From contig JAUIEP010000004.1 of NCBI GenBank assembly GCA_030428835.1, forward strand, positions 1 through 64,000: DNA of 64,000 nucleotides. Reading direction: 5' to 3'. The notes beneath the pieces are model-generated. The model was not told the DNA's origin, searched no databases, and saw nothing but the letters and a program-made list of their open reading frames with translations. Below are positions 1 through 64,000 of the stretch, piece after piece; the first letter of the stretch is position 1; each line of letters starts with the position of its first letter. A program made the translations under genes and the position numbers. The DNA comes from Gammaproteobacteria bacterium (GTDB lineage Bacteria > Pseudomonadota > Gammaproteobacteria > Pseudomonadales > Halieaceae).

Positions 1-212
1 AGGAAGTTCGTGTCCAGGAACTGGTAGCCGACGAAACCGGCGGGTGTGTACTCGTTGTCGTCCAGTACGTCGATATCGACTGATGCCTCATAGGCTCCCG
101 CCCCGAGGTAGAAGCCATCGGCCCGGGCCCCGGCACTGAGCACACAGGCCAGCACCAGCATCCAGATCGCGGCCAGGGGGCGCCACCGGGCCCGCAGTAT
201 CGTTGCTCGCAT
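1..212 (-). CDS. Outer-membrane beta-barrel protein, N-terminal part (cut by window start)
   Basis: The reverse strand from 212 encodes a protein starting MRATILRARWRPLAA, with a basic N-terminus, a hydrophobic core (IWMLVLACVLS) and a likely signal-peptidase site at AGARA-DG. The mature start, DGFYLGAGAYEAS, followed by PAGFVGYQFLDTNF, resembles the first strands of small outer-membrane beta-barrels with alternating aromatic residues. A good ribosome-binding site (GAAAGGACT) lies just upstream of the ATG. Only about 70 codons are inside the window, so the family cannot be named further. The frame is divergent from rnr. Signal peptide and start are seen; the barrel fold is inferred. Confidence 0.6.
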   Translation of the reverse strand, partial: MRATILRARWRPLAAIWMLVLACVLSAGARADGFYLGAGAYEASVDIDVLDDNEYTPAGFVGYQFLDTNF

Positions 213-410
213 AGTCCTTTCTCCAACGTAGATTGGCTGTAGTGAATATCCGTGTCCCCGCGAAGACGCGCGTACCCCGTCCCGGCGGCGAGCCATGGCG
301 ATTGTAGACCATGTTCGGCACTGGCGAAGCATTGACCTTACCCAATGTGGTCTCTGGCGCGCCGGCGCCAGGCCGCCGCCGCCGGCGGCGAGGTTTGGGG
401 CATCCTCGCG

Positions 411-416
411 TATACT
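411..416 (+). promoter_or_regulatory. Candidate -10 box for rnr-rlmB
   Basis: TATACT lies 70 bases before the rnr start in the spacer after the divergent barrel gene. No convincing -35 hexamer is seen at 16-18 bases upstream, where the sequence is GC-rich. The rest of the 213-485 spacer shows no gene. Assignment rests on the hexamer and its position. Confidence 0.35.
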
Positions 417-485
417 AGGCCCCTCGGTCCCCTCGTGCATGCGATACGGCACACCGGGGACGACATTGACCAGGCGCCCTATCCT

Positions 486-2870
486 ATGCCCAAGAAAGGC
501 AAGATTGCCGATCCCCACGCCGAGCGCGAGGCCGCGCGGTACGACAGGCCCATTCCCAGCCGGGAGGTGATTCTCGAACTGCTCCACAAGGCGAAGAAGC
601 CGCTGCAGCAGAACAAGATCGCGAGCAAACTGGAACTGGCCGATCACGAGGAGGTGGAGGCGCTGGGCAAGCGCCTGCGCGCCATGGTGCGCGACGGCCA
701 GCTGCTGATCGACCGCAAGGGCGCGTATTGCCTGGTGGAGCGCATGGACCTCATCCGCTGCCGCGTGCAGGGGCACCGCGACGGCTATGGCTTCGCGATG
801 CGGCTGCCGCTGGGGCAGGCGGAGGGGGACGACATCTACCTCAGCGCGCGCCAGATGCACTTCGTGTTCGACGGCGACGAGGTCCTCGTGCAGGTCACGG
901 GCGAGGACCGCCGTGGGCGCCTGGAGGGCAAGGTCGTGGAGGTGCTGGAGCGCGGGGTGAGCGTCGTGGTCGGGCGCTACCAGGAGGAGAGCGGCATCGG
1001 CTTCGTGGTGCCCGACAACCAGCGCATCGCGCAGCAGATACTGATCCCGCCGAAGGAGAAGGGCAAGGCGAAGTCGGGCCAGATCGTGACGGCCCGCATC
1101 ACCGACTATCCCACGCGCAAGCTCGGGGCCAAGGGCAGCATCGAGGAGATTCTCGGCGACCACCTGGACCCGGGGCTCGAGATCGACATCGCCATCCGCG
1201 CCCACGGCATCCCGTACGAGTGGCCCGAGGCCGTCGTGGAGGAGGCGGGGCACCTGGAGGGTGAGCCGCGGGAGGCCGACAAGCAGTACCGCAAGGACCT
1301 GCGCAAGCTGCCCTTTGTCACCATCGACGGCGAGGACGCGAAGGACTTCGACGACGCCGTCTACTGCGAAAAGCGCCGCGGCGGCGGCTGGCGCCTGTGG
1401 GTGGCCATCGCCGACGTGTCGCACTACGTGCGCCCGGGCTCGGCGCTGGATGAGGAGGCCGCCAACCGCGGCAACTCGGTCTACTTCCCCGAGCGCGTCG
1501 TACCCATGTTGCCCGAGGCCCTGTCCAACGGGCTGTGTTCGCTGAAGCCGAAGGTCGATCGCCTCGCCATGGTGTGCGAGATGGACATCGGGATGGCGGG
1601 CAGTCTCGACAGCTATGTGTTCTTCGAGGCGGTCATACACTCCCACGCGCGCCTGACCTACACCCAGGTGGGCGAGGTGCTCGAACAGGGTCGCCACCCG
1701 AAGGTGCCGAAGGAGCGCGTGCCGGACCTGAAACGCCTGCACGCCCTGTACAAGGCCCTGCGCGCCGCGCGTGACAAGCGCGGCGCCATCGATTTCGAGA
1801 CGGTGGAAACGCGCATCATCTTCGACGCGCAGCGCAAGATCGACGCCATCGTGCCCGTGCACCGCAACGACGCGCACAAGCTGATCGAGGAGTGCATGCT
1901 CTGCGCCAACGTGGCCACGGCGCGCTTTTTTGAAGCGGCGCAACTGCCCATCCTGTACCGCGTGCACGAGGGGCCGACGGCGGAAAAGCTCGCGGGCCTG
2001 CGCCAGTTCCTCGGCGAGCTCGGTCTCGACCTGCGCGGCGGCGACAAACCGTCGCCGCTGGACTACCAGCGCCTGCTGCAACAGGTGGCGGACCGCGACG
2101 ATGCCCACGTGATCCAGACCATGCTGCTGCGTTCCCTGAGCCAGGCGGTGTACCAGTGCGACAACAAGGGGCACTTCGGCCTGCACTACGACGCCTACGC
2201 GCACTTCACCTCGCCCATCCGCCGCTACCCGGACCTGCTGGTGCACCGCGGCATTCGCCACCTGATCCGCAGCACGAGGAAGGTGGACGGGGTGCGGCGC
2301 ATCAAGGGTGCGAAGGCGCTGCCCGCGAGGCACATCTTCCCCTACGATCCGCCCGCCATGGCGGCGCACGGCGAGCACTGCTCCGGCACCGAGCGCCGCG
2401 CGGACGACGCCACCCGCGACGTGGACGCCTGGCTCAAGTGCGAGTACCTGCAGGAGCACGTCGGCGAGGAGTTCGACGGCGTGATCGCCGCGGTCACCGG
2501 GTTCGGCCTGTTCGTGGAACTGAAAGACCTCTATATCGAGGGCCTCGTGCATGTCACCGCGCTGCCCGGTGACTACTACCATTTCGACAAGGCGCGCCAG
2601 CGCCTCACCGGGGAGCGCTCGGGCCGCAGCTTCCAGCTCGGCGGCGCCGTGCGGGTGCAGGTGGCGCGGGTTGATCTCGACGACAAGAAGATCGACCTGG
2701 AGCTGATCGACGCCAGCCCGCCGCGCAAGGCCAAGGGCGGCAAGTCGGACTCCGCGAAGCCGTCGAAGGGCGGCAAGGGCGCGAAAGGCAAGTCCGCGAA
2801 GAACGGGTCGGCGAAAAACAAGGCGCCCGGCAAGAAGGGGCGTCGCACCGGCATGCGCCGGCGGCACTGA
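486..2870 (+). CDS. rnr: Ribonuclease R
   Basis: A 3'-5' exoribonuclease that degrades structured RNA and helps in rRNA and mRNA quality control in the cytoplasm. The 794-residue product (E. coli 813) has an N-terminal winged-helix segment (SREVILELLHKAKKPL), cold-shock domains, and an RNB catalytic domain whose metal-binding aspartates are visible as DGEDAKDFDD at residues 281-290. It ends with an S1 domain (FDGVIAAVTGFGLFVEL) and a Lys/Gly/Ser-rich basic tail typical of RNase R. The start at 486 (MPKKGKIADP) matches the family; the frame is open further upstream to 345, but that extension looks non-coding. The stop overlaps the rlmB start by one base, so the two are translationally coupled, as in many gammaproteobacteria. 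Confidence 0.96.
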   Translation: MPKKGKIADPHAEREAARYDRPIPSREVILELLHKAKKPLQQNKIASKLELADHEEVEALGKRLRAMVRDGQLLIDRKGAYCLVERMDLIRCRVQGHRDGYGFAMRLPLGQAEGDDIYLSARQMHFVFDGDEVLVQVTGEDRRGRLEGKVVEVLERGVSVVVGRYQEESGIGFVVPDNQRIAQQILIPPKEKGKAKSGQIVTARITDYPTRKLGAKGSIEEILGDHLDPGLEIDIAIRAHGIPYEWPEAVVEEAGHLEGEPREADKQYRKDLRKLPFVTIDGEDAKDFDDAVYCEKRRGGGWRLWVAIADVSHYVRPGSALDEEAANRGNSVYFPERVVPMLPEALSNGLCSLKPKVDRLAMVCEMDIGMAGSLDSYVFFEAVIHSHARLTYTQVGEVLEQGRHPKVPKERVPDLKRLHALYKALRAARDKRGAIDFETVETRIIFDAQRKIDAIVPVHRNDAHKLIEECMLCANVATARFFEAAQLPILYRVHEGPTAEKLAGLRQFLGELGLDLRGGDKPSPLDYQRLLQQVADRDDAHVIQTMLLRSLSQAVYQCDNKGHFGLHYDAYAHFTSPIRRYPDLLVHRGIRHLIRSTRKVDGVRRIKGAKALPARHIFPYDPPAMAAHGEHCSGTERRADDATRDVDAWLKCEYLQEHVGEEFDGVIAAVTGFGLFVELKDLYIEGLVHVTALPGDYYHFDKARQRLTGERSGRSFQLGGAVRVQVARVDLDDKKIDLELIDASPPRKAKGGKSDSAKPSKGGKGAKGKSAKNGSAKNKAPGKKGRRTGMRRRH

Positions 2871-3619
2871 TGGCGGAGTGCGTGTACGGCCTGCACGCCG
2901 TGGCGAGCCTGCTGCGCAACCGGCCGCAGCAGGTGCAAAGGCTCCTCCTGCAGGCGGGCCGTCGCGATGGGCGCGTGGCGGAACTCGCGGAACTGGCCGA
3001 CGGCGCGGGTGTGGCGGTGGAACGGTTGCCGCGGGCGGAACTCGACGCACTCGTGGACGGCCGCCACCAGGGCGTCGTTGCCGAGGTGGCGGCCGCGCGC
3101 GCCACCGGCGGCGAGTCGCGCTGGTCGGAGCAGGAGCTGCTCGAGCGGCTCGCGGACATCGCCGATCCCCTGCTGCTCGTACTGGACGGCGTGACGGACC
3201 CGCACAACCTCGGTGCCTGCCTGCGCAGCGCGGATGCCGCGGGGGTGACCGCCGTGGTCGTGCCCAGGGACAAGTCGGCGGACCTGACCGCCGCCGTGCG
3301 CAAGGTGGCCTGTGGTGCCGCCGAGACCGTGCCGTTTGTTCGCGTGACCAACCTCAGCCGCTTCCTGAAGGCGCTGAAGGCGCGCGGAGTGTGGCTGTTC
3401 GGGGCCGCCGGAGATGCCGAAAAGTCCATATACGATAGTGACTTGCGTGGCCCGGCGGCGCTGGTGATGGGTGCGGAGGGGGCGGGGCTGCGGCGCCTGA
3501 CGCGCGAGGCCTGCGATGTGCTGGTCAACCTGCCCATGGCAGGCCAGGTGAGCAGCCTGAACGTCTCCGTGGCCACGGGCGTGTGCCTGTTCGAGGCGGT
3601 GCGCCAGCGGCGGGGGTGA
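2870..3619 (+). CDS. rlmB: 23S rRNA (guanosine-2251-2'-O)-methyltransferase RlmB
   Basis: A SPOUT-class methyltransferase that uses S-adenosylmethionine to methylate G2251 in the P-loop of 23S rRNA. The 249-residue protein (E. coli 243) has the N-terminal substrate-binding segment (VYGLHAVASLLRN). The trefoil-knot motifs follow: LDGVTDPHNLGACLRSADA near residue 105, VMGAEGAGLRRL near 200 and NLPMAGQVSSLNVSVATG near 220. The ATG shares one base with the rnr stop codon (TGATG), indicating a two-gene operon. A repeat-rich spacer follows it. Confidence 0.95.
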   Translation: MAECVYGLHAVASLLRNRPQQVQRLLLQAGRRDGRVAELAELADGAGVAVERLPRAELDALVDGRHQGVVAEVAAARATGGESRWSEQELLERLADIADPLLLVLDGVTDPHNLGACLRSADAAGVTAVVVPRDKSADLTAAVRKVACGAAETVPFVRVTNLSRFLKALKARGVWLFGAAGDAEKSIYDSDLRGPAALVMGAEGAGLRRLTREACDVLVNLPMAGQVSSLNVSVATGVCLFEAVRQRRG

Positions 3620-3667
3620 GGCCGGCCAGGACAGTACGCCCCAAAAAACGCCAGGAATAACCGCGCC

Positions 3668-3802
3668 CTGTGGGGTCGAATTCATTCGACCGCGTGGCGT
3701 AGCCACGCCCTCCCGGCCTGGCGGGCCGCGCCCGCTGGTCGAATGAATTCGACCCCACATGCAAAAATGCGGTGCCGCGGGTTAAGCAGCGCGACCCCAC
3801 AG
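3668..3802. repeat. REP-like palindromic repeat element, copy 1
   Basis: Two 22-base arms at 3670-3691 and 3737-3758 are perfect reverse complements. Each arm is itself a near-palindrome (GGTCGAAT-TC-ATTCGACC). Between them lies a 7-bp perfect hairpin (GCGTGGC-GTA-GCCACGC). A further GACCCCACAG at 3793-3802 is the reverse complement of the outer CTGTGGGGTC at 3668-3677. A diverged second copy lies at 6131-6221. The structure resembles REP/BIME elements mobilised by Y1-type (RAYT) transposases, though no such gene is in the window. It fills most of the gap between rlmB and the rpsF promoter. Confidence 0.75.
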
Positions 3803-3828
3803 GGGTAGAGATAGCCCTCGCTGCCATC

Positions 3829-3857
3829 TTGTCACCCCCACCCAAAATCCCTATACT
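3829..3857 (+). promoter_or_regulatory. Sigma-70 promoter of the rpsF-rpsR-rplI operon
   Basis: TTGTCA (3829-3834) and TATACT (3852-3857) are separated by exactly 17 bases, close to the sigma-70 consensus. This predicts a transcript starting near 3864 with a leader of about 90 bases before rpsF. It is one of the clearest promoters in the window. Confidence 0.75.
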
Positions 3858-3904
3858 GCGCCCCCTTAAAATCCAGCCGGCCCCCACGGGGCGCCGGATC
3901 TCCT

Positions 3905-3929
3905 TGCCACACCGCCTGGACGGGTGGCA
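3905..3929 (+). promoter_or_regulatory. rpsF leader hairpin, candidate S6:S18-binding autoregulatory motif
   Basis: In the leader, TGCCAC (3905-3910) pairs with GTGGCA (3924-3929). Inside, an unpaired ACCG on the 5' side is followed by CC-TGGAC-GG. A stem with a CCG-containing bulge just upstream of the rpsF ribosome-binding site (AAGGAG, 3939-3944) resembles the conserved leader motif bound by the S6:S18 complex in many bacteria, which represses its own translation. The pairing is seen; the regulatory role is inferred. Confidence 0.5.
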
Positions 3930-3953
3930 TTAACCCACAAGGAGCCTCTTCGT

Positions 3954-4409
3954 ATGCGACATTACGAGATCGTCTTCATGGTCCATCCGGACCAGTCTGA
4001 GCAAGTGCCCGGCATGATCGAGCGCTATACCACCACCATCAAGGGCGATGGTGGCCAGGTTCACCGCCTGGAGGACTGGGGTCGCCGCCAGCTGGCCTAC
4101 CCCATCAACAAGATTCACAAGGCACACTACGTGCTGATGAACGTCGAGGCCTCGCAGCAGGCCATGGACGACCTGGCCACAACCTTCCGTTACAACGACG
4201 CGGTCATCCGCAACCTCGTTATCCGCCGCGACGAGCCGGTGAGCGAGGAGTCCTTCATCATGAAGGCGGAGAAGGAAAACCGCGAGCGCAAGAGCCGCTA
4301 CGAGGAGCGCCAGGCTGCGGAGGCCGCGCGCGCCGAGAGGGAGGAAGCCTCCAGCGATAACGACAAGGCCGACGCCGCTGAGTCCACCGAGGAGGCCGAG
4401 GAGGAGTAA
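3954..4409 (+). CDS. rpsF: 30S ribosomal protein S6
   Basis: Binds 16S rRNA as a heterodimer with S18 in the platform of the small subunit. The start at 3954 ([18 protein letters not shown]) is set by the AAGGAG at 3939-3944 and by the family N-terminus; the frame is open for ten more codons upstream, but these do not belong to S6. The core ([26 protein letters not shown]) is conserved. The 151-residue product carries a long acidic C-terminal tail ending in AEEE, like the glutamate tail that RimK extends in other gammaproteobacteria. It is first in a ribosomal operon with rpsR. Confidence 0.97.
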
Positions 4410-4450
4410 CCCTCCCGCCGCCACGACAACGTTTCGTAAGGAGTATTTCC

Positions 4451-4678
4451 ATGGCCCGTTTTTTCCGTCGCCGCAAGTTCTGCCGTTTCACAGCCGAGGG
4501 CACCAAGGAGATCGATTACAAGGATCTCGAGACCCTGAAGGCGTACGTTTCCGAAACAGGCAAGATCGTGCCGAGCCGTATCACAGGTACCAAGGCCCGT
4601 TACCAGCGCCAGTTGGCCACCGCCATCAAGCGCGCGCGTTTCCTCGCCCTGCTGCCCTACACGGACCAGCACAAGTAA
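4451..4678 (+). CDS. rpsR: 30S ribosomal protein S18
   Basis: The S6 partner in the 30S platform. The 75-residue protein equals the E. coli length, starts [14 protein letters not shown] and contains [19 protein letters not shown] and the basic [19 protein letters not shown] segment. A strong AAGGAG lies at 4438-4443, 8 bases before the ATG. It follows rpsF by 41 bases and is followed by a membrane-protein gene and rplI. Confidence 0.97.
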
Positions 4679-4717
4679 GCGTGTTATGAGCGCCGCGCGC
4701 GCAGTCCGGAGGCTCTT

Positions 4718-5617
4718 GTGAGGATCCTTGCGGAGTTCGCGATGCGCGGTCGCCTGCAGGCGCTGTTTCTGGCAGTGGCCGGTGCAGGCAGTGTGTTGTT
4801 TTGCTGGATCAGCGCCGCGATCATCGCGCTGGTCACCCTGCGCAAGGGCGCGGGGGAGGGGCTCTGGCTGTTGCTGTGGGCCCTGTTGCCGGCGGGGACC
4901 GTCGCTTTCGTCTTTGGCGACAGTGGTCCCCTCGCCCTGTTGCTCGCCACGACCGCCCTGGCCCTGGTGCTGCGGTATACGGTGAGCCTCTCGCTGACCG
5001 TGCTGGTCGCGACGGGCATTGCCGTGGTGGCCGGGCTGGCGACACTCTTGTTCGGCGAGGCGTACCTAGCCCAGATGGTCGACATGTTCGACCAGTTTCT
5101 CGGCAGCCTGGAGGAGACTTACTTCCAGGACCGTGAAACGGCGGTGCAACTGCCGCGGCCGGTACCCGTGCAGATCGCGGGTATGCTGGGCGCGGGTACG
5201 GCCACCATGGGGGTGCTGTGCCTGCTGCTGGCGCGCTACTGGCAGGCGGCGCTGTACAACCCGGGCGGTTTCGGCGCGGAGTTCCGCGCACTGCGTTACC
5301 CCGTGGGAGTCAGCGGGGCGCTGGTGCTGGCGGGCCTGGTGGCAGCGACGCTGGGCCTTGCCTATCGCACCTGGGCGATGATGTTTTTCATCCCCCTGAG
5401 TTTCGCGGGCCTGGCACTGGTGCATGCCCGCGCGGCGAGCCGCGGTAGCAGCAGCGGGTGGTTGAGCGTGTTTTACGTCGCCTGGGTCGTGTTCGACCCG
5501 GTGAAACTCGTGGTGGTGATGTTTGCCATAGCGGACAGCTGGTTCAATTTTCGCCAGCGCTGGGGCGGACCGGGCGGTCCGCCCGCGAACGACGGGCGGC
5601 GCGACGACACTGGCTAA
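4718..5617 (+). CDS. YybS-like (DUF2232) multi-pass membrane protein
   Basis: A 299-residue inner-membrane protein with about eight hydrophobic segments (for example LQALFLAVAGAGSVLFCW, LWLLLWALLPAGTVAFVF and LVLAGLVAATLGLAY) and short polar loops, ending in a Gly/Asp/Arg-rich tail. A gene of this type between rpsR and rplI is common in Pseudomonas-like bacteria and belongs to the YybS/DUF2232 group, whose role is unknown. The GTG start at 4718 is preceded by GGAGG (4708-4712). Its place inside the ribosomal operon suggests co-transcription. Topology is seen; the family name rests on context and length. Confidence 0.7.
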   Translation: MRILAEFAMRGRLQALFLAVAGAGSVLFCWISAAIIALVTLRKGAGEGLWLLLWALLPAGTVAFVFGDSGPLALLLATTALALVLRYTVSLSLTVLVATGIAVVAGLATLLFGEAYLAQMVDMFDQFLGSLEETYFQDRETAVQLPRPVPVQIAGMLGAGTATMGVLCLLLARYWQAALYNPGGFGAEFRALRYPVGVSGALVLAGLVAATLGLAYRTWAMMFFIPLSFAGLALVHARAASRGSSSGWLSVFYVAWVVFDPVKLVVVMFAIADSWFNFRQRWGGPGGPPANDGRRDDTG

Positions 5618-5659
5618 AGATTTGATGAATGGGGGTCTTCCCCACAAGAGGACAAAACG

Positions 5660-6109
5660 ATGGAAGTCATATTGCTGGAAAACATCAGCAACCTGGGCAA
5701 CCTGGGTGATACCGTGAAGGTCAAGGCCGGCTTCGGCCGCAATTACCTCATCCCCCAGGGCAAGGCTGTGCCCGCGAACGAGGCCAACACGGCCGAGTTC
5801 GAGGCGCGCCGCGCTGAACTCGAGGCCGCGGCCGCGACCCAGCTCGCACAGGCCGAGGCCCGCGTCGAGGCAATCAACGCGCTGGGTACCGTGACCATCA
5901 CCGCCAAGGCCGGCGAAGAGGGCAAGCTGTTCGGCTCCGTCGGCACCCGCGACATCGCCGATGCGGTTGTCGCTGCGGGTTGCGAGATCGACAAGTCCGA
6001 GGTGCGCCTGCCCGAGGGCGCGCTGCGTGAGTTGGGCGAGTACGAGATCGCCATACAGGTGCACGGCGACGTGTCGGGCATGATTCTATTGGCGGTTGTT
6101 GCCGAGTAA
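5660..6109 (+). CDS. rplI: 50S ribosomal protein L9
   Basis: A two-domain protein of the large-subunit L1 stalk base that helps hold the reading frame. Its 149 residues match the E. coli length. The N-terminal domain [19 protein letters not shown] followed by [17 protein letters not shown] is diagnostic. The connecting helix is Ala/Glu-rich ([19 protein letters not shown]), and the C-terminal RNA-binding domain contains [17 protein letters not shown] good ribosome-binding site (AGAGGA) precedes the ATG. It is the last gene of the rpsF operon, and a REP-like element follows it directly. Confidence 0.97.
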
Positions 6110-6130
6110 ACGCGTCTTCAGCACGCACCA

Positions 6131-6221
6131 CTGTGGGGTCGAATATATTCGACCAGATCGGGCGCCCTGCCTGCATCGCTGTCAGGCCGCACCGCGAGGT
6201 CGAATGAATGTGACCCCACAG
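6131..6221. repeat. REP-like palindromic repeat element, copy 2
   Basis: The 24-base arms at 6131-6154 (beginning CTGTGGGGTCGAAT) and 6198-6221 (ending GACCCCACAG) are reverse complements with four mismatches. They share the outer CTGTGGGGTCGAAT and inner ATTCGACC blocks with the copy at 3668-3802, while the central segments differ. It lies between the rplI stop and dnaB, where it could act as a transcript-end structure. Two copies 2.4 kb apart, both in spacers, point to a dispersed family. Confidence 0.75.
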
Positions 6222-6309
6222 TGAACGCTGCGCTTATTTTCCCGCAGCTTCCTTCTATCACCCCCGCAAATCCGTTAACCTGAACGGCCCTGTTGCGATA
6301 CGCGTAGAC

Positions 6310-7716
6310 ATGGCCGACCCCGAAATTCCCAGCAACGTATCCGAGCTGCCCTTCGCCGCGGACGGCGACATCGCGCGCATCAAGATGCAGCCGCACTCGA
6401 TAGAGGCGGAACAGTCGGTGCTGGGTGGCCTGCTGCTGTCGGGCGACGACTGGGATGCCGTGTCGGAGGCGGTCACGGCGGGCGACTTCTACCGGCCAGC
6501 GCACCGCATGATCTTCCGCCAGGTCCAGCAACTCGCCGAGGGGCTTGAGCCCATCGACGTGATCACCGTGGCGGACAAGCTGGAGGCCCGTGGTGAGCTC
6601 GAGGCGGCGGGCGGGCTGGCCTACCTCGCCGAGCTGGCGCAGAACACCCCCTCCGCGTCCAACATCCGCGCCTACGCCGAGGTGGTGCGCGAGCGCGCGG
6701 GCCTGCGCAAGCTGATCGGGGCGGCCCAGGAGATCGCCGAGAGCGGCTTCAACCCGGAGGGGCGCAGCTCGAACGAGCTGATCGCCGAGGCCGAGGCGCG
6801 CATCATGCAGATCGCGGAGGAGGGCCCCAAGGCGGGCGGGCCACAGGCCGTGAACCCCCTGCTCAAGGGCGCCATCAAGCGCATCGAGGAGCTGTACCAG
6901 GCCGGCGGCGACATCACCGGCCTCACGACGGGGTTTACGCAGCTCGACCGCATGACCTCCGGCCTGCAGGAGTCGGACCTCGTCATCGTCGCGGGCCGGC
7001 CCTCCATGGGTAAGACGAGTTTCGCGATGAACCTGGTGGAGAACGCGGTGCTGGCGCAGGACAAGCCCGTGCTGGTATTCAGCATGGAGATGCCCGCGCA
7101 GCAACTGATCATCCGGCTGCTGTCCTCCATCGGCCGCATTGACCAGACGCGCATCCGCAACGGCAAGCTGGAACAGGAGGACTGGCCGAAGCTCTCGGCC
7201 GCGATGAACAAGCTGAAGGACGTCCCGCTGCTGATTGACGACACACCGGCCCTGACCCCGGCCGAGGTGCGCAGCCGCGCGCGCCGCGTGTACCGCGAGC
7301 ACGGTGGCCTGGCGATGATCATGGTGGACTACCTGCAGCTCATGCGGGTGGCGGGCGCCTCCGAGGGGCGCACGGCCGAGATCTCGGAGATCTCGCGCAG
7401 CCTGAAGGCCGTGGCGAAGGAATTCAGCGTACCCATGGTGGCGCTGTCACAGCTCAATCGCGCGCTGGAGCAGCGCCCGAACAAGCGCCCGGTCAACTCC
7501 GACCTGCGCGAGTCCGGCGCCATCGAGCAGGACGCCGACGTGATCATGTTCATCTACCGCGACGAGGTTTACCACGAGGAGTCCCCCGACAAGGGTACGG
7601 CGGAGATCATCATCGGCAAGCAGCGCAACGGGCCGATCGGCACGGCGCGGTTGGCGTTTATCGGGGAGTACACCCGGTTTGAGAACCTGGCTACCGGGGG
7701 GTTTGATGATTATTGA
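6310..7716 (+). CDS. dnaB: Replicative DNA helicase DnaB
   Basis: The hexameric 5'-3' helicase that unwinds DNA at the fork. The 468-residue protein (E. coli 471) has the N-terminal primase-interacting helical domain (PHSIEAEQSVLGGLLLSGDD), a linker helix and a RecA-like motor. The Walker A loop is GRPSMGKTS at residues 229-237, the Walker B region is MIMVDYLQLM, and LSQLNRALEQRPNKRPVNSD and DLRESGAIEQDADVI are typical. Its placement after rplI is the usual gammaproteobacterial order. The helicase-loader-like and DnaT-like genes downstream on the other strand are possible partners. Confidence 0.97.
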   Translation: MADPEIPSNVSELPFAADGDIARIKMQPHSIEAEQSVLGGLLLSGDDWDAVSEAVTAGDFYRPAHRMIFRQVQQLAEGLEPIDVITVADKLEARGELEAAGGLAYLAELAQNTPSASNIRAYAEVVRERAGLRKLIGAAQEIAESGFNPEGRSSNELIAEAEARIMQIAEEGPKAGGPQAVNPLLKGAIKRIEELYQAGGDITGLTTGFTQLDRMTSGLQESDLVIVAGRPSMGKTSFAMNLVENAVLAQDKPVLVFSMEMPAQQLIIRLLSSIGRIDQTRIRNGKLEQEDWPKLSAAMNKLKDVPLLIDDTPALTPAEVRSRARRVYREHGGLAMIMVDYLQLMRVAGASEGRTAEISEISRSLKAVAKEFSVPMVALSQLNRALEQRPNKRPVNSDLRESGAIEQDADVIMFIYRDEVYHEESPDKGTAEIIIGKQRNGPIGTARLAFIGEYTRFENLATGGFDDY

Positions 7717-7778
7717 TCGCTCGGTCCCCTGCGCGATTGCTCGTTAACCGTTCCGGAGCCTCAAACTGCCCAACTCAT

Positions 7779-8163
7779 CGTCATTCCCGCGAAGGCGGGA
7801 ATCCAGCGAATCACAAGACGATGTTGCCCCAAAGGTCTTCCCATTCGGGATTACTTCTCTCTATCAGTCTCAGCTTCCATGCCCGCACCCACTTTTTGAT
7901 TTGCTTCTCCCGGGTTATCGCGGAGTACATGTCGCTGTGAAGTTCATAGTAGACCAGTAATGTCACGCCATATCGTGAAGTGAAGTCGCTCCCGCATTGT
8001 TCACGATGTTGCCATATCCGCCGCACAAGGTTGCTGGTCACCCCTATGTAGAGCGTACTGTTACGTTTGTTTGTGATGATGTAGACCGCAGGTTGCATGT
8101 TCCATTTGACTAGGAGTTCGGACGGCTGGAACGTACTGGATTCCCGCCTTCGCGGGAATGACG
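7779..8163. mobile_element. GIY-YIG gene cassette bounded by perfect 28-bp inverted repeats
   Basis: The 28 bases at 7779-7806 (core ATTCCCGCGAAGGCGGGAAT) recur as an exact reverse complement at 8136-8163. Each end is itself a hairpin (ATTCCCGC-GAAG-GCGGGAAT). The only gene inside the 385-bp unit is a 95-codon GIY-YIG nuclease on the minus strand. The terminal sequence looks like the short ATTCCC-n-GGGAAT repeats dispersed in many proteobacterial genomes (dRS3/NEMIS-like). The unit lies in the spacer between convergent dnaB and the lambda-P-like gene. No target-site duplication could be assigned with confidence. Mobility is inferred. Confidence 0.6.
7811..8098 (-). CDS. GIY-YIG nuclease family protein
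   Basis: A single-domain 95-residue protein of the small GIY-YIG endonuclease group. The motif is VYIITNKRNSTLYIGV, with the second element YIG at residues 17-19, followed by SNLVRRIWQH. The downstream AITREKQIKKW supplies the conserved Glu near residue 64, and the protein ends with the usual RSNPEWEDLW. The expected catalytic residues (Tyr, Arg, His, Glu) appear present. No DNA-binding domain is attached. Such proteins are often annotated as putative endonucleases of unknown role. The gene sits wholly between two 28-bp inverted repeats and is markedly less GC-rich than its neighbours, which suggests transfer. Confidence 0.85.
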   Translation of the reverse strand: MQPAVYIITNKRNSTLYIGVTSNLVRRIWQHREQCGSDFTSRYGVTLLVYYELHSDMYSAITREKQIKKWVRAWKLRLIERSNPEWEDLWGNIVL

Positions 8164-8211
8164 ATGCCTGGGTTGGATGGATTTTGCCCGGTTTGGGGTG
8201 AAACCTGTAGC

Positions 8212-8883
8212 TTAAAGCCCCGACTCCTCCCGCAACTTCGCCAACTGCCGCAACTGTTCCTCGGTCGACAGTGACGCCGGCGGGTCCCGTTCCAGCGCTG
8301 CCGGTTCCGGTATCTCTAGCACCTCACCGCGCAACACCCGCGCGCAGTAGTCCTCGTAGTGCCGCCGGAACACCGGCCAGGTGACGGACTCCGGGTTGTT
8401 GGCCAGGAAGAACCAGTCGCTGTCGCGGCCGGCGAGATAGACCGCCGCATGGCTCCAGGCCTGCGCCGAGCGCGGGGAGCGGGCCGCGCAGGCCTCCCGG
8501 TACGCCTCCCGCGCGGGCGGCAGCCCGAAGTCCGCGGTAGCGTCGCGGCAGCAGTCGAGCATGCGGTGCAGCGTGGGCAGGTACTCGCTCGTCTCTACCG
8601 CCCGTTTGGCGCCGCGCAGTATTTGCTCCGCGGAAAAGTCGGCCAGGGACTGCAGCCAGAGGGTCTTGATCTGGTTGAGCTGCTCGTCGTCCGGAAAGGC
8701 CGCGTAATACTGGTTGTGGTAGTTCAGGCGGAACAGCGAGAAGACCTGGTTGATCGTCTCCTTGCGCTTTTGCAGGCTGGGCTGCGCGGCGGGCTCAGGC
8801 GCCCCAGGATGTGTCGGTGAGGTCTTCGTGCAGGCTTCGATCTCGCGTGCTGCGTCGTTTACGAGCTCCCTGGTCTCCTTCAT
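8212..8883 (-). CDS. Replication protein P-like (lambda P-type helicase loader)
   Basis: A 223-residue protein resembling the lambda P family, whose members bring DnaB to DNA. It has a variable N-terminus, then VFSLFRLNYHNQYYAAFPDD and LQSLADFSAEQILRGAKRA. A middle region, YLPTLHRMLDCCRDAT, and a C-terminal WPVFRRHYEDYCARVLRGE follow. The likely ATG lies 89 bases inside the end of the upstream DnaT-like gene, in another frame, so the two are probably coupled. No Walker motifs are present, so it would act as an adaptor, not an ATPase. Assignment is from motif resemblance and from the DnaT-like partner. Chromosomal copies may serve replication restart in place of DnaC. Confidence 0.6.
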   Translation of the reverse strand: MKETRELVNDAAREIEACTKTSPTHPGAPEPAAQPSLQKRKETINQVFSLFRLNYHNQYYAAFPDDEQLNQIKTLWLQSLADFSAEQILRGAKRAVETSEYLPTLHRMLDCCRDATADFGLPPAREAYREACAARSPRSAQAWSHAAVYLAGRDSDWFFLANNPESVTWPVFRRHYEDYCARVLRGEVLEIPEPAALERDPPASLSTEEQLRQLAKLREESGL

Positions 8884-9919
8884 GGCTGTCGTCCGCCCGG
8901 TCTAGTTGGTGCCGCTTGGCCCAGTGGTACTTCACGTGTTGCAGGAACTTGCTGTTCCAGGAGGTTTTCACCTGGTTGCTGTCGCGCCAGTATACGATGA
9001 ATTCCGGCAGCAGTGAGCGGGCGAAATCCGCGTCGATGTGCGACAGCGACAGGATATCAAAGACATCCGCCGCCGGTTGCCAGTCGTCGGTCATGCGCGA
9101 GGGCGCGGTGCTGTGGCGCAGGCTTTCGGAGAAGCGGGCCCACTGGAGGCGGATGTGCTGGATGAACTTCGAGTTCAGCTCCTTCGGCGCCGCGCCGCGC
9201 TCGCGCCAGTACAGTACGAACTCGGGGATGGCCTCCTCGATGAAGTCCCGCGGGATCTCGGCGCGGGTCATGATCTCCATCGCGTCCGCGCTGGGACGCC
9301 AGGTATTGTCCAGCGTCGTGGGTTCCGGGCTCTGGAAGGCCTCCGCCTGGTGCTGCTGTTCACGGCGCCAGCAGGTAATGACGTGCTGGCGGAACTTGTT
9401 CTCCCAGGCGTGGCTGGTTTCGCCGCGCTCGCGCCAGTAAAAGATGAAATCCTCCAGTTGGTCCAGCGCGAACTGCCGCGGTATGTTGTGGTTGAGTGCC
9501 AGCAGTTGCAGCAGGTCCTCCCCCGGCGCCCAGTGCACCGGCAGCGGCGCCGCGCTGCGCCGGGTGGGCACCGCGGGTTCCGGCGCGGTCTTGGCGGGGC
9601 GTGCCTCGACGGGCTGGTTGAGTGCGAACACCAGTTCGCCGCCGCGCGTCAGCGGGGGGGATTCGATCAGGATGACGCCCTTGTCGGCCAGCGCCCGGCT
9701 CACCCGCTGCAGGTCCTCGCGTGTGAAGAACGGCAGGTTGCGCTCCAGTGCCTCGCGCGCCACCGACAGCCAGGCGTGGCCGTTGCGCACCTCGGTGGTG
9801 CCGTGTTCCAGGCACTCCTGCAGGTGCTGCAGCAGTATCGCCTCCTCGAGTCCGATCGTGGCCGCGAGGCCCGGCGAAAAAACGAGCTGGCGCTCGGGAA
9901 TCAGGGAGGAGTTGGACAT
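8795..9919 (-). CDS. DnaT-like protein with three tandem DnaT DNA-binding domains
   Basis: This 374-residue protein has an N-terminal winged-helix-like segment (residues 8-100). Three repeats of the DnaT C-terminal single-stranded-DNA-binding domain follow, at about 128-186, 206-264 and 279-335. Each repeat has the pattern W-x-P ... F-I/V-x-Y-W-R-E/D ... W/L-N-S-K-F-x-Q-H-V/I ... W; the second repeat, for example, contains IPEFVLYWRERG and SKFIQHIRLQWA. E. coli DnaT has one such domain and helps assemble the PriA-dependent restart primosome. The gene overlaps the lambda-P-like gene and lies opposite radA, another recombination/restart gene. Triplication could let one chain coat more DNA. Confidence 0.8.
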   Translation of the reverse strand: MSNSSLIPERQLVFSPGLAATIGLEEAILLQHLQECLEHGTTEVRNGHAWLSVAREALERNLPFFTREDLQRVSRALADKGVILIESPPLTRGGELVFALNQPVEARPAKTAPEPAVPTRRSAAPLPVHWAPGEDLLQLLALNHNIPRQFALDQLEDFIFYWRERGETSHAWENKFRQHVITCWRREQQHQAEAFQSPEPTTLDNTWRPSADAMEIMTRAEIPRDFIEEAIPEFVLYWRERGAAPKELNSKFIQHIRLQWARFSESLRHSTAPSRMTDDWQPAADVFDILSLSHIDADFARSLLPEFIVYWRDSNQVKTSWNSKFLQHVKYHWAKRHQLDRADDSHEGDQGARKRRSTRDRSLHEDLTDTSWGA

Positions 9920-10055
9920 GCTGCTGCCGGACTGCGATGGAAGTCTGGTAGCATAACCGATTCATCCGGCGGACGCCTGCCGCGCCGCGTAATTCCCGGC
10001 GCCGGGTCCTCTTCCCAAACCCCGGGGCAATACGCAGGCACAATACTCGAGCACT

Positions 10056-11438
10056 ATGGCGAAACAGAAAACAGCCTTTGTTTGCAATGACTGCGGTGCC
10101 GACTACGTGAAGTGGCAGGGCCAGTGCAGCGACTGCGGCGCCTGGAATACCCTCGTCGAAATCAAGTTGGGGCCGTCCCGGCCCGCTACCCGGGGCGCGG
10201 CGAAGGTGAGCGGCGACCGGGCGGGCTTCGCGGGCAGTCTGGGCGGCGCGCGTGTGCTGTCCGACATCGACCTTGCCGAACTGCCGCGGTTCTCCAGTGG
10301 CGCGCGGGAATTCGACCGCGTGCTGGGCGGCGGTCTCGTACCCGGCTCCGCCATCCTCATCGGTGGCAACCCGGGCGCCGGCAAGAGCACCCTGCTGCTG
10401 CAGACGATGTGTCACCTGGCGCAGCAACAGGAGGCGCTCTATATCACCGGCGAGGAGTCCCTGCAGCAGGTCGCCATGCGCGCACGCCGGCTGGCGCTGC
10501 CCACCGACAGGCTGCGGCTGATGGCCGAGACCGACGTGGAGTCCATCGTCGCCGCCATCGAGGAGTTCAAGCCGAAGGTGCTGGTCGTGGACTCCATCCA
10601 GGTCGTGCACACCCACGAGCTGACCTCCGCCCCGGGCAGCGTGTCCCAGGTGCGCGAGTGCGCCGCCTACCTGATCCGCCACGCCAAGCAGACCGGGACC
10701 GTGCTCTTTCTCGTGGGGCACGTGACCAAGGACGGTTCCCTCGCGGGTCCCAAGGTGCTGGAGCACATGATCGACTGCTCGATCCTGCTGGAGGGTACGG
10801 ACGACTCGCGCTTTCGCACGCTGCGCGGGCAGAAGAACCGTTTCGGGGCCGTCAACGAGCTCGGCGTGTTCGCGATGACCGAACAGGGAATGAAAGAGGT
10901 CAAGAATCCCTCCGCGATCTTCCTTGACCGCTCCGGCGAACCCGCCTCCGGCAGCGCCGTGATGGCGGTGTGGGAGGGCACGCGGCCGCTGCTGGTGGAG
11001 ATACAGGCGCTGGTCGACGACAGCCAGCTCGGCAACCCGCGGCGCGTGGCGGTAGGCCTTGAGCAGAACCGGCTCGCCATGTTGCTGGCCGTGCTGCACC
11101 GCCACGGCGGCCTGCAGGTGGGCGACCAGGACGTCTTCGCCAACGTGGTGGGCGGCGTGAAGGTGCTGGAGACGAGCGCCGACCTCGCGCTGCTGTCTGC
11201 CATTGTCTCCAGTTTTCGCGACCGGCCGCTGCCCCGGGACCTCGTGATCTTCGGTGAGGTGGGGCTGTCCGGCGAGATCAGGCCCGTGCCCAGCGGCCAG
11301 GAGCGCCTCGCCGAAGCGGCGAAGCACGGCTTCCGCCGCGCGATCATCCCGCGGGGTAACGCACCGCGGGAGGCGATACCCGGCATGGAGGTGCGCGCGG
11401 TGCAGCGCCTGCAGGAAGCGCTGGCCGCCCTCGACTGA
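10056..11438 (+). CDS. radA: DNA repair protein RadA
   Basis: A RecA-like ATPase that promotes branch migration during recombinational repair. The 460 residues match the E. coli length. A four-cysteine zinc finger is at C10/C13/C24/C27, and Walker A is GGNPGAGKST at residues 103-112. The RadA-specific KNRFG motif is at 260-264, and the C-terminus is the Lon-protease-like domain (GEVGLSGEIRPVPSGQERL). The start is supported by the zinc-finger spacing; the ribosome-binding site is weak. It is divergent from the DnaT-like gene across a 136-bp spacer. Confidence 0.97.
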   Translation: MAKQKTAFVCNDCGADYVKWQGQCSDCGAWNTLVEIKLGPSRPATRGAAKVSGDRAGFAGSLGGARVLSDIDLAELPRFSSGAREFDRVLGGGLVPGSAILIGGNPGAGKSTLLLQTMCHLAQQQEALYITGEESLQQVAMRARRLALPTDRLRLMAETDVESIVAAIEEFKPKVLVVDSIQVVHTHELTSAPGSVSQVRECAAYLIRHAKQTGTVLFLVGHVTKDGSLAGPKVLEHMIDCSILLEGTDDSRFRTLRGQKNRFGAVNELGVFAMTEQGMKEVKNPSAIFLDRSGEPASGSAVMAVWEGTRPLLVEIQALVDDSQLGNPRRVAVGLEQNRLAMLLAVLHRHGGLQVGDQDVFANVVGGVKVLETSADLALLSAIVSSFRDRPLPRDLVIFGEVGLSGEIRPVPSGQERLAEAAKHGFRRAIIPRGNAPREAIPGMEVRAVQRLQEALAALD

Positions 11439-11444
11439 GCGCAC

Positions 11445-11473
11445 TTGGCGCGGACTCCCGATAACTCTATGCT
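11445..11473 (+). promoter_or_regulatory. Candidate promoter for the lipoprotein gene
   Basis: TTGGCG (11445-11450) and TATGCT (11468-11473) are 17 bases apart, directly after the radA stop. This would give a short leader before the gene at 11522. Each hexamer is a moderate match to sigma-70. Confidence 0.45.
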
Positions 11474-11521
11474 GTTAGCCCGGCACGACTGCCGAGGGGT
11501 AAACGACGACAAGGAGTTGCC

Positions 11522-12262
11522 ATGACGCGCCCAATCCCACTCATCCTCCTGGCCGCCTGCGGCGCCTTGCTGCTCGGCTGCGGCGAGCAGGAACCCGCCG
11601 CGCCCGCGCCTGGCGAGCCCGTCGTCGTGGACACCGGGGAGCCGCTGGAGGCCGCCGAGCTCACCATCACCGAGTTCAGGGATGGTGCAAGGCGCGCGCA
11701 GGCGGAGTCCGACCTCGACCCCTGCACCCTGTTGAGCGACGAGGTCATCCGCGGGCAGTTCGAGTCGGCGGCCGGCGCGACCATCAATCGCCGCCCGTCC
11801 GACTATTCGATGCACCCGATGTGTGTGATGAGCTGGCGCAAGCCCGATGCGGACGAAATCGAAGCCCGCACCGCCGCGGCCATGAACGACTACCTGCAGC
11901 GCAAAATGCGTGGCGAGCAGGTCAAGATGCCGTCCTTCGCCACGGAGAACGAGGTGACCCTGACCCTGTTCCAGCCCCTGTTCGATGACACGGCGGCGGC
12001 GATCGCGAGCTTCGACCAGGCGATGTCGGTCCTGCAGCGCGGCGTGAAGGGCAATTCCGGCGGCGTGGAAGTCAGTTTCCAGTCCGACGTCACGCCGGTT
12101 CAGGGAGTGGGCGACAAGGCCTCGTGGGCGGTCGGCATGCGCCAGTTCAGCGTCGTGCAGGGGCGGCGTATCTACTACATCACCGTCAACACCGGCGCCC
12201 GGCCGAGTGCCGAGGAAGCCCGCGCGCTGGCGCTGGCGAAAGCGGTGGGGGAGTTGTTGTAG
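11522..12262 (+). CDS. Lipoprotein of unknown function
   Basis: A 246-residue protein whose first 20 residues form a lipoprotein signal (PLILLAACGALLLGC, lipobox LLGC with the modified Cys at 20). Gly at +2 suggests sorting to the outer membrane. After a Pro/Ala/Glu-rich linker comes a single soluble domain containing DLDPCTLLSDEVIRGQF and MHPMCVMSWRKPD, whose two cysteines could pair. It ends in PSAEEARALALAKAVGELL. The DPCTLLS...VR/I pattern recalls bacterial lipoproteins of the DUF3558 type, but that link is weak. AAGGAG stands 6 bases before the ATG. Function unknown. Confidence 0.75.
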   Translation: MTRPIPLILLAACGALLLGCGEQEPAAPAPGEPVVVDTGEPLEAAELTITEFRDGARRAQAESDLDPCTLLSDEVIRGQFESAAGATINRRPSDYSMHPMCVMSWRKPDADEIEARTAAAMNDYLQRKMRGEQVKMPSFATENEVTLTLFQPLFDDTAAAIASFDQAMSVLQRGVKGNSGGVEVSFQSDVTPVQGVGDKASWAVGMRQFSVVQGRRIYYITVNTGARPSAEEARALALAKAVGELL

Positions 12263-12268
12263 GCGCGC

Positions 12269-12631
12269 CTACTCGCTCAGCAGGCGCAGCTCTTCCTCGA
12301 GCAGGGTGATATCCATGTGCGCCTCCAGCACGGCGCGCAGGGCCGCGATATTGGCATCGTCCACGTGTTGCACCGAGAACCCGAGCCGGCCCGCCTCGAC
12401 GTGCTGCAGGTAGGCGTGCAGTTCGATTTCCCGGTCGTCTTCCAGCGCGATCATGAGGGTGAAAGGTTCGTTGTACTGGGCGTCCCACTCGGCCGGTTGG
12501 TCGGTCGCCACACCGTTGAGTGAGATATCGATCAGGTGCTGGTGCCAGACACTGCCGCCCTGGTGCACCTCCACCGGGAGGGCCAGTTCAACCCGCGTGA
12601 AGCGGCGCTTGTCGTTGTGCGCGTCGGCCAT
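12269..12631 (-). CDS. PilZ domain protein (c-di-GMP receptor)
   Basis: A 120-residue single PilZ domain. Both cyclic-di-GMP contact motifs are present: RRFTR (R9-x3-R13) and DISLNG (D35-x-S-x2-G40). The C-terminal helix is DITLLEEELRLL. The start at 12631 (MADAHNDKRRF) was chosen because the upstream in-frame extension is not PilZ-like; AGCAGGTC precedes this ATG. Its stop is close to the convergent lipoprotein gene. A GGDEF enzyme elsewhere in the window (49394-50593) could make its ligand; the downstream target is unknown. Confidence 0.85.
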   Translation of the reverse strand: MADAHNDKRRFTRVELALPVEVHQGGSVWHQHLIDISLNGVATDQPAEWDAQYNEPFTLMIALEDDREIELHAYLQHVEAGRLGFSVQHVDDANIAALRAVLEAHMDITLLEEELRLLSE

Positions 12632-12733
12632 GACCTGCTTTGTCCCCTTGCGGCACCGCTTGAATTCGTGCAGACGTGCCTTTGCTATAGCGGCAACTAT
12701 AACCCCCGCCAGCACCTATTGCGAGGGCCTTGC

Positions 12734-13567
12734 TCACGCTTTGCGCCCGGCGCGCTGGGGCCGGATAACGCCCTCCTGGGCGACCGTCGCGAACAGCTCC
12801 CCGGCACAGGTGAACGCGTTGGCGACGGACAGCGCGCGGCCATGGGAGGTGCTCGGTGACGCGCCGTGCAGCAGCAGCCAGTCGTTGATATCGACCGCGC
12901 GATGAAACCAGATCGTGTGGTTCATCGTGGCCACGAACACGTCCGCGGCCTCCCAGTCGAGGTCGTGCGGTTGCATCGCCGACTGCAGGATGGTGGCGTC
13001 CGAGAGAAAGGCGAAGCCCATCTGGTGCGCCAGTTCGCCCACCGCTACCGGTTCGCGCGGGCGCGCCCAGATCGCGGCCACCGGTTCGCGGCCGGGGTTG
13101 TTCGAGGCGCAGTCCAGTATGAGGTAGGGAAAGTCGCCCGCCGGCGAGGCGAAGGGTATGTAGTTGGCGGGATCCGCGGCGAGCGCCTCCACCGCGGGCA
13201 CGGGCGGCATGGGGAGCTGGTGGTCATAGCCCCCGGCGGCGTTCTGGAACGACAACGTGGCCAGCAACAGGTCCCGGCCCTGCTGGCTCACGCGTACGAG
13301 TCTCTGGCAGGTGTTCCTGCCGTCGCGCAGCCGGGTCACCGCCATGTCCAGCGGCGCGTTCGCATCGCCGAAGGCGACGAAGGTCGTCTGCAGGTAGTGC
13401 GCCGGCTGCGGCGCCGGCAACGTGGCCGCCGCCACACTCAGCACCTGCGCCATGAGCTGCCCGCCGTAGATGGCGCCGCCCGCCAGCGGCAGGGACAGCG
13501 CCTCGAACCGGTCCGGACCCACCTGCCGCGGGCGCAGGACGTCCTCGAGCGTGCGTTCTTCAGTCAT
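12734..13567 (-). CDS. tesB: Acyl-CoA thioesterase II
   Basis: Hydrolyses medium- and long-chain acyl-CoA to free fatty acid and CoA. The 277-residue double-hotdog protein begins with LEDVLRPRQVGPDRFEA and GGAIYGGQLMAQVLSVA. Its second half has FAFLSDATIL (catalytic Asp), NHTIWFHR, DWLLLHGASPSTSHGRAL (Thr/Ser region) and VAQEGVIRP (Gln). This fits the Asp-Thr-Gln triad of TesB. It lies 19 bases after ettA on the same strand and is probably co-transcribed with it. Confidence 0.92.
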   Translation of the reverse strand: MTEERTLEDVLRPRQVGPDRFEALSLPLAGGAIYGGQLMAQVLSVAAATLPAPQPAHYLQTTFVAFGDANAPLDMAVTRLRDGRNTCQRLVRVSQQGRDLLLATLSFQNAAGGYDHQLPMPPVPAVEALAADPANYIPFASPAGDFPYLILDCASNNPGREPVAAIWARPREPVAVGELAHQMGFAFLSDATILQSAMQPHDLDWEAADVFVATMNHTIWFHRAVDINDWLLLHGASPSTSHGRALSVANAFTCAGELFATVAQEGVIRPQRAGRKA

Positions 13568-13586
13568 CGCCAGCGCGGTCCGCGGA

Positions 13587-15251
<1,665 letters not shown>

Positions 15252-15334
15252 GCCTGATCAAGGTCCCTTCTGGCTTAAAGGCGGCGGAGTTTAGCAGAAC
15301 CGGGGCGTGTTTTGGGACGCTGGTATTTCGCCCC

Positions 15335-15352
15335 CGGAGCATCTATGCTCCG
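15335..15352. promoter_or_regulatory. Short perfect hairpin in the ettA/Anbu spacer
   Basis: CGGAGCA-TCTA-TGCTCCG forms a 7-bp palindrome 40 bases before the Anbu start and 84 bases before ettA. No T-run follows, so it is not a terminator. It could be an operator or part of the Anbu 5' leader, and there is no clear Shine-Dalgarno before the Anbu ATG. Function not shown. Confidence 0.35.
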
Positions 15353-15391
15353 CTTGCCTGTGGCGTACCACCTGTTTCGACCAGCGACTCT

Positions 15392-16165
15392 ATGACTTAC
15401 TGTATTGGCATCAAGATAGACGAGGGTCTCGTCTTCTGCTCCGACTCTCGCACCAACGCGGGGGCCGACCGCGTTTCGACCTATAGCAAGCTGCACCGGT
15501 TTTCCATCCCCGGCGACCGCCAGCTCATCATGCTGACGGCGGGCAATCTCGCGACGAGCCAGGCCATCATCGCGCGCGTGGAGCGCGACCTGAAAGAGGA
15601 CGCTGAGAACAACATCCTGAAGGCGGGTTACGTCTCGGACGTTGCCGACTATATCGGCGAGCTCGGCGTGCAGGAGGTCAAGCGCTACAGCGAAGGCGGC
15701 CCCATCGCCGGATTCGACGCGCAGGTGACCTTCATTATCGGGGGGCAGATCAAGGGCCAGAGTCCGGAACTGTACATGGTCTACCCCGAGGGCAACCACA
15801 TCACGGTGTCCGACCAGTACCCCTTCCTGCAGATCGGCGAAACCAAGTACGGCAAACCCATACTGGACCGCATCATCCGCCCCGAGACCACCCACGAGAC
15901 GGCCATGCGCTGCGCGCTGGTGTCCATGGACTCCACCATGCGCAGTAATGCGACGGTCGGGCCGCCCATCGAGCTGTTGTACTACGCCGCTGACTCGCTG
16001 CAGGCGCCCGCCCTGTACGCGAAACTGGAAGAGATCGATCCCTACCTGGTGGAACTGCGCCAGGCCTGGGACGAGAACATCCGCCAGGCTTTCGACGACC
16101 TGCCGTCGTTGTCCTCGGTATTTGCCCGCGAGAAGACCCCCCCGCGCAGGAAGAAGAAGTCGTAG
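15392..16165 (+). CDS. Anbu, proteasome-ancestor (NTN-hydrolase) peptidase
   Basis: A 257-residue member of the bacterial proteasome-like Anbu/BPH family. It starts MTYCIGIKIDEGLVFCSDSR. Loss of Met1 would expose Thr2 as the N-terminal nucleophile, and SDSRTNAGADRVSTYSKLHR supplies the conserved Asp and Lys region of proteasomal beta subunits. The C-terminal half contains IIGGQIKGQSPELYMVYPEGN. Anbu proteins form open helical or ring assemblies and are repeatedly found beside the ATP-grasp/alpha-E/transglutaminase genes that lie convergently here (16175-25364). The natural substrate is unknown. No clear Shine-Dalgarno is seen. The gene ends 9 bases from the convergent transglutaminase stop. 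Confidence 0.9.
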   Translation: MTYCIGIKIDEGLVFCSDSRTNAGADRVSTYSKLHRFSIPGDRQLIMLTAGNLATSQAIIARVERDLKEDAENNILKAGYVSDVADYIGELGVQEVKRYSEGGPIAGFDAQVTFIIGGQIKGQSPELYMVYPEGNHITVSDQYPFLQIGETKYGKPILDRIIRPETTHETAMRCALVSMDSTMRSNATVGPPIELLYYAADSLQAPALYAKLEEIDPYLVELRQAWDENIRQAFDDLPSLSSVFAREKTPPRRKKKS

Positions 16166-16174
16166 TCGCCGCGG

Positions 16175-17056
16175 CTACGGCAGCCGCTCGACGTTCACCG
16201 CGACGTCGAGGCTGTGGCCGTCGCCGCCTCCCAGTACCGAGCCCTTGAGGGGCGTCACATCGGTGTAGTCCCGGCCCCAGGCCGTGGTGATGTGCTGCTC
16301 CAGCGCCATGAGGTTATTGGTCGGGTCGAAATCCGCCCAACCCTCCGTCGGGGAATAGGCGGAGAACCAGGCGTGGCTGGCATCGGCGCCGGTCAGCTTC
16401 TCCGTCCCGGGCGGCGGCGTCGTCTCGAGGTAGCCGCTGATGTAGCGCGCCGGGAAGCCCAGCGAGCGCAGGCAGCCGATAGCCAGGTGGGCAAAGTCCT
16501 GGCAGACGCCGCGGCGATGCTCCAGCACGGTTTCCAGGGGTGTCGCCACCTCGGTGAAGCGGGGGTCATAGGTAAAGTCCGCGAATATCCGCGTGGTCAG
16601 GTCGCGCACGCAGGAGAAGAACGGCCTGTCTTCCTGGAAGGACGGCGCCGCGTACTCGGCGAGCCGGGTGTCGCGGCGCACCATGGGTGAATTCAGCAGG
16701 AACTCGCGCGCCCGCACGTTCTCCGCCACGCTGACGTCCGGCAACAGCGCGCGGACATCGGCGCAGGTCGCGCCGAAGTCCAGCGCGAGGCTCTGGCGTT
16801 GCCCCGTGACCTCCACGTCGCTCTGTGCCGTGACCTCCAGCACCGTATGCTGCGCCTGCACCGTGAAATGGTAGGTGGAGTTACCGAAATAGTCGTAGCG
16901 CTGGGTACCGACCACGGGCGCCGGGTCCACGTTGATCACAGCACTGTTGCAGCGCTGGAAGGAGGTGTTGCGCGGCAGCAGGTGCGCGAGGCTCACACAC
17001 TGGTCGACCGGCGCGGAATAGCGGTAGCGCGTGGTGTGGCTGACGCGGTAGATCAC
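16175..17056 (-). CDS. Transglutaminase-like cysteine peptidase/transferase
   Basis: A 293-residue protein with the bacterial transglutaminase N-terminal domain (VIYRVSHTTRYRYSAPV, SLAHLLPRNT) and a transglutaminase core. The catalytic triad is complete: Cys in HRRGVCQDFAH, His in GADASHAWFSAY and Asp in WADFDPTNN. The start is the GTG at 17056, whose bases overlap the stop of the upstream gene (GTGA), with AAGGAGG at the right spacing; a longer in-frame reading to 17083 is less likely. It is last in a five-gene operon. Such proteins are predicted to hydrolyse or transfer peptide/amide bonds made by neighbouring ATP-grasp ligases. Substrate unknown. Confidence 0.88.
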   Translation of the reverse strand: MIYRVSHTTRYRYSAPVDQCVSLAHLLPRNTSFQRCNSAVINVDPAPVVGTQRYDYFGNSTYHFTVQAQHTVLEVTAQSDVEVTGQRQSLALDFGATCADVRALLPDVSVAENVRAREFLLNSPMVRRDTRLAEYAAPSFQEDRPFFSCVRDLTTRIFADFTYDPRFTEVATPLETVLEHRRGVCQDFAHLAIGCLRSLGFPARYISGYLETTPPPGTEKLTGADASHAWFSAYSPTEGWADFDPTNNLMALEQHITTAWGRDYTDVTPLKGSVLGGGDGHSLDVAVNVERLP

Positions 17057-19587
17057 TCGCTGTCCTCCTTGTGCGGCGGCCACATGGGTTGCGGCCCGGA
17101 GGTGTGGTCGAAGTAACGCTCCGCGAGCCGGCCCGCGGTCTCACTCACCAGGCGCTGCACGCGCGCGAGCAACTGGTCCAGGTCGGCGCGCAGGTATTCG
17201 CCATCGCCCGCATTGGCGAGCGCGGCGAGATCCGCCAGCTGCACACTGGACATCGCTTCCAGCAGCAGGCGCTTCTCCGGCGTCAGCCGCTCTCCGGGCC
17301 TGGCGGGCAGGTCGGAGAGGTGTTCGTTCAGGCGCTCGAGCTGGTAGATCAGCGCGCGCGGGTTGGTCGGTTCCAGCAGCAGCAGGTCGAGGCCGCTGGC
17401 GGTGCTGAACGCGCCCTGGTAACGGCGCCGGTAGGTCATGAGCACTTCCGCGCTGAGCAGCGCGGTCTCCATGACAAGCGCCGCGTCGCTGCCCGGCACG
17501 ACGGGCACCCACAGCGAGCGCATCACCGAGATGGACTGCAGCGCGCGTTCGATGCGCCTGCCCACGTCCATGAAGAGCCACCCCTGCCCGCGCACCATGG
17601 ACTCCTGCGCGAGGCCGGACAGCGCGAGCAGGTGCGTCACCAGGCGCCCCAGCTCTTCCTCCGGCGCCGCGTTGAAGCCGCCGCGCAGGCGCCCGGGCAA
17701 CTTGCCCAGGCCGTCGCTGAGGTCGTTCAGGATGCGTTGCGCGTCCGACGACATGTAATCCTGTACCCGGTTGGAGGACTCCAGCATCGCGCGCAGGGAG
17801 AACACGACGCTGCCGTCGCGCTTCGCGTCCAGCACGACCGACAGCAGTTCGTCCTCGGCGCGCCGGGCCAGCACTTTCTCGTCCAGGAAACCCGGATAGG
17901 TAACGGTCAGGTGCGTCACCGCGCGCAGCAACAGGCCGCGGGTCTGCGCCTGCATGCCGTCTTCCTCGTGCAACTTGGTGAAGACGGTGCGCAGCAGGCG
18001 CAGCGCCGCCTCCGCGCGCTCCGAGTAGCGCCCGAACCAGAACAGGTTTTCCACCACCCTGCTCGGCAGTTGCGCGTCGGTGCCGGCCTGCGCGTCGGTC
18101 CGCGCCACCGGCGTGTCCTCGGGCGCGCTGCGCCGCTCCGGTTCCGACGCCAGTACCCAGGTGTCCTTGCTCAGCGAACCCAGCCGGTTGGTGATTTCGA
18201 ACACCCCCGGTTGCGAGCCGACACGCGTGAGTCCGCCCGGCATGACCGTGTACGACGATTCCCCCGCGACCGCGAAACCGCGCAGCACGGAGGGCAGTGC
18301 GGTGATCTTGCCGCCCTCCCATACCGGCGAGACGGAGGGTTGCAGGTGCGCCTGTGCCACGTACTGCTGCGGATCCGCGAGGATGTCGGCGCGCAGGGCC
18401 GACAGCTCGGCGGCGCTGAGCGTGGCGCCCGGCCGGGTGCGGAACGTCTGGTCGCGATGGGTCGTCTTGACGACGAGGGTCGGGAGGTTGTCGAGCACGT
18501 ACTGTCTGTCGTCGGCGTCGCCGCACCAGAAGGTCGCGACGCTGGGCAGGCGCAGGTCGCGGCCGAGGAAATGGCGCGCCGCCGCGGGCAGGTAGCGCGC
18601 CAGTCCGCGGTTTTCCAGGATGCCCGAGCCCGGCGGGTTGACCACCGCCACGTTGCCCAGGCGCATGACCTCCAACAGCCCCGGCACGCCCAGGCGCGAA
18701 TCGTTGCGCAACTCCACCGGGTCGCACCAGGCGTCGTCCACGCGGCGCAACAGCACGTCGATCCGCGTCAGCCCGTCCAGGGTCTTCAACCACAGATAGC
18801 CGTCGCGGACGGTGAGGTCGCTGCCCTGCACCAGTTGGTAGCCGAGGTGGTTGGCGAGGTAGAGGTGCTCGAAGTAGGTTTCGTTGTAGGCGCCCGGCGT
18901 GAGTACCGCCACCCGCGCGGCTCCCCCGTTGGGATTGAGGGCGTTGATGGTGAGGCGCAGGCTGTGGAAGTACAGCGACAGGCGGTGCACGTGGCTGTCG
19001 CGGAACAGGCTGGGAAACACGCGGCTCATCGCCATGCGGTTCTCCAGCGCGTAGCCGCTGCCGCTGGGCGTCTGCGCGCGGTCCGACATGATGACGACGT
19101 TGCCGTCAGGCAGGCGCACCATGTCCGCGGCGTACAGGATGAGCTGCTGCTCGCCGGAGAGCCTGAGATCCTGGCACTCGCGCAGGAACCCCGGGTGACT
19201 GAAAATCAGCTCGGGCGGGATGACCCCCTCGTGCAGCAGGCTGCGCGCGCCGTACAAATCGCGAAGGACCAGGTCCAGCAGTTCCGCGCGCTCGCGAATA
19301 CCCGACTCGATGTCGTTCCACTCGCGGCTGTCGATGAGCAGCGGTATGGGGTCCATCGCCCACGGCTGTGCGACGAGGCCGTGGGAGTAATCGTTGTAGG
19401 TGGCGCCGTCGTCGCGCAGGATTCGCTCGAGGGTGAGGCGGCGCTGGTTGAACTCCTCGACGCCCAGCTCCGCGACGCTGCCCAGCAGGTAGCGCCAGTG
19501 TTCGCGGGCGTCGCCGTCCGCGCCATAGGCCTCGTTGAAGGCGGTTGCGACTTCGTCGGGGATACTTGTCTGGCGCTGTCGTGGCAT
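17053..19587 (-). CDS. Fused circularly permuted ATP-grasp and alpha-E protein
   Basis: An 844-residue fusion. Residues about 1-510 match circularly permuted type-2 ATP-grasp proteins (COG2308): PWAMDPIPLLIDSREWNDIE, LRDLYGARSLLHEGVIPPEL, VLTPGAYNETYFEHLYLA and VNPPGSGILENRGL. Residues about 525-840 are an alpha-E helical domain (COG2307) opening with SRVVENLFWFGRYSERAEA. At the position where the sister protein (23916-25364) has the Gly-rich nucleotide loop KPANESGGYGMLVG, this one reads KTTHRDQTFRTRPG. ATP binding may therefore be altered or lost. It overlaps the next gene by 4 bases and follows the DUF2126 gene after 50 bases. Role unknown; an amidoligase or its scaffold is the usual prediction. 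Confidence 0.88.
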   Translation of the reverse strand: MPRQRQTSIPDEVATAFNEAYGADGDAREHWRYLLGSVAELGVEEFNQRRLTLERILRDDGATYNDYSHGLVAQPWAMDPIPLLIDSREWNDIESGIRERAELLDLVLRDLYGARSLLHEGVIPPELIFSHPGFLRECQDLRLSGEQQLILYAADMVRLPDGNVVIMSDRAQTPSGSGYALENRMAMSRVFPSLFRDSHVHRLSLYFHSLRLTINALNPNGGAARVAVLTPGAYNETYFEHLYLANHLGYQLVQGSDLTVRDGYLWLKTLDGLTRIDVLLRRVDDAWCDPVELRNDSRLGVPGLLEVMRLGNVAVVNPPGSGILENRGLARYLPAAARHFLGRDLRLPSVATFWCGDADDRQYVLDNLPTLVVKTTHRDQTFRTRPGATLSAAELSALRADILADPQQYVAQAHLQPSVSPVWEGGKITALPSVLRGFAVAGESSYTVMPGGLTRVGSQPGVFEITNRLGSLSKDTWVLASEPERRSAPEDTPVARTDAQAGTDAQLPSRVVENLFWFGRYSERAEAALRLLRTVFTKLHEEDGMQAQTRGLLLRAVTHLTVTYPGFLDEKVLARRAEDELLSVVLDAKRDGSVVFSLRAMLESSNRVQDYMSSDAQRILNDLSDGLGKLPGRLRGGFNAAPEEELGRLVTHLLALSGLAQESMVRGQGWLFMDVGRRIERALQSISVMRSLWVPVVPGSDAALVMETALLSAEVLMTYRRRYQGAFSTASGLDLLLLEPTNPRALIYQLERLNEHLSDLPARPGERLTPEKRLLLEAMSSVQLADLAALANAGDGEYLRADLDQLLARVQRLVSETAGRLAERYFDHTSGPQPMWPPHKEDSE

Positions 19588-19637
19588 CGGTGCCCGGGCT
19601 TGCTGGAGTTGTCCCGATTATTGCGGAATTGGCCCTG

Positions 19638-22600
19638 TCAGGCCAACGGGCGCCGCAGGTCCAGTGTATGCGGGTATTCGCCGGCCGGTTCCTCGGCCGG
19701 GGGCGCCATCGGCCGCGAGCCGTGCTCGTGCGGGAAGAACTCGCGGATACTGTCGTAGTCCGCCAGCGGGGGGATGACATGGGGGGTGTGGCCGTAATCC
19801 CAGAAGCGGTTCACGCGCCGTGCCTCGGCCTCGAAAGCGTTGACGGGCAGCGTGTCGTAGCTGCGCCCCCCGGGGTGGGATACGTGGTAGGTGCAGCCGC
19901 CCACCGAGCGGCCGTTCCAGGTGTCGACCAGGTCGAACACCAGCGGCGAGTGCACACCGATACGGGGGTGCAGCGCCGACGGCGGTTGCCACGCCCGGTA
20001 GCGCACGCCGGCCACGTATTCTCCCTTGCGGCCGGTGTTGCGCAGTGGCACGCGGCGGCCGTTGCAGGCGAGCACGTAGCGCTCCGGGGTCAGTCCGGTC
20101 AGCTTGACCTGCAGCCGCTCCACGGACGAGTCGACATAACGCGAGGTGCCGAAGCTGCTCACCTCCTCGCCCAGCACGTGCCAGGGTTCGATCGCCCAGC
20201 GCAGTTCCAGGTTGATATCGCCGATGTCGACATTGCCGTAGTGCGGAAAGCGGAACTCCTCGAAGGCGGCGAGCCAGTCGAGCTGGAAGGGGTAACCGTG
20301 CTCGTTGAGGTCCTCCACGACCTCGCGCAGGTCCGCCCAGACATGGTGTGGCAGCATGAAGCGGTCGTGCAGCAGCGTGCCCCAGCGCACGAGTTCACCG
20401 CGGTAGGGTTTCTTCCAGAAGCGCGCCACCAGGCAGCGCAACAGCAGCACCTGCACCAGCGCCATGCGCGAGTGCGGGGGCATTTCGAAGCCGCGGAATT
20501 CCAGCAGGCCGAGCCGGCCCGTTGCGCTGCCCGGCGCGTACAGCTTGTCGATGCAGAACTCGGAGCGGTGGGTATTGCCCGTGATATCGATCAGCAGGTT
20601 GCGCATCAGGCGGTCGACCAGCCAGGGCTGCGCCACCTCGTTCTCCGGGAACTGGCTGAAAGCGATTTCCAGCTCGTACAGCATCTCGTCGCGGCCCTCG
20701 TCCACCCGCGGCGCCTGGCTGGTCGGGCCCAGGAACAGGCCGGAAAACAGGTAGGACAGGCCCGGGTGGTGTTGCCAGTAGGTGACCAGGCTGCGCAGCA
20801 GGTCGGGGCGCCGCAGCAGCGGGCTGTCCTGGGGGGTCCTGCCACCCAGGGTGACGTGGTTGCCGCCGCCGGTACCGGAATGGCGGCCGTCGAGCATGAA
20901 CTTTTCCGTGCCGAGTCGCGCCAGTCGCGCCTCTTCGTACAGCGCCGTCGTGTTGTCGACGAGTTCGCGCCAGCTGCCCGCGGGATGGATGTTGACCTCG
21001 ATCACGCCGGGATCCGGCGTCACCAGCAGGCGCACGAGTCGCGGGTCGCGGGGCGGTTCGTAGCCCTCGATCACGACCGGCAGTTTGAGCTCGCGCGCGG
21101 TGTCCTCCACCGCGGTGATGAGGTCGATATAGTGCTCCAGGGTTTGCAGCGGCGGCAGGAACACGTGCACCTTGCCGTCGCGCGGCTCGACGCACAGCGT
21201 CGTGCGCACAATCCCCTGCGCCGCGCGCTCGTCTGGCGGGACTGCGCTCGCCGCCTGCTCGTGCACGCGCTGGCGCACCTGTGCCGCGTCGGGCAGCGGT
21301 TCCCGGGGCGCGAACGGGTCGCGTTCCGGGCGCATCGTGTCCTCTTCGCGCTCGGGTTGCAGGAGTGCGTCCAGCGGCAGGCGCAGGCCCATGGGCGAGT
21401 CGCCGGGCACCAGGTAGACGCGCTCCGCGCGCAGGCGCCACTCGCTGCTGCGCCAGTGCCTGCCCTCGTCGCGCTCCAGCGGCAGCAGATAGCCCGTCGG
21501 CTCATTGAGGCCGCGACTGAGCAGACGCGCCAGGCGCCGGCGCTCGCCGGGGTCCTTGAGATTCGCCCGCGCGGGGTCGAGGTTGTCGGGCACCTGCTGC
21601 TCCTGCCACAGGTAGTAGAGCTGGTCCTCGAAGGCCGGCGCGATGTACTCCTCCCGCACGCCCAGCGCCGCCGCCAGTCGCTGCATGAAGGCCCGGGCTG
21701 CACTCAGTTCATGACCGTAGTCCCGGTCGACGCGCGCCAGCAGGTCGGCCTGCTGCCACAACGGCTCCCCGTCCGCGCGCCAGAAGCAACCCAGCGCCCA
21801 GCGCGGGGTGGGCTCGCCCGGGTACCACTTACCCTGGCCGTAGTGCAGCAGGCCCCCGGGGGCGAAGCGTTCGCGCAGCCGCACCAGCAGATCCTTGGCC
21901 AGCTTCAGCTTGTGCTCGCCCAGCGCGTGGGTATTCCACTGGGCGGAGTCCATGTCGTCGATGGACACGAAGGTGGGTTCGCCGCCCATGGTCAGGCGCA
22001 CGTCGCCGTCTGCGAACTCCCTGTCGACCGCGTCGCCCAGTGCATTGATCGCGGCCCAGTCGTGGTCGCTGTAGGGTTTGGTGACGCGCGGGTCTTCGTG
22101 TACACGCATCACGTCGTTGACGTAGCTGAACTGGACCTCGCAGGGATCCGTGGCGCCGGTGATCGGGGCGGCGGATATCGGGCTGGGGGTGCAGGCCAGC
22201 GGGATGTGGCTCTCGCCGGCAAAGAGGCCGGAGGTCGGGTCGAGGCCCACCCAGCCCGCGCCGGGCAGGAACACCTCGCACCAGGCGTGCAGGTCAGTGA
22301 AGTCGTTTGCTGGCCCGGATGGGCCGTCCAGCGAGGTCATGTCGGGCGCGAGCTGCACGAGATACCCGGAACAGAAGCGCGCCGCGAGACCGAGGCGACG
22401 CAGGATCTGTACCAGCAGCCAGCCGGAGTCGCGGCAGGACCCGCGCGCGAGGCGCAGGGTTTCCTCGCAGCTCTGCACCCCGGGCTCCATGCGCACGTTG
22501 TACTCGATATCGCGCTCCAGGCGCTGGTTCAGCTCAACCAGGAAGTCGATGATGGGGCGCTTGTCGCGGGACACGCCGGCCAGCCACTCGTCGAGCAGCG

Positions 22601-22973
22601 GGCTGTCCTCTTCGGTCTCCAGGTACGGCCCCAGTTCCCGGCGCAGGTGGCGGTCGTACGTGAACGGGTAGTGCTCGGCGTACTCCTCCACGAAAAAATC
22701 GAACGGGTTGATCACCGTCATGTCGGTGATGATCTCGACCTCCACGCTCAGGTGGTCCTGCTTCTCGGGAAACACCAGTCGCGCGAGGAAGTTGCCGAAG
22801 GGATCCTGCTGCCAGTTGATGAAGTGCTCTTCCGGCTGGATCTTCAGCGAGTAGCTGTAGATGCGGTTGCGACAATGCGGTGCCGGGCGCAGGCGCAGCA
22901 CATGGGGGGAGATCGTTACCGCGCGGTCAAAGCGGTAGTAGGTGTTATGCCTTACGGCAACGCGAATGGCCAA
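19638..22973 (-). CDS. Large transglutaminase/DUF2126 protein
   Basis: This 1,111-residue protein has a transglutaminase N-terminal domain (RVAVRHNTYYRFDRAVTISP, FGNFLARLVFPE) and a transglutaminase core with intact Cys (LARGSCRDSGWLL), His (TDLHAWCEVF) and Asp (WVGLDPTSG). A long DUF2126 region from about residue 300 contains LTMGGEPTFVSIDDMDS, YGQGKWYPGEPTPRWALG and GGGNHVTLGG; GTGGGNHVTLGG looks like a glycine-rich active-site loop. DUF2126 has glutamine-synthetase-like features in published predictions, so the protein may couple peptide ligation with cleavage. It is the third gene of the operon, between the alpha-E gene and the fused ATP-grasp gene. Function not established. Confidence 0.85.
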   Translation of the reverse strand: MAIRVAVRHNTYYRFDRAVTISPHVLRLRPAPHCRNRIYSYSLKIQPEEHFINWQQDPFGNFLARLVFPEKQDHLSVEVEIITDMTVINPFDFFVEEYAEHYPFTYDRHLRRELGPYLETEEDSPLLDEWLAGVSRDKRPIIDFLVELNQRLERDIEYNVRMEPGVQSCEETLRLARGSCRDSGWLLVQILRRLGLAARFCSGYLVQLAPDMTSLDGPSGPANDFTDLHAWCEVFLPGAGWVGLDPTSGLFAGESHIPLACTPSPISAAPITGATDPCEVQFSYVNDVMRVHEDPRVTKPYSDHDWAAINALGDAVDREFADGDVRLTMGGEPTFVSIDDMDSAQWNTHALGEHKLKLAKDLLVRLRERFAPGGLLHYGQGKWYPGEPTPRWALGCFWRADGEPLWQQADLLARVDRDYGHELSAARAFMQRLAAALGVREEYIAPAFEDQLYYLWQEQQVPDNLDPARANLKDPGERRRLARLLSRGLNEPTGYLLPLERDEGRHWRSSEWRLRAERVYLVPGDSPMGLRLPLDALLQPEREEDTMRPERDPFAPREPLPDAAQVRQRVHEQAASAVPPDERAAQGIVRTTLCVEPRDGKVHVFLPPLQTLEHYIDLITAVEDTARELKLPVVIEGYEPPRDPRLVRLLVTPDPGVIEVNIHPAGSWRELVDNTTALYEEARLARLGTEKFMLDGRHSGTGGGNHVTLGGRTPQDSPLLRRPDLLRSLVTYWQHHPGLSYLFSGLFLGPTSQAPRVDEGRDEMLYELEIAFSQFPENEVAQPWLVDRLMRNLLIDITGNTHRSEFCIDKLYAPGSATGRLGLLEFRGFEMPPHSRMALVQVLLLRCLVARFWKKPYRGELVRWGTLLHDRFMLPHHVWADLREVVEDLNEHGYPFQLDWLAAFEEFRFPHYGNVDIGDINLELRWAIEPWHVLGEEVSSFGTSRYVDSSVERLQVKLTGLTPERYVLACNGRRVPLRNTGRKGEYVAGVRYRAWQPPSALHPRIGVHSPLVFDLVDTWNGRSVGGCTYHVSHPGGRSYDTLPVNAFEAEARRVNRFWDYGHTPHVIPPLADYDSIREFFPHEHGSRPMAPPAEEPAGEYPHTLDLRRPLA

Positions 22974-22980
22974 GTTGGGA

Positions 22981-23919
22981 CTATTCCTCGGGGGGCAGGA
23001 ACCAGCTTTCGACGATGACGTCGTGGAGTTCGTTGATGCGGAGCTGGAAACGGTCTATGAAGCGGTGCAGTTCGTCGCGGCTTGCGCCCCCGACGGGGAA
23101 ACGAGCGAGGCTGCGCCGGGCGCCTTCCAGCAAGCGCGATGCCTTCGCGCGGTTCTTCAGGGGGTGCAGCTCCCTGCGCATGCGATCCAGGCAGAAATGT
23201 ACGGAGCGCGGCAGCGTGCGGTCGCGCAGGACGAACTGGACGACCGCATCGCTCTCGATCTGCGGCCCGACCGTCCGCCGGAACGTGCCCAGGGCGGACA
23301 GCGAATCGAGCAGGCTGGCCCAGATGAGCGGATCCACGGCGGTCAGGTGTCGCTCCTCGCGCAGCAGCACGCCGGCGCCGACGTCGATCACGCGGGTGGT
23401 CATGTCGGCGCGCTCCAGCAGGTGCCCAAGCTGGATGAAACGGTACGCGTGATCGCGGCACAGCGTCGTCATGATGAGCCCCATGATCATCTGGCAGCGC
23501 GAGATCACCTGGTCGAGGAACTGCTGGCGATGGCGGCGCCCGACCGAGGACTCGGCGTAGTCGCGCGTGTACAGGTAGAGCTCGTTGACGTGTTCCCAGA
23601 CTTCCTTCGGGAGCACGTCGCGCGTGGTGCGGATATTCTCGCGCGCGGCGCCGACCGAGCTGTAGATGCTGCCGGGGCTCTCGGGGTCGGCAATGAGAAA
23701 GCCCAGCACGTTCGTCTCGTTGAAGGCGCGGTGCTTGTCGAGGAAGATCTGGTCGGCATCCTGGATGCGCACCAGGATATCCCAGCCCGGCGCCGCCGAT
23801 TTCGGAATGTCCATGGCCAGGTGGGCGTAGGAACGCACCAGGCGCGCCGTGTCCTCGGCGCGTTCGAGGTAGCGCGCGCTCCAGTACAGTCGTTCGGCGA
23901 CCCGCGAAAGCATTGTCAT
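22981..23919 (-). CDS. Alpha-E domain protein (COG2307)
   Basis: A 312-residue all-helical protein with the diagnostic start MTMLSRVAERLYWSARYLER and then AEDTARLVRSYAHLAMD. Later helices include REERHLTAVDPLIWASLLDS and RRELHPLKNRAKASRLLEG. The ATG at 23919 overlaps the upstream ATP-grasp stop (ATGA), fixing the start; the frame is open further upstream but only as a shadow of that gene. Alpha-E proteins have no known enzyme activity and almost always accompany COG2308 ATP-grasp proteins, with which they may form a complex. A second copy of this domain is fused in the 17053-19587 gene. Confidence 0.88.
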   Translation of the reverse strand: MTMLSRVAERLYWSARYLERAEDTARLVRSYAHLAMDIPKSAAPGWDILVRIQDADQIFLDKHRAFNETNVLGFLIADPESPGSIYSSVGAARENIRTTRDVLPKEVWEHVNELYLYTRDYAESSVGRRHRQQFLDQVISRCQMIMGLIMTTLCRDHAYRFIQLGHLLERADMTTRVIDVGAGVLLREERHLTAVDPLIWASLLDSLSALGTFRRTVGPQIESDAVVQFVLRDRTLPRSVHFCLDRMRRELHPLKNRAKASRLLEGARRSLARFPVGGASRDELHRFIDRFQLRINELHDVIVESWFLPPEE

Positions 23920-25364
23920 TTGGACGCCTCCACGATCCAGGTGTCCTTGCTGCCGCCGCCCTGGGACGAGTTCACGACGAGCGAACCCTTGACCATGGCC
24001 ACGCGGGTGAGGCCGCCCGGCGTCACCCAGGTGTCGCGTCCGCTCAGGATAAACGGTCGCAGGTCGAGGTGGCGCGGTTCCACACTGTTGTTGATGTAGG
24101 TCGGCGCGGTGGACAGGGACAGGGTGGGCTGGGCGATATAGTTGCGCGGGTTCTTCTCGATGAGCCGCGCAAATTCCTGGCGCTTCTTCTGCGTGGAATG
24201 TGGCCCGACCAGCATGCCGTAGCCGCCGGATTCGTTCGCGGGCTTCACAACCAGTTTGTCCAGGTTGTTCAGCACGTAATCGCGCTCCTTCGGGCGCATG
24301 CACAGGTAGGTCTTGACGCTGGCGATCGCCGGCTCCTCCTTGAGGTAGTAGCGGATCATGTCGGGTACGAAGGCGTAGACCACCTTGTCATCGGCGACAC
24401 CGCTGCCCGGCGCGTTGGCGATGGCCACGTTGCCCGCCTTCCAGGCCCGCATCAGGCCGGGTACCCCCAGCACCGAGTCCTCGTTGAAGACCTCGGGGTC
24501 GATAAACAGGTCATCGACCCGGCGGTAGATGACATCGACGCGCTCAGGGCCGTCCACCGTGCGCATGTACACGCAATCGTCGCCGTCGACGAACAGGTCC
24601 GGGCCCTCCACCAGTTCGGCGCCCATGCCGCGGGCGAGGAAGGAGTGCTCGAAATAGGCGGAGTTATAGATGCCGGGGGTGAGTACCACGATGCAGGGCC
24701 GCCGCTGCGAGCGCGGCGACAGCGACGACAGCGCGCCGTACAGGCGGGTGGGGTAGTCATCCACGGGGCGGATATCGTAGTGCTCGAACAGCTCGGGCAG
24801 CACGCGCTTGGTGATCTCGCGGTTCTCGAGCATGTAGGACACGCCGGAAGGTACGCGCAGGTTGTCCTCCAGCACATAGAACTTGCCGTCCTTGTCGCGA
24901 ATCAGGTCGGAACCGCAGATGTGGGCCCACACGCCGAAGCGCGGCGAGACCCCCTTGCACTGCTCGCGGTAGTTGCCGGACTCCAGGATCGTCTCGGCGG
25001 GGACAATGCCATCCTTGAGGATTTTCTGGCGGTTGTAGATGTCGTCGATGAAGGCGTTCAGCGCCTTGCAGCGTTGCGCCAGGCCCTTGCTGACCTGCTT
25101 CCATTCCCGGCCCGAGATCACCCGCGGGATGATATCGAACGGCCAGGAACGGTCGATGTTCTTGCCCTCACTGTAGATTGTGAAGGTGATGCCCATGTCC
25201 TTGATGGCCAGTTCCGCCTCGGTGCGCCGGGACTCGACCTCCTCGCGCGTCAATCCGCTCAGGAGGTTGACGGCACGCCGCGCCGCCACTCGTGGCTGGC
25301 CCTTGGCAGTTATCAGTTCGTCGAAGAAGTCTTTGCTCTGGTAGCTCTTCCAGCTTCTGGGCAT
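23916..25364 (-). CDS. Circularly permuted type-2 ATP-grasp protein (COG2308)
   Basis: This 482-residue protein starts MPRSWKSYQSKDFFDELITA. It has the family hallmarks: KNIDRSWPFDIIPRVISGRE, RFGVWAHICGSDLIRDKDGK, VLEDNLRVPSGVSYMLENRE, VLTPGIYNSAYFEHSFLARG and the glycine-rich nucleotide loop LVVKPANESGGYGMLVG, followed by RDTWVTPGGLTRVAMVKGSL. These enzymes are predicted ATP-dependent amide/peptide ligases with unknown substrates. It heads a five-gene operon (ATP-grasp, alpha-E, transglutaminase/DUF2126, fused ATP-grasp/alpha-E, transglutaminase) with 4-base overlaps between genes one and two and between genes four and five. The start at 25364 was chosen because the upstream extension is not conserved-looking. 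Confidence 0.9.
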   Translation of the reverse strand: MPRSWKSYQSKDFFDELITAKGQPRVAARRAVNLLSGLTREEVESRRTEAELAIKDMGITFTIYSEGKNIDRSWPFDIIPRVISGREWKQVSKGLAQRCKALNAFIDDIYNRQKILKDGIVPAETILESGNYREQCKGVSPRFGVWAHICGSDLIRDKDGKFYVLEDNLRVPSGVSYMLENREITKRVLPELFEHYDIRPVDDYPTRLYGALSSLSPRSQRRPCIVVLTPGIYNSAYFEHSFLARGMGAELVEGPDLFVDGDDCVYMRTVDGPERVDVIYRRVDDLFIDPEVFNEDSVLGVPGLMRAWKAGNVAIANAPGSGVADDKVVYAFVPDMIRYYLKEEPAIASVKTYLCMRPKERDYVLNNLDKLVVKPANESGGYGMLVGPHSTQKKRQEFARLIEKNPRNYIAQPTLSLSTAPTYINNSVEPRHLDLRPFILSGRDTWVTPGGLTRVAMVKGSLVVNSSQGGGSKDTWIVEASK

Positions 25365-25394
25365 CGGTTCGCATCGGTCTGAACAGGTTGGCAG

Positions 25395-25400
25395 AGTATA
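25395..25400 (-). promoter_or_regulatory. Candidate -10 box of the ATP-grasp/alpha-E operon
   Basis: On the minus strand TATACT stands about 30 bases before the ATP-grasp start, in the divergent spacer shared with glyA. No good -35 is seen at the expected spacing, so an activator may be needed. Confidence 0.4.
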
Positions 25401-25511
25401 GCGCAGCGCCCCGGAAATTGATGCAGCACGGGACCGGGATCGCTGTATCGCGCGCGCACCAACATGAGGCATGCGGCGATCACCCTCTTTATGCGCGCAG
25501 CTGCTTTGCGC

Positions 25512-25517
25512 TAGAAT
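25512..25517 (+). promoter_or_regulatory. Candidate -10 box for glyA
   Basis: TAGAAT lies 28 bases before the glyA start, within CTAGAATGCCGCGCTTTCAC. A very similar string (CTAGAATGGCCGCCCTTTCAC) precedes ribA at 33448, which supports a shared promoter type. The -35 region is unclear. Confidence 0.4.
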
Positions 25518-25544
25518 GCCGCGCTTTCACGCGGGGGACGCAAC

Positions 25545-26807
25545 GTGTTTGACAAGACCATGACCATCGAAGATTTCGACCCGGCCGTCGCCGCCGCCAT
25601 CGGCGAGGAGGAGCGTCGCCAGGAAGAGCATATCGAGCTCATCGCCTCGGAGAACTACACGAGCCCCCGCGTCATGCAGGCGCAGGGCACCGTGCTGACG
25701 AACAAGTACGCCGAGGGCTATCCGGGCAAGCGTTACTACGGCGGCTGCGAGTACGTCGACAAGGCGGAGGAGCTGGCCATCGAGCGCGCCAAGGCGCTGT
25801 TCGGCGCGGACTACGCCAACGTGCAGCCCCACTCGGGCTCCCAGGCGAACTCCGCGGTGTACATGGCGCTCTGTTCCCCGGGCGACACGGTGCTGGGCAT
25901 GAGCCTGGCCGACGGCGGTCACCTGACCCACGGTGCAGCGCCGAACTTCTCCGGCAAGATGTACAACGCCATCCAGTATGGACTGAACAAGGACACGGGC
26001 GAGGTCGACTACGGCCAGGTCGAGGCGCTGGCCGAGGAGCACAAGCCGAAGATGATCGTCGCCGGCTTTTCCGCCTATTCGCAGATCATGGACTGGGGCC
26101 GCTTCCGCGACATCGCCGACAAGGTCGGCGCCTACCTGATGGTCGACATGGCGCACGTGGCCGGTCTCGTGGCAGCGGGCGTCTACCCGAACCCGGTGCC
26201 CTTCGCCGATGTGGTCACCACCACCACGCACAAGACCCTGCGCGGCCCGCGCGGCGGCCTGATCCTCGCGCGCGAGAACGAGGAACTGCAGAAGAAATTC
26301 AACTCCGCGGTGTTCCCGGGCGGGCAGGGCGGTCCGCTGATGCACGTGATTGCCGCCAAGGCGGTTTCGTTCATGGAGGCCCAGAGCCCGGAATTTGTCG
26401 ACTACCAGAAGCAGGTCGTGAAGAACGCCAAGGCCATGGCGGCGACGTTTATCGAGCGCGGCATCAGGATCGTCTCCGGCGGCACCGAGAACCACCTCAT
26501 GCTGGTGGACCTCATCGGCAAGCCCTACACGGGCAAGGACGCCGACGCGGCCCTCGGCGCGGCCAACATCACGGTGAACAAGAACGCCGTGCCGGGCGAC
26601 CCCCGCTCCCCGTTCATCACGTCCGGCCTGCGTGTGGGCACCCCCGCCATTACCACCCGCGGCTTCGGCGAGGCGGAGACCGTGGAGTTGACGGGCTGGA
26701 TGTGCGATGTGCTCGAGTCCCTCGAGAACGACACCTCCGCGCAGGTCATCGAGCAGGTGAAGGCCAGGGTCCTCGACATCTGCGCCCGTTTCCCGGTCTA
26801 CAAATAG
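25545..26807 (+). CDS. glyA: Serine hydroxymethyltransferase
   Basis: A PLP enzyme converting serine and tetrahydrofolate to glycine and methylene-tetrahydrofolate, the main source of one-carbon units. It has 420 residues (E. coli 417). [38 protein letters not shown] and the PLP lysine motif [14 protein letters not shown] (Lys near residue 230) are intact. The GTG start at 25545 follows a GGGGGAC ribosome-binding site at good spacing; an ATG five codons later is the alternative. It is divergent from the ATP-grasp operon. Confidence 0.96.
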
Positions 26808-26834
26808 GGCCCGGATCGCGTCGCAAATCCCGCG

Positions 26835-26885
26835 CGTCGTCCCCGCGTGGGCGGTGGTCCGGCACACCGGGACCCAGTGCCTTCG
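26835..26885. repeat. Dispersed repeat, single copy (family of 50645-50967)
   Basis: CGTCGTCCCCGCGTGGGCGG at 26835-26854, running on to GGTCCGGCACACCGGGACCC, aligns with two copies 24 kb away, one in each orientation (50645-50699 and 50912-50967). They share the CCCCGCG-n2-GGCGG-n-GGTCCG and CGGG-n-CC-n-AGTG blocks. It lies in the 187-bp glyA-nrdR spacer. The remainder of that spacer holds only a weak CCTTAC/GTAAGG hairpin and the nrdR upstream region. Confidence 0.6.
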
Positions 26886-26994
26886 GAGCCTTGCGCGGCC
26901 CCCCTGGCGCGTTCCATTCCTTACCCCAAATGAGTAAGGACTCTCCCCAAGAAAAATGTTAGTGTTCAGCAACTTAGCTAACTGAGGCCAGTCC

Positions 26995-27459
26995 ATGCAC
27001 TGCCCTTTCTGCTCCGCCGAAGACACCAAGGTCATCGACTCCCGGCTCGTGGCCGAGGGCGACCAGGTACGCCGCCGGCGGGAGTGCCTGAGCTGCGCGG
27101 AGCGCTTTACCACCTACGAGGTGGCGGAACTAGTCATGCCGCGGGTGATCAAGCAGAACGGCAGTCGCGAGCCCTTCAACGAGGAGAAGCTGCGCGCCGG
27201 CTTCCAGCGGGCGCTCGAGAAGCGGCCGGTGCCCATTGAGGATGTCGAGGCGGCGATCAACCAGATCAAGCACCGGCTGCGCGCCACCGGGGAACGCGAG
27301 ATCCGGTCGCTGGAGCTGGGCGAGCTGGTCATGGACGAGCTGCGGCAGCTCGACCAGGTGGCCTACGTGCGGTTCGCCTCGGTGTACCGCGACTTCCAGG
27401 ACATCGCGGAGTTCCGCGACGAGATCGCGCGCCTGGAGAAGGACTCCGTCGCGAACTGA
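26995..27459 (+). CDS. nrdR: Transcriptional repressor NrdR
   Basis: A nucleotide-sensing repressor of ribonucleotide reductase genes. In its 154 residues (E. coli 149) the zinc ribbon cysteines are C3, C6, C31 and C34 ([18 protein letters not shown]). An ATP-cone domain follows ([31 protein letters not shown]). The final [19 protein letters not shown] is typical. It begins the nrdR-rib-nusB gene order common in gammaproteobacteria. No obvious 16-base NrdR box was found next to it. Confidence 0.96.
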
Positions 27460-27474
27460 CGCGACCGCGCGACC

Positions 27475-28584
27475 ATGGCCTCTCCTCTCGACACCCGCAT
27501 GATGGCCCGGGCGCTGCAGTTGGCCCGCGAGGGCCGTTTCTGGGCCATGCCTAATCCCCACGTCGGCTGCGTGCTGGCGCGCGGTGCGACGATCATCGGC
27601 GAGGGCTTCACGCAACCGGCCGGCGGCAACCACGCGGAAATCGAGGCGCTGGCGGCCGCGGGCGATGCCGCCGGCGCCACCGCCTACGTCACGCTCGAAC
27701 CCTGCAGCCACCACGGCAAGACCGGCCCCTGCACCGATGCGCTGGTTGCCGCGGGTGTCAGTCGCGTCGTGGTGGCGGTCGAGGACCCCAACCCCCACGT
27801 GGGCGGTAGCGGCATTGCGCGTTTGCGCGAGCGCGGCGTCGAGGTGGAGGTCGGGCTGCTGGCGGCGGAGGCCGCGGCGGTCATACCCGGCTTCCTGGCG
27901 CGCATGCGCCGCGGCCGCGGACGGGTGCGGGCGAAGCTCGCGATGTCACTGGACGGGCGCACCGCCATGGCCTCCGGCGAGAGCCAGTGGATCACCGGGC
28001 CCGCGGCGCGGGCCGACGTGCAGCGCCTGCGCGCCATGAGCTGTGCCGTGGTGACCGGCGTGGGTACGGTGCTGGCCGACGACTGCGCCCTGACGGTGCG
28101 GGCGGGCGAGCTGGGCCTGGAACCCGCCCTGGCGGCCCGGGCGGCGACGCGGCAGCCCCTGCGAGTGGTGCTCGACAGCCGCCTGCGCACGCCGCCCGGT
28201 GCGAAGCTGCTGGACGCCGCCGCGCCGACCCTGGTCTGCCACAGCGAGGGCGCGCATGTACCCGGGCACCTGGCGGGTGTCGAGACCCTGGCCCTCGGCG
28301 CTGGGGCCGGCGGCCTCGACCTCGACGCCCTGATGGACGCCCTCGCGGCACGGCAGGCCAACGAAATTCTGGTAGAATCTGGCCCCCGCCTGGCCGGGGC
28401 ATTGCTGGCGGCGGGCCTTGTCGACGAACTCATCGTCTATATGGCGCCGGCGCTGCTGGGCTCCACGGCGCGGCCGCTGCTCGAGCTGCCGCTGGCGGCC
28501 ATGGCGGACAAGGTATCCCTCGACATCAAGGACCTGCGCCAGGTGGGCGACGACTGGCGTATCACCGCCATCCCCGGGAAGTAG
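27475..28584 (+). CDS. ribD: Bifunctional riboflavin deaminase/reductase RibD
   Basis: Carries out the second and third steps from GTP in riboflavin synthesis: deamination of the pyrimidine and NADPH-dependent reduction of the ribose. The 369 residues match E. coli (367). The deaminase zinc site is HAE (53-55) with PCSHHGKTGPC (Cys77 and Cys86). The reductase domain begins near residue 145 (RVRAKLAMSLDGRTAMASGE) and includes GVGTVLADDCALTVR and LVESGPRLAGALLAAGLVDE. It lies 15 bases after nrdR and 5 bases before ribE. Confidence 0.95.
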   Translation: MASPLDTRMMARALQLAREGRFWAMPNPHVGCVLARGATIIGEGFTQPAGGNHAEIEALAAAGDAAGATAYVTLEPCSHHGKTGPCTDALVAAGVSRVVVAVEDPNPHVGGSGIARLRERGVEVEVGLLAAEAAAVIPGFLARMRRGRGRVRAKLAMSLDGRTAMASGESQWITGPAARADVQRLRAMSCAVVTGVGTVLADDCALTVRAGELGLEPALAARAATRQPLRVVLDSRLRTPPGAKLLDAAAPTLVCHSEGAHVPGHLAGVETLALGAGAGGLDLDALMDALAARQANEILVESGPRLAGALLAAGLVDELIVYMAPALLGSTARPLLELPLAAMADKVSLDIKDLRQVGDDWRITAIPGK

Positions 28585-28589
28585 AAGTT

Positions 28590-29246
28590 ATGTTTACAGG
28601 CATTATCCAGGCAGTGGGCGAGGTCGCGGCAACAGAGCCCCGCGGCGGCGACCTGCGTCTCTACATCCGCACGGGCAAACTGCCGCTCGACGACGTACAG
28701 CTCGGCGACAGCATCGCCACCAACGGTTGCTGCCTCACCGTGACCGGGTTGCCCGGCGACGGCTACTGGTGCGATGTGTCGGTCGAGTCCCTGAACTTCA
28801 CCACCCTCGGCCGTCTGGGCAAGGGTTCACCGGTGAACCTGGAGAAGTCGCTGACGCCAGCGAGCCGTCTCGGCGGCCACATCGTCAGCGGCCACGTCGA
28901 CGGCGTCGGCGAGGTGGTCAGCCTGGCGGAAGACGCCCGCTCCGTGCGCGTGGTCATCCGCGCGCCGGATACGCTGGCGAAGTACATCGCCCACAAGGGC
29001 AGTATCTGCGTCGACGGCACCAGCCTCACCGTCAACGCGGTCGACGGCGCGCAGTTCGACCTCAACATCATTCCCCAGACCATGGCGGAAACCATCTTCG
29101 GCACCTACCGGCCGGGCACGCAGGTCAACCTGGAGGTGGACGTCATCGCGCGCTACCTGGAGCGGCTCCTGCAGGGCGACGCGGCCGCCGCGCCGGGCGC
29201 CGGCGGCCTGTCCCTCGATACGCTCGCCGCGAACGGTTTCGCCTGA
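28590..29246 (+). CDS. ribE: Riboflavin synthase alpha chain
   Basis: Dismutates two lumazine molecules to riboflavin. The 218-residue protein has the paired lumazine-binding repeats. The first starts MFTGIIQAVGEVAA, with DSIATNGCCLTV and CDVSVESLNFTTLG. The second has GGHIVSGHVDGVGEV and YIAHKGSICVDGTSLTVNAV. The ATG at 28590 is the universal family start; upstream open sequence belongs to a shadow frame of ribD. It is part of the ribD-ribE-ribB-ribH run. Confidence 0.96.
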   Translation: MFTGIIQAVGEVAATEPRGGDLRLYIRTGKLPLDDVQLGDSIATNGCCLTVTGLPGDGYWCDVSVESLNFTTLGRLGKGSPVNLEKSLTPASRLGGHIVSGHVDGVGEVVSLAEDARSVRVVIRAPDTLAKYIAHKGSICVDGTSLTVNAVDGAQFDLNIIPQTMAETIFGTYRPGTQVNLEVDVIARYLERLLQGDAAAAPGAGGLSLDTLAANGFA

Positions 29247-29262
29247 CGGCGCGGGCGCAACG

Positions 29263-30375
29263 ATGATGCAACTCAACAGCGTCGACGAACTGATCAGCGA
29301 TATCCGCCAGGGCCGCATGGTGGTCCTGCTGGATGACGATACCGAGAGCCACAACGAGGGCGTGGTGATGGTCGCGGCCGAACACTGCGAGGCGGGGCAC
29401 GTCAATTTCATGGCGCGCCAGGCGCGCGGGCTTATCTGCCTGACCCTGACCGAGGAGCGTTGCGCGCAGCTCGACCTGCCGCCCATGGTGGATGGGGCGC
29501 AGGGCGAGAAGTCCAACTTCACCTTGTCAATCGAGGCCGCCGAGGGCATCGACACCGGCATCTCCGCCGCCGACCGCGCGCGGACAGTCCAGGTGGCGGT
29601 GGCACCGCACGCCGTGCCGTCCGATATCGTGCAGCCGGGCCATATCTTCCCGCTCACCGCCGTGCCCGGCGGCGTGCTCATGCGTGCCGGCCACACCGAG
29701 GCCGCCTCCGACTATGCCCGCCTTGCAGGACTGCTGCCCGCCGCCGTGATCGCGGACATATTGACGCCCGACGGCACGGTGGCGGACGGCGCCGCGCTGG
29801 TCGAGTTCGCCGCGCGGCACGATCTCAAGATGGGCTCGATCGCCGACCTCATCCACTTCCGCATGGTCAACGAGCGCACCATTCGCCGTGTGCGCGAGGG
29901 CGTTATCGATACCGAATACGGTGAGTTCCAGCTCACGGCCTACCGCGACCAGACCGACGGTGATGTGCATATCGCGCTGTCGCGCGGGACCATCTCCGCC
30001 GACGAGCCGACCCCGGTGCGCGTGCACGTGCAGTCGGTAATGCGCGATCTCGTGACGAGCAAGGTGAGCGGTCGCCCCGCCTGGCATATCGGCCGTGCGC
30101 TGCAGGCGGTCGCGGAACGCGACCGTGGCGTGATCGTTATCCTGTCGCGCACCGAACGCGCGGAACAGTTGCTCGGCAGTGTCGACATGGTGCTCGGCAA
30201 TGACACCGCGGGGGTCCACGCGGCGCCCGACAGTTACACCACAGTGGGACTTGGATCACAGATTCTCAGGGACCTGGGCGTCGGCAAGATACAGCTGATG
30301 GGGGCGCCCATGAAGTACAATGCGATCTCGGGTTTTGACCTTGAGGTCGTGGACTTCCTCAACCCCGAAGACTAG
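29263..30375 (+). CDS. ribB: RibBA-type protein: DHBP synthase domain with altered acidic loop plus degenerate GTP cyclohydrolase II domain
   Basis: By position and homology this makes 3,4-dihydroxy-2-butanone 4-phosphate from ribulose 5-phosphate. Residues 1-200 are DHBP-synthase-like, with GHIFPLTAVPGGVLMRAGHT (His145), EGIDTGISAADRART and GSIADLIHFRM. The normally near-invariant DDEDRENEGD loop reads DDDTESHNEGV (residues 24-34): the Arg-Glu pair is replaced, one residue is inserted and the final Asp is lost. Residues 205-370 resemble GTP cyclohydrolase II but lack its zinc cysteines, as in many Pseudomonas-type RibB proteins; a full RibA is encoded at 33483. Activity is therefore uncertain for both halves. 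The gene sits between ribE and ribH. Confidence 0.85.
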   Translation: MMQLNSVDELISDIRQGRMVVLLDDDTESHNEGVVMVAAEHCEAGHVNFMARQARGLICLTLTEERCAQLDLPPMVDGAQGEKSNFTLSIEAAEGIDTGISAADRARTVQVAVAPHAVPSDIVQPGHIFPLTAVPGGVLMRAGHTEAASDYARLAGLLPAAVIADILTPDGTVADGAALVEFAARHDLKMGSIADLIHFRMVNERTIRRVREGVIDTEYGEFQLTAYRDQTDGDVHIALSRGTISADEPTPVRVHVQSVMRDLVTSKVSGRPAWHIGRALQAVAERDRGVIVILSRTERAEQLLGSVDMVLGNDTAGVHAAPDSYTTVGLGSQILRDLGVGKIQLMGAPMKYNAISGFDLEVVDFLNPED

Positions 30376-30387
30376 AGGACGAAGGCA

Positions 30388-30861
30388 ATGACGGACATCA
30401 CAACCATCGAGGGCGACTTCACGAGCGGCAAGGGCCACTACACCATCGTGGTCGGCCGCTGGAACAGTTTTGTCGTGGAGCACCTGCTGGAGGGTGCGCT
30501 CGACTGCCTGCGTCGCCACGGTGTGGGCGACAAGCAGATCACCGTCGTGCGCGCTCCCGGTGCCTTCGAGATTCCGCTGGTGTGCCAGAAAGTCGCCGAG
30601 GCCGGGAAGGCGGACGCCATCATCGCGCTGGGCGCGGTCATTCGCGGGGGTACGCCGCACTTCGAATACGTGGCGGGCGAATGCACCAAGGGCCTTGCCG
30701 GGGTCAGTATGCAGCACGGGATACCCGTGGCGTTCGGCGTGTTGACCGTGGACACCATCGAACAGGCGGTGGAGCGCTCCGGCACCAAGGCGGGCAACAA
30801 GGGCGAGGAGGCCGCGATGTCCGCCATCGAGATGGTCAGCCTGCTCGGCAAACTCGGCTAG
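30388..30861 (+). CDS. ribH: 6,7-dimethyl-8-ribityllumazine synthase
   Basis: Condenses the RibD pathway product with the RibB product to form lumazine. The 157 residues match the family (E. coli 156). [33 protein letters not shown] and [20 protein letters not shown] (catalytic His) are intact, as is the ending [27 protein letters not shown] ribosome-binding stretch precedes the ATG. It is followed at once by nusB, the usual pairing. Confidence 0.96.
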
Positions 30862-30872
30862 GTCAGGTCGCG

Positions 30873-31325
30873 ATGGCCGACAAGCCGCGCAACACGCTGG
30901 CCGCCGAGCGCCGCAAGGCGCGGCATTACGGTATGCAGGCCCTGTACCAGTGGTACATGGCGGGCGCGGCGCTCGGTGACATCGAGGCCGAGTTTCGCGC
31001 CGACTACGATTTCGCACACGTCGACCTCGAGTACTTCCAGGCACTGCTGCACGGCGTCCCCGCCGAAGTCGACGCGCTGGACGCGGCGCTCGAACCGCTG
31101 CTGGACCGCAAACTGCAGGAACTGGATCCCATCGAACACACGCTGCTGCGCATGGGGCTGTTCGAGCTGCGCCAGCGCATCGACGTGCCCTACAAGGTCG
31201 TTATCAACGAGGCGGTGGCGCTCGCGAAGAAGTTCGGCGCCACGGACAGCCACAAGTACATCAACGGCGTGCTGGACCGCGCCGCCCGTTCGCTGCGCAA
31301 GGTCGAGATAGAAGCGGCATCCTGA
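30873..31325 (+). CDS. nusB: Transcription antitermination factor NusB
   Basis: Binds boxA RNA with S10 in rRNA antitermination complexes. The 150-residue helical protein has RRKARHYGMQALYQW near the start and LDRKLQELDPIEHTLLRMG in the middle. Its C-terminus contains PYKVVINEAVALAKKFGATD and HKYINGVLDRAARSL. The ATG at 30873 gives the expected N-terminus. The stop shares a base with the thiL start (TGATG). Confidence 0.95.
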   Translation: MADKPRNTLAAERRKARHYGMQALYQWYMAGAALGDIEAEFRADYDFAHVDLEYFQALLHGVPAEVDALDAALEPLLDRKLQELDPIEHTLLRMGLFELRQRIDVPYKVVINEAVALAKKFGATDSHKYINGVLDRAARSLRKVEIEAAS

Positions 31326-32251
31326 TGCCTGTGGACGAGTTTGCCCTGATCGAGCGGTACTTTGCCGGTCTCGATGCGGGCGCGGGCGTCGTGCTGGGCG
31401 TCGGCGACGACTGCGCACTGCTCGAACCGGCACCCGGTGAACTCCTCGCCACCTCGACCGACACGCTGGTTTGCGGCGTGCACTTTCCCGCGGACGCGGC
31501 GCCTGCCGACGTCGCCTACCGCGCGGTGGCCGCGGCCGCCAGTGACCTCGCCGCGATGGCGGCAACCCCGCTCGGGATGACGCTGGCACTGACGGTTCCC
31601 ACCGCGGACGAGGCATTTTTCGCGCCGTTCGCGGCGGGCTTGCGCGACGCGGCCACCGACTTCGGCCTGCCGCTGGTGGGTGGCGACACCACCCGCGGAC
31701 CGCTGGCCGTCGCGGTGCAGGTGTTCGGGACCGTCCCGCCCGGAGAGGCGCTCACCCGCGCCGGCGCCCGCCCCGGGGACAGGCTCTGCGTCTCCGGCAC
31801 CCTTGGCGATGCCGCTGCGGCCCTGGCGCACAGCACCGGGCAGAGGCAGGCCCCGGAAGAGTTTGTCGATTTCCTCACGCGGCGTTTCTACCGCCCGCAA
31901 CCGCGCCTGGGCCTCGCGCGGCAACTGCGCACAGTGGCCAGCGCCGCGATCGATATATCCGACGGTTTGCTCGCGGACGCGGGTCACCTTGCGCGCGCGA
32001 GTTCCGTGCGCATCGATATCGAACCGGAGCGACTGCCGCTGTCGGCCGCGCTGCGGGCACAGCCCGACGAACGCCTGCGCTTGCGTTGGGCGCTTGCGGG
32101 CGGCGATGATTACGAGCTGTGTTTCACGCTGCCCCCGGCGGTCGGGGTGCCCGAGGGTTGCACCTGCATCGGTCAGGTCAGTGCGGGCGCAGGTGTGCAC
32201 GCGGGCGCTGCTGTAGACTTCGCCCCGGGCTACAATCATTTCGCAGGGTAG
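31325..32251 (+). CDS. thiL: Thiamine-monophosphate kinase
   Basis: Phosphorylates thiamine monophosphate to the active cofactor thiamine diphosphate. The 308-residue protein has the AIR-synthase-like fold motifs VLGVGDDCALLEP, STDTLVCGVHFP, AYRAVAAAASDLAAMAATP and LVGGDTTRGPL, and later AAIDISDGLLADAGHLARAS and WALAGGDDYELCFT. The order nusB-thiL-pgpA is standard in gammaproteobacteria. Confidence 0.95.
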   Translation: MPVDEFALIERYFAGLDAGAGVVLGVGDDCALLEPAPGELLATSTDTLVCGVHFPADAAPADVAYRAVAAAASDLAAMAATPLGMTLALTVPTADEAFFAPFAAGLRDAATDFGLPLVGGDTTRGPLAVAVQVFGTVPPGEALTRAGARPGDRLCVSGTLGDAAAALAHSTGQRQAPEEFVDFLTRRFYRPQPRLGLARQLRTVASAAIDISDGLLADAGHLARASSVRIDIEPERLPLSAALRAQPDERLRLRWALAGGDDYELCFTLPPAVGVPEGCTCIGQVSAGAGVHAGAAVDFAPGYNHFAG

Positions 32252-32268
32252 GGAAGGGAAGCCGGAAT

Positions 32269-32760
32269 ATGCAGGCAGGATCGGACAGCGAGTATCCACG
32301 CCCGCGCCTGCTGACCCGCCCCGCGCAGTTGCTCGCGTTCGGGTTCGGCAGCGGCCTGTCGCCCTGGGCGCCCGGCACGGTGGGCACAGTCTTCGCCGTT
32401 GCCCTGTACCTGTTGTTCGCCTACCTCCCGCTGTGGCAGTACACGCTCGTGGTGCTCGCGTCCGTCGCCCTGGGCATCTGGATCTGCGGCGTGGCGAGTC
32501 GGCAACTGGGGGTGCACGACCACCCCGGTATCGTGTGGGATGAATTTTCCGGCTACTGGATCACGATGTGGGCGGTACCGAATGAGTGGTTGTGGATTAT
32601 TGCCGGTTTCGCCATGTTCCGGATCTTCGATATTATCAAGCCGTGGCCGATCCGCGTGGCAGACAGCCGCGTCGGCGGCGGGCTGGGTATCATGCTCGAC
32701 GATATCATGGCGGGCCTGCTTGCCTGCCTGACCCTGCATATCGCGCTGGCGCTGCTGTAA
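32269..32760 (+). CDS. pgpA: Phosphatidylglycerophosphatase A
   Basis: An inner-membrane enzyme that dephosphorylates phosphatidylglycerol phosphate. The 163-residue protein (E. coli 172) has FGSGLSPWAPGTVGT near the start, hydrophobic segments (VFAVALYLLFAYL, TLVVLASVALGIWI), HPGIVWDEFSGYWITM with the conserved acidic residues, and FRIFDIIKPWPI and GLGIMLDDIMAGLLA at the end. The start at 32269 follows a GGAAGGGAAG stretch. Confidence 0.95.
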   Translation: MQAGSDSEYPRPRLLTRPAQLLAFGFGSGLSPWAPGTVGTVFAVALYLLFAYLPLWQYTLVVLASVALGIWICGVASRQLGVHDHPGIVWDEFSGYWITMWAVPNEWLWIIAGFAMFRIFDIIKPWPIRVADSRVGGGLGIMLDDIMAGLLACLTLHIALALL

Positions 32761-32778
32761 GGCCGGGGGGTAGAAGCG

Positions 32779-33417
32779 ATGAACAGAGTATGCGCGTTGG
32801 CCGTCGCGTTGTTGCTGCTGAGCGCGGACGTCGCGCTCGCCGCGAGCGTGGAAGTGCAGGCCCTGCTGGGGAATAACGCCGTGCTGCGTGTCAACGGCGA
32901 GCGCAAGATGCTGCGGCCGGGCGAATCCATAGGCGGCGTCACGCTCGTACGCACCACCGCCACGGCCGCGATCGTGCGCGTGAATGGCCAGGAGCAGACG
33001 CTTGACCTCTCGCGTCGCGTCGGGACGTCCTACGAGGAACCCCTGGAACGCGTCGTCACCATCCCGCGGAACAACCAGAACCAGTACCTCACCACCGCGC
33101 AGATCAACGGCCGCGGCACGCCTGTCATCGTCGACACGGGCGCGAATATCGTGGCCATGAGCCTGAACCATGCGCGCGCGCTCGGCATCGACGCGAGCCA
33201 GGGCCAGCCCGGCCCGGTGGAGACCGCCGGTGGCGTCATGACCGCCCGCTTCGTGATGCTGAACTCGGTCAGTGTCGGCGGCATCCGGGTGGACAACGTG
33301 GAGGCCACGGTGGTCGAGAGCGACTATCCCGCGACCGTCCTGCTGGGCATGAGCTACCTGCGCCACGTCAAGATCCTGGAGCACAACGGCATCCTCTCCC
33401 TGTCCCGCTTCGACTAG
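32779..33417 (+). CDS. Periplasmic retropepsin-like aspartic protease (TIGR02281 type)
   Basis: A 212-residue exported protein with a signal peptide (ALAVALLLLSADVALA, cleavage near residue 21) and a small N-terminal SH3-like segment. The C-terminal retropepsin-like domain has the active-site motif DTGAN at residues 119-123 and the paired LLGMSYLRHV. Single-domain members of this clan probably work as homodimers. The substrate is unknown. It follows pgpA by 18 bases and may share its transcript. Confidence 0.82.
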   Translation: MNRVCALAVALLLLSADVALAASVEVQALLGNNAVLRVNGERKMLRPGESIGGVTLVRTTATAAIVRVNGQEQTLDLSRRVGTSYEEPLERVVTIPRNNQNQYLTTAQINGRGTPVIVDTGANIVAMSLNHARALGIDASQGQPGPVETAGGVMTARFVMLNSVSVGGIRVDNVEATVVESDYPATVLLGMSYLRHVKILEHNGILSLSRFD

Positions 33418-33448
33418 GCGGCCCCGCCCCCCGGGGCCGAAAAGCTGC

Positions 33449-33454
33449 TAGAAT
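33449..33454 (+). promoter_or_regulatory. Candidate -10 box for ribA
   Basis: TAGAAT lies 28 bases before the ribA start inside CTAGAATGGCCGCCCTTTCAC, almost the same string as before glyA. Just upstream, a GGCCCCG/CGGGGCC hairpin without a T-run may separate it from the preceding gene. The -35 is unclear. Confidence 0.4.
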
Positions 33455-33482
33455 GGCCGCCCTTTCACCACGGAGTACCTGA

Positions 33483-34094
33483 GTGCCGGTACGCTATGTT
33501 GAGTCCTCGCACCTCCCCACCCGCTGGGGTGTATTCGAGATGCACGGTTTCGAGGACGAGCAACACAACAAGGAACACGTGGTACTGACCATGGGTGACT
33601 TCGCCGATGGCGAACCTGTCCTCACCCGTGTGCATTCCGAATGCCTTACCGGCGACGCGTTCTACAGCATGCGCTGTGACTGCGGTAACCAGCTGCACGC
33701 GGCGCTCGAGGCTATCGCCAGGGAGGGCCGCGGTGCGCTGTTTTACCTGCGCCAGGAGGGGCGCGGCATCGGGCTGCTCAACAAGATCAAGGCCTACCAC
33801 CTGCAGGACGCCGGCGCCGACACGGTCGAGGCCAACGAGCAGCTCGGTTTCGGCGCCGACATGCGCGACTACAGTATTCTGGCCCCCATGGTTGAGCACC
33901 TCGGCGTCAGGGCCGTCCGTCTCATGACCAACAACCCGCGCAAGGTGACGGCGCTCGAGGAGATCGGTGTCGCCGTGGTGGAGCGCATTGCGTTGCACAC
34001 GGCGTCCAACCCGCACAACGAGAAGTACCTGCAGACCAAGGCCGGCAAGCTCGGGCACATGTTCGCCGGCGAGGGCGACACCTCACGCAGCTAG
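33483..34094 (+). CDS. ribA: GTP cyclohydrolase II
   Basis: Opens the imidazole ring of GTP, the first step of riboflavin synthesis. The 203 residues (E. coli 196) carry the zinc ligands C54, C65 and C67 ([20 protein letters not shown]) and the catalytic loop [40 protein letters not shown] ends the core. The start is GTG at 33483. It stands apart from ribD-E-B-H and supplies the activity missing from the RibBA C-terminal half. Its stop overlaps the convergent ispA stop by 4 bases. Confidence 0.96.
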
Positions 34095-35005
34095 CGGTCC
34101 CTGTGTACGATGTAGCGCGCGAGCTGCTCGAGCCGCCGTGCATTCGCAGCGAACGGCGCAAGCTGCGCCAACCCCGATTCCATTAGTTGCCGCGCCTCTG
34201 CGCGCGCACCGTCGAGGCCCAGTAATGTCACGTAGGTGGGTTTGTCGGCCAGCGCATCCTTACCCTGCGTCTTGCCGAGAGTCTGTGTGTCGCCGGTGAC
34301 ATCCAGGATATCGTCGACGACCTGGAACGCCAGGCCGATGTCGCGGCCGTAGGCGTCGAGACGCGCAAGCTGCTGCTCCGTGGCGCCGGCGGCGATGCCG
34401 CCGAGCGCCACCGACGCGCGAATGAGCGCGCCGGTCTTGCACAGGTGCATCTCCCTGAGCGCCTCGAGGTCCATCGTTTCACCCACCGCGCTGATGTCGA
34501 CAAACTGTCCGCCCACCATGCCCGCGAGTCCGGCCGCCCCCGCCAGCGTGCTGATGGCGGCAACCCGGCTGTTCTCGCTTATGTCCGGCGCCCGGGCCAG
34601 CAGTTCGAACGCGCGCGCCTGCAGGCCGTCGCCGACCAGTATCGCGGTGGCCTCGTCGAAGGCGCGGTGCAGGCTCGGCCGGCCGCGGCGCAGGTCGTCG
34701 TCGTCCATCGCCGGCAGGTCGTCGTGAATGAGGGAGTAGGTGTGGATGATCTCGAGCGCGGCCGCGAGGTGGTCGGCGCCGGGGGGAATATCACCGGCCA
34801 CGGCCTCGGCCGCGGCGTAGCACAGCACCGGGCGTACAAGCTTGCCCGTGTTCTCGAAGGGATAGCGGCTGGCGTCCAGCAACCCCGCCGGTACGCGGAG
34901 TTCGCCGTGTCCGGCGTCGAGCGACGGCAACAACACCGCCTGGCAGCGCGTCCGGCACGCGGCCAGGTAGCCGTCGAAATCCGCGTCGGGGTCAGTCTTC
35001 GGCAT
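34091..35005 (-). CDS. ispA: Farnesyl diphosphate synthase
   Basis: Condenses isopentenyl and dimethylallyl diphosphate to farnesyl diphosphate for quinones and bactoprenol. The 304-residue protein (E. coli 299) has the first aspartate-rich motif [19 protein letters not shown] (Asp95 onward) and the second, [28 protein letters not shown] and [20 protein letters not shown] are also typical. The start overlaps the end of xseB by 14 bases. The usual downstream partner dxs is not adjacent. Confidence 0.95.
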
Positions 35006-35237
35006 CCAGTTCCGTGCTGACGGGTTCGCCGTCCTCTTCCATGAGCACGCGGACCTTCTGTTCCGCCTCGGTCAGCGACGCCTGCACCTGGCGCGTGAGT
35101 TTGATGCCTTCCTCGAACAGCGCGAGAGAGTCTTCCAGCGGCGTGTCCTCCTGTTCGATGCGCTCGATGATGGACTGCAGGCGCGCGATGCTGGCATCGA
35201 AACTCGGGGTTTCGTCGGCGGATTTGTTCTTCGGCAT
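34992..35237 (-). CDS. xseB: Exodeoxyribonuclease VII small subunit
   Basis: The helical accessory subunit of exonuclease VII, which degrades single-stranded DNA to oligonucleotides together with XseA. The 81-residue protein (E. coli 80) contains FDASIARLQSIIERIEQ, TPLEDSLALFEEGIKLTRQ and a coiled-coil end LTEAEQKVRVL. It heads an xseB-ispA pair, the common gammaproteobacterial arrangement. Confidence 0.94.
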   Translation of the reverse strand: MPKNKSADETPSFDASIARLQSIIERIEQEDTPLEDSLALFEEGIKLTRQVQASLTEAEQKVRVLMEEDGEPVSTELDAED

Positions 35238-35349
35238 AGTCTGTTGCGGGCTGTGATCGGGGCAGCGTCATCATAGCCTGTTCGCGCTGCCAATGCATTG
35301 GTCCAGCCGTTCGCGGGCCGCTCGCCCGGGGCGGGGCGCAGGCGCGATT

Positions 35350-35410
35350 GGTATTACTTTACAATTGCATTTTATTTGTGTTTTCAGGGGGTTAAGATCG
35401 AACATTAACT
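35350..35410 (+). promoter_or_regulatory. AT-rich upstream region of the polysaccharide locus
   Basis: An AT-rich patch in otherwise GC-rich DNA holds several partial promoter elements: TTTACAAT at 35358-35365, TTGCAT at 35365-35370 and TTAAGAT near 35392. No pair has ideal spacing. It lies 60-120 bases before the ABC permease gene and is the likely promoter or H-NS-type binding region for the locus. The rest of the 35238-35469 spacer shows no gene. Confidence 0.35.
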
Positions 35411-35469
35411 CGCGATCGACGTATATCGCACCGCATTCCAACGCAGCCCTGCGGCGGCGGCACCGGCCA

Positions 35470-36312
35470 ATGAGTCAGAACATAAAAACCTACAGCCCGG
35501 CCAACAGTTCCTTCCTCGACGGGCGCGCCTGGCGCCGGATGGTCGCCGACCTGTGGGGATCCCGGGAATTGATTCGCAGCCTCGCGTACCGGGACTACTC
35601 CGTGCGCTACCGGCAGTCGGTGCTGGGCTATGTCTGGGCCGTGGCGCCGCAGGTGATCACCGTCGGGATCTTTGCATTCCTTGCGCGCTATAGGGTGTTC
35701 GACATGGGGCAGCCGACACTGCCCTACCTCGTGCACGCGCTGTGGAGTATCTCGGTGTGGCAGTTGTTCTCCGTCAGCCTGGTGAACTGCACCAACAGCC
35801 TGGTCACCGCGGGCTCCCTGGTCACCAAGATCAACTTCCCGAAGGAGAGCCTGGTGATCGCCTCCACGGGCAAGGCGCTGATCGATTTCCTGATCCGCCT
35901 GGTGCCGGTCTTTATCGTGATGCTGTGGACGGGGTTCGTGCCGTCGGCGGCCGTACTCTACATTCCCTTCATACTTGTGCTCGTGATGCTGTTCGCGATC
36001 GGCATCGGCTTCGTCCTCGCCGTGGTCAACCTCGTGATACGCGACATGGGCAACATGGTCAGCATGGTCATGACCTTCGGCATGTTCCTGTCACCCATAC
36101 TGTACCCGCCGCCCGTCACCGCGCCGTTCTCGCTGGTGAATGTGCTCAACCCGTTCAGTCCGCTGCTGATCGCCACCCAGGAAATGCTGGCCGGTGCGCC
36201 GCAGTCACAACCTGTGGCACTGGCGCTCACTGCGCTGCTGTCGGTCGTGGTGTTCGCGGTGGGCTGGCGCGTGTTCTGCATCACGATGCCGCGCGTCGCG
36301 GAGAGGGCCTGA
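35470..36312 (+). CDS. Polysaccharide ABC transporter permease (Wzm/KpsM type)
   Basis: The inner-membrane half of an ABC-2 exporter for lipid-linked polysaccharide. The 280 residues begin with an N-terminal amphipathic segment (LAYRDYSVRYRQSVLGYVWA) and include about six membrane spans (QVITVGIFAFLARY, DFLIRLVPVFIVMLW, IPFILVLVMLFAIG and SVVVFAVGWRVFC). FLSPILYPPPVT and LNPFSPLLIATQEML are typical of the family. The ATG at 35470 gives the usual short cytoplasmic N-terminus; the Shine-Dalgarno is weak. The ATPase gene follows after 3 bases. Confidence 0.92.
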   Translation: MSQNIKTYSPANSSFLDGRAWRRMVADLWGSRELIRSLAYRDYSVRYRQSVLGYVWAVAPQVITVGIFAFLARYRVFDMGQPTLPYLVHALWSISVWQLFSVSLVNCTNSLVTAGSLVTKINFPKESLVIASTGKALIDFLIRLVPVFIVMLWTGFVPSAAVLYIPFILVLVMLFAIGIGFVLAVVNLVIRDMGNMVSMVMTFGMFLSPILYPPPVTAPFSLVNVLNPFSPLLIATQEMLAGAPQSQPVALALTALLSVVVFAVGWRVFCITMPRVAERA

Positions 36313-36315
36313 CGC

Positions 36316-37509
36316 GTGGACGGCGAGGTGTTGATCGAGCTCGAGCACGTGCGCAAGAAGTACTGTCGCTCGCTGCGCAAGTCGATGCTGTACGGGGTGC
36401 ACGACATCTACAGTGACCTGCTCGGCCGCCCGCTGGACCCGGCCCTGCGGGCGGATGAATTCTACGCCACCGACGACGTGTCCCTCACCGTGCGCCGCGG
36501 CGAGTGCGTGGGCCTGATCGGTTCCAACGGCGCCGGCAAGAGCACGCTGCTGAAGATGATCAACGGCATCTTCATGCCGGACGAGGGCAGGATCACTGTG
36601 CGCGGCAAGGTCGGCGCGCTCATTGAGGTAGGTGCGGGCTTCCACCCGCTCCTGAGTGGCCGCGAGAATATCTACATCAGCGCATCGGTGCTCGGCATGT
36701 CCCGGCGCGAGGTGGACAGGAAGCTGGAGAGCATCATCGCGTTCGCCGAACTGGGCGAGTTCATCGATATGCCGATCAAGAACTACTCCAGCGGCATGTA
36801 CGTGCGGCTGGGTTTCGCGGTCGCCGCGCACCTCGAGCCGGACATCCTGGTCATCGACGAGGTGCTGGCGGTTGGCGACATGGCGTTTCGCAGCAAGTGC
36901 TACCGGGAGATCGACCGCCTGCGCAAGAAGTGCGCCATCATCTTCGTCAGTCACAGCATGCAGCAGGTCAGCAGGGTGTGTGACCGCGCGCTGTTTTTGG
37001 AGCACGGCCGCGTGGTCTACGCGGGCGACACGGCGACGGCGATCCACCGCCTGAACGAGAGTACGGCGCGGCGCGTGGGTGACGGCCGCGAGGACGCGGG
37101 CACCGGTGCGGTGAGCATAGAGGGCATCCGCCTGGAGGTGGACGGACAGGCGGGCACCACCGTGCGGCACGGCGACGACGTGACCGTCACTGTGAGCCTG
37201 CGCGCTCCAGAGCCGGTGGCGGATGCCGTTATCAATATTGCGTTTTACACGACGGATGAGTCGCTCGTGATGCAGTGCACCAACCAGTGCCTGCCCGGCA
37301 ACAGCATCCCGGCGGGCGACAGCACCTTCTCCACCGTCATCCCGGCCCTGCCGCTGGTGTCGGGCATCTATCACCTCACGGCGCTGGTACAGTCCCCCGA
37401 CCTGCTGGTGCCCTATGCCTGGACGAAGAAAATCCTTAGCATTGTGGTGGAGAGTGAGATCACCAGTAACGCTCCGGTGCGCTTGCCGGTCCAGTGGGCG
37501 GCGCAGTGA
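36316..37509 (+). CDS. Polysaccharide ABC transporter ATP-binding protein with Wzt-like C-terminal domain
   Basis: Powers export by the preceding permease. In its 397 residues, Walker A is GSNGAGKST (residues 69-77), the signature region is KNYSSGMYVRLGFAVAAHL, and ILVIDEVLAVGDMAFRSKC marks the Wzt/TagH subfamily. Residues about 255-397 form an extra beta-rich domain (VTVTVSLRAPEPVADAVINI) like the Wzt carbohydrate-binding domain, which recognises the finished chain terminus. That suggests a terminally modified polymer. The start is GTG. Confidence 0.93.
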   Translation: MDGEVLIELEHVRKKYCRSLRKSMLYGVHDIYSDLLGRPLDPALRADEFYATDDVSLTVRRGECVGLIGSNGAGKSTLLKMINGIFMPDEGRITVRGKVGALIEVGAGFHPLLSGRENIYISASVLGMSRREVDRKLESIIAFAELGEFIDMPIKNYSSGMYVRLGFAVAAHLEPDILVIDEVLAVGDMAFRSKCYREIDRLRKKCAIIFVSHSMQQVSRVCDRALFLEHGRVVYAGDTATAIHRLNESTARRVGDGREDAGTGAVSIEGIRLEVDGQAGTTVRHGDDVTVTVSLRAPEPVADAVINIAFYTTDESLVMQCTNQCLPGNSIPAGDSTFSTVIPALPLVSGIYHLTALVQSPDLLVPYAWTKKILSIVVESEITSNAPVRLPVQWAAQ

Positions 37510-37537
37510 CCGGCGCGGCGGGGAGCAGGTGGCGCTG

Positions 37538-38815
37538 ATGGCCCTTGATGTCATCAAGACGACGGTCAGCCATGACCACTGCATCGGCTGCGGTATGTGC
37601 GATGCGGTGTGCCCCTACGACGCCATCGAGATGATCTACAACCCCGTCAAGGAGGTTGAGCCGAGCATCGACTACGACCTGTGTGCGGACAAGTGCTCCG
37701 CCTGCGTCAACTTCTGTCCTTTCACCGAAGAGAAGATCGAGGCCGAGGCGGACAAGCTCCTGGCGCTCGATAATCCCAATGCCCACGGCGTGGACGGCGG
37801 CAACTTCTATCTCGCCTGGGACCGCGACCGGGACAAGCGCTTTCGCAGCGCCTCCGGCGGTGCGGTGTCGGCGATTGCCACCACGATGTTGGAGCAGGAC
37901 ATCGTCGACGTGGTTTTCCATGCCCAGATGGTGCTGAACGATCTGGGCAAGGAACACTACAAGGTCTCGGTGAGCCACTCGGTGGGTGAAGTCGAGGAGA
38001 AGCGCAGTTCCTTCTACGCGCCGATTTCATTCTCGAGCGCGATCAAGACGCTGCGCCGGACCGACACCCGCGTACTGATCATCGGCGTGCCGTGCCTGGT
38101 GCGGGCGGCCACCGAGTTGCTCGCAGAAAACAAGCAGTTCCGCAACGTGCGGGCCTATACCGTGGCCCTGGCCTGCAGCCACGTCACCAACGGCCAGTTC
38201 GTCGACGCGCTGGCGGACTCGGAGGGCGTCGGTTACTCGCCGTTTCTCGCCAACCTGCGCGACAAGACCGGCGCCCCCAACGCCAATGCGTTCAACAACC
38301 GCTTCTTCACGCAGGAGAAGGATCTCCTGATCAAGAGCCGCTTCGATACCCTGTTCACCACCCTGTGGCGCAACTACTTCTTCTCCAAGAACATCTGTTT
38401 CAAGTGCAGTGACTTCTGGGGCTACACGGCGGACGTGAGCATCAAGGACGCCTGGGGCAAGTGGGCGGCGGACCCGCTGGGCAAGAGCATCGTGATCACC
38501 CGCAACCCTGAGGTGGAACGTGTCCTCACCGGCGCGGCGTCGCTCGAGGTCCAGACGCTGGACTACGAGGAGGTCATCGATTGCCAGCCCTCTACCACCC
38601 GCTTCAAGCATGACGAGGTGCAGGACAGGATCCGCAAGCCGGTGTGGGCGAAGGAGAATATCCGCAATGGCTACCTGAAGCTGTACCTGTACGCCTGGGC
38701 CTCCAAGCGGGTGTACCGGCTCTTCGGCATGCGCGGCCTCAATCTGCTGTTGTCACTGGCGTCGATGAAGGGCAAGGCGCGGCGTTTCAAGCGCCTGGTG
38801 TTCAGCAGGGCCTGA
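37538..38815 (+). CDS. FrhB-like protein with two [4Fe-4S] clusters (coenzyme F420 hydrogenase beta family)
   Basis: A 425-residue protein with an N-terminal ferredoxin domain: cysteines 15, 18, 21 and 25 (CIGCGMCDAVCP) and 49, 53, 56 and 60 (CADKCSACVNFCP). It continues as the FrhB/FdhB family (FRSASGGAVSAIATTMLEQD, VLIIGVPCLVRAATELL, FSKNICFKCSDFWGYTADVS). In other genomes such proteins often adjoin polysaccharide pyruvyl transferases, as here, where they are thought to take part in sugar redox modification; no F420 genes are seen in the window. The ATG at 37538 was chosen for the ferredoxin N-terminus. Confidence 0.85.
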   Translation: MALDVIKTTVSHDHCIGCGMCDAVCPYDAIEMIYNPVKEVEPSIDYDLCADKCSACVNFCPFTEEKIEAEADKLLALDNPNAHGVDGGNFYLAWDRDRDKRFRSASGGAVSAIATTMLEQDIVDVVFHAQMVLNDLGKEHYKVSVSHSVGEVEEKRSSFYAPISFSSAIKTLRRTDTRVLIIGVPCLVRAATELLAENKQFRNVRAYTVALACSHVTNGQFVDALADSEGVGYSPFLANLRDKTGAPNANAFNNRFFTQEKDLLIKSRFDTLFTTLWRNYFFSKNICFKCSDFWGYTADVSIKDAWGKWAADPLGKSIVITRNPEVERVLTGAASLEVQTLDYEEVIDCQPSTTRFKHDEVQDRIRKPVWAKENIRNGYLKLYLYAWASKRVYRLFGMRGLNLLLSLASMKGKARRFKRLVFSRA

Positions 38816-38824
38816 GGGGCGGCG

Positions 38825-40120
38825 ATGTCCGGGGACAGACAGGGGCGCATTCTCGTGACGGGGGGCTACGGCTATGACAACGCCGGCGACGAGGCGCAAC
38901 TGAATGCCTCTCTGTCGCGACTCAAGGCGGACTATCCCGGCTATGAGATCGTGGTATTGACCCACGATCGCGAGCAGACGGCCCGCGTGCACCACCACGA
39001 TACGCTCGCCGATTCGCCGCGCGAGGCGTTCTACGACCACAACAGTTCGCGCTTCTACTTCCCGCACAAGCCGCTGGACAAGGCGCGCTTCCTGCTGCGC
39101 GCGTCGTGGGTCTTGGCCAACGCCTACCTGCTCCGCCTGCGACTGGGCACCTGGTTGCTCGACGCCAAGGCGCGCGACCTGCTCGAGTTGCTGCGCGGCA
39201 GTGACCTGCTGTTTTATTCCGGTGGCGGCTATATCACCGCCAAGACGCGCTCGCGCTTCTGGGATGCGCTGTTCTTCATCGCCTGTGCCAAGGTCTTCCG
39301 GGTGCCCGTGGCGCTCTCGGGGCAGACTATCGGACTCTGGCGGGAGGGGCCGAACCGTGCGCTGGCCCGCTGGAGCCTGAACAAGGTGGACCTGATCAGC
39401 GTGCGCGATCCGGTAGATTCCATCGCCGCACTGGAAGACATCGACATGGCGGCGCACAAGTACCGCGCGGTGTGTGACGATGCCACTTTCTGCGAGCGCT
39501 CGGAGTCCGCGGCGTATCGCCAGGTGCTCGCGGGGCTCGGCCTGCATGCGGATGATCTCGCCGGCGGCTATATCGCGCTGAATATCCACTACTGGGGCAT
39601 GCCGCCCGAACAGCGACGCCCGATGCTGGAAGAGATCGCCGCGCTGCTGGACGCGGTCGTGGCGCAACGCCCCATGCCCGTGGTGCTCGTCCCCATGACC
39701 CCGACGGACACTGACACCATGCTGCAGGCGCAACCCCTGTTCGCACGGCGGCCCGTGGTGTTCGAGTGCGGCTTCGATTTCCGCGTCATCCGCGCATTGC
39801 TGGCCGACGCCAGCGTCTGCGTGACCATGAAGCACCACCCGATCATCTTTGCCCTGGGCGAGGGTACCCCGACCGTGGCGTTGAATTACTCAAGCTACTA
39901 CCAGCACAAGAACGCCGGTGCCATGGCGCTGTTCGGTGTGCAGGACTACTGTATCCGCCTCGACGACGCGGGGTATGACCGCGCCGCGGCCGCGCGTCTC
40001 ATCGTGTCCACCGTGGACGCTCGCCAGGATTTGTCGGGCAGTATCAGGGCCCATCACGCCGACCTGCGCGAACGGCAGGATGCGTTCTTCCGCGATGTGC
40101 GCTCGGTGGTCCGCGCGTGA
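38825..40120 (+). CDS. Polysaccharide pyruvyl transferase family protein
   Basis: This 431-residue protein has the family N-terminus ILVTGGYGYDNAGDEAQLNA (residues 9-28), LLFYSGGGYITAKTRSRFWD in the middle, and a GT-B-like C-terminus with ASVCVTMKHHPIIFALGEGT and TVALNYSSYYQHKN. Family members move pyruvate from phosphoenolpyruvate onto sugar residues as ketals, giving negative charge (CsaB, WcaK). It lies between the FrhB-like gene and a glycosyltransferase; its stop overlaps the next GTG start. Acceptor sugar unknown. Confidence 0.88.
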   Translation: MSGDRQGRILVTGGYGYDNAGDEAQLNASLSRLKADYPGYEIVVLTHDREQTARVHHHDTLADSPREAFYDHNSSRFYFPHKPLDKARFLLRASWVLANAYLLRLRLGTWLLDAKARDLLELLRGSDLLFYSGGGYITAKTRSRFWDALFFIACAKVFRVPVALSGQTIGLWREGPNRALARWSLNKVDLISVRDPVDSIAALEDIDMAAHKYRAVCDDATFCERSESAAYRQVLAGLGLHADDLAGGYIALNIHYWGMPPEQRRPMLEEIAALLDAVVAQRPMPVVLVPMTPTDTDTMLQAQPLFARRPVVFECGFDFRVIRALLADASVCVTMKHHPIIFALGEGTPTVALNYSSYYQHKNAGAMALFGVQDYCIRLDDAGYDRAAAARLIVSTVDARQDLSGSIRAHHADLRERQDAFFRDVRSVVRA

Positions 40121-41220
40121 GCAGCCGTCTCGACCAGCCGCGCATCGTCTTCACGGGCAATATCGCGCGCTTCAACCCCAACCACCCCGGGCGCTCCAAC
40201 CAGAACCAGAATATCAACTGGCTGCGCCATATCGTCGCGCCCCATCTCGAGCGACTCCTGGACCGGCCGATGGCGGACGTCCAGTGGCGGGAGGGGGACA
40301 ACAACCTGTACGCCGCGCTCGGGCTGGCGCCGACGATGGAGGCCTACCTCGAGATCTACCTGGGCGGGTACAACGACAGGTTGGGCGACCTGCTGCTGCC
40401 GCAGTTCGACGGCGCGCTGGTGGTGGGCTTCGAGACACCGCCCTTCCTGCTCCAGTTGTTCGACGCGAACGACATTCCCTACATCGACGTGATCCTCGGG
40501 CCGTTGCGTTTTTTCCCGGACCTGGTGCCGGCTGTCCGCAGCAACGTGCCCGAAGTCGCCGCCGCGCTGGCCCGACAGTGCCTCGAGGAGGGCCAGATCC
40601 GCGCCATCGCCGCCTGGCGGCAGGCGTTTTTCGCCAAGCAGGCCCTGCCGGCGTACCCGGCGGGCACGACCCTGCTGGTGGGGCAGACCAACTTCGACAC
40701 CTCCCAGGTCAGCAACGGCGGCTTCGTGGACCTGACGCATTTCGAGGCCGAGGTGTCCGCTCTGGCGCAGCAGGGCAATGTGCTGTTCAAACCGCACCCC
40801 TACGTGACCAAACGCGACCGGCGCGAGCAGCTCGCGATGATCGGCCGCCACGGTATCGAGGTGAACGAGGACAACGTCTACCGCCTGCTCAACAGTGCGG
40901 GCATCGACAGCGTGGTGGCGATCTCCTCTTCCGTTTGTGTGGAGGCACCGTACTTCGGTTGCGCCGCCCGCACATTGATCGATTATCCCTTCCCCTTCGC
41001 CACCGCCCCCGGCGAGACGGGGTCGTTCTACAACGTCTGGGACAAGCTGGCCACCACCGCGTTCTGGGCGGCGCTGCTGGACAGGGAGTGCACCGGGAGT
41101 TACTCGCTGCCACCCGGGTCGCTGGCCCAGAGCCTCGGCCAGAGCTGGGGCGCGGATGCGTTCGCGCCCACCACCAGCCGGCCGCGTCGCGGCCTGCTGC
41201 AGCGGCTGCTGCGGCGTTGA
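40117..41220 (+). CDS. Capsule-synthesis-like glycosyltransferase (unnamed GT-B)
   Basis: This 367-residue protein has no well-known signature, but its C-terminal half, NVLFKPHPYVTKRDRREQ, NEDNVYRLLNSAGIDSVVAI and SSSVCVEAPYFGCAARTLID, looks like the nucleotide-sugar half of KpsS/KpsC-type enzymes. The N-terminus (IVFTGNIARFNPNHPGRSNQ) is distinctive. The GTG start at 40117 overlaps the pyruvyl-transferase stop (GTGA). It is probably a transferase for capsule assembly; donor and acceptor are not deducible. Confidence 0.6.
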   Translation: MSSRLDQPRIVFTGNIARFNPNHPGRSNQNQNINWLRHIVAPHLERLLDRPMADVQWREGDNNLYAALGLAPTMEAYLEIYLGGYNDRLGDLLLPQFDGALVVGFETPPFLLQLFDANDIPYIDVILGPLRFFPDLVPAVRSNVPEVAAALARQCLEEGQIRAIAAWRQAFFAKQALPAYPAGTTLLVGQTNFDTSQVSNGGFVDLTHFEAEVSALAQQGNVLFKPHPYVTKRDRREQLAMIGRHGIEVNEDNVYRLLNSAGIDSVVAISSSVCVEAPYFGCAARTLIDYPFPFATAPGETGSFYNVWDKLATTAFWAALLDRECTGSYSLPPGSLAQSLGQSWGADAFAPTTSRPRRGLLQRLLRR

Positions 41221-41245
41221 AGCGGCGGCGACCGGGGGCGGTAGC

Positions 41246-42427
41246 GTGAGTCGACGCCGTGTACTCATCGTCACACACGTGCGGCAGCTCTGGTCGGCGA
41301 AGCCCTCGGGCACCGTGCGCGCCATCAACAGCATGGCGGACTACCTGGCGCGCGAGCACCAGGTGGATTTCTACTGCACGAAGTACGTGCTGCGCCGCCC
41401 GGCGCCGGGCACCCCACTGCACTGCGGCCAGGGACTGGCGGCCTATGTGCTGGAACGCGTGTTGTTCTATGCGCGCAAGTTCCTGACCGGCGAGGCGCGG
41501 CGCCGCCCGCTGCTGCTGGACCCGGGCGATCGCCAGGCGACCAGCGAGGTGGCGGCTTTCCGCCGCTACCTGCAGGCGCACGCGTACGACGCGATTATTT
41601 TCGAGTACCTGCACAACCATCACCTGGCGCAGGCGGTCGATCGGGCGCGCACCCGTGTGCTGCTCGATACCCACGACCTGATGCACCGCCGCACGGCGAC
41701 CTTCGCGGCACTGGGCAGGGACCTGCCGCTGGCAATCAGCGAGGAGCGCGAGCTGGACTGTTTCGGCCTGTACGACAGGGTGCTGGCCATCCAGGATGAG
41801 GAGTTCCATTACCTCCAGGACAAGCTGGGCGCGCGGGCGCTGCTGGTCAAGCGCCCGGCCGAGTTGCACGAGGGCATGGCGGCGCCCGCGCCGGAGGCGC
41901 CCCTGCGCCTGTGTTTCGTCGCCTCCGCGGCGGAACACAACGTGGATGCGCTGCGCTGGTTCCTCGAGTCGGTGTGGAGCGAGGCATTGGCGCGGCAGTT
42001 CCGCCTCGACGTGTACGGCGCTGTCTGCAGGGAGATCGACGGCGCCTTGCTCGACGGGCGCCCGGGTGTGCACTTGCGTTTCGAGGTAGCGGACCTCGCG
42101 AGCGCCTACGGCCCCGCGCACCTGGTCATCAACCCGGTGCGCATCGGCAGCGGCCTGAAGATCAAGAATATCGAGGCTATGGGCTATGGCCGCGGCGTGC
42201 TGACCACCAGCCTGGGCGCCCAGGGCATGGAGGAATGCGTGGGCAGCGCCATCCTGACCGCGGATACCGCCGAGGCAATGCGCGAGCAGTTATTCGCGCT
42301 GGCCGCTGCCCCGCGGCGCGTCGCTGAACTCTCTGACCGGGCGCTGGCCGATGCCGCGGCGCATTTCTCGCCCGCGGCCTGCTTCGGCGAGCTCTCCAAC
42401 TGGATTGCATCGCCGGCGCTGCGCTGA
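41246..42427 (+). CDS. Glycosyltransferase family 4-like protein
   Basis: A 393-residue GT-B protein starting at GTG 41246 (SRRRVLIVTHVRQLWSAKPS), preceded by a GGGGGCGG stretch. The N-terminal acceptor domain includes GTVRAINSMADYLAREHQVD. The C-terminal donor domain includes LRLCFVASAAEHNVDALRWF and HLVINPVRIGSGLKIKNIEA, the latter carrying the usual Glu-containing donor motif, then MGYGRGVLTTSLGAQGMEEC. It is the last gene of the plus-strand run and converges on the KpsS-like gene. Confidence 0.85.
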   Translation: MSRRRVLIVTHVRQLWSAKPSGTVRAINSMADYLAREHQVDFYCTKYVLRRPAPGTPLHCGQGLAAYVLERVLFYARKFLTGEARRRPLLLDPGDRQATSEVAAFRRYLQAHAYDAIIFEYLHNHHLAQAVDRARTRVLLDTHDLMHRRTATFAALGRDLPLAISEERELDCFGLYDRVLAIQDEEFHYLQDKLGARALLVKRPAELHEGMAAPAPEAPLRLCFVASAAEHNVDALRWFLESVWSEALARQFRLDVYGAVCREIDGALLDGRPGVHLRFEVADLASAYGPAHLVINPVRIGSGLKIKNIEAMGYGRGVLTTSLGAQGMEECVGSAILTADTAEAMREQLFALAAAPRRVAELSDRALADAAAHFSPAACFGELSNWIASPALR

Positions 42428-42433
42428 ACGCAC

Positions 42434-43480
42434 TTACACGCCCTGTGCGTGCAGGTAGTCGCGCAGGCGCTCGCGCTCCGCGGCGTCGCGGAAAAACTCG
42501 ATACTGAACTGCCGGCCGAGCAGCTTGTGCAGGAAGCTGTCGACGCGCGCGGGATCCGCGCGCCACTGCCCGATCTGTGCGAGGCGCGACAGGTCTTCGT
42601 GACACTCCAGCGTGATGTTGTGGTTGGTGGTAAAACCCTCGCCGAAGGTGGCGCAGGGTTTGCCGAGCACCAGGGCCTCCAGAATCACGGTCGAGTTGGA
42701 CGCCACCACGCAACTGCACTTTTCCAGCAGGAGGCGGAGATCCTTGTTGTCGGTGGGCAGTACGATGTTGTCGCCGCCGGCGCGATAGGGCCCGTTGGTG
42801 TCGAGCGGGTGCGGTTTGAAGATGATGCGCCGGTCGGGCAGTTCCGCCTCGATGCGGTCGATGATCGACTGGTTGTCGTCGAAGGGGCAGAGTTCGAAGG
42901 CGGTGTCGCGCTCCAGTTGCATGGGCACGAACACGAAGTCGAAATCGTACTCGCCGGCCTGTTGCGCGTCCTGCTGTGTCCTGAGGTTGATCGAGTCCCA
43001 TTTCACGCGTACGAAATCGTTCGCCCGGAAGTCGTCCCGAAACGCCTGCAGCTCCGCGCGTTGTTCCCCGGTGAGCGGTGTGAGCGGCATGTCGCGGATG
43101 GAAGAGTGACCGTGTACCCCCTTCGGGTCGAAATACACGTTCTTCGTCTGCGGCATGAAGCCGATCTCGCAGTACAGCCGCCGTTCGGCCGGGATGCTTG
43201 CCGCCGCTTCCTGCAGTTGCGGCCAGAGCCCGTTGGGTATGATCACCTTGCGGTAGCGCGAGAAGTCCCCCCGCGGCGGCACGATGTGCACGGCAATGCC
43301 CAGGTGGCGACGAATATTGAAAATGAAGGGCAGGATAACGGGGTGGTCGATATACATGAAGGCGACGTCGGCCCCGGCCAGGCGCGTGTAGGCAGGCTCG
43401 AGGTAGCGCGCGCGCCAGAACAGCAACTGGTTTCTGAGCTCGGCGGTGAGCAGCTGTCGGCGGAACTTGTCGAAGGCCAT
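42434..43480 (-). CDS. Capsular polysaccharide synthesis (KpsS/LipB-like) transferase
   Basis: A 348-residue protein whose C-terminal half shows the KpsS/KpsC pattern: RRIIFKPHPLDTNGPYRAGG, then LRLLLEKCSCVVASNSTVIL and EALVLGKPCATFGEGFTTNH. The N-terminal part (VAFMYIDHPVILPFIFNIRR) is hydrophobic but not clearly a membrane anchor. KpsS-type enzymes add Kdo to the lipid anchor of group 2 capsules, so a role in starting or anchoring the chain is plausible. It is divergent from the cytidylyltransferase across a 138-bp spacer in which no gene is seen. Confidence 0.75.
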   Translation of the reverse strand: MAFDKFRRQLLTAELRNQLLFWRARYLEPAYTRLAGADVAFMYIDHPVILPFIFNIRRHLGIAVHIVPPRGDFSRYRKVIIPNGLWPQLQEAAASIPAERRLYCEIGFMPQTKNVYFDPKGVHGHSSIRDMPLTPLTGEQRAELQAFRDDFRANDFVRVKWDSINLRTQQDAQQAGEYDFDFVFVPMQLERDTAFELCPFDDNQSIIDRIEAELPDRRIIFKPHPLDTNGPYRAGGDNIVLPTDNKDLRLLLEKCSCVVASNSTVILEALVLGKPCATFGEGFTTNHNITLECHEDLSRLAQIGQWRADPARVDSFLHKLLGRQFSIEFFRDAAERERLRDYLHAQGV

Positions 43481-43618
43481 CGGCAGGCGCGTCCAGTGTG
43501 TCGTTTGCCCCGGGTCGCCGCGAGAAAGTCGGCCATAATCACGCGGCTGCGGCAGGCTTTAACGGCGTTACGATGATATCCTACCGCCACGCCACAGGGG
43601 AACCGGTGACCAGGGGAC

Positions 43619-44011
43619 ATGAGTACAACAGTAATCACCTTCGGCACGTTCGACGTGTTTCACGTCGGGCACCTGCGCATCCTCGAACGCGCGCGCGCCA
43701 GCGGCGATCGCCTGGTGGTCGGCGTATCAACCGACCAGCTCAACATCGCCAAGAAAGGGCGGCCCCCTGTGTATACCCAGGATGAGCGCGCCGAGATCGT
43801 GCGCGCGCTGCGCTGCGTCGACAAGGTGTTCTTCGAGGAGTCGCTGGAACAGAAAGCCGATTACATCCGCGATTACAGCGCGGATATCCTGGTCATGGGC
43901 GACGACTGGGCGGGCAGGTTTGACGACCTGTCCGCGTTGTGCGAGATCATCTACCTGACGCGCACGCCGGCGATCTCGACCACGGAAGTCATCGAGAAGA
44001 TCCGCCTGTAG
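43619..44011 (+). CDS. tagD: Glycerol-3-phosphate cytidylyltransferase (TagD-like)
   Basis: Makes CDP-glycerol from CTP and glycerol 3-phosphate, the donor for poly(glycerol phosphate). The 130-residue protein has the nucleotidyltransferase HxGH motif in ITFGTFDVFHVGHLRILERA and the family C-terminal TPAISTTEVIEKIR (the TagD RTEGISTT-type motif). An AGGGGAC stretch lies just before the ATG. The adjacent CDP-glycerol transferase gene makes the glycerol-phosphate reading much more likely than a different small CMP-alcohol. Confidence 0.85.
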   Translation: MSTTVITFGTFDVFHVGHLRILERARASGDRLVVGVSTDQLNIAKKGRPPVYTQDERAEIVRALRCVDKVFFEESLEQKADYIRDYSADILVMGDDWAGRFDDLSALCEIIYLTRTPAISTTEVIEKIRL

Positions 44012-44032
44012 CGCTGCCCCCGGCGCGTGCGA

Positions 44033-45193
44033 TCAGCCGCGCATCTCCCCGAGCCTGCGCCACTGGCGCCAGGCCGCCTGGCCGTCGATGTTCCTGCCGT
44101 AGGCCGCCTCGGTAATGCGCTTGTGGGTGCCGGCCTGGCTTGCGGTATAGCCGGCGGGGTCGTCCAGTATGGCGGCGAGCTGGCCGCACAGTTCTTCCAT
44201 CGTCGCGGCGATGTAGCCGTAGCGGTACTCGGGACCCAGCGAGAAGCCGTTGGCGAAAGGCGGCTCGACCTCCAGGAAAATCGCGGGGCGATCGAGCGCC
44301 AGGTAGTCAAAGGAGATCGACGACCAGTCGCAGATCAGCACGTCGGTCTCCTGCAAGAGGCTCTCCGCGTCCGGGAAATCCTTCATCGAGCAGTAGCGCA
44401 CGTTGTCGTAGTCCCGCGCGCTGATCGTGGCGTTGAGGTGACTGCGCACGACCAGCAGGACATTGCGCGCCGCGCACACCGCGTTGAGCGCGGCCAGGAA
44501 CGCGTCCTGTGACTGGCCGAAGGGAAACAGGTCGCGGCCGGAGTCCTCCTGCTTCCAGGTCGGTGCGTACAGCGCGATGCGCACGTCGTCCGGGAGCGCG
44601 AGCTGGCGCCGCAGGCTGGGGTTGGCGGGGTCGCCGCGAAAAAGCTTGTCGACCCGCGCATAGCCGAGGTCGCGCACGATCGCCGCGGGAAAACCGAACT
44701 GCTCGACATACACTTCCTCGAGCAGCGGTGAGGACACCCATACCTCGTCGTAGCGGTGCTGCACGCGGAAGTAGTCCGGCGTGAAACCCTTGTACGGGAT
44801 GCCGTGCCAGACATCGATGAAGCGTATGCCCGTGCGGCCCACCATGACCGACATGGCGTGCAGCCCGTGGTCGGTGATCACGGCGAAACTGGTGCCCACC
44901 CGCAGCATATCCCCCAGGCTCCCGCAGCGCAGCACCTGCACGCCCTCGGCCTCGAGGATGTCGCTGTACTGCGGGTCCAGCGACAGGAAGTAGCAGTCGT
45001 AGTCGTCGCTGAAGTGACGCTGCCACTCCTCGTACAGCGCTTTCAGGTTGCCGGACAGCTGGTGGCCGTAGAGTATGACCCGCGGCTTCGCGGGCGTCGG
45101 CGCCACGAGCCGGTAGGCCATGGCCACCAGGCTGTAGATACCCTGGCGCAGCAGCAGCCACCAGTGGCGGGGGTTGCGCTTGTCGATCTTCAC
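44033..45193 (-). CDS. CDP-glycerol glycerophosphotransferase (TagB/TagF-like)
   Basis: This 386-residue enzyme has the family markers FAVITDHGLHAMSVMVGRTG, RFIDVWHGIPYKGF, EVWVSSPLLEEVYVEQFGFP, RIALYAPTWKQEDSG, DVLICDWSSISFDYLALDRP and PAIFLEVEPPFANGFSLGPE. Such proteins transfer glycerol phosphate from CDP-glycerol to a lipid-linked primer or chain. A short N-terminal hydrophobic stretch (LLRQGIYSLVAMAYRLV) may attach it to the membrane. Its GTG start overlaps the stop of the upstream glycosyltransferase (GTGA). It pairs with the TagD-like gene lying 21 bases away in convergent orientation. Confidence 0.88.
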   Translation of the reverse strand: MKIDKRNPRHWWLLLRQGIYSLVAMAYRLVAPTPAKPRVILYGHQLSGNLKALYEEWQRHFSDDYDCYFLSLDPQYSDILEAEGVQVLRCGSLGDMLRVGTSFAVITDHGLHAMSVMVGRTGIRFIDVWHGIPYKGFTPDYFRVQHRYDEVWVSSPLLEEVYVEQFGFPAAIVRDLGYARVDKLFRGDPANPSLRRQLALPDDVRIALYAPTWKQEDSGRDLFPFGQSQDAFLAALNAVCAARNVLLVVRSHLNATISARDYDNVRYCSMKDFPDAESLLQETDVLICDWSSISFDYLALDRPAIFLEVEPPFANGFSLGPEYRYGYIAATMEELCGQLAAILDDPAGYTASQAGTHKRITEAAYGRNIDGQAAWRQWRRLGEMRG

Positions 45194-46410
45194 GTGCCGG
45201 GCTCCCTGGCCGGTTGTTGCCGCGCGAGGATGTCATTGAACACCGCGAGGAACTTGCCGCTGATGACGCGCCAGTCGTACTGCGCCTGCACATGCCGCCT
45301 GCCGCCGGCGCCCAGTTCGGCGCACAGTGCCGGGTCGGTGTAGAGCCGCAGCAGCGCCTCGGCCAGTGCCTCGGGCGATTTCTGCGGTACCAGCAGGCCG
45401 GTTTGGCCGTCGATAATAATGTCCCTCGCGCCGGGGTAGTCGGAGACCACCGCGGCACAGCCGCAGGCCAGCGCTTCCATGATGGCGACCGGCGTGCCCT
45501 CCTGGTCGCCGCTGTCGGTCACGATGGAGGGGAACACGGTGACCGCCGCGCGCTGCAGGTAGCCCGGCACCTCGTGGTTGGCGACCGCGCCCGCGAAGTC
45601 CACGGCGCCGTCGATGCCCAGCGCGTGAGCGCGGGACCGCAGTTCGGCGGCCAGTGGCCCGTCGCCCACGATTGTCAGTCGCGCGCCGGGCTGCGCGGCG
45701 AGTACCGCGGGCAGCGCCTCGATCAGGTACTCGATGCCCTTCTTGTCCACGAGGCGGCCGACGAACACGATGCCGGAGCGCCGCACGTCCGCCGCCGGTG
45801 GCTGGAAGACGCCCTCGGTGTCGACGCCCATGGGTATGGTGTGGATGCTCTCCCGGGGCAACAAGGCGAGGTCCGCTGCCTTGTCGCGCATCGCGCTGCT
45901 GACCACGGTCAGGCCCTGGCAGCGCCGCGTGACCCAGCGCTTGAGCGAGGAGAGCACGCGACCGCGCAGTGCGAACAGGTCGCCGCCGTGGGAGGTGAGC
46001 ACAACGGGTGGCCGCAGCCCGAACAACCGCGCGAGCGCGGCGCAGAAGCCCTGCGGAATGATCCAGTGGGCGTGCACGATGTCGAACCCGTGGGCGCGCG
46101 ACAGGCGCAGTATCGCCAGTAGCTGGGCCAGCAGGAACCCCGGTACCAGCAACAAGCGCAGCGGTTGCGCGCGCAGGTTCGGCAGGATGCCGCCGCCGTA
46201 GGCCAGTGTCTCCAGGGCTTCCGGCGCGTAGCGGAAGCGATGCACCGGTATGCCTTCCAGCACCTGGGCCACCTGTGCGCCGGGCGCGTGCGGTGCCAGC
46301 ACGTGGACCTCGTGATCCTGTGCGAGGTAGCGGCAGAGATTGTCGACGAAGCGCGGCTCGGTGTCGCCGGCCCAGCGGGAATAGGTGGAGGTCAGGACCA
46401 GGATCTTCAC
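45190..46410 (-). CDS. Glycosyltransferase family 4 protein
   Basis: A 406-residue GT-B enzyme. The N-terminus KILVLTSTYSRWAGDTEPRF binds the acceptor, GFDIVHAHWIIPQGFCAALA follows, and the donor domain has SGIVFVGRLVDKKGIEYLIE, GDQEGTPVAIMEALACGCAA and PVAIMEAL with the donor Glu. The start is taken as the GTG at 46410 because the family begins at KILVL; GGAG lies upstream at slightly long spacing. An ATG at 46461 adds 17 unlikely residues. The gene is coupled to the TagF-like gene and marks the right edge of the locus. Confidence 0.87.
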   Translation of the reverse strand: MKILVLTSTYSRWAGDTEPRFVDNLCRYLAQDHEVHVLAPHAPGAQVAQVLEGIPVHRFRYAPEALETLAYGGGILPNLRAQPLRLLLVPGFLLAQLLAILRLSRAHGFDIVHAHWIIPQGFCAALARLFGLRPPVVLTSHGGDLFALRGRVLSSLKRWVTRRCQGLTVVSSAMRDKAADLALLPRESIHTIPMGVDTEGVFQPPAADVRRSGIVFVGRLVDKKGIEYLIEALPAVLAAQPGARLTIVGDGPLAAELRSRAHALGIDGAVDFAGAVANHEVPGYLQRAAVTVFPSIVTDSGDQEGTPVAIMEALACGCAAVVSDYPGARDIIIDGQTGLLVPQKSPEALAEALLRLYTDPALCAELGAGGRRHVQAQYDWRVISGKFLAVFNDILARQQPAREPGT

Positions 46411-46542
46411 CGCGCCACGTGCTCCGGGCGCAATCCCGCGGCCGGCGCGCTCCTCACCCAACGATCCTTCACGCTATCCCCAGTCCCACTGTTCTTTTTC
46501 TAGAATATGCGGCGCGGTTGCCCGCACCGGTTGCCCGCGTCG

Positions 46543-48474
46543 TCAGTTCGGCAGTTCGACTGACTCCGTCATGTCCACGAGATGCGCGATGCCGTGCCGG
46601 ACCATTGCCGTCTTGATCCGTTCGCGCAGGCTGTCGGCGTCGAGGCCGCACCAGGTAAGCTGGTCCGCGTGGGAGCCGTGCTCGATAAACTCATCCGGCA
46701 GGCCGAGATTGAGCAGCGGCCGGGTAATGCCCGCACTGGCGAGGAATTCATTGACCCCCGCACCGGCGCCGCCCGCGACCGCGTTTTCCTCCAGTGTCAC
46801 CAGCAGTTCGTGGTGTTGCGCCACGTCGAGCAGCAGGCGCTCGTCCAGTGGTTTCACCCAGCGCATGTCGACCACCGTACAGCCGAGCGCGTCGGCGGCC
46901 TGCATCGCCTGCGGCAACAGCGTACCGAAATTGAGCAGCGCCACCTGCCGACCCTCGCGCACCGTGACCGCGCGGCCGATCTCGAGCTGGCTCATCGCCG
47001 TCTCGATCGCGACGCCGGGGCCCGTGCCGCGGGGGTAGCGCACCGCGGCGGGACCGGTGTGCTGGAACGCCGTGTACAGCATCTGCCGGCACTCGTTCTC
47101 GTCGGAGGGCGCGCCGATGACCATGTTGGGCACACAGCGCAGGTAGGTGAGGTCGAAGGCGCCGTGGTGGGTCGGGCCGTCCTGCCCGACGAGCCCTGCG
47201 CGGTCGATGCCGAAGGTCACGTCGAGGGACTGCAGGGCGATATCGTGGATCAGCTGGTCGTAGCCGCGTTGCAGGAAGGTGGAATAGATCGCCACCACCG
47301 GCTTGAGGCCGTCGCACGCCATGCCCGCGGCCAGGGTCAGCGAGTGCTGTTCGGCGATGGCGACGTCGTAGTAGCGGTCGGGAAAGCGCGCGGCGAACTC
47401 CACCATACCCGAGCCCTCGCACATCGCGGGGGTGATGCCTATCAGCCGGTTGTCGCGCTCGGCCATGTCGCACAGCCAGCGGCCGAACACGTCCTGGTAC
47501 TTGGGCCGGGCGGGCGTCTTCACGACCTGCGGTCCCTTGGGCTTGTCCTCGATCTTGTTGATTGCGTGGTAGCCGACCGGGTCTTCCTCCGCCGGCGCGA
47601 AGCCCTTGCCCTTTACGGTGCGGATGTGCAGGAACTGCGGTCCCTCGAGATCCTTCATATTGTCCAGGGTCTGCACGAGCCCCGGCAGGTCGTGGCCATC
47701 GAGCGGGCCGATGTAGTGGAAGCCGAGTTCCTCGAACATGGTGCCCGGCGCCACCATGCCCTTCATGTGTTCCTCCGTGCGCTTGGCCAGCTCCCACGCC
47801 GGGCGGATCTTCTCCAGCACGCGCTTGGAACCCTTGCGCATGGCGATGTAGGTCTTGCTCGCCCAGATCTTGGCGAAATAGGTGGCCAGCCCGCCCTTGT
47901 TGTGCCCGATGGACATCTGGTTGTCGTTGAGGATGACCAGCATGTTGGGGCGTTCGTGGCCCGCGTGCGCCAGGGCCTCGAAAGCCATGCCGCCGGTGAT
48001 CGCGCCGTCGCCGATCACCGCGATGACCTTGCGCTCGATGCCCTGCTGGCGGGCCGCCAGCGCCATGCCCATGGCGGCGGAGATGCTGGTCGACGAGTGG
48101 CCGACGCCAAACGTGTCGTACTCGCTCTCGGCGCGTTTCGGGAAGCCCGCGAGCCCACCGGCCTGGCGCATGCTGTGCATCTGCTCCATGCGCCCCGTGA
48201 GGATCTTGTGCGGGTAGGTCTGGTGGCCCACATCCCACACGATGCGATCGAAGGGCAGGTTGTAGACGTGGTGCAGCGCGACGGTGAGTTCCACCACACC
48301 CAGCCCGGCGCCGAAGTGGCCGCCCGTCTTGCCCACGCTGTACAACAGGTAGGCGCGCAGCTCGTCGGCGAGCCGGTTCAGTTGCGCCGTGTCCAGTTCG
48401 CCTACGCTGGCGCCCTGTTCAACCTGCCGCAGTAACGGGGTATCCGGGGGCGATACCGGGATATCGGAATACAT
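46543..48474 (-). CDS. dxs: 1-deoxy-D-xylulose-5-phosphate synthase
   Basis: A thiamine-diphosphate enzyme that joins pyruvate and glyceraldehyde 3-phosphate in the first MEP-pathway step. The 643-residue protein (E. coli 620) has [15 protein letters not shown], the TPP/Mg motif [20 protein letters not shown], and the transketolase pyrimidine domain with the catalytic Glu in [39 protein letters not shown] lies in the C-terminal domain. In related bacteria dxs usually follows xseB-ispA; here it lies 11.3 kb away, with the polysaccharide locus between them. Confidence 0.96.
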
Positions 48475-48498
48475 CCGCGCATTCTATCCCATCTTTGG

Positions 48499-49248
48499 TC
48501 AAAATGTGCCCGGGCCGGCGGCCTGTTCCAGCCGGCCCGGTTCGTGCTCCAGCGCCTCCTGCAGCAGCACTGCCAGGCGCAGGTAGCCGTGCTCGTTCAG
48601 GTTGATTCCGTCGGCCCGGAAGTAGCGCGCCCGGGGGGTTCCCGCCGGGTCCGCCAGCAGCCGGTTGGGCTCGATGACCTTCACGTGCTCTTCGCCCTGC
48701 GCCCAGTCGGACAGCAGCCTGGAGGCCTCCTCGATGGTGGCGAAGTCCTGTGGCCTGGCAGGGGACTTGATCGGCGCGAAGATATAAAAGCACTGGGTGA
48801 CCCCGTGCTCGGCGTCCAGCGCCACGAGGTCCTGCACGGCGCGCAGCAGTTCCTCGGGGGACTTGCTGTCGCGAATAAAGAACTCGCTCTGGCTGAGCAA
48901 CAGGACCACCGCGTGAGGCCGGTAGAAGCCCACGAGTCGCTCGTAGTGATAGCTGATATCCTCGATGATCGCATCGCCCAGCCCGCGCATGAGGACGGGT
49001 TGTGGCGCCAGCACATCGTCGAGCCCGTACCACAGCTTGGCGCGCTGTCCGCCCACGACGACGATGGGATGTTTGGGCAGCTGCACTTTCGCGTCCTGGG
49101 CGGCGTAGGCATCGAGTTCCGGGTTCCAGGCTTCCGGCGAGGCGTCGAGCGTCGCGAGCGTGGCGGTGGAGATCAGGTAGACCACGTGCACCAGCGGCAG
49201 GAGCAGCAGGACAGAGCACAGAATGCGAACGACGCGCCAGGGGAGCAT
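48499..49248 (-). CDS. Membrane-anchored SGNH-like protein, probably without the usual catalytic residues
   Basis: A 249-residue protein with one N-terminal membrane helix (RILCSVLLLLPLVHVVYLIS) and a periplasmic domain with SGNH-like layout: first strand HPIVVVGGQRAKLWYGLDDV, a middle YRPHAVVLLLSQSEFF and a C-terminal FRADGINLNEHGYLRLA. In active members the first strand ends in GDS with the nucleophile and the last block is D-x-x-H. Here GGQ and D-G-I-N are found instead. It may therefore be a non-catalytic relative. The start at 49248 (MLPWRVV) fits the helix. Function unknown. Confidence 0.6.
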   Translation of the reverse strand: MLPWRVVRILCSVLLLLPLVHVVYLISTATLATLDASPEAWNPELDAYAAQDAKVQLPKHPIVVVGGQRAKLWYGLDDVLAPQPVLMRGLGDAIIEDISYHYERLVGFYRPHAVVLLLSQSEFFIRDSKSPEELLRAVQDLVALDAEHGVTQCFYIFAPIKSPARPQDFATIEEASRLLSDWAQGEEHVKVIEPNRLLADPAGTPRARYFRADGINLNEHGYLRLAVLLQEALEHEPGRLEQAAGPGTF

Positions 49249-49263
49249 GGACCGGACCGGGAA

Positions 49264-49293
49264 TTGACAGATTGTAAAGTTTGGATGAATTAT
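49264..49293 (+). promoter_or_regulatory. Candidate promoter of the diguanylate cyclase gene
   Basis: A perfect -35 consensus TTGACA (49264-49269) is followed after 18 bases by AATTAT (49288-49293). It lies in a short AT-rich patch between the divergent SGNH-like and GGDEF genes and would give a leader of about 95 bases. Confidence 0.5.
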
Positions 49294-49393
49294 GCAGTGC
49301 TGGCAACGCGGGGATGCCGGGCTGCTTGTGACACGGTTCGCATCCGTCGTTGAGCGGTGTCCCGCGGCCACCGCGCCGGGGTAGGATGGCCGA

Positions 49394-50593
49394 ATGATTT
49401 ATCAACAACACATGCCGCGGGATGAGATGGTGTCCGCGCAGCTTGAGCTGCTGATGCAGAACAGCCGGCTGCCCACCCTCTCCGTGCAACTCGTCGGCGT
49501 CGTGGCCAGCGTGCTCATGTTCTGGCCGTTTATGCAGATTACGACGGTGTTGTTGTCCGCGGCGGCATTCCTCATCCTGTTGCTGGCGCGCTCCCTGCAC
49601 ATGAGCACCGCGCTGGTCGAGCGACGTTTCGAGACCCGCCCCGTGCTGCTGTACTGGCAACTGCTGATCGGCGCCGGGATCACGGGGGCGGTGTGGTCCT
49701 ACGTCTATATCTACGCGGCGCACTCCATACCGGTGTCGATGCAGTACGCGTTCCTGCTGATCATCGTCATGACAGCCGCCTTCTCGCTGGGTTTTTCGGT
49801 GGTGATCCGCGAGTACTTCCTGGCTTACGTGTTCTGCGCGTTGCTGCCGATCGCCTGGTCGAGTTTCATTCATTACCAGAAGGAACCCTACAACCTGCTC
49901 ATCGGCCTGGTGCTGCTCGCCTTCTGCGCCCTGATGGTCTACATCACCGACTGGACCTACCGCACCTTTCGCAACATGATCGCGCTCACCTGGGAGCGCG
50001 AGCACTTTACCCAGGAGCTGGGCGACCTCACGGGTTCCCTGCGCGAGCGCAACCGGCAGCTGCGCGACGCGCGGCGCCAGCTCACCGCGCTGGCCAACGT
50101 CGATGAGCTGACCGGCCTGGGCAACCGGCGGCTGGTGAATTCGGTGCTGCAGAAAGAGATCAACCGCGCGCGGCGCGCGGGCGCCGAACTCTCCCTGATC
50201 CTCCTGGACGTGGATTACTTCAAGAACTACAACGACACCTATGGCCACCCTGCGGGCGACAACGTGCTGCAGAAGCTAGCGGACATCATGCAGCGCGCCT
50301 CGACCCGTGCCGGCGACCTGGTGGCGCGTTACGGCGGCGAGGAGTTCATCCTGGTGCTGCCCGGCGCCTCGTCCGAATCCGCGATGCGCACCGCTTCGCG
50401 CCTGCAGGACATGATCCTTGAGGAGCGTATTCCCCACGGCACTTCCGAGATCGCGGACCAGATTACGGTCAGCCAGGGCGTGATCACGGTACGCCCCGAC
50501 GGCGCCCAGCAGGCCACGGACCTCATCGCGATGGCCGACGCGGCCCTCTACAAAGCCAAGGACGGAGGCCGTAACACCATCGCGATGCACTAA
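49394..50593 (+). CDS. Membrane-bound GGDEF diguanylate cyclase
   Basis: Makes the second messenger cyclic di-GMP from two GTP. The 399-residue protein has about six N-terminal membrane spans (VQLVGVVASVLMFWPF, ILLLARSLHM, YAFLLIIVMTAAFSLGFSVV and others), a coiled stretch, and a GGDEF domain from about residue 230. The active-site motif is GGEEF in VARYGGEEFILVLPG, preceded at the right distance by an inhibitory RxxD site (RAGD). DELTGLGNRRLVNSVLQKEI begins the domain. It is therefore likely active and product-inhibited. The signal sensed by the membrane domain is unknown; a PilZ protein at 12269 is a possible effector. Confidence 0.92.
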   Translation: MIYQQHMPRDEMVSAQLELLMQNSRLPTLSVQLVGVVASVLMFWPFMQITTVLLSAAAFLILLLARSLHMSTALVERRFETRPVLLYWQLLIGAGITGAVWSYVYIYAAHSIPVSMQYAFLLIIVMTAAFSLGFSVVIREYFLAYVFCALLPIAWSSFIHYQKEPYNLLIGLVLLAFCALMVYITDWTYRTFRNMIALTWEREHFTQELGDLTGSLRERNRQLRDARRQLTALANVDELTGLGNRRLVNSVLQKEINRARRAGAELSLILLDVDYFKNYNDTYGHPAGDNVLQKLADIMQRASTRAGDLVARYGGEEFILVLPGASSESAMRTASRLQDMILEERIPHGTSEIADQITVSQGVITVRPDGAQQATDLIAMADAALYKAKDGGRNTIAMH

Positions 50594-50603
50594 GCCAGTC
50601 ATC

Positions 50604-50634
50604 GCCGCCGCTGGATTTCAACGGCGGCAAATTT
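50604..50634 (+). terminator. Candidate transcript-end hairpin after the GGDEF gene
   Basis: GCCGCCG (50604-50610) and CGGCGGC (50622-50628) form a 7-bp perfect stem with an 11-base loop, followed by AAATTT, 10 bases after the stop codon. The T-run is short, so termination may be partial. Confidence 0.4.
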
Positions 50635-50644
50635 AGAGCCTGCC

Positions 50645-50967
50645 ATCGTCGCCCCCGCGCAGGCGGCGGTCCGACGTCTCGGGGCCGAGTGTCCTTAGGT
50701 ACAGAGCTGGCTGCTAGTCCTTTAGCCCCACCCAGGCCCCGACCCGCGATATCTCTTCGCTCGCTGTCGGCGTCGCTCCGCGATTCCCTCAGTCGGTCGG
50801 GAGCCAACAAGTTGTCTCCCTCCACTCCCTCGGCGCCTCCCTGACGGCTACGCGAAGAGATATCCCGGCTCGGGGCCTTGCATCGTCATATAGAGATATG
50901 CCGCACTGTGGGTAAAGTCTCTGGGTCCCGAGACGTCGGACCGCCGCTTCCGCGGGGACGACGATCT
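50645..50967. repeat. Nested inverted-repeat element 1 (no gene inside)
   Basis: Outer arms 50645-50699 and 50912-50967 are imperfect reverse complements sharing GCGGCGGTCCGACGTCTCGG. Inner arms 50734-50760 and 50852-50878 pair through GATATCTCTTCGC/GCGAAGAGATATC. The outer arm has a third relative at 26835-26885. The centre shares a CGCCGAGGGAGTGGAG block, read on the minus strand, with element 2. The 714-bp gap from the GGDEF gene to hslR holds only these elements; no convincing gene was found there. Confidence 0.7.
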
Positions 50968-50990
50968 TGCTCTATTCACTACCACCAGGC

Positions 50991-51120
50991 GCGCGAGCGG
51001 TCGAATTCCCTGCTGTTCAAAACGCGCCGAGGGAGTGGAGCGAGACCGCAGGGCTCGCGACTGACCGAGGGCAGCCCGGAGGGCCGCGTTTTCAGGCAGG
51101 GAATTCGGCCGCTCGCGGGC
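50991..51120. repeat. Nested inverted-repeat element 2 (no gene inside)
   Basis: Arms 50991-51026 and 51085-51120 are imperfect reverse complements sharing GCGAGCGG, CGAATTCCCTG and AAAACGCG. The interior contains CGCCGAGGGAGTGGAGCGAG, also present in inverted form within element 1, plus short GAGGG/CGGAGGG repeats. Two such elements side by side look like MITE or REP-type units that inserted near each other. The remaining bases to 51307 hold a GGGCTTTCA/TGAAAGCCC pair and nothing gene-like. Confidence 0.65.
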
Positions 51121-51307
51121 CGGCAAACGGAGCGCAAGAACCCGCCACGCGTTGGATAGTGACGTAAATGGCCCCGGTAGGGCGACGCGGTGGCGGGGAA
51201 GATCTGGCGAGGCTGCTTTTCCCGCCTCGCCAGGGCTTTCACGACGCCGCGGTGTCCGGGTAACGCTCAAGGCACTAAACTGAAAGCCCGGCTACCCTCA
51301 CGATCGC

Positions 51308-51703
51308 TCAATCACCCAACTCCCGAAACCGGTGAATCTGCCGTCGCTGTTTCTTGGTAGGTCGCCGCTCCGGCCGTTCGATCATGCCGCCGGCCGCCTT
51401 GCGCGCGGCGGCCTCGGCCTCGCGTCGCGCCACGCTGTCAGCCGTTTCCTCGTACAGTTGCTGCGCCTCGGGTGCGCCGCGACGCTGGTCGGACAGGGCC
51501 GCCACGCGCACGATCTTTTCATCCCACCCCTGGCGAATCTTCAACACATCGCCCACGGCGATTTCCCTGGACACCTTCACACGGTGGCCGTCCAACTGCA
51601 CCTTGCCGCCCTCGATCGCGGCTTTGGCGAGACTGCGCGTCTTGAAAAAACGCGCGGCCCACAGCCACTTGTCCAGGCGCAGCTTCCCGGTCGGGTCCGT
51701 CAT
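51308..51703 (-). CDS. hslR: Ribosome-associated heat-shock protein Hsp15
   Basis: An S4-domain RNA-binding protein that rescues 50S subunits carrying a stalled peptidyl-tRNA. The 131 residues (E. coli 133) begin with the S4 core KLRLDKWLWAARFFKTRSLA and EGGKVQLDGHRVKVSREIAV. The long basic tail ends in RPTKKQRRQIHRFRELGD. It overlaps yrfG by 4 bases; this pairing is common in gammaproteobacteria. Confidence 0.94.
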   Translation of the reverse strand: MTDPTGKLRLDKWLWAARFFKTRSLAKAAIEGGKVQLDGHRVKVSREIAVGDVLKIRQGWDEKIVRVAALSDQRRGAPEAQQLYEETADSVARREAEAAARKAAGGMIERPERRPTKKQRRQIHRFRELGD

Positions 51704-52365
51704 GCCCGTGCCGCCCGCGGCATGATTTCATCGAAGTGGTGGATGCCGGGGAAGCGCGTGTCGATGCGCTTGCCCTGCTGCGAGTCGGGTTGCAGCAGTG
51801 TCAGCAGGTGCGCGATACCGTAGTCCGCCGCCGACGCGAGCACGGACTCGGTATCGTCGATGAGCAGCGTGCGCGCGGGATCGAACGGGTGCAGCTCCTG
51901 CAGCCGGTGCCAGAAATCCTGTTCCTCCTTCGGAGCGCGCAGGTCGTGGGACACCACCACCCGGTCGAACCAGCCCGTGATGTCGACGTTGTCCATCTTG
52001 ATCTCCAGGGTCTTGCGGTGCGCGTTGGTGACCATGACCACCTCCAGCTTGGAATCGTGCAGCCGCTGCAGGAACTGCAGCGCGAACGGCCGCAGGCGGA
52101 TAAGGTGCTGGATATCGCGCTTGAGCGCGGGAATGTCCATGCCCAGTCGCTCCGACCAGTGGTCCAGGCAATACCACTCGAGCGTACCCCTGGTGCTCGC
52201 GATCTCGCCGTGCAGGTGGGCGTGCGCCTCCGCTTCGCTCAGGTCGTGTGTGTCGGCGTACACCTTCACCAGGTGTTCCGTCCAGAAGTAGTTGTCGTAG
52301 TGCAGGTCCAGCAGGGTGCCGTCCATGTCCAGCAGTACGGTGTCGATGGCTTGCCAGTCAATCAT
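51700..52365 (-). CDS. yrfG: HAD-family GMP/IMP nucleotidase YrfG
   Basis: A haloacid-dehalogenase phosphatase that removes phosphate from purine monophosphates. The 221-residue protein has motif I DTVLLDMDGTLLDLHYDNYF, motif II VVMVTNAHRKTLEIKM, the motif III lysine in RAPKEEQDFWHRL and motif IV TLLIDDTESVLASA. The alpha-helical cap contains WTEHLVKVYADTHDLSEAEA. It is divergent from cysQ and coupled to hslR. Confidence 0.92.
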   Translation of the reverse strand: MIDWQAIDTVLLDMDGTLLDLHYDNYFWTEHLVKVYADTHDLSEAEAHAHLHGEIASTRGTLEWYCLDHWSERLGMDIPALKRDIQHLIRLRPFALQFLQRLHDSKLEVVMVTNAHRKTLEIKMDNVDITGWFDRVVVSHDLRAPKEEQDFWHRLQELHPFDPARTLLIDDTESVLASAADYGIAHLLTLLQPDSQQGKRIDTRFPGIHHFDEIMPRAARA

Positions 52366-52430
52366 GGCGAATCGGTGCCCGGTTCATTCCGTGAGTATGC
52401 CCGGATTCGGCGCCGGTCGGGAGCCTGCGA

Positions 52431-52439
52431 TGGTATATT
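52431..52439 (+). promoter_or_regulatory. Extended -10 promoter abutting the cysQ start codon
   Basis: TGGTATATT is an extended -10 element (TG-n-TATATT) only 6 bases before the cysQ ATG. Transcription would begin at or beside the start codon, giving a leaderless or near-leaderless message; no Shine-Dalgarno is present. Confidence 0.4.
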
Positions 52440-52445
52440 GCGGCT

Positions 52446-53300
52446 ATGACAGGCGTACTTACCATCGGCGAGCTGGAGGCACTCGTCCCGCCATTGCTCG
52501 CGCTCTGCGAAGAGGCGGGTGCCGCGATCTGTGAGCACTACCATGCCCCGGATGCCGGGCACTTCGAGGCCAAGGGTGACGATTCACCGCTCACCCGGGC
52601 CGATCTCGCGTCCGACGCTGTCCTCGCGCTGGGCCTGGCCCGGCTCGAGCCCAGCCTGCCGATCCTGTCGGAGGAGTCCGCCCGGCACGAGGTGGCCGGG
52701 CGCCTCAGCTGGGAGCGTTACTGGCTGGTCGATCCGCTGGACGGCACCAAGGAGTTCCTGGCCCGCACCGGCGAGTTCACGATCAACCTGGCCCTCGTCG
52801 AGTCGCACCGGCCCGCGCTGGGCGTGCTGTTCCTGCCGCTCGCGCGGCTCGCCTACATCGGTATCCCCGGTTACCGCGCCTGGCGCCGCGACATGGCCAG
52901 CGGCGAGGAGCTGGCGCTGCAGACCCGCCGACTCGCTCCCGGAGCGCCCCTCGGGGTGCTCGCCAGCCGTCGCCATCGCGGTCGCCGCCTGCTGGCCTGC
53001 CTCGACTGGCTCGAGCAGCGCTGGCCCGCCATCGAGCGCTACAATTCGGGTAGCGCACTCAAGTTCTGCCAGCTGGCGCAGGGTGATGGCGACTTTTACC
53101 CGCGCTTCTCCCGCTGCTGCGAGTGGGACACCGCGGCCGGCCAGGCGCTGCTGGAGGCGGCGGGTGGCGCGCTGCTGGGCATGGACGGCAAGCCCCTGCG
53201 CTACAACCTCGGTGAATCACTCTACAGCCCCAATTTCTACGGCTTCGGGGATCCCGGGCACGCGCTCTGGCGCGACCTGTTGGCCGCGGATGCATTCTGA
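52446..53300 (+). CDS. cysQ: 3'(2'),5'-bisphosphate nucleotidase CysQ
   Basis: Removes the 3'-phosphate from PAP, a by-product of sulfate assimilation that inhibits other enzymes. The 284-residue protein has the inositol-monophosphatase fold motifs GDDSPLTRADLASDAVL, PILSEESA, WLVDPLDGTKEFLARTGEFT (metal site) and CCEWDTAAGQALLEAAGGAL. It is somewhat longer than E. coli CysQ (246). It is divergent from yrfG. An alternative in-frame start was not evident. Confidence 0.94.
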   Translation: MTGVLTIGELEALVPPLLALCEEAGAAICEHYHAPDAGHFEAKGDDSPLTRADLASDAVLALGLARLEPSLPILSEESARHEVAGRLSWERYWLVDPLDGTKEFLARTGEFTINLALVESHRPALGVLFLPLARLAYIGIPGYRAWRRDMASGEELALQTRRLAPGAPLGVLASRRHRGRRLLACLDWLEQRWPAIERYNSGSALKFCQLAQGDGDFYPRFSRCCEWDTAAGQALLEAAGGALLGMDGKPLRYNLGESLYSPNFYGFGDPGHALWRDLLAADAF

Positions 53301-53388
53301 GTGTGGCGCGCTTGTGTCAACAATCCCTGTAGGTATAGAGTGGCATCCGGCCTGTGGAAACGGTGACGGTAATGGTCAGGACTAGGGC

Positions 53389-53634
53389 ATGACGGAGCCG
53401 CCGGAAAACGGTGTAGGCAACAATGCGGAGGCGGCGAACGAGGTCGTGACGCCCGCCATGCGCCTGCTCGAACTGCAGTCCAGGCACCGCGCGCTCGATT
53501 CCAAGATCACCGAGTTGTACGACTATCCCTACCAGAACCAGATCCTCCTGCAGCGCCTGAAGAAGGAAAAGCTGCGCCTCAAGGATGCCATCGAACGTCT
53601 CAAGGACGAGATGATTCCCGATCTCAACGCCTGA
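53389..53634 (+). CDS. YdcH family (DUF465) small protein
   Basis: An 81-residue protein with a Glu/Asn-rich N-terminus and the family core LLELQSRHRALDSKITELYD, followed by LQRLKKEKLRLKDAIERLKD, a coiled-coil hairpin. These small proteins are widespread and have no assigned function. It stands alone between cysQ and the metallo-hydrolase gene. Confidence 0.85.
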   Translation: MTEPPENGVGNNAEAANEVVTPAMRLLELQSRHRALDSKITELYDYPYQNQILLQRLKKEKLRLKDAIERLKDEMIPDLNA

Positions 53635-53672
53635 TTCACCCTGCCGGCTCCCGTCCGGCCAATGGAGGTACC

Positions 53673-54551
53673 ATGCCCCGCCTGCTCACACTGTTGCTCA
53701 TCCTTGGCCTGGCGGCACCCGCGCTCGCCGAGACCGCGCCGCAGGTAACGGTCACGCCGCTCAAGGGGACCCTGTACCTGTTGCAGGGGCGTGGCGGCAA
53801 TGTCGTGGCCTCGGTCGGCGACGACGGCGTGCTGCTGGTGGATGACGATTTCGCCGACCTGGCGCCCGCGTATACCGCGGCGCTGGCGGAAGTCGGCGGG
53901 GAGGGAGCGAGTCCCGCCTATGTCCTCAACACGCACTGGCACACGGATCACGCCGGCGGTAACGCCTTCTGGGGTGAACGCGACGCCACTATCGTGGCGC
54001 ATGCCAACGTGCGCGCGCGCATGTCCACCGAACAGGACATGAAAGCGCTGGGCCGCGTGGTACCGCCGAGCCCGGCCGTGGCGCTACCGGTCGTGACCTA
54101 CGGCGAGAACATGGGGCTGCACTTCAACGGCATGGATATCGACCTGCAGCACTACCCCGCGGGCCACACGGACGGCGATACGATCGTGTACTTCGGCGCG
54201 CAGAACGTGGTGCACATGGGCGACCATTTTTTCAAGGATCGCTTTCCTTTCATCGACCTCGGTTCGGGTGGCAGCGTTGCCGGTTACATCGCCAACGTCG
54301 AGGCGGTGCTGGCGCGGATCGATGCCGACACCGTGATCGTGCCGGGGCACGGCGACATCGCGACGAAGGAGGATCTGGAGCGCTTCCACTGGATGCTGGT
54401 GGCCACGTCGTCCCAGGTCACGAAGGCGCGCGCGCAGGGGCAGCCGGGCGGCGTGATCGTCGCGCACGGCCTGGGTCCCGAGTGGTCGTCCTGGGGCGGC
54501 GGCTTCGTCAAGGAGCCGCAGTGGATCCAGACCCTGCTGGCCTCGCCCTGA
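53673..54551 (+). CDS. Exported metallo-beta-lactamase-fold hydrolase
   Basis: A 292-residue protein with a signal peptide (RLLTLLLILGLAAPALA, cleavage near residue 19) and a complete metal site: HWHTDHAGGNAFWG (HxHxDH), HYPAGHTDGDTIVYF, HMGDHFFKDRFPFID and VPGHGDIATKEDLE. It resembles periplasmic MBL-fold proteins of the SoxH/quinoprotein-relay type more than true beta-lactamases. Substrate unknown. Its stop converges on ogt 6 bases away. Confidence 0.85.
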   Translation: MPRLLTLLLILGLAAPALAETAPQVTVTPLKGTLYLLQGRGGNVVASVGDDGVLLVDDDFADLAPAYTAALAEVGGEGASPAYVLNTHWHTDHAGGNAFWGERDATIVAHANVRARMSTEQDMKALGRVVPPSPAVALPVVTYGENMGLHFNGMDIDLQHYPAGHTDGDTIVYFGAQNVVHMGDHFFKDRFPFIDLGSGGSVAGYIANVEAVLARIDADTVIVPGHGDIATKEDLERFHWMLVATSSQVTKARAQGQPGGVIVAHGLGPEWSSWGGGFVKEPQWIQTLLASP

Positions 54552-54557
54552 GGCCAC

Positions 54558-55028
54558 TCAGCGGGGCAGCGCTCCCTCCAGTTGTAACAAGGTCCGCTTG
54601 GCCGCCAGGCCGCCCGCGAAGCCGGTAAGGCTCCCGTCTGACCCGATCACCCGGTGGCAGGGCACGACGATGGGCAGCGGGTTGCGCCCGTTGGCGGCGC
54701 CCACCGCGCGCACCGCTTTTTCCCGGCTGATCGCCCGGGCGATGTCGCGGTAACTGCGCACCTCGCCGTAGGGAATCGCCCCCAGCGCCGCCCAGACCTC
54801 GCGCTGGAATGCCGTGCCCGCGGCGCCCAGCGGCAGGTTGAACGACCTGCGCCGCCCCGCGAAGTACTCCTCGAGCTGCCGTGCGCAGTCGGCCAGCACC
54901 GGGTCTTTGTCCCGGTACCGGGCCTTGCGTGCGCGGTGCTGGCCCGGGAACTGGATGCTGGTGAGCCGCCCGTTCCCGGCGGTGATGCGCAGCAGCCCGA
55001 TGGGGGAGTCGAGGTCGTAAGTGGTCAT
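54558..55028 (-). CDS. ogt: Methylated-DNA--protein-cysteine methyltransferase
   Basis: A suicide enzyme that takes alkyl groups from O6-alkylguanine onto its own cysteine. The 156-residue protein has the active-site motif IVVPCHRVIGSDGSLTGFAG, the Tyr/Arg finger region GTAFQREVWAALGAIPYGEV, and AVGAANGRNPLPI. The ATG at 55028 overlaps the upstream glycosylase stop (ATGA), which fixes the start against the longer open frame. It forms a two-gene alkylation-repair operon. Confidence 0.95.
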   Translation of the reverse strand: MTTYDLDSPIGLLRITAGNGRLTSIQFPGQHRARKARYRDKDPVLADCARQLEEYFAGRRRSFNLPLGAAGTAFQREVWAALGAIPYGEVRSYRDIARAISREKAVRAVGAANGRNPLPIVVPCHRVIGSDGSLTGFAGGLAAKRTLLQLEGALPR

Positions 55029-56428
55029 GGGGACAGGCTCCTCCAGAGCAGGTTGGTGGCATAGGAGCGCCAGGGGCGCCAGCCCTCGGCGGCGGTTTGT
55101 GCGTCGCCCCCGCCGAGCGTGTCCCAGGCCCTGGCGATGCCGAGGTCCTGGACGGGGAATACATCCGGGTGGCCCAGCCCGCGCAGCGCGATCAGCCGGG
55201 TGGTCCAGGGGCCGATGCCGCGCAGGGCGGCGATCGTGTCGAGTTCGGGTTCGCTGTCGGCGGCGAACAGGTCGCAGACACGGCGCAGTGTGTCGCGGCG
55301 CCCGCGCGGCATGGCGAAGTGGTCGTCCGGCAGCGCCCCGAGCGCGGCGGGCGCGGGAAAGTCGGGTGGCGCCTCGGTGCCGCGCGCCGCGGCGACCAGT
55401 CGCGCCAGCACGGTGCGCGCGGCGGCGGTGCTCACCTGCTGCCCGACGACCGCCCGGGCCGCGCACTCGAACAGCGACCAGTGGCCGGGCGAGCGCACTC
55501 CCGGATGGCGCGCGAGCAACGGCCGTAGCTGCGCATCGCGCGACAACACCGCGGCAATCGCCGCCGGGTTCGCATCCAGGTCGAACATGCGGCGCACCCG
55601 CTGCACGATGGGCATGAGCTGGCCGGGATCCGGCAGGTCCAGTTCGAGTTTGAGTGCATCGCGCCCCGGTATGGGCCCGACCGACAGGCGGCCTGGCCGT
55701 CCCGCGACCGCGATATACCGCGTGTAGGCGTCGGGCGTGACCTCCTCGAGACCCTCGATGGCGTGGCGGGCGAAAAACGCTGCCACCAGCGGCCAGTCGT
55801 AGGGTGGGCGGTAGGCGAGTTGCAGCGCGATGCCGCCACCGCGGGTCCCCGCGTGCTGGCGCCGCAGTTCACCCGGCGTCAGGCGGAACTGCTCGCGCAC
55901 GGCGCTGTTGAAGCGGCGCACGCTGCCGAAGCCGGCGGCGAAGGCCACGTCGGTCAGCGGTAGCTCGGTTTCCGCGAGCAGTTTTTTCGCGAACAGCAGG
56001 CGCTGGTTGAGGGCCACGGCCTGGGGTGCGACGCCGAGTTCGCGCTGGAACAGCTTGCGCAGGTAGCGCTCGCCCACGCCGAGTCGCTCGGCCAGCGCGG
56101 GCAGCGTGCTGCCGTTCAGGCTGCCCTCCCGGATCAGCGCGAGCGCCCGCTGTACGGTGGCCTGGGTGCCGGACCAGGCGGGGCTGCCCGGTGCGGACTC
56201 CGGGCGGCAGCGCAGGCAGGGCCGGAACCCCGCCTGGGCCGCCTGGCTGGCGTCGCGAAAATAGCGCACGTTCTTCTCGGCCGGTGGCCGCGCCGGGCAG
56301 ATGGGGCGGCAGTAGATGCTGGTGGTGATCACGCCGAGGAAAAACTCGCCGTCGAAGCGCGGGTCGCGCGCGAGCCTGGCCGCGCGGCAGGTGTCCTCGT
56401 CCAGTGGTTGTGTGACGGCGTGTTCCAT
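55025..56428 (-). CDS. alkA: Ada-N/AraC/AlkA hybrid: 3-methyladenine DNA glycosylase II with methyl-phosphotriester sensor
   Basis: A 467-residue fusion. Residues about 10-85 are the Ada zinc domain with four cysteines (YCRPICPARP and PCLRCRPES), which in Ada accepts methyl groups from DNA phosphates. Next is an AraC helix-turn-helix region (LPALAERLGVGERYLRKLFQ; VAFAAGFGSVRRFNSAVREQ). The rest is an AlkA glycosylase with its N-terminal domain and the helix-hairpin-helix GPD motif (ALRGIGPWTTRLIALRGLGH; the catalytic Asp follows in VFPVQDLGI). It may both sense alkylation and excise alkylated bases. The start at 56428 (MEHAVTQPLDEDTC) gives the usual Ada N-terminus. It overlaps ogt. Confidence 0.92.
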   Translation of the reverse strand: MEHAVTQPLDEDTCRAARLARDPRFDGEFFLGVITTSIYCRPICPARPPAEKNVRYFRDASQAAQAGFRPCLRCRPESAPGSPAWSGTQATVQRALALIREGSLNGSTLPALAERLGVGERYLRKLFQRELGVAPQAVALNQRLLFAKKLLAETELPLTDVAFAAGFGSVRRFNSAVREQFRLTPGELRRQHAGTRGGGIALQLAYRPPYDWPLVAAFFARHAIEGLEEVTPDAYTRYIAVAGRPGRLSVGPIPGRDALKLELDLPDPGQLMPIVQRVRRMFDLDANPAAIAAVLSRDAQLRPLLARHPGVRSPGHWSLFECAARAVVGQQVSTAAARTVLARLVAAARGTEAPPDFPAPAALGALPDDHFAMPRGRRDTLRRVCDLFAADSEPELDTIAALRGIGPWTTRLIALRGLGHPDVFPVQDLGIARAWDTLGGGDAQTAAEGWRPWRSYATNLLWRSLSP

Positions 56429-56586
56429 GGCGTCAATATAGTCCCGGCGAGCGCCCGGGACTAGCCAGAATCGGCCCTGTACTGGATGCCCGCGCAATGC
56501 TGCACGGGCGGCCGTCAGGTATTACACTGGGCGCCTTTCGCGGCCGCGCCGTGCGCCGCCCCGCATCATCACCGTGAGGATTCTCC

Positions 56587-57225
56587 ATGCGTTACCTGTT
56601 TACCCTGGCCCTGTTGCTGACCCTGGCCGGCTGCCAGTCCGCCTACTACGGCGCGGCCGAGCAGTTCGGCGTGTACAAGCGCGACATCCTCGTCGACCGG
56701 GTCGAGGAGTCCCGCGACGCCCAGGCCGAGGCCGAAGAGCAGTTCCAGTCGGCGCTGGAGCAACTGTCGCAACTCACCAACTTCGACGGCGGCGACCTCG
56801 AGGACGTCTACGACGCGATGAACGACGAGTACGAGGCGTCGAGGGCCGCCGCTGAAGAAGTGAGCGAGCGCATCGACGCCGTGGACCACGTCGCCAGGTC
56901 GCTGTTCGAGGAATGGGAGGTTGAGATCGAGGAGTACTCCAACGCGCGTTTCAAGGCCGACAGCCAGGCCAAGCTGCGCGACACGCGCAAGCGCTACGAC
57001 GGCATGCTGACCGCGCTGCGCCGCTCCGAGGCGAAGATGGAACCCGTACTGTCGGCGCTGAAGGACAACGTCATGTACCTGAAGCACAACCTGAATGCGC
57101 GGGCCGTGGCTTCCCTTAAGGTTGAATTTGGGCAGATCGAGGATGATATCGAAGCGTTGATCGCTGAGATGCGCAAGGCCATCGCCAGCTCCGACGCGTT
57201 TATCGCCAGTATGCAGGAAGAGTAG
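56587..57225 (+). CDS. DUF2959 lipoprotein
   Basis: A 212-residue lipoprotein (signal LFTLALLLTLAGC, Cys16 with Gln at +2) that is almost entirely helical and acidic after the anchor. The family pattern is seen in AYYGAAEQFGVYKRDILVDR, VEESRDAQAEAEEQFQSALE and AKLRDTRKRYDGMLTALRRS. The length and heptad-like spacing suggest a coiled-coil rod at the inner face of the outer membrane. Function unknown. It lies 12 bases before a sterol-desaturase-family gene. Confidence 0.85.
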   Translation: MRYLFTLALLLTLAGCQSAYYGAAEQFGVYKRDILVDRVEESRDAQAEAEEQFQSALEQLSQLTNFDGGDLEDVYDAMNDEYEASRAAAEEVSERIDAVDHVARSLFEEWEVEIEEYSNARFKADSQAKLRDTRKRYDGMLTALRRSEAKMEPVLSALKDNVMYLKHNLNARAVASLKVEFGQIEDDIEALIAEMRKAIASSDAFIASMQEE

Positions 57226-57237
57226 CAGGGCAGGCCC

Positions 57238-58476
57238 ATGGGTATTCTCGAACTCGCCGTACCGTTTTTCATCCTCTCCATGGTCGTGGAGCTGGTGTAC
57301 GGCGTGGCGAAGGGCCGCAATACCTATCGCCTGAACGACAGCGTATCCAGCCTGTTCCTGGGCGTCCTCAGCCAGGCGCGGCGCTTCGTCACGCTCGGCG
57401 TCGGCGGCTACGTCTACCACCTCATCACCGAGTACTTCTCGCTGCCGCTCATGGATCCGACCCACTGGTTTACGTGGGTGCTGGCCATGGTGTTGTACGA
57501 CTTCTGCTACTACTGGCTGCACCGCATGGGTCACGAGCGCACGATACTGTGGGCCGCCCACGTGGCGCACCACCAGAGCGAGGACTACAACCTCTCCACG
57601 GCGCTGCGCCAGACCAGCACGGGCTTCCTGCTCGGCTGGATTTTCTATATTCCCATGTTCCTGGTCGGCATCCCCGCCGAGGTGGTGGTGACCGCCGGCG
57701 CGCTGAACCTGCTCTACCAGTACTGGGTGCACACCCAGCACATCCCCAAGCTCGGCTGGTACGAGTGGCTCTTCGTGACGCCCTCCAACCACCGCGTCCA
57801 CCACGCGCAGAACGACATGTACATGGATCGCAATTACGGCGGCCTGTTCATCATCTGGGACCGCATGTTCGGCACGTTCCAGGAGGAACTCGATGAGGAA
57901 CCCGTGGTGTTCGGTATCCGCGGCGCGATCAACAGCTTCAACCCGGCGAAGGCGCTGACGCATATCTACACGGACATGGCCCAGGACAGCTGGCGCACCG
58001 CGCGCTGGCAGGACAAGCTGAAGGTCTGGGTGGCGCGCACCGGCTGGCGCCCGGCGGATGTCGCGCAGCAGTACCCCCGGGAAAAAACCGACCTCAGCCA
58101 CTTCGAGCGCTTCGACCCGGCCGTGCCGGCCGTCGTCTCCTGGTACGGATTCTTCCAGCTGCTCGCGGTGGTGGGTCTGCTCAGCGCGATGCAGTGGAGC
58201 GAGCTCGCCTACTGGCCCGGCGTGGCACTGTGGGCCCTGCTGCTGTTTACCACGATCACCACGGCCTTGTGGCTGGACGGCAGGGGCAAGGCGGCCGTGA
58301 TGAAGTGGGAAATCATGCGCCTGGCTTACGTCGCGGGCCTCGTGGCGGTCGGTTTCATGGCGGCCGCGCCGGCGAGTGTGTCGCTGGCGGGCCTCACCTA
58401 CCTTGTGGCCAACGGCCTGTTCCTCGCGGTACTCGTGCGCGCGGTGAACGCGCCACAGGTGGCGGTCGCCGCCTGA
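57238..58476 (+). CDS. Sterol desaturase family (fatty acid hydroxylase superfamily) membrane protein
   Basis: A 412-residue di-iron membrane enzyme. The histidine boxes are HRMGH (95-99), HVAHH (108-112) and HRVHH (185-189), with an additional VHTQH near 165. Membrane spans flank them, and a C-terminal half of about 200 residues has more spans (LLAVVGLLSAM, VALWALLLFTTITTALW). Such proteins hydroxylate or desaturate lipids; the layout resembles alkylglycerol monooxygenase-like members. The substrate cannot be told. It probably shares a transcript with the DUF2959 lipoprotein. Confidence 0.88.
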   Translation: MGILELAVPFFILSMVVELVYGVAKGRNTYRLNDSVSSLFLGVLSQARRFVTLGVGGYVYHLITEYFSLPLMDPTHWFTWVLAMVLYDFCYYWLHRMGHERTILWAAHVAHHQSEDYNLSTALRQTSTGFLLGWIFYIPMFLVGIPAEVVVTAGALNLLYQYWVHTQHIPKLGWYEWLFVTPSNHRVHHAQNDMYMDRNYGGLFIIWDRMFGTFQEELDEEPVVFGIRGAINSFNPAKALTHIYTDMAQDSWRTARWQDKLKVWVARTGWRPADVAQQYPREKTDLSHFERFDPAVPAVVSWYGFFQLLAVVGLLSAMQWSELAYWPGVALWALLLFTTITTALWLDGRGKAAVMKWEIMRLAYVAGLVAVGFMAAAPASVSLAGLTYLVANGLFLAVLVRAVNAPQVAVAA

Positions 58477-59022
58477 TCAGTCCGGGCCTGCCTTGAGCAG
58501 CCCCGGTGTTATCGTCACGGTAGCGCCCGCGCGGTCGATGTAGGCTGTACCGCCCACCACGCTCACGCTCAGCTGCACCGTCCGCTCGATCAGAGCCGCG
58601 AGTTGCACGACGTCCTCCCAGTCGAGTCGCCACACGCGCAGCGGCGCGAGTTGCGCTAGCTCATCGGCGCTGCGCCGCCACCACACATCGGTGCTCTTGC
58701 CGAACGCGTAGACCGACACCAGCGGCGCGCGACCGCAGGCCTTGCGCAGGCGTGGCGCCTCCGGCTGGCCCACCTCGATCCAGTGCAGCACTTCACCGCC
58801 GGCGGCGTGCTGCCACAGGTCGGGTTCATCGGCCGTGGACAGGCCGCGGGTAAAGGCGAGCCCCTCGTCGGCGCTAAGGCAGTACGCAAGCAACCGCGCG
58901 GCCATGCGTTCCAGCGTCTCCGACGGGTGCCGCGCCAGGGTGAGGGAGAGGGTCTCGAAGCGGCCGCGGTCGCTGTCGGCGAGTTCGACCTGTGCCTTGT
59001 AGATCGTCGGCTTCAGTGCCAT
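58477..59022 (-). CDS. yaeQ: YaeQ family protein
   Basis: The 181-residue length equals E. coli YaeQ. It begins ALKPTIYKAQVELADSDRGR and includes LARHPSETLERMAARLLAYC, GLSTADEPDLWQHAAGGEVL and HWIEVGQPEAPRLRKACGRA, with the PD-(D/E)XK-like fold residues Glu and Asp present. The biological role is unclear although the fold resembles nucleases. It converges directly on the desaturase gene and lies 1 base after a small membrane-protein gene. Confidence 0.93.
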   Translation of the reverse strand: MALKPTIYKAQVELADSDRGRFETLSLTLARHPSETLERMAARLLAYCLSADEGLAFTRGLSTADEPDLWQHAAGGEVLHWIEVGQPEAPRLRKACGRAPLVSVYAFGKSTDVWWRRSADELAQLAPLRVWRLDWEDVVQLAALIERTVQLSVSVVGGTAYIDRAGATVTITPGLLKAGPD

Positions 59023-59023
59023 G

Positions 59024-59368
59024 TCAGTGGGTTTTCTGGTGCCTGACCATCCACAGAACGATCGCCGACAACAGGGCGATGACGCCGTCGGTCGTGTACC
59101 TGAGCTGGTCGATCGCCAGCACCTCGGGCGTGTTCTTGTAGAACGCGCTGCTGATGCCGATGGGTATGGCGATGCCGAGGAACAGGGAAAAGCGCGAGTG
59201 GCCGAAGAGGCCGATGCCGGCGATGAGGTACACGGCCCCGATGAGAGCGTCGAGTACCGCGAGCTGCGTGAGTTCGCGCAGCCACAACGAGGCGACCATC
59301 GCCGCGCCCGCGCCGCACATCAGCGTCGCCGCGAGATTGCGCAGGAAGCGCGTCGTCAGCGACCGCAC
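59024..59368 (-). CDS. Small inner-membrane protein of unknown function
   Basis: A 114-residue protein with three to four hydrophobic segments (NLAATLMCGAGAAMVASLWL, VLDALIGAVYLIAGIGLF, FSLFLGIAIPIGISSAF, VIALLSAIVLWMV). The GTG start at 59368 lies 2 bases after the HMG-CoA lyase stop, with AAGGGC upstream, so it is the tail of the leucine-degradation operon and precedes yaeQ. No family was recognised. Confidence 0.7.
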   Translation of the reverse strand: MRSLTTRFLRNLAATLMCGAGAAMVASLWLRELTQLAVLDALIGAVYLIAGIGLFGHSRFSLFLGIAIPIGISSAFYKNTPEVLAIDQLRYTTDGVIALLSAIVLWMVRHQKTH

Positions 59369-59370
59369 GG

Positions 59371-60273
59371 TCAGCCCTTGCCGCGCGCGGCCAGTGCGAC
59401 GGAGGAGGCGTTGTCGCGGTGCAGGGCCTGCGAGATCCTCTCGCCCGCCTGTATCAGGCGGTCGAGATCGACCCCGGTCTCGATGCCGAGCCCATGCAGC
59501 ATGTACACCACGTCCTCGGTGGCGACGTTGCCCGACGCGCCGGGCGCGTAGTTGCAGCCGCCCAGGCCGGCGACCGAGGCGTCGACCGTCGCGATACCCG
59601 CCTGCAGTGCAACGAGAATATTGGCGAGCGCCTGCCCGCGCGTATCGTGGCAGTGCATGGCGAGCTGGTCGGTGTTGAAACGCGGCAGGAGGGCGTCGAG
59701 GAGCCGCGCGGTGCTGCCCGCGTTGCCGCAGCCGATGGTGTCGCCGAGGGAGACCTCGTAGCAACCCATGTCCAGCAGCTTCCCGGTGAGCTCGGCCACG
59801 GCCTGCGGCGCGACGTCGCCCTCGTAGGGGCAGCCCAGCGTGCAGGACAGGTAACCGCGCACGGGAACATTGTGCGCCGCGGCGAACCGGATGACGTCGC
59901 TGAAGCGCTCAAAGGTCTCGTCGATGCTGCAGTTGGTGTTCTTCTGGGAGAAGGTTTCCGACGCCGCCGTGAATACCGCGACCTCGTCGGCGCCCACGGC
60001 CAGCGCGCGCTCCGCGCCCTTCAGGTTCGGTGTGAGGGCCGCGTAGCGCACACCCTCGTGACGCTCAAGCTGGGCGAACACCCTGTCGGAGTCCGCCATC
60101 TGCGGCACCCATTTCGGGTTGACGAAACTGCCCGCCTCGATGGTGGTGAGCCCCGCCAGCGCGAGGTCGTCAATCAGGCGGAGCTTGTCCGCCAGGCGTA
60201 TCTCGCCCGGCTCGTTCTGCAGCCCGTCGCGCGGGCCGACCTCGACCAGGCGCACTTTCTGGGGAAGGCTCAC
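59371..60273 (-). CDS. mvaB: Hydroxymethylglutaryl-CoA lyase
   Basis: Splits HMG-CoA into acetoacetate and acetyl-CoA, the last step of leucine degradation. The 300-residue TIM-barrel protein has VRLVEVGPRDGLQNE, the metal-site stretch MHCHDTRGQALANIL, YEVSLGDTIGCGNAG and the active-site loop GLGGCNYAPGASGNVATEDV with the catalytic Cys. The start overlaps the MCC alpha stop by 4 bases (ATGA). Confidence 0.95.
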   Translation of the reverse strand: MSLPQKVRLVEVGPRDGLQNEPGEIRLADKLRLIDDLALAGLTTIEAGSFVNPKWVPQMADSDRVFAQLERHEGVRYAALTPNLKGAERALAVGADEVAVFTAASETFSQKNTNCSIDETFERFSDVIRFAAAHNVPVRGYLSCTLGCPYEGDVAPQAVAELTGKLLDMGCYEVSLGDTIGCGNAGSTARLLDALLPRFNTDQLAMHCHDTRGQALANILVALQAGIATVDASVAGLGGCNYAPGASGNVATEDVVYMLHGLGIETGVDLDRLIQAGERISQALHRDNASSVALAARGKG

Positions 60274-62270
60274 TCGCTGTCTCCCGTCGGTGTGAATTCG
60301 ATCAGGGCGGCCCCGCCGTCGACGAGGTCGCCGGGTGCCGCGAGGAAACCGGTGACCGTGCCGGCCGCCGGTGCGCGCAGGGTATGTTCCATCTTCATGG
60401 CCTCCATTACCAGCAGCGGCGTGTCGGCCTCGACCGCGGTGCCGGGCTCGACCAGCAGGGCCACGATGGTGCCGTTCATCGGCGCGACGAGGCCGCCGTC
60501 ATCCGCGCCGTGGTCCGCCTCCCCGGTATCGGGGGGTACCTCGCGAAAATGGCAGGCGCCGGCCGCGCCGTACAGCGTGAACCCGTCCGGCCCGCCCGCG
60601 AGCGTCGCGCGCTGCCGGTGGCCCTGCCAGTCGTAGAGCAGGGCGTCGCCGTCCAGTTCGCCGCCGATGGTGGCGCTGATTTCCCCCACGCTGATGTGGT
60701 AGCTGTCGCCCACCTGTTCGACGCACACGTCCAGGGTCTCCTCCTGGCAGGCCATCGCGAAGCGGTGCACGGCACCCTGGTTCAGGCGCCAGGCGGACTG
60801 TGAGCGCCAGGGCGACTGGCTCTCGCCGAACGTCGCAACGCTGCCTTCACGCTGGCGCCACAGCAGCAGCGCCAGCGCCGCAACCGGCACCTGTCGTTCG
60901 CGGTCCACCGCGCGGCGCTGGTAGAGCTCGTCGCTGTGGCGCTCGATGAAGCCGGTGTCCAGTTCCGCCGCGCGAAACGCGGCATTCGTGGCGAGGTTGT
61001 AGAGGAATTCGACGTTGGTGACGGTGCCGCCGATGCGGTAGTCCGCCAGTGCCCTTCCAAGCCGGGACAGGGCGCGATCGCGGTTCTCGTCCCAGGCAAC
61101 CAGCTTGGCGATCATCGGGTCGTAGTACACGCTGATCTCGTCGCCCTCGACCACACCGGTATCCACCCGCACGTGTTGCGACTCGACGGGCGGGCGCAGG
61201 AAGCTGAGCGTGCCGGTCGCGGGCAGGAAGTCCTGTTCCGCATCTTCCGCGTAGATGCGCGCCTCGAACGCGTGGCCGGTGATGGTGACCTCGTCCTGCG
61301 CCAGCGGCAGCGTCTGGCCCGCCGCGACCTCCAGTTGCCACTGCACGAGGTCCAGCCCGGTGATCATCTCCGTCACCGGGTGCTCCACCTGCAGGCGCGT
61401 GTTCATCTCCATGAAGTAGAAGCTGCCGTCGACGTCGAGCAGGAACTCCACGGTGCCCGCGCCGCGGTAGTCGATGGCGCGCGCGGCATCCAGCGCGGCC
61501 TCGCCCATCCGCTTGCGCAGTGCTTCACTCACGCCCGGCGCCGGCGCTTCCTCGATGACTTTCTGGTGGCGGCGCTGCAGCGAGCAGTCGCGCTCGGCGA
61601 GATAGACGCCGTTGCCGTGGTGGTCGAAGAACACCTGTATCTCGACATGGCGCGGCTGGGTGAGGTATTTCTCCACCAGCATTGCGTCGTCGTCGAAGCT
61701 CGCCATGGACTCGCGCTTCGCGGCGGCCAGCGCGTCATCGAACTCGGAGGCCTGCCACACCTGGCGCATGCCCTTGCCGCCACCGCCCGCGGCCGCCTTC
61801 AGCAGCACGGGGTAACCCATGTCGTCCGCCGCCTTGCGCAGGGTGGCGGGGGACTGGTCCTCGCCGTGGTAGCCGGGCACCAGCGGCACGCCCGCATCGC
61901 CCATGATGCGCTTGGCCGCCGACTTGCTGCCCATGGCGGCGATGGCGTCGGCGCCCGGGCCTACGAAGACAATCCCCGCCGCGGCGCAGGCCCGCGCGAA
62001 GCCGGCGTTTTCAGACAGGAAGCCGTAACCCGGGTGAATGGCCTCGGCGCCGGTTTTCGTCGCGGCGTCGAGAATGCGCGCCTGGTCGAGGTAGGACTCG
62101 CGCGCGGGCGACGGGCCGATGTGCACGGCCTCGTCGGCCATGGCCACGTGCAGCGCGTCCCGGTCCGCGTCGGAGTACACCGCGACCGTTGCCACGCCCA
62201 TGCGCCGCGCCGTCTGGATGACGCGGCAGGCGATCTCGCCGCGGTTGGCTATGAGAATCTTGTTGAACAT
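60270..62270 (-). CDS. liuD: Methylcrotonyl-CoA carboxylase alpha (biotin) subunit
   Basis: Carboxylates biotin with bicarbonate and ATP for methylcrotonyl-CoA carboxylation. The 666-residue protein has the biotin carboxylase N-terminus MFNKILIANRGEIACRVIQT and AIHPGYGFLSENAGFARACA. The ATP-grasp glycine loop is PVLLKAAAGGGGKGMRQVW, and FYFMEMNTRLQVEHPVTE is intact. A C-terminal biotinyl domain has the modified lysine in VMEAMKMEH near residue 625. The ATG at 62270 is the standard start; open sequence further upstream is not part of the protein. It follows the hydratase gene by 5 bases. Confidence 0.95.
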   Translation of the reverse strand: MFNKILIANRGEIACRVIQTARRMGVATVAVYSDADRDALHVAMADEAVHIGPSPARESYLDQARILDAATKTGAEAIHPGYGFLSENAGFARACAAAGIVFVGPGADAIAAMGSKSAAKRIMGDAGVPLVPGYHGEDQSPATLRKAADDMGYPVLLKAAAGGGGKGMRQVWQASEFDDALAAAKRESMASFDDDAMLVEKYLTQPRHVEIQVFFDHHGNGVYLAERDCSLQRRHQKVIEEAPAPGVSEALRKRMGEAALDAARAIDYRGAGTVEFLLDVDGSFYFMEMNTRLQVEHPVTEMITGLDLVQWQLEVAAGQTLPLAQDEVTITGHAFEARIYAEDAEQDFLPATGTLSFLRPPVESQHVRVDTGVVEGDEISVYYDPMIAKLVAWDENRDRALSRLGRALADYRIGGTVTNVEFLYNLATNAAFRAAELDTGFIERHSDELYQRRAVDRERQVPVAALALLLWRQREGSVATFGESQSPWRSQSAWRLNQGAVHRFAMACQEETLDVCVEQVGDSYHISVGEISATIGGELDGDALLYDWQGHRQRATLAGGPDGFTLYGAAGACHFREVPPDTGEADHGADDGGLVAPMNGTIVALLVEPGTAVEADTPLLVMEAMKMEHTLRAPAAGTVTGFLAAPGDLVDGGAALIEFTPTGDSE

Positions 62271-62275
62271 GGCTC

Positions 62276-63067
62276 TTAATCCACAATCCAGTTGGCTTCG
62301 CGCTTTTCGAGAAACGCGCCGAGGCCTTCCTGCCCCTCGGCGGAGACGCGGATACGGGCAATGCGCTCGCAGCTGTCGGCGATCACCCCGGCCGATATCA
62401 CGCGGCCGGCGAAGTCGGAGACCAGCGCCTTGGACTCGCGCAGCGCCAGCGGGCCGTTCAGCAGTAGTTTGCCCACGAGTTCGGCGAGTTTCTGGTCCAG
62501 CTTGTCGGCGTCGGTCACCTCGTGCACGAGGCCGATGTCGCGCGCGGTGGCGGCGTCGATACGCTCCGCGGTAGTACAGTAGCGCCGCGCCTGGCGCTCG
62601 CCCATCGCGCGGATGACGTAGGGACTGATCGTCGCCGGGATCAGGCCGATCTTCACCTCCGACAGGCAGAAGCTCGCCTCTTCCGACGCCACCGCCATGT
62701 CGCAGCAGCTCACGAGTCCGACGGCGCCGCCGTAAGCCGCGCCCTGCACGCGGGCGATGGTCGGTTGCGGCATCTGGTGCAACGCCTTGAGCATGTCCGC
62801 CAGTGCGCCGGCGTCCCGCAGGTTGTCCTCGTAGTCGTACTCGGCCATGCGCTGCATCCAGTTCAGATCCGCGCCCGCGCTGAAGTTCTTGCCGTTGGAC
62901 GCCAGTATCACCACGCGCACCGCGTCGTTCGCGCCGAGTTCGCGGAACGTGTCGCGCAGCCGTGCGATCATCGCGTCGTCGAAGGCATTGTGTTTGTCCG
63001 GCCGGTTGAGCGTGACCTTGGCAATGCCCTTGTTGGTGATGTCTGTGAGGATCGTGTCGTTGGCCAT
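62276..63067 (-). CDS. liuC: Methylglutaconyl-CoA hydratase (crotonase family)
   Basis: Hydrates 3-methylglutaconyl-CoA to HMG-CoA between the carboxylase and lyase steps. The 263-residue crotonase has the oxyanion-hole motif NGKNFSAGADLNWMQRMAEY, ARVQGAAYGGAVGLVSCCDM, and EVKIGLIPATISPYVIRAMG, which is typical of LiuC-type enzymes. Its position between MCC beta and MCC alpha supports this substrate over other enoyl-CoAs. Confidence 0.92.
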   Translation of the reverse strand: MANDTILTDITNKGIAKVTLNRPDKHNAFDDAMIARLRDTFRELGANDAVRVVILASNGKNFSAGADLNWMQRMAEYDYEDNLRDAGALADMLKALHQMPQPTIARVQGAAYGGAVGLVSCCDMAVASEEASFCLSEVKIGLIPATISPYVIRAMGERQARRYCTTAERIDAATARDIGLVHEVTDADKLDQKLAELVGKLLLNGPLALRESKALVSDFAGRVISAGVIADSCERIARIRVSAEGQEGLGAFLEKREANWIVD

Positions 63068-63070
63068 GGC

Positions 63071-64000
63071 TTACATCCTGAACACACCGAAGGTGGAATC
63101 CTTGATCGGCGCATTGAGCGCCGCCGAAATGCTTAACGCGAGCACCATGCGCGTCTGTGCGGGGTCGATCACGCCGTCGTCCCACAGGCGCGCCGAGGCG
63201 AAGTAGGGGTGGCCCTCGGCCTCGTAGCGCTCGATGATCGGGGCCTTGAACGCGGCTTCCTCCGCAGCTGACATCGACTCGCCCGAGCGCGCGAGCTGGT
63301 CCTGCTTGACCGTGGCGAGCACGCCCGCCGCCTGTTCGCCGCCCATGACGGAGATGCGCGCGTTGGGCCACATGAACAGGAAGCGCGGGTCGTAGGCCCG
63401 GCCGCACATGGCGTAGTTGCCCGCGCCGAAGGAGCCGCCGATGATCACCGTGAATTTGGGCACGTCGGCGCAGGCCACCGCGTGCACCATCTTCGCGCCG
63501 TGGCGCGCGATGCCGCCGGCCTCGTACTGCCTGCCCACCATGAAGCCGGTGATGTTCTGCAGGAACACCAGCGGGATCTTTCTCTGGGCGCACAGCTCGA
63601 CGAAGTGCGCGCCCTTGGCGGCGGACTCGGAGAACAGGATGCCGTTGTTGGCGACGATGCCCACGGGGTAGCCGTGCAGGCGCGCGAAGCCGCACACCAG
63701 GGTCTCGCCGAACAGCGCCTTGAACTCGTCGAACTCGGAGCCGTCGACGATGCGCGCGATGACCTCGCGCACGTCGAACGGCTGGCGTGTATCCGCCGGG
63801 ATGACGCCGTAAAGCTCGTGCGCGTCGTACAGCGGCTCGATACTCTCGGCGATGTCCAGCGAGCGCGGCTTGACGCGGTTCAGGCGCGCCACGGCGTTGC
63901 GCATCAACTGCAGCGCGTGGTGGTCATTGTTTGCGTAGTAGTCGGTGACGCCGGACGTGCGGCAGTGCACATCGGCGCCGCCCAGGTCCTCCGCGCTCAC
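63071..64000 (-). CDS. liuB: Methylcrotonyl-CoA carboxylase beta subunit, C-terminal part (cut by window end)
   Basis: The carboxyltransferase subunit that moves CO2 from biotin to 3-methylcrotonyl-CoA. About 310 C-terminal residues are present out of an expected 535. The carboxyltransferase signatures are clear: [60 protein letters not shown] and [20 protein letters not shown]. The true start lies beyond 64000; the GTG at the very edge is internal. The gene ends 3 bases before the hydratase start, consistent with one liu operon. Confidence 0.95.

Follow-up and report, generated by a model that had tools for sequence, protein, structure and literature searches.

Anbu is a relative of the proteasome that was named in 2008, and its function has been open since. 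Iyer, Abhiman, Burroughs and Aravind reportedly predicted in 2009 a peptide-tagging system composed of an ATP-grasp enzyme, a glutamine-synthetase-like ligase, an NTN hydrolase and an alpha-E protein. Glutathionylspermidine synthetase, E. coli YgiC (7uk8) and M. flagellatus 3n6x have the same circularly permuted (CP) ATP-grasp fold as the locus described here, and to our knowledge none of them belongs to such a cluster. A reference title in PMC12568646, a paper available in part, assigns peptide-spermidine ligase activity to YgiC. The available portions of PMC5666114 and PMC6376114 both cite the 2009 prediction and describe a split-ring (lock-washer) assembly for solved Anbu relatives, and in those of PMC6376114 the Y. 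bercovieri ATP-grasp protein releases phosphate from ATP. The Anbu operons of Y. bercovieri and P. putida (PP_2685-2688, induced by nitrogen limitation), as far as the available sources describe them, likewise hold Anbu, a transglutaminase, alpha-E and an ATP-grasp, but in a four-gene short form that, unlike the present locus, lacks both DUF2126 and the fusion protein. B. cenocepacia I35_5080-83 contains DUF404/407 (ATP-grasp), DUF403 (alpha-E), a transglutaminase and a large transglutaminase, as does our locus, and belongs to the NtrC regulon, but no Anbu is listed for it in the accessible part of PMC5491218.

We analyzed a 64,000-nucleotide stretch of a Halieaceae genome (contig JAUIEP010000004.1, positions 1 to 64,000; hereafter, the window), in which the predicted components lie together in one 10-kb block. 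Its protein families are the same as those of the system of Iyer et al.; it differs in having both modules and Anbu in one block, and in having neither a sigma-54 motif nor a match to the metallopeptidase Peptidase_Mx. The original prediction for this DNA took the block to be a candidate for an undescribed system, a view at odds with the 2009 work and the existing Anbu crystal structures; its characterization as a predicted amide-bond system lacking an established product was sound. The system is thus widespread, already predicted and biochemically unsolved, and what is new are comparative handles for testing it, i.e., sigma-54 motifs and module exchange.

Organization of the locus

The block occupies positions 15392-25364 (~10 kb; bounds exact), with Anbu on the forward strand facing a five-gene operon on the reverse strand; Pfam matches and solved Anbu relatives agree with the gene identities and coordinates first proposed. 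Anbu (15392..16165, +), a proteasome-type Ntn hydrolase that starts MTYCIG, matches PF00227 (E = 4.4e-10) and is convergent with g5 (16175..17056, −), 9 bp separating their ends. By Pfam, g5, which has a GTG start, encodes a TG_N+TG_core (Bact_transglu_N + Transglut_core) protein with the triad C185/H228/D244; g4 (17053..19587, −) a fusion of a CP ATP-grasp, its ATP/metal site lost, to alpha-E; and g3 (19638..22973, −) a TG_N+TG_core region (C180/H229/D245) joined to DUF2126 (1353 bits). A standalone alpha-E protein is encoded by g2 (22981..23919, −; PF04168, 3.9e-82 for the whole enclosing open frame) and a standalone CP ATP-grasp ligase with intact active-site motifs by g1 (23916..25364, −; PF14403, 4e-168). 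PF04168 therefore matches twice in the block (g2 and g4), as anticipated.

Read from the sequence, g1 and g2 overlap by four bases (ATGA, 23919-23916), as do g4 and g5 (GTGA, 17056-17053), while 7 bp lie between g2 and g3, which starts with TTG, and 50 bp between g3 and g4. Such overlaps had been taken to argue for a complex, a view that fares poorly: only two of the four junctions overlap, and the co-expression pull-downs from Y. bercovieri, in the part of PMC6376114 available, gave no specific interaction. Profile searches found no additional alpha-E, DUF2126 or Anbu match elsewhere in the genome, and therefore one deletion would remove these parts of the system. No tRNA was found within the window, and no RNA element between 12000 and 30000 reached the gathering threshold.

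We put at about 0.6 the probability that the block represents the predicted ATP-grasp/alpha-E/transglutaminase/Anbu amide-conjugation system in a single complete copy, working as proposed below. Most likely, the system makes an amide conjugate at the expense of ATP and cuts it again through Anbu, with a link to nitrogen limitation in many relatives.

Active sites and a proposed pathway

The window Anbu has the residues that mark the family, a threonine directly after the start methionine together with Asp17 and Lys32/33, and resembles solved Anbu proteins (5loy, 3.6e-76; 5nyw, 3.9e-61; 5lox, 6.1e-61). T2 (mature Thr1), the nucleophile recognized from the outset, is kept along with D18 and K33 in 30/30 aligned sequences, the window among them. 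The title of the 5loy entry refers to a designed Anbu protein.

Two ATP-grasp proteins, one of them fused, are indeed present, but they are not equivalent. All nine catalytic positions are retained in g1 and in each of 22 aligned standalone copies (g1 matches 3n6x at E = 9.7e-161), whereas the fused form retains at most two of the nine in 80/80 proteins (g4 and 79 relatives). By sequence, g4 has lost its ATP/metal site and counts as a conserved pseudo-ligase, so that we rejected the reading of two functional ATP-grasps. Its AlphaFold model (pLDDT 91.1, pTM 0.90) nonetheless indicates that g4 keeps the ligase fold, 3n6x being matched in Foldseek with a target TM-score of 0.88. The Pfam text on alpha-E is said to mention one active and one inactive ATP-grasp, and an inactive ATP-grasp joined to alpha-E, reportedly a trait of the predicted system, is present here as g4.

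For g3-type and g5-type transglutaminases alike, the Cys/His/Asp triad is invariant in 25/25 aligned sequences of each, window included, although the alignment may contain two small transglutaminases instead of the transglutaminase-DUF2126 type. The claim of two transglutaminases with intact triads thus stands, except that it undersold g3, which also carries DUF2126. The g3 model (pLDDT 77.9) matched 3isr (3e-11), of transglutaminase type, and, weakly, several glutamine synthetases (best E = 0.058); its DUF2126 half is predicted to be a glutamine-synthetase-like amidoligase. By sequence, g2 has no relative in the PDB, the two matches at E = 0.5 being taken as noise.

From these features we infer the direction of the reactions and the assignment of partners. 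The sole active ATP-grasp, g1, would convert a carboxylate to an acyl phosphate for coupling to an amine, and the alpha-E protein g2 would regularly act alongside g1. A second ligase, possibly glutamine-synthetase-like, would reside in g3, joined to a transglutaminase that transfers or removes glutamine-type amides, and g5 would be a second hydrolase or transferase of transglutaminase type. Because g4 is non-catalytic, has kept its fold and carries its own alpha-E, it most likely serves as a scaffold or regulator of the ligases. Anbu would cut the resulting amide, either for removal or for recycling.

As to the product, kinship to enzymes of the glutathionylspermidine-synthetase type makes a peptide- or amino-acid-polyamine amide the best first guess, and a tentative one, with the odds well against it. 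An alternative, which we regard as unlikely but the strongest rival to the main reading, has the cluster make a small metabolite (an amino-acid or polyamine amide) and leave proteins unmodified throughout, with maturation or recycling as the task of the hydrolases, i.e., Anbu and the transglutaminases. Among the best 50 of 434 Foldseek matches to g4, nearly all of them ATP-grasp proteins (alignment ranges are absent and the alpha-E part is undistinguished), the closest folds are those of small-molecule ligases, i.e., glutathione, glutathionylspermidine and trypanothione synthetases and Cp1B, along with YgiC. Such a role would, however, sit poorly with the split-ring assembly of Anbu in the literature, unusual for a metabolite enzyme, and the inspected gaps between the cluster genes hold no transporter or precursor gene.

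Companions of Anbu across genomes

Among 299 surveyed genomes, which are related to each other, alpha-E is present in 119 of the 121 with Anbu versus 53 of the 178 others (Fisher, 4e-38), and in all 96 that bear DUF2126. The expected co-occurrence of Anbu with the operon therefore holds for alpha-E: a listed alpha-E lies within 12 kb of Anbu at no fewer than 100 of the 122 Anbu loci (at 94, the nearest one listed is upstream on the same strand), but DUF2126 does so at just 14, and 18 loci are near neither, among the alpha-E matches listed. The usual neighbor of Anbu is alpha-E rather than the DUF2126 module.

These distributions bear on the view that Anbu is a stand-alone protease degrading proteins for turnover, e.g., under nitrogen limitation, and that the adjoining ligase genes share only its regulation. 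Fuchs et al., in the available part of PMC5666114, argue from ring-shaped assembly and inhibitor binding and prefer protein degradation to peptide synthesis; moreover, alpha-E is missing from two Anbu genomes, and 5 of 29 Anbu regions (four from genomes of the window's genus) lack an adjoining ATP-grasp/alpha-E pair. Set against the near-universal company of alpha-E and its same-strand upstream position, and given that no partner unfoldase is known and that the Anbu proteins assayed in the accessible part of PMC6376114 had no peptidase activity on AMC substrates, a purely degradative Anbu appears rather improbable.

The arrangement of the ligase genes speaks for the amide-conjugation reading. 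The standalone ATP-grasp and alpha-E genes were paired in 34/34 cases (40 regions examined), and 80/80 loci have the pseudo-ligase and alpha-E as one fused protein. DUF2126, the fusion and the small transglutaminase are consecutive, in that order, in 54 of the 80; of the rest, 20 have no DUF2126 in the available stretch, four have it elsewhere and two are without a transglutaminase.

Gene content at the glyA-ettA locus

The gene set and orientation of the window recur in genome G013 and, with an insertion, in G023, and a convergent Anbu is retained at the same glyA-ettA locus beside a different module in G008, so that chance adjacency of the six genes, for which the opposite orientation of Anbu and the usual location of DUF2126 modules away from it might speak, is highly improbable. 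At one syntenic locus, a genome of the same genus has a zinc-ribbon/HExxH metallopeptidase (Peptidase_Mx) in place of the window's DUF2126 module. Peptidase_Mx has no match in the window genome; elsewhere it adjoins cluster genes in at least 17 of 65 matches (65 of the 75 listed, the other 10 being fragments; positions judged on the same contig only), and its assignment to G195, G206 and G254 rests on fragments only.

A speculative model, which we regard as unlikely, is that ATP-grasp, alpha-E and Anbu are the true functional core making and unmaking one amide conjugate, that the DUF2126/pseudo-ligase/transglutaminase module and Peptidase_Mx are alternative processing modules exchanged next to this core at one set position in the chromosome, and that the window lineage has released the whole system from nitrogen control. 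The swap at a single locus provides a natural comparison of the effect of each module on the same conjugate.

Promoter motifs

A sigma-54 motif precedes the ATP-grasp gene in 25 of 52 upstream regions, from gamma- and beta-proteobacteria, versus 2.35 in shuffles (first-order Markov resamplings, as for the NtrC test below); at six other spacings the same regions gave 0-4, and none of the 52 ATP-grasp genes contains the motif internally. Going by these motifs, about half of the ATP-grasp upstream regions sampled suggest a system driven by sigma-54. The count upstream of the transglutaminase-DUF2126 gene (19/77) is softer, because the motif also occurs inside that gene in 22/77; wrong-spacing matches upstream of other genes reach 7/54 (alpha-E) and 13/97 (small transglutaminase). 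The loci counted are not independent (L135 and L168 have identical ATP-grasps; L153 and L154 are nearly alike), and two strains of Ectothiorhodospira shaposhnikovii differ, L182 having the motif and L186 lacking it. NtrC sites, allowing one mismatch, accompany sigma-54 motifs at the correct distance in 13/44 regions versus 2.5 in shuffles; because a wrong spacing of 8 also gave 8/44, and many regions are from closely related Pseudomonas, this signal is suggestive only.

Publications on P. putida and B. cenocepacia report that nitrogen limitation induces the genes or that their expression depends on NtrC (PMC8050072, PMC3325844, PMC7801951, PMC5491218). In the accessible data of PMC7801951, PP_2685 (Anbu) is nearly unchanged (1.12, first data column), and PP_2686-2688 are still induced in the third column, which we take, from an inferred column order, to be the rpoN mutant; this induction argues against strict sigma-54 dependence. 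The motifs indicate a growth condition under which to seek the product.

A scan of the window with fixed GG/GC gave no -24/-12 motif ahead of g1 or of Anbu, and its two closest relatives lack the motif too. Sigma-54/NtrC control of the window operon was rejected, matches in the window being near chance (sigma-54-like, 36 versus 30.9 expected; NtrC-like, 140 versus 133). Upstream of g1, we read a -10-like hexamer, TATACT (25395..25400, −); because a generic sigma-70 scan of 15200-25600 did not list it, we offer it only as a suggestion. Counterparts stand at a like place in L121 (TATACT) and L119 (TACACT).

Gene content of the block

The cluster at 15392-25364 is real and was well read, its coordinates and gene list being borne out. 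Anbu (15392-16165, plus strand) is convergent with a minus-strand operon of five genes: the standalone ATP-grasp g1 (23916-25364), the alpha-E gene g2 (22981-23919), the transglutaminase-DUF2126 gene g3 (19638-22973), the ATP-grasp-alpha-E fusion g4 (17053-19587) and the transglutaminase g5 (16175-17056). Upstream of the operon, and divergent from it, lie glyA (25545-26807), nrdR and ribD; beyond Anbu is a gene for an ABC transporter-type ATPase (13587-15251), which we take to be ettA. Across the whole genome (5.23 Mb, 319 contigs), every match to alpha-E (two), DUF2126 (one) and Anbu (one) falls within the block, and the ATP-grasp tree places the window among Halieaceae such as Haliea and Halioglobus, which makes membership of this family probable.

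The original prediction spoke of a candidate for an undescribed biochemical system, which is too strong: clusters of this kind were already predicted and are structurally half known. What is added here is a quantified partner, alpha-E with a predicted live ATP-grasp; a sigma-54 signal that extends over gamma- and beta-proteobacterial lineages, with the window's own lineage lacking it; and an exchange of metallopeptidase and DUF2126 at one locus.

Association of Anbu with alpha-E

Co-occurrence, whose absence had been set as the refuting outcome, was present. In a phylum sample of 299 genomes, 172 carried alpha-E, 121 Anbu and 96 DUF2126. Alpha-E occurred in 119 of the 121 Anbu genomes versus 53 of 178 others (Fisher 4e-38) and in all 96 DUF2126 genomes, and DUF2126 occurred in 63 of the 121 Anbu genomes versus 33 of 178 others (1.7e-9). 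At 94 or more of 122 Anbu loci, the nearest alpha-E among the matches listed lay on the Anbu strand and no more than 12 kb upstream; DUF2126 lay within 12 kb at 14, and 18 were near neither domain among the matches listed. Within 40 fetched regions, alpha-E and a standalone ATP-grasp were paired in 34 of 34, and among 37 relatives all 16 genomes with Anbu were among the 17 with alpha-E. Anbu's steady partner is alpha-E. An adjacent ATP-grasp/alpha-E pair was lacking at five of the 29 Anbu regions read, four of them from same-genus genomes whose Anbu forms a separate branch of the tree.

Active sites and the proposed reaction

The transglutaminase triads are intact, as predicted, with Cys, His and Asp present in 25/25 aligned sequences of each type, and Anbu Thr2, Asp18 and Lys33 were present in 30/30. 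Both of the predicted ATP-grasp genes exist, but the site of g4 is lost: the EDN, DDK, Gly-rich and RHxDxR motifs are all gone from its fused domain. Among the sequences of a first set, which included the window, the EDN Asn and first DDK Asp were absent from 20/20 fused and present in 32/32 standalone sequences; in a second set, which also takes in the window sequences, 53 of 80 fused copies retained none of nine catalytic positions, 24 retained one and three retained two (at most 2/9 in 80/80), versus 9/9 in all 22 standalone copies. The model of g4 (pLDDT 91.1, pTM 0.90) matches 3n6x, a putative glutathionylspermidine synthase that aligns with g1 residues 33-478, at a target TM-score of 0.88, and g4 is thus predicted to retain the ATP-grasp fold. 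Motif loss in g4 against retention in the standalone copies, with the fold preserved, points to an operon with one live ATP-grasp (g1, predicted) and one conserved putative pseudo-ligase (g4). Because the Pfam text for alpha-E, following Iyer et al. 2009, is said to name an active and an inactive ATP-grasp already, we claim no priority for this pair.

By structure, the ATP-grasp half is close to glutathione, glutathionylspermidine and trypanothione synthetases, to YgiC and to the fungal protein Cp1B. Since all of these are ligases that make amide bonds, g1 with alpha-E is most likely an amide synthetase. The ATP-grasp step of Cp1B, from the E-64 pathway, couples an epoxy acid to an amino acid by condensation (PMC12568646). 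DUF2126 would most likely be a second ligase and g4 a pseudo-enzyme that scaffolds or regulates, and the transglutaminases and Anbu would work on the amide produced; the direction of the cluster's reaction and its substrates are our inference.

Sigma-54 motifs and nitrogen

We scanned 300 bp upstream for sigma-54 motifs, holding GG and GC fixed and allowing up to two mismatches. The motif preceded the ATP-grasp gene at 25 of 52 loci, where shuffles gave 2.35 and six other spacings 0-4, its carriers including Haliea, Halioglobus, Zhongshania, Methylobacter and Marinomonas. It preceded TG-DUF2126 at 19 of 77 (shuffles 2.5), with Pseudomonas and Zoogloea among the carriers, Anbu at 1 of 34 (1.25) and the internal fusion gene at 3 of 97 (3.5). 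The same scan found none 5' of the ATP-grasp gene in the window and its relatives L119 and L121, which have a TGCGCTATACT or TGCGCTACACT stretch in its place, and of two Ectothiorhodospira shaposhnikovii strains (L182, L186) only one carries it.

The literature is in accord with a nitrogen link. In Burkholderia cenocepacia, I35_5080-83 change by log2 -8.2, -9.4, -9.4 and -6.0 in an ntrC mutant (PMC5491218); in Pseudomonas putida, PP_2685 and PP_2688 rise by log2 4.44 and 3.99 on nitrate over ammonium (PMC8050072), PP2685-2687 stand at 11.1, 6.6 and 7.1 in a nitrogen-limited column (PMC3325844), and NtrB/NtrC control is ascribed to PP_2685-2688 (PMC7801951). A correlation with urea domains is reported for marine metagenomes (PMC3597751). 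Against this link, PMC7801951 gives PP_2685 at 1.12 in its first column and PP_2686-2688 as still induced in the column read as rpoN. A search of open-licence papers for Anbu or the cluster together with NtrC found nitrogen control reported for single species, and among the titles and abstracts listed none dealt with the motif across lineages.

Exchange of modules among loci

One relative (L119) has the window's gene set and orientation; another (L120) has its arrangement with about 2.5 kb extra beside Anbu. That stretch, inserted between Anbu and the operon (L120 5650-8223) in a cluster whose genes are otherwise closely packed, holds a cytochrome P450 gene and a short ORF that is TetR-like by eye. 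A third genome, of the same genus (L121), has the same site, bordered by ribD-nrdR-glyA and, at the opposite end, by ettA-, tesB-like and radA genes, and the site holds ATP-grasp, alpha-E and a convergent Anbu. Between alpha-E and Anbu the DUF2126 module is absent, and a Zn-ribbon and Peptidase_Mx gene (PF10005, PF15887; HExGH motif) is found there. The ATP-grasp tree groups the window with L119 and L121 (support 100/99) and sets L120 apart with Halioglobus and Haliea, whereas the Anbu tree joins the window to L119 and L120 to L121; this disagreement means that pieces were exchanged.

Among the 17 relatives with alpha-E, seven have Peptidase_Mx only, nine DUF2126 only, none neither and one both, on separate contigs; the exclusion (Fisher 0.0004) is descriptive, the genomes being related. 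It is also local only, since in the wider sample, where alpha-E occurs in 61 of 62 Peptidase_Mx genomes, DUF2126 occurs in 49 of the 62, a positive co-occurrence. Peptidase_Mx had no match in the window genome. DUF2248 is a predicted zincin-like metalloprotease according to PMC3650047.

Both E. shaposhnikovii loci hold ATP-grasp, alpha-E, fusion, transglutaminase and Anbu genes, with no DUF2126 in the fetched stretch, possibly an intermediate arrangement. The TG-DUF2126 module is present together with the ATP-grasp/alpha-E pair in a record titled Klebsiella pneumoniae MAG (L236), a title that may stem from misbinning or misnaming.

Other genes in the window

At 8212-9919 (minus strand), a lambda-P-like replication protein gene (PF06992, E 2e-11) adjoins a second gene, in which three stretches are of DnaT type (PF17948, E 8.5e-72). 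The two have an RNase R/SpoU methylase pair on one side and a RadA-like gene on the other. At 35293-41220 (plus strand), genes for an ABC-2 permease, a Wzt-type ATPase, an FrhB-like protein and a polysaccharide pyruvyl transferase look like a surface polysaccharide cluster.
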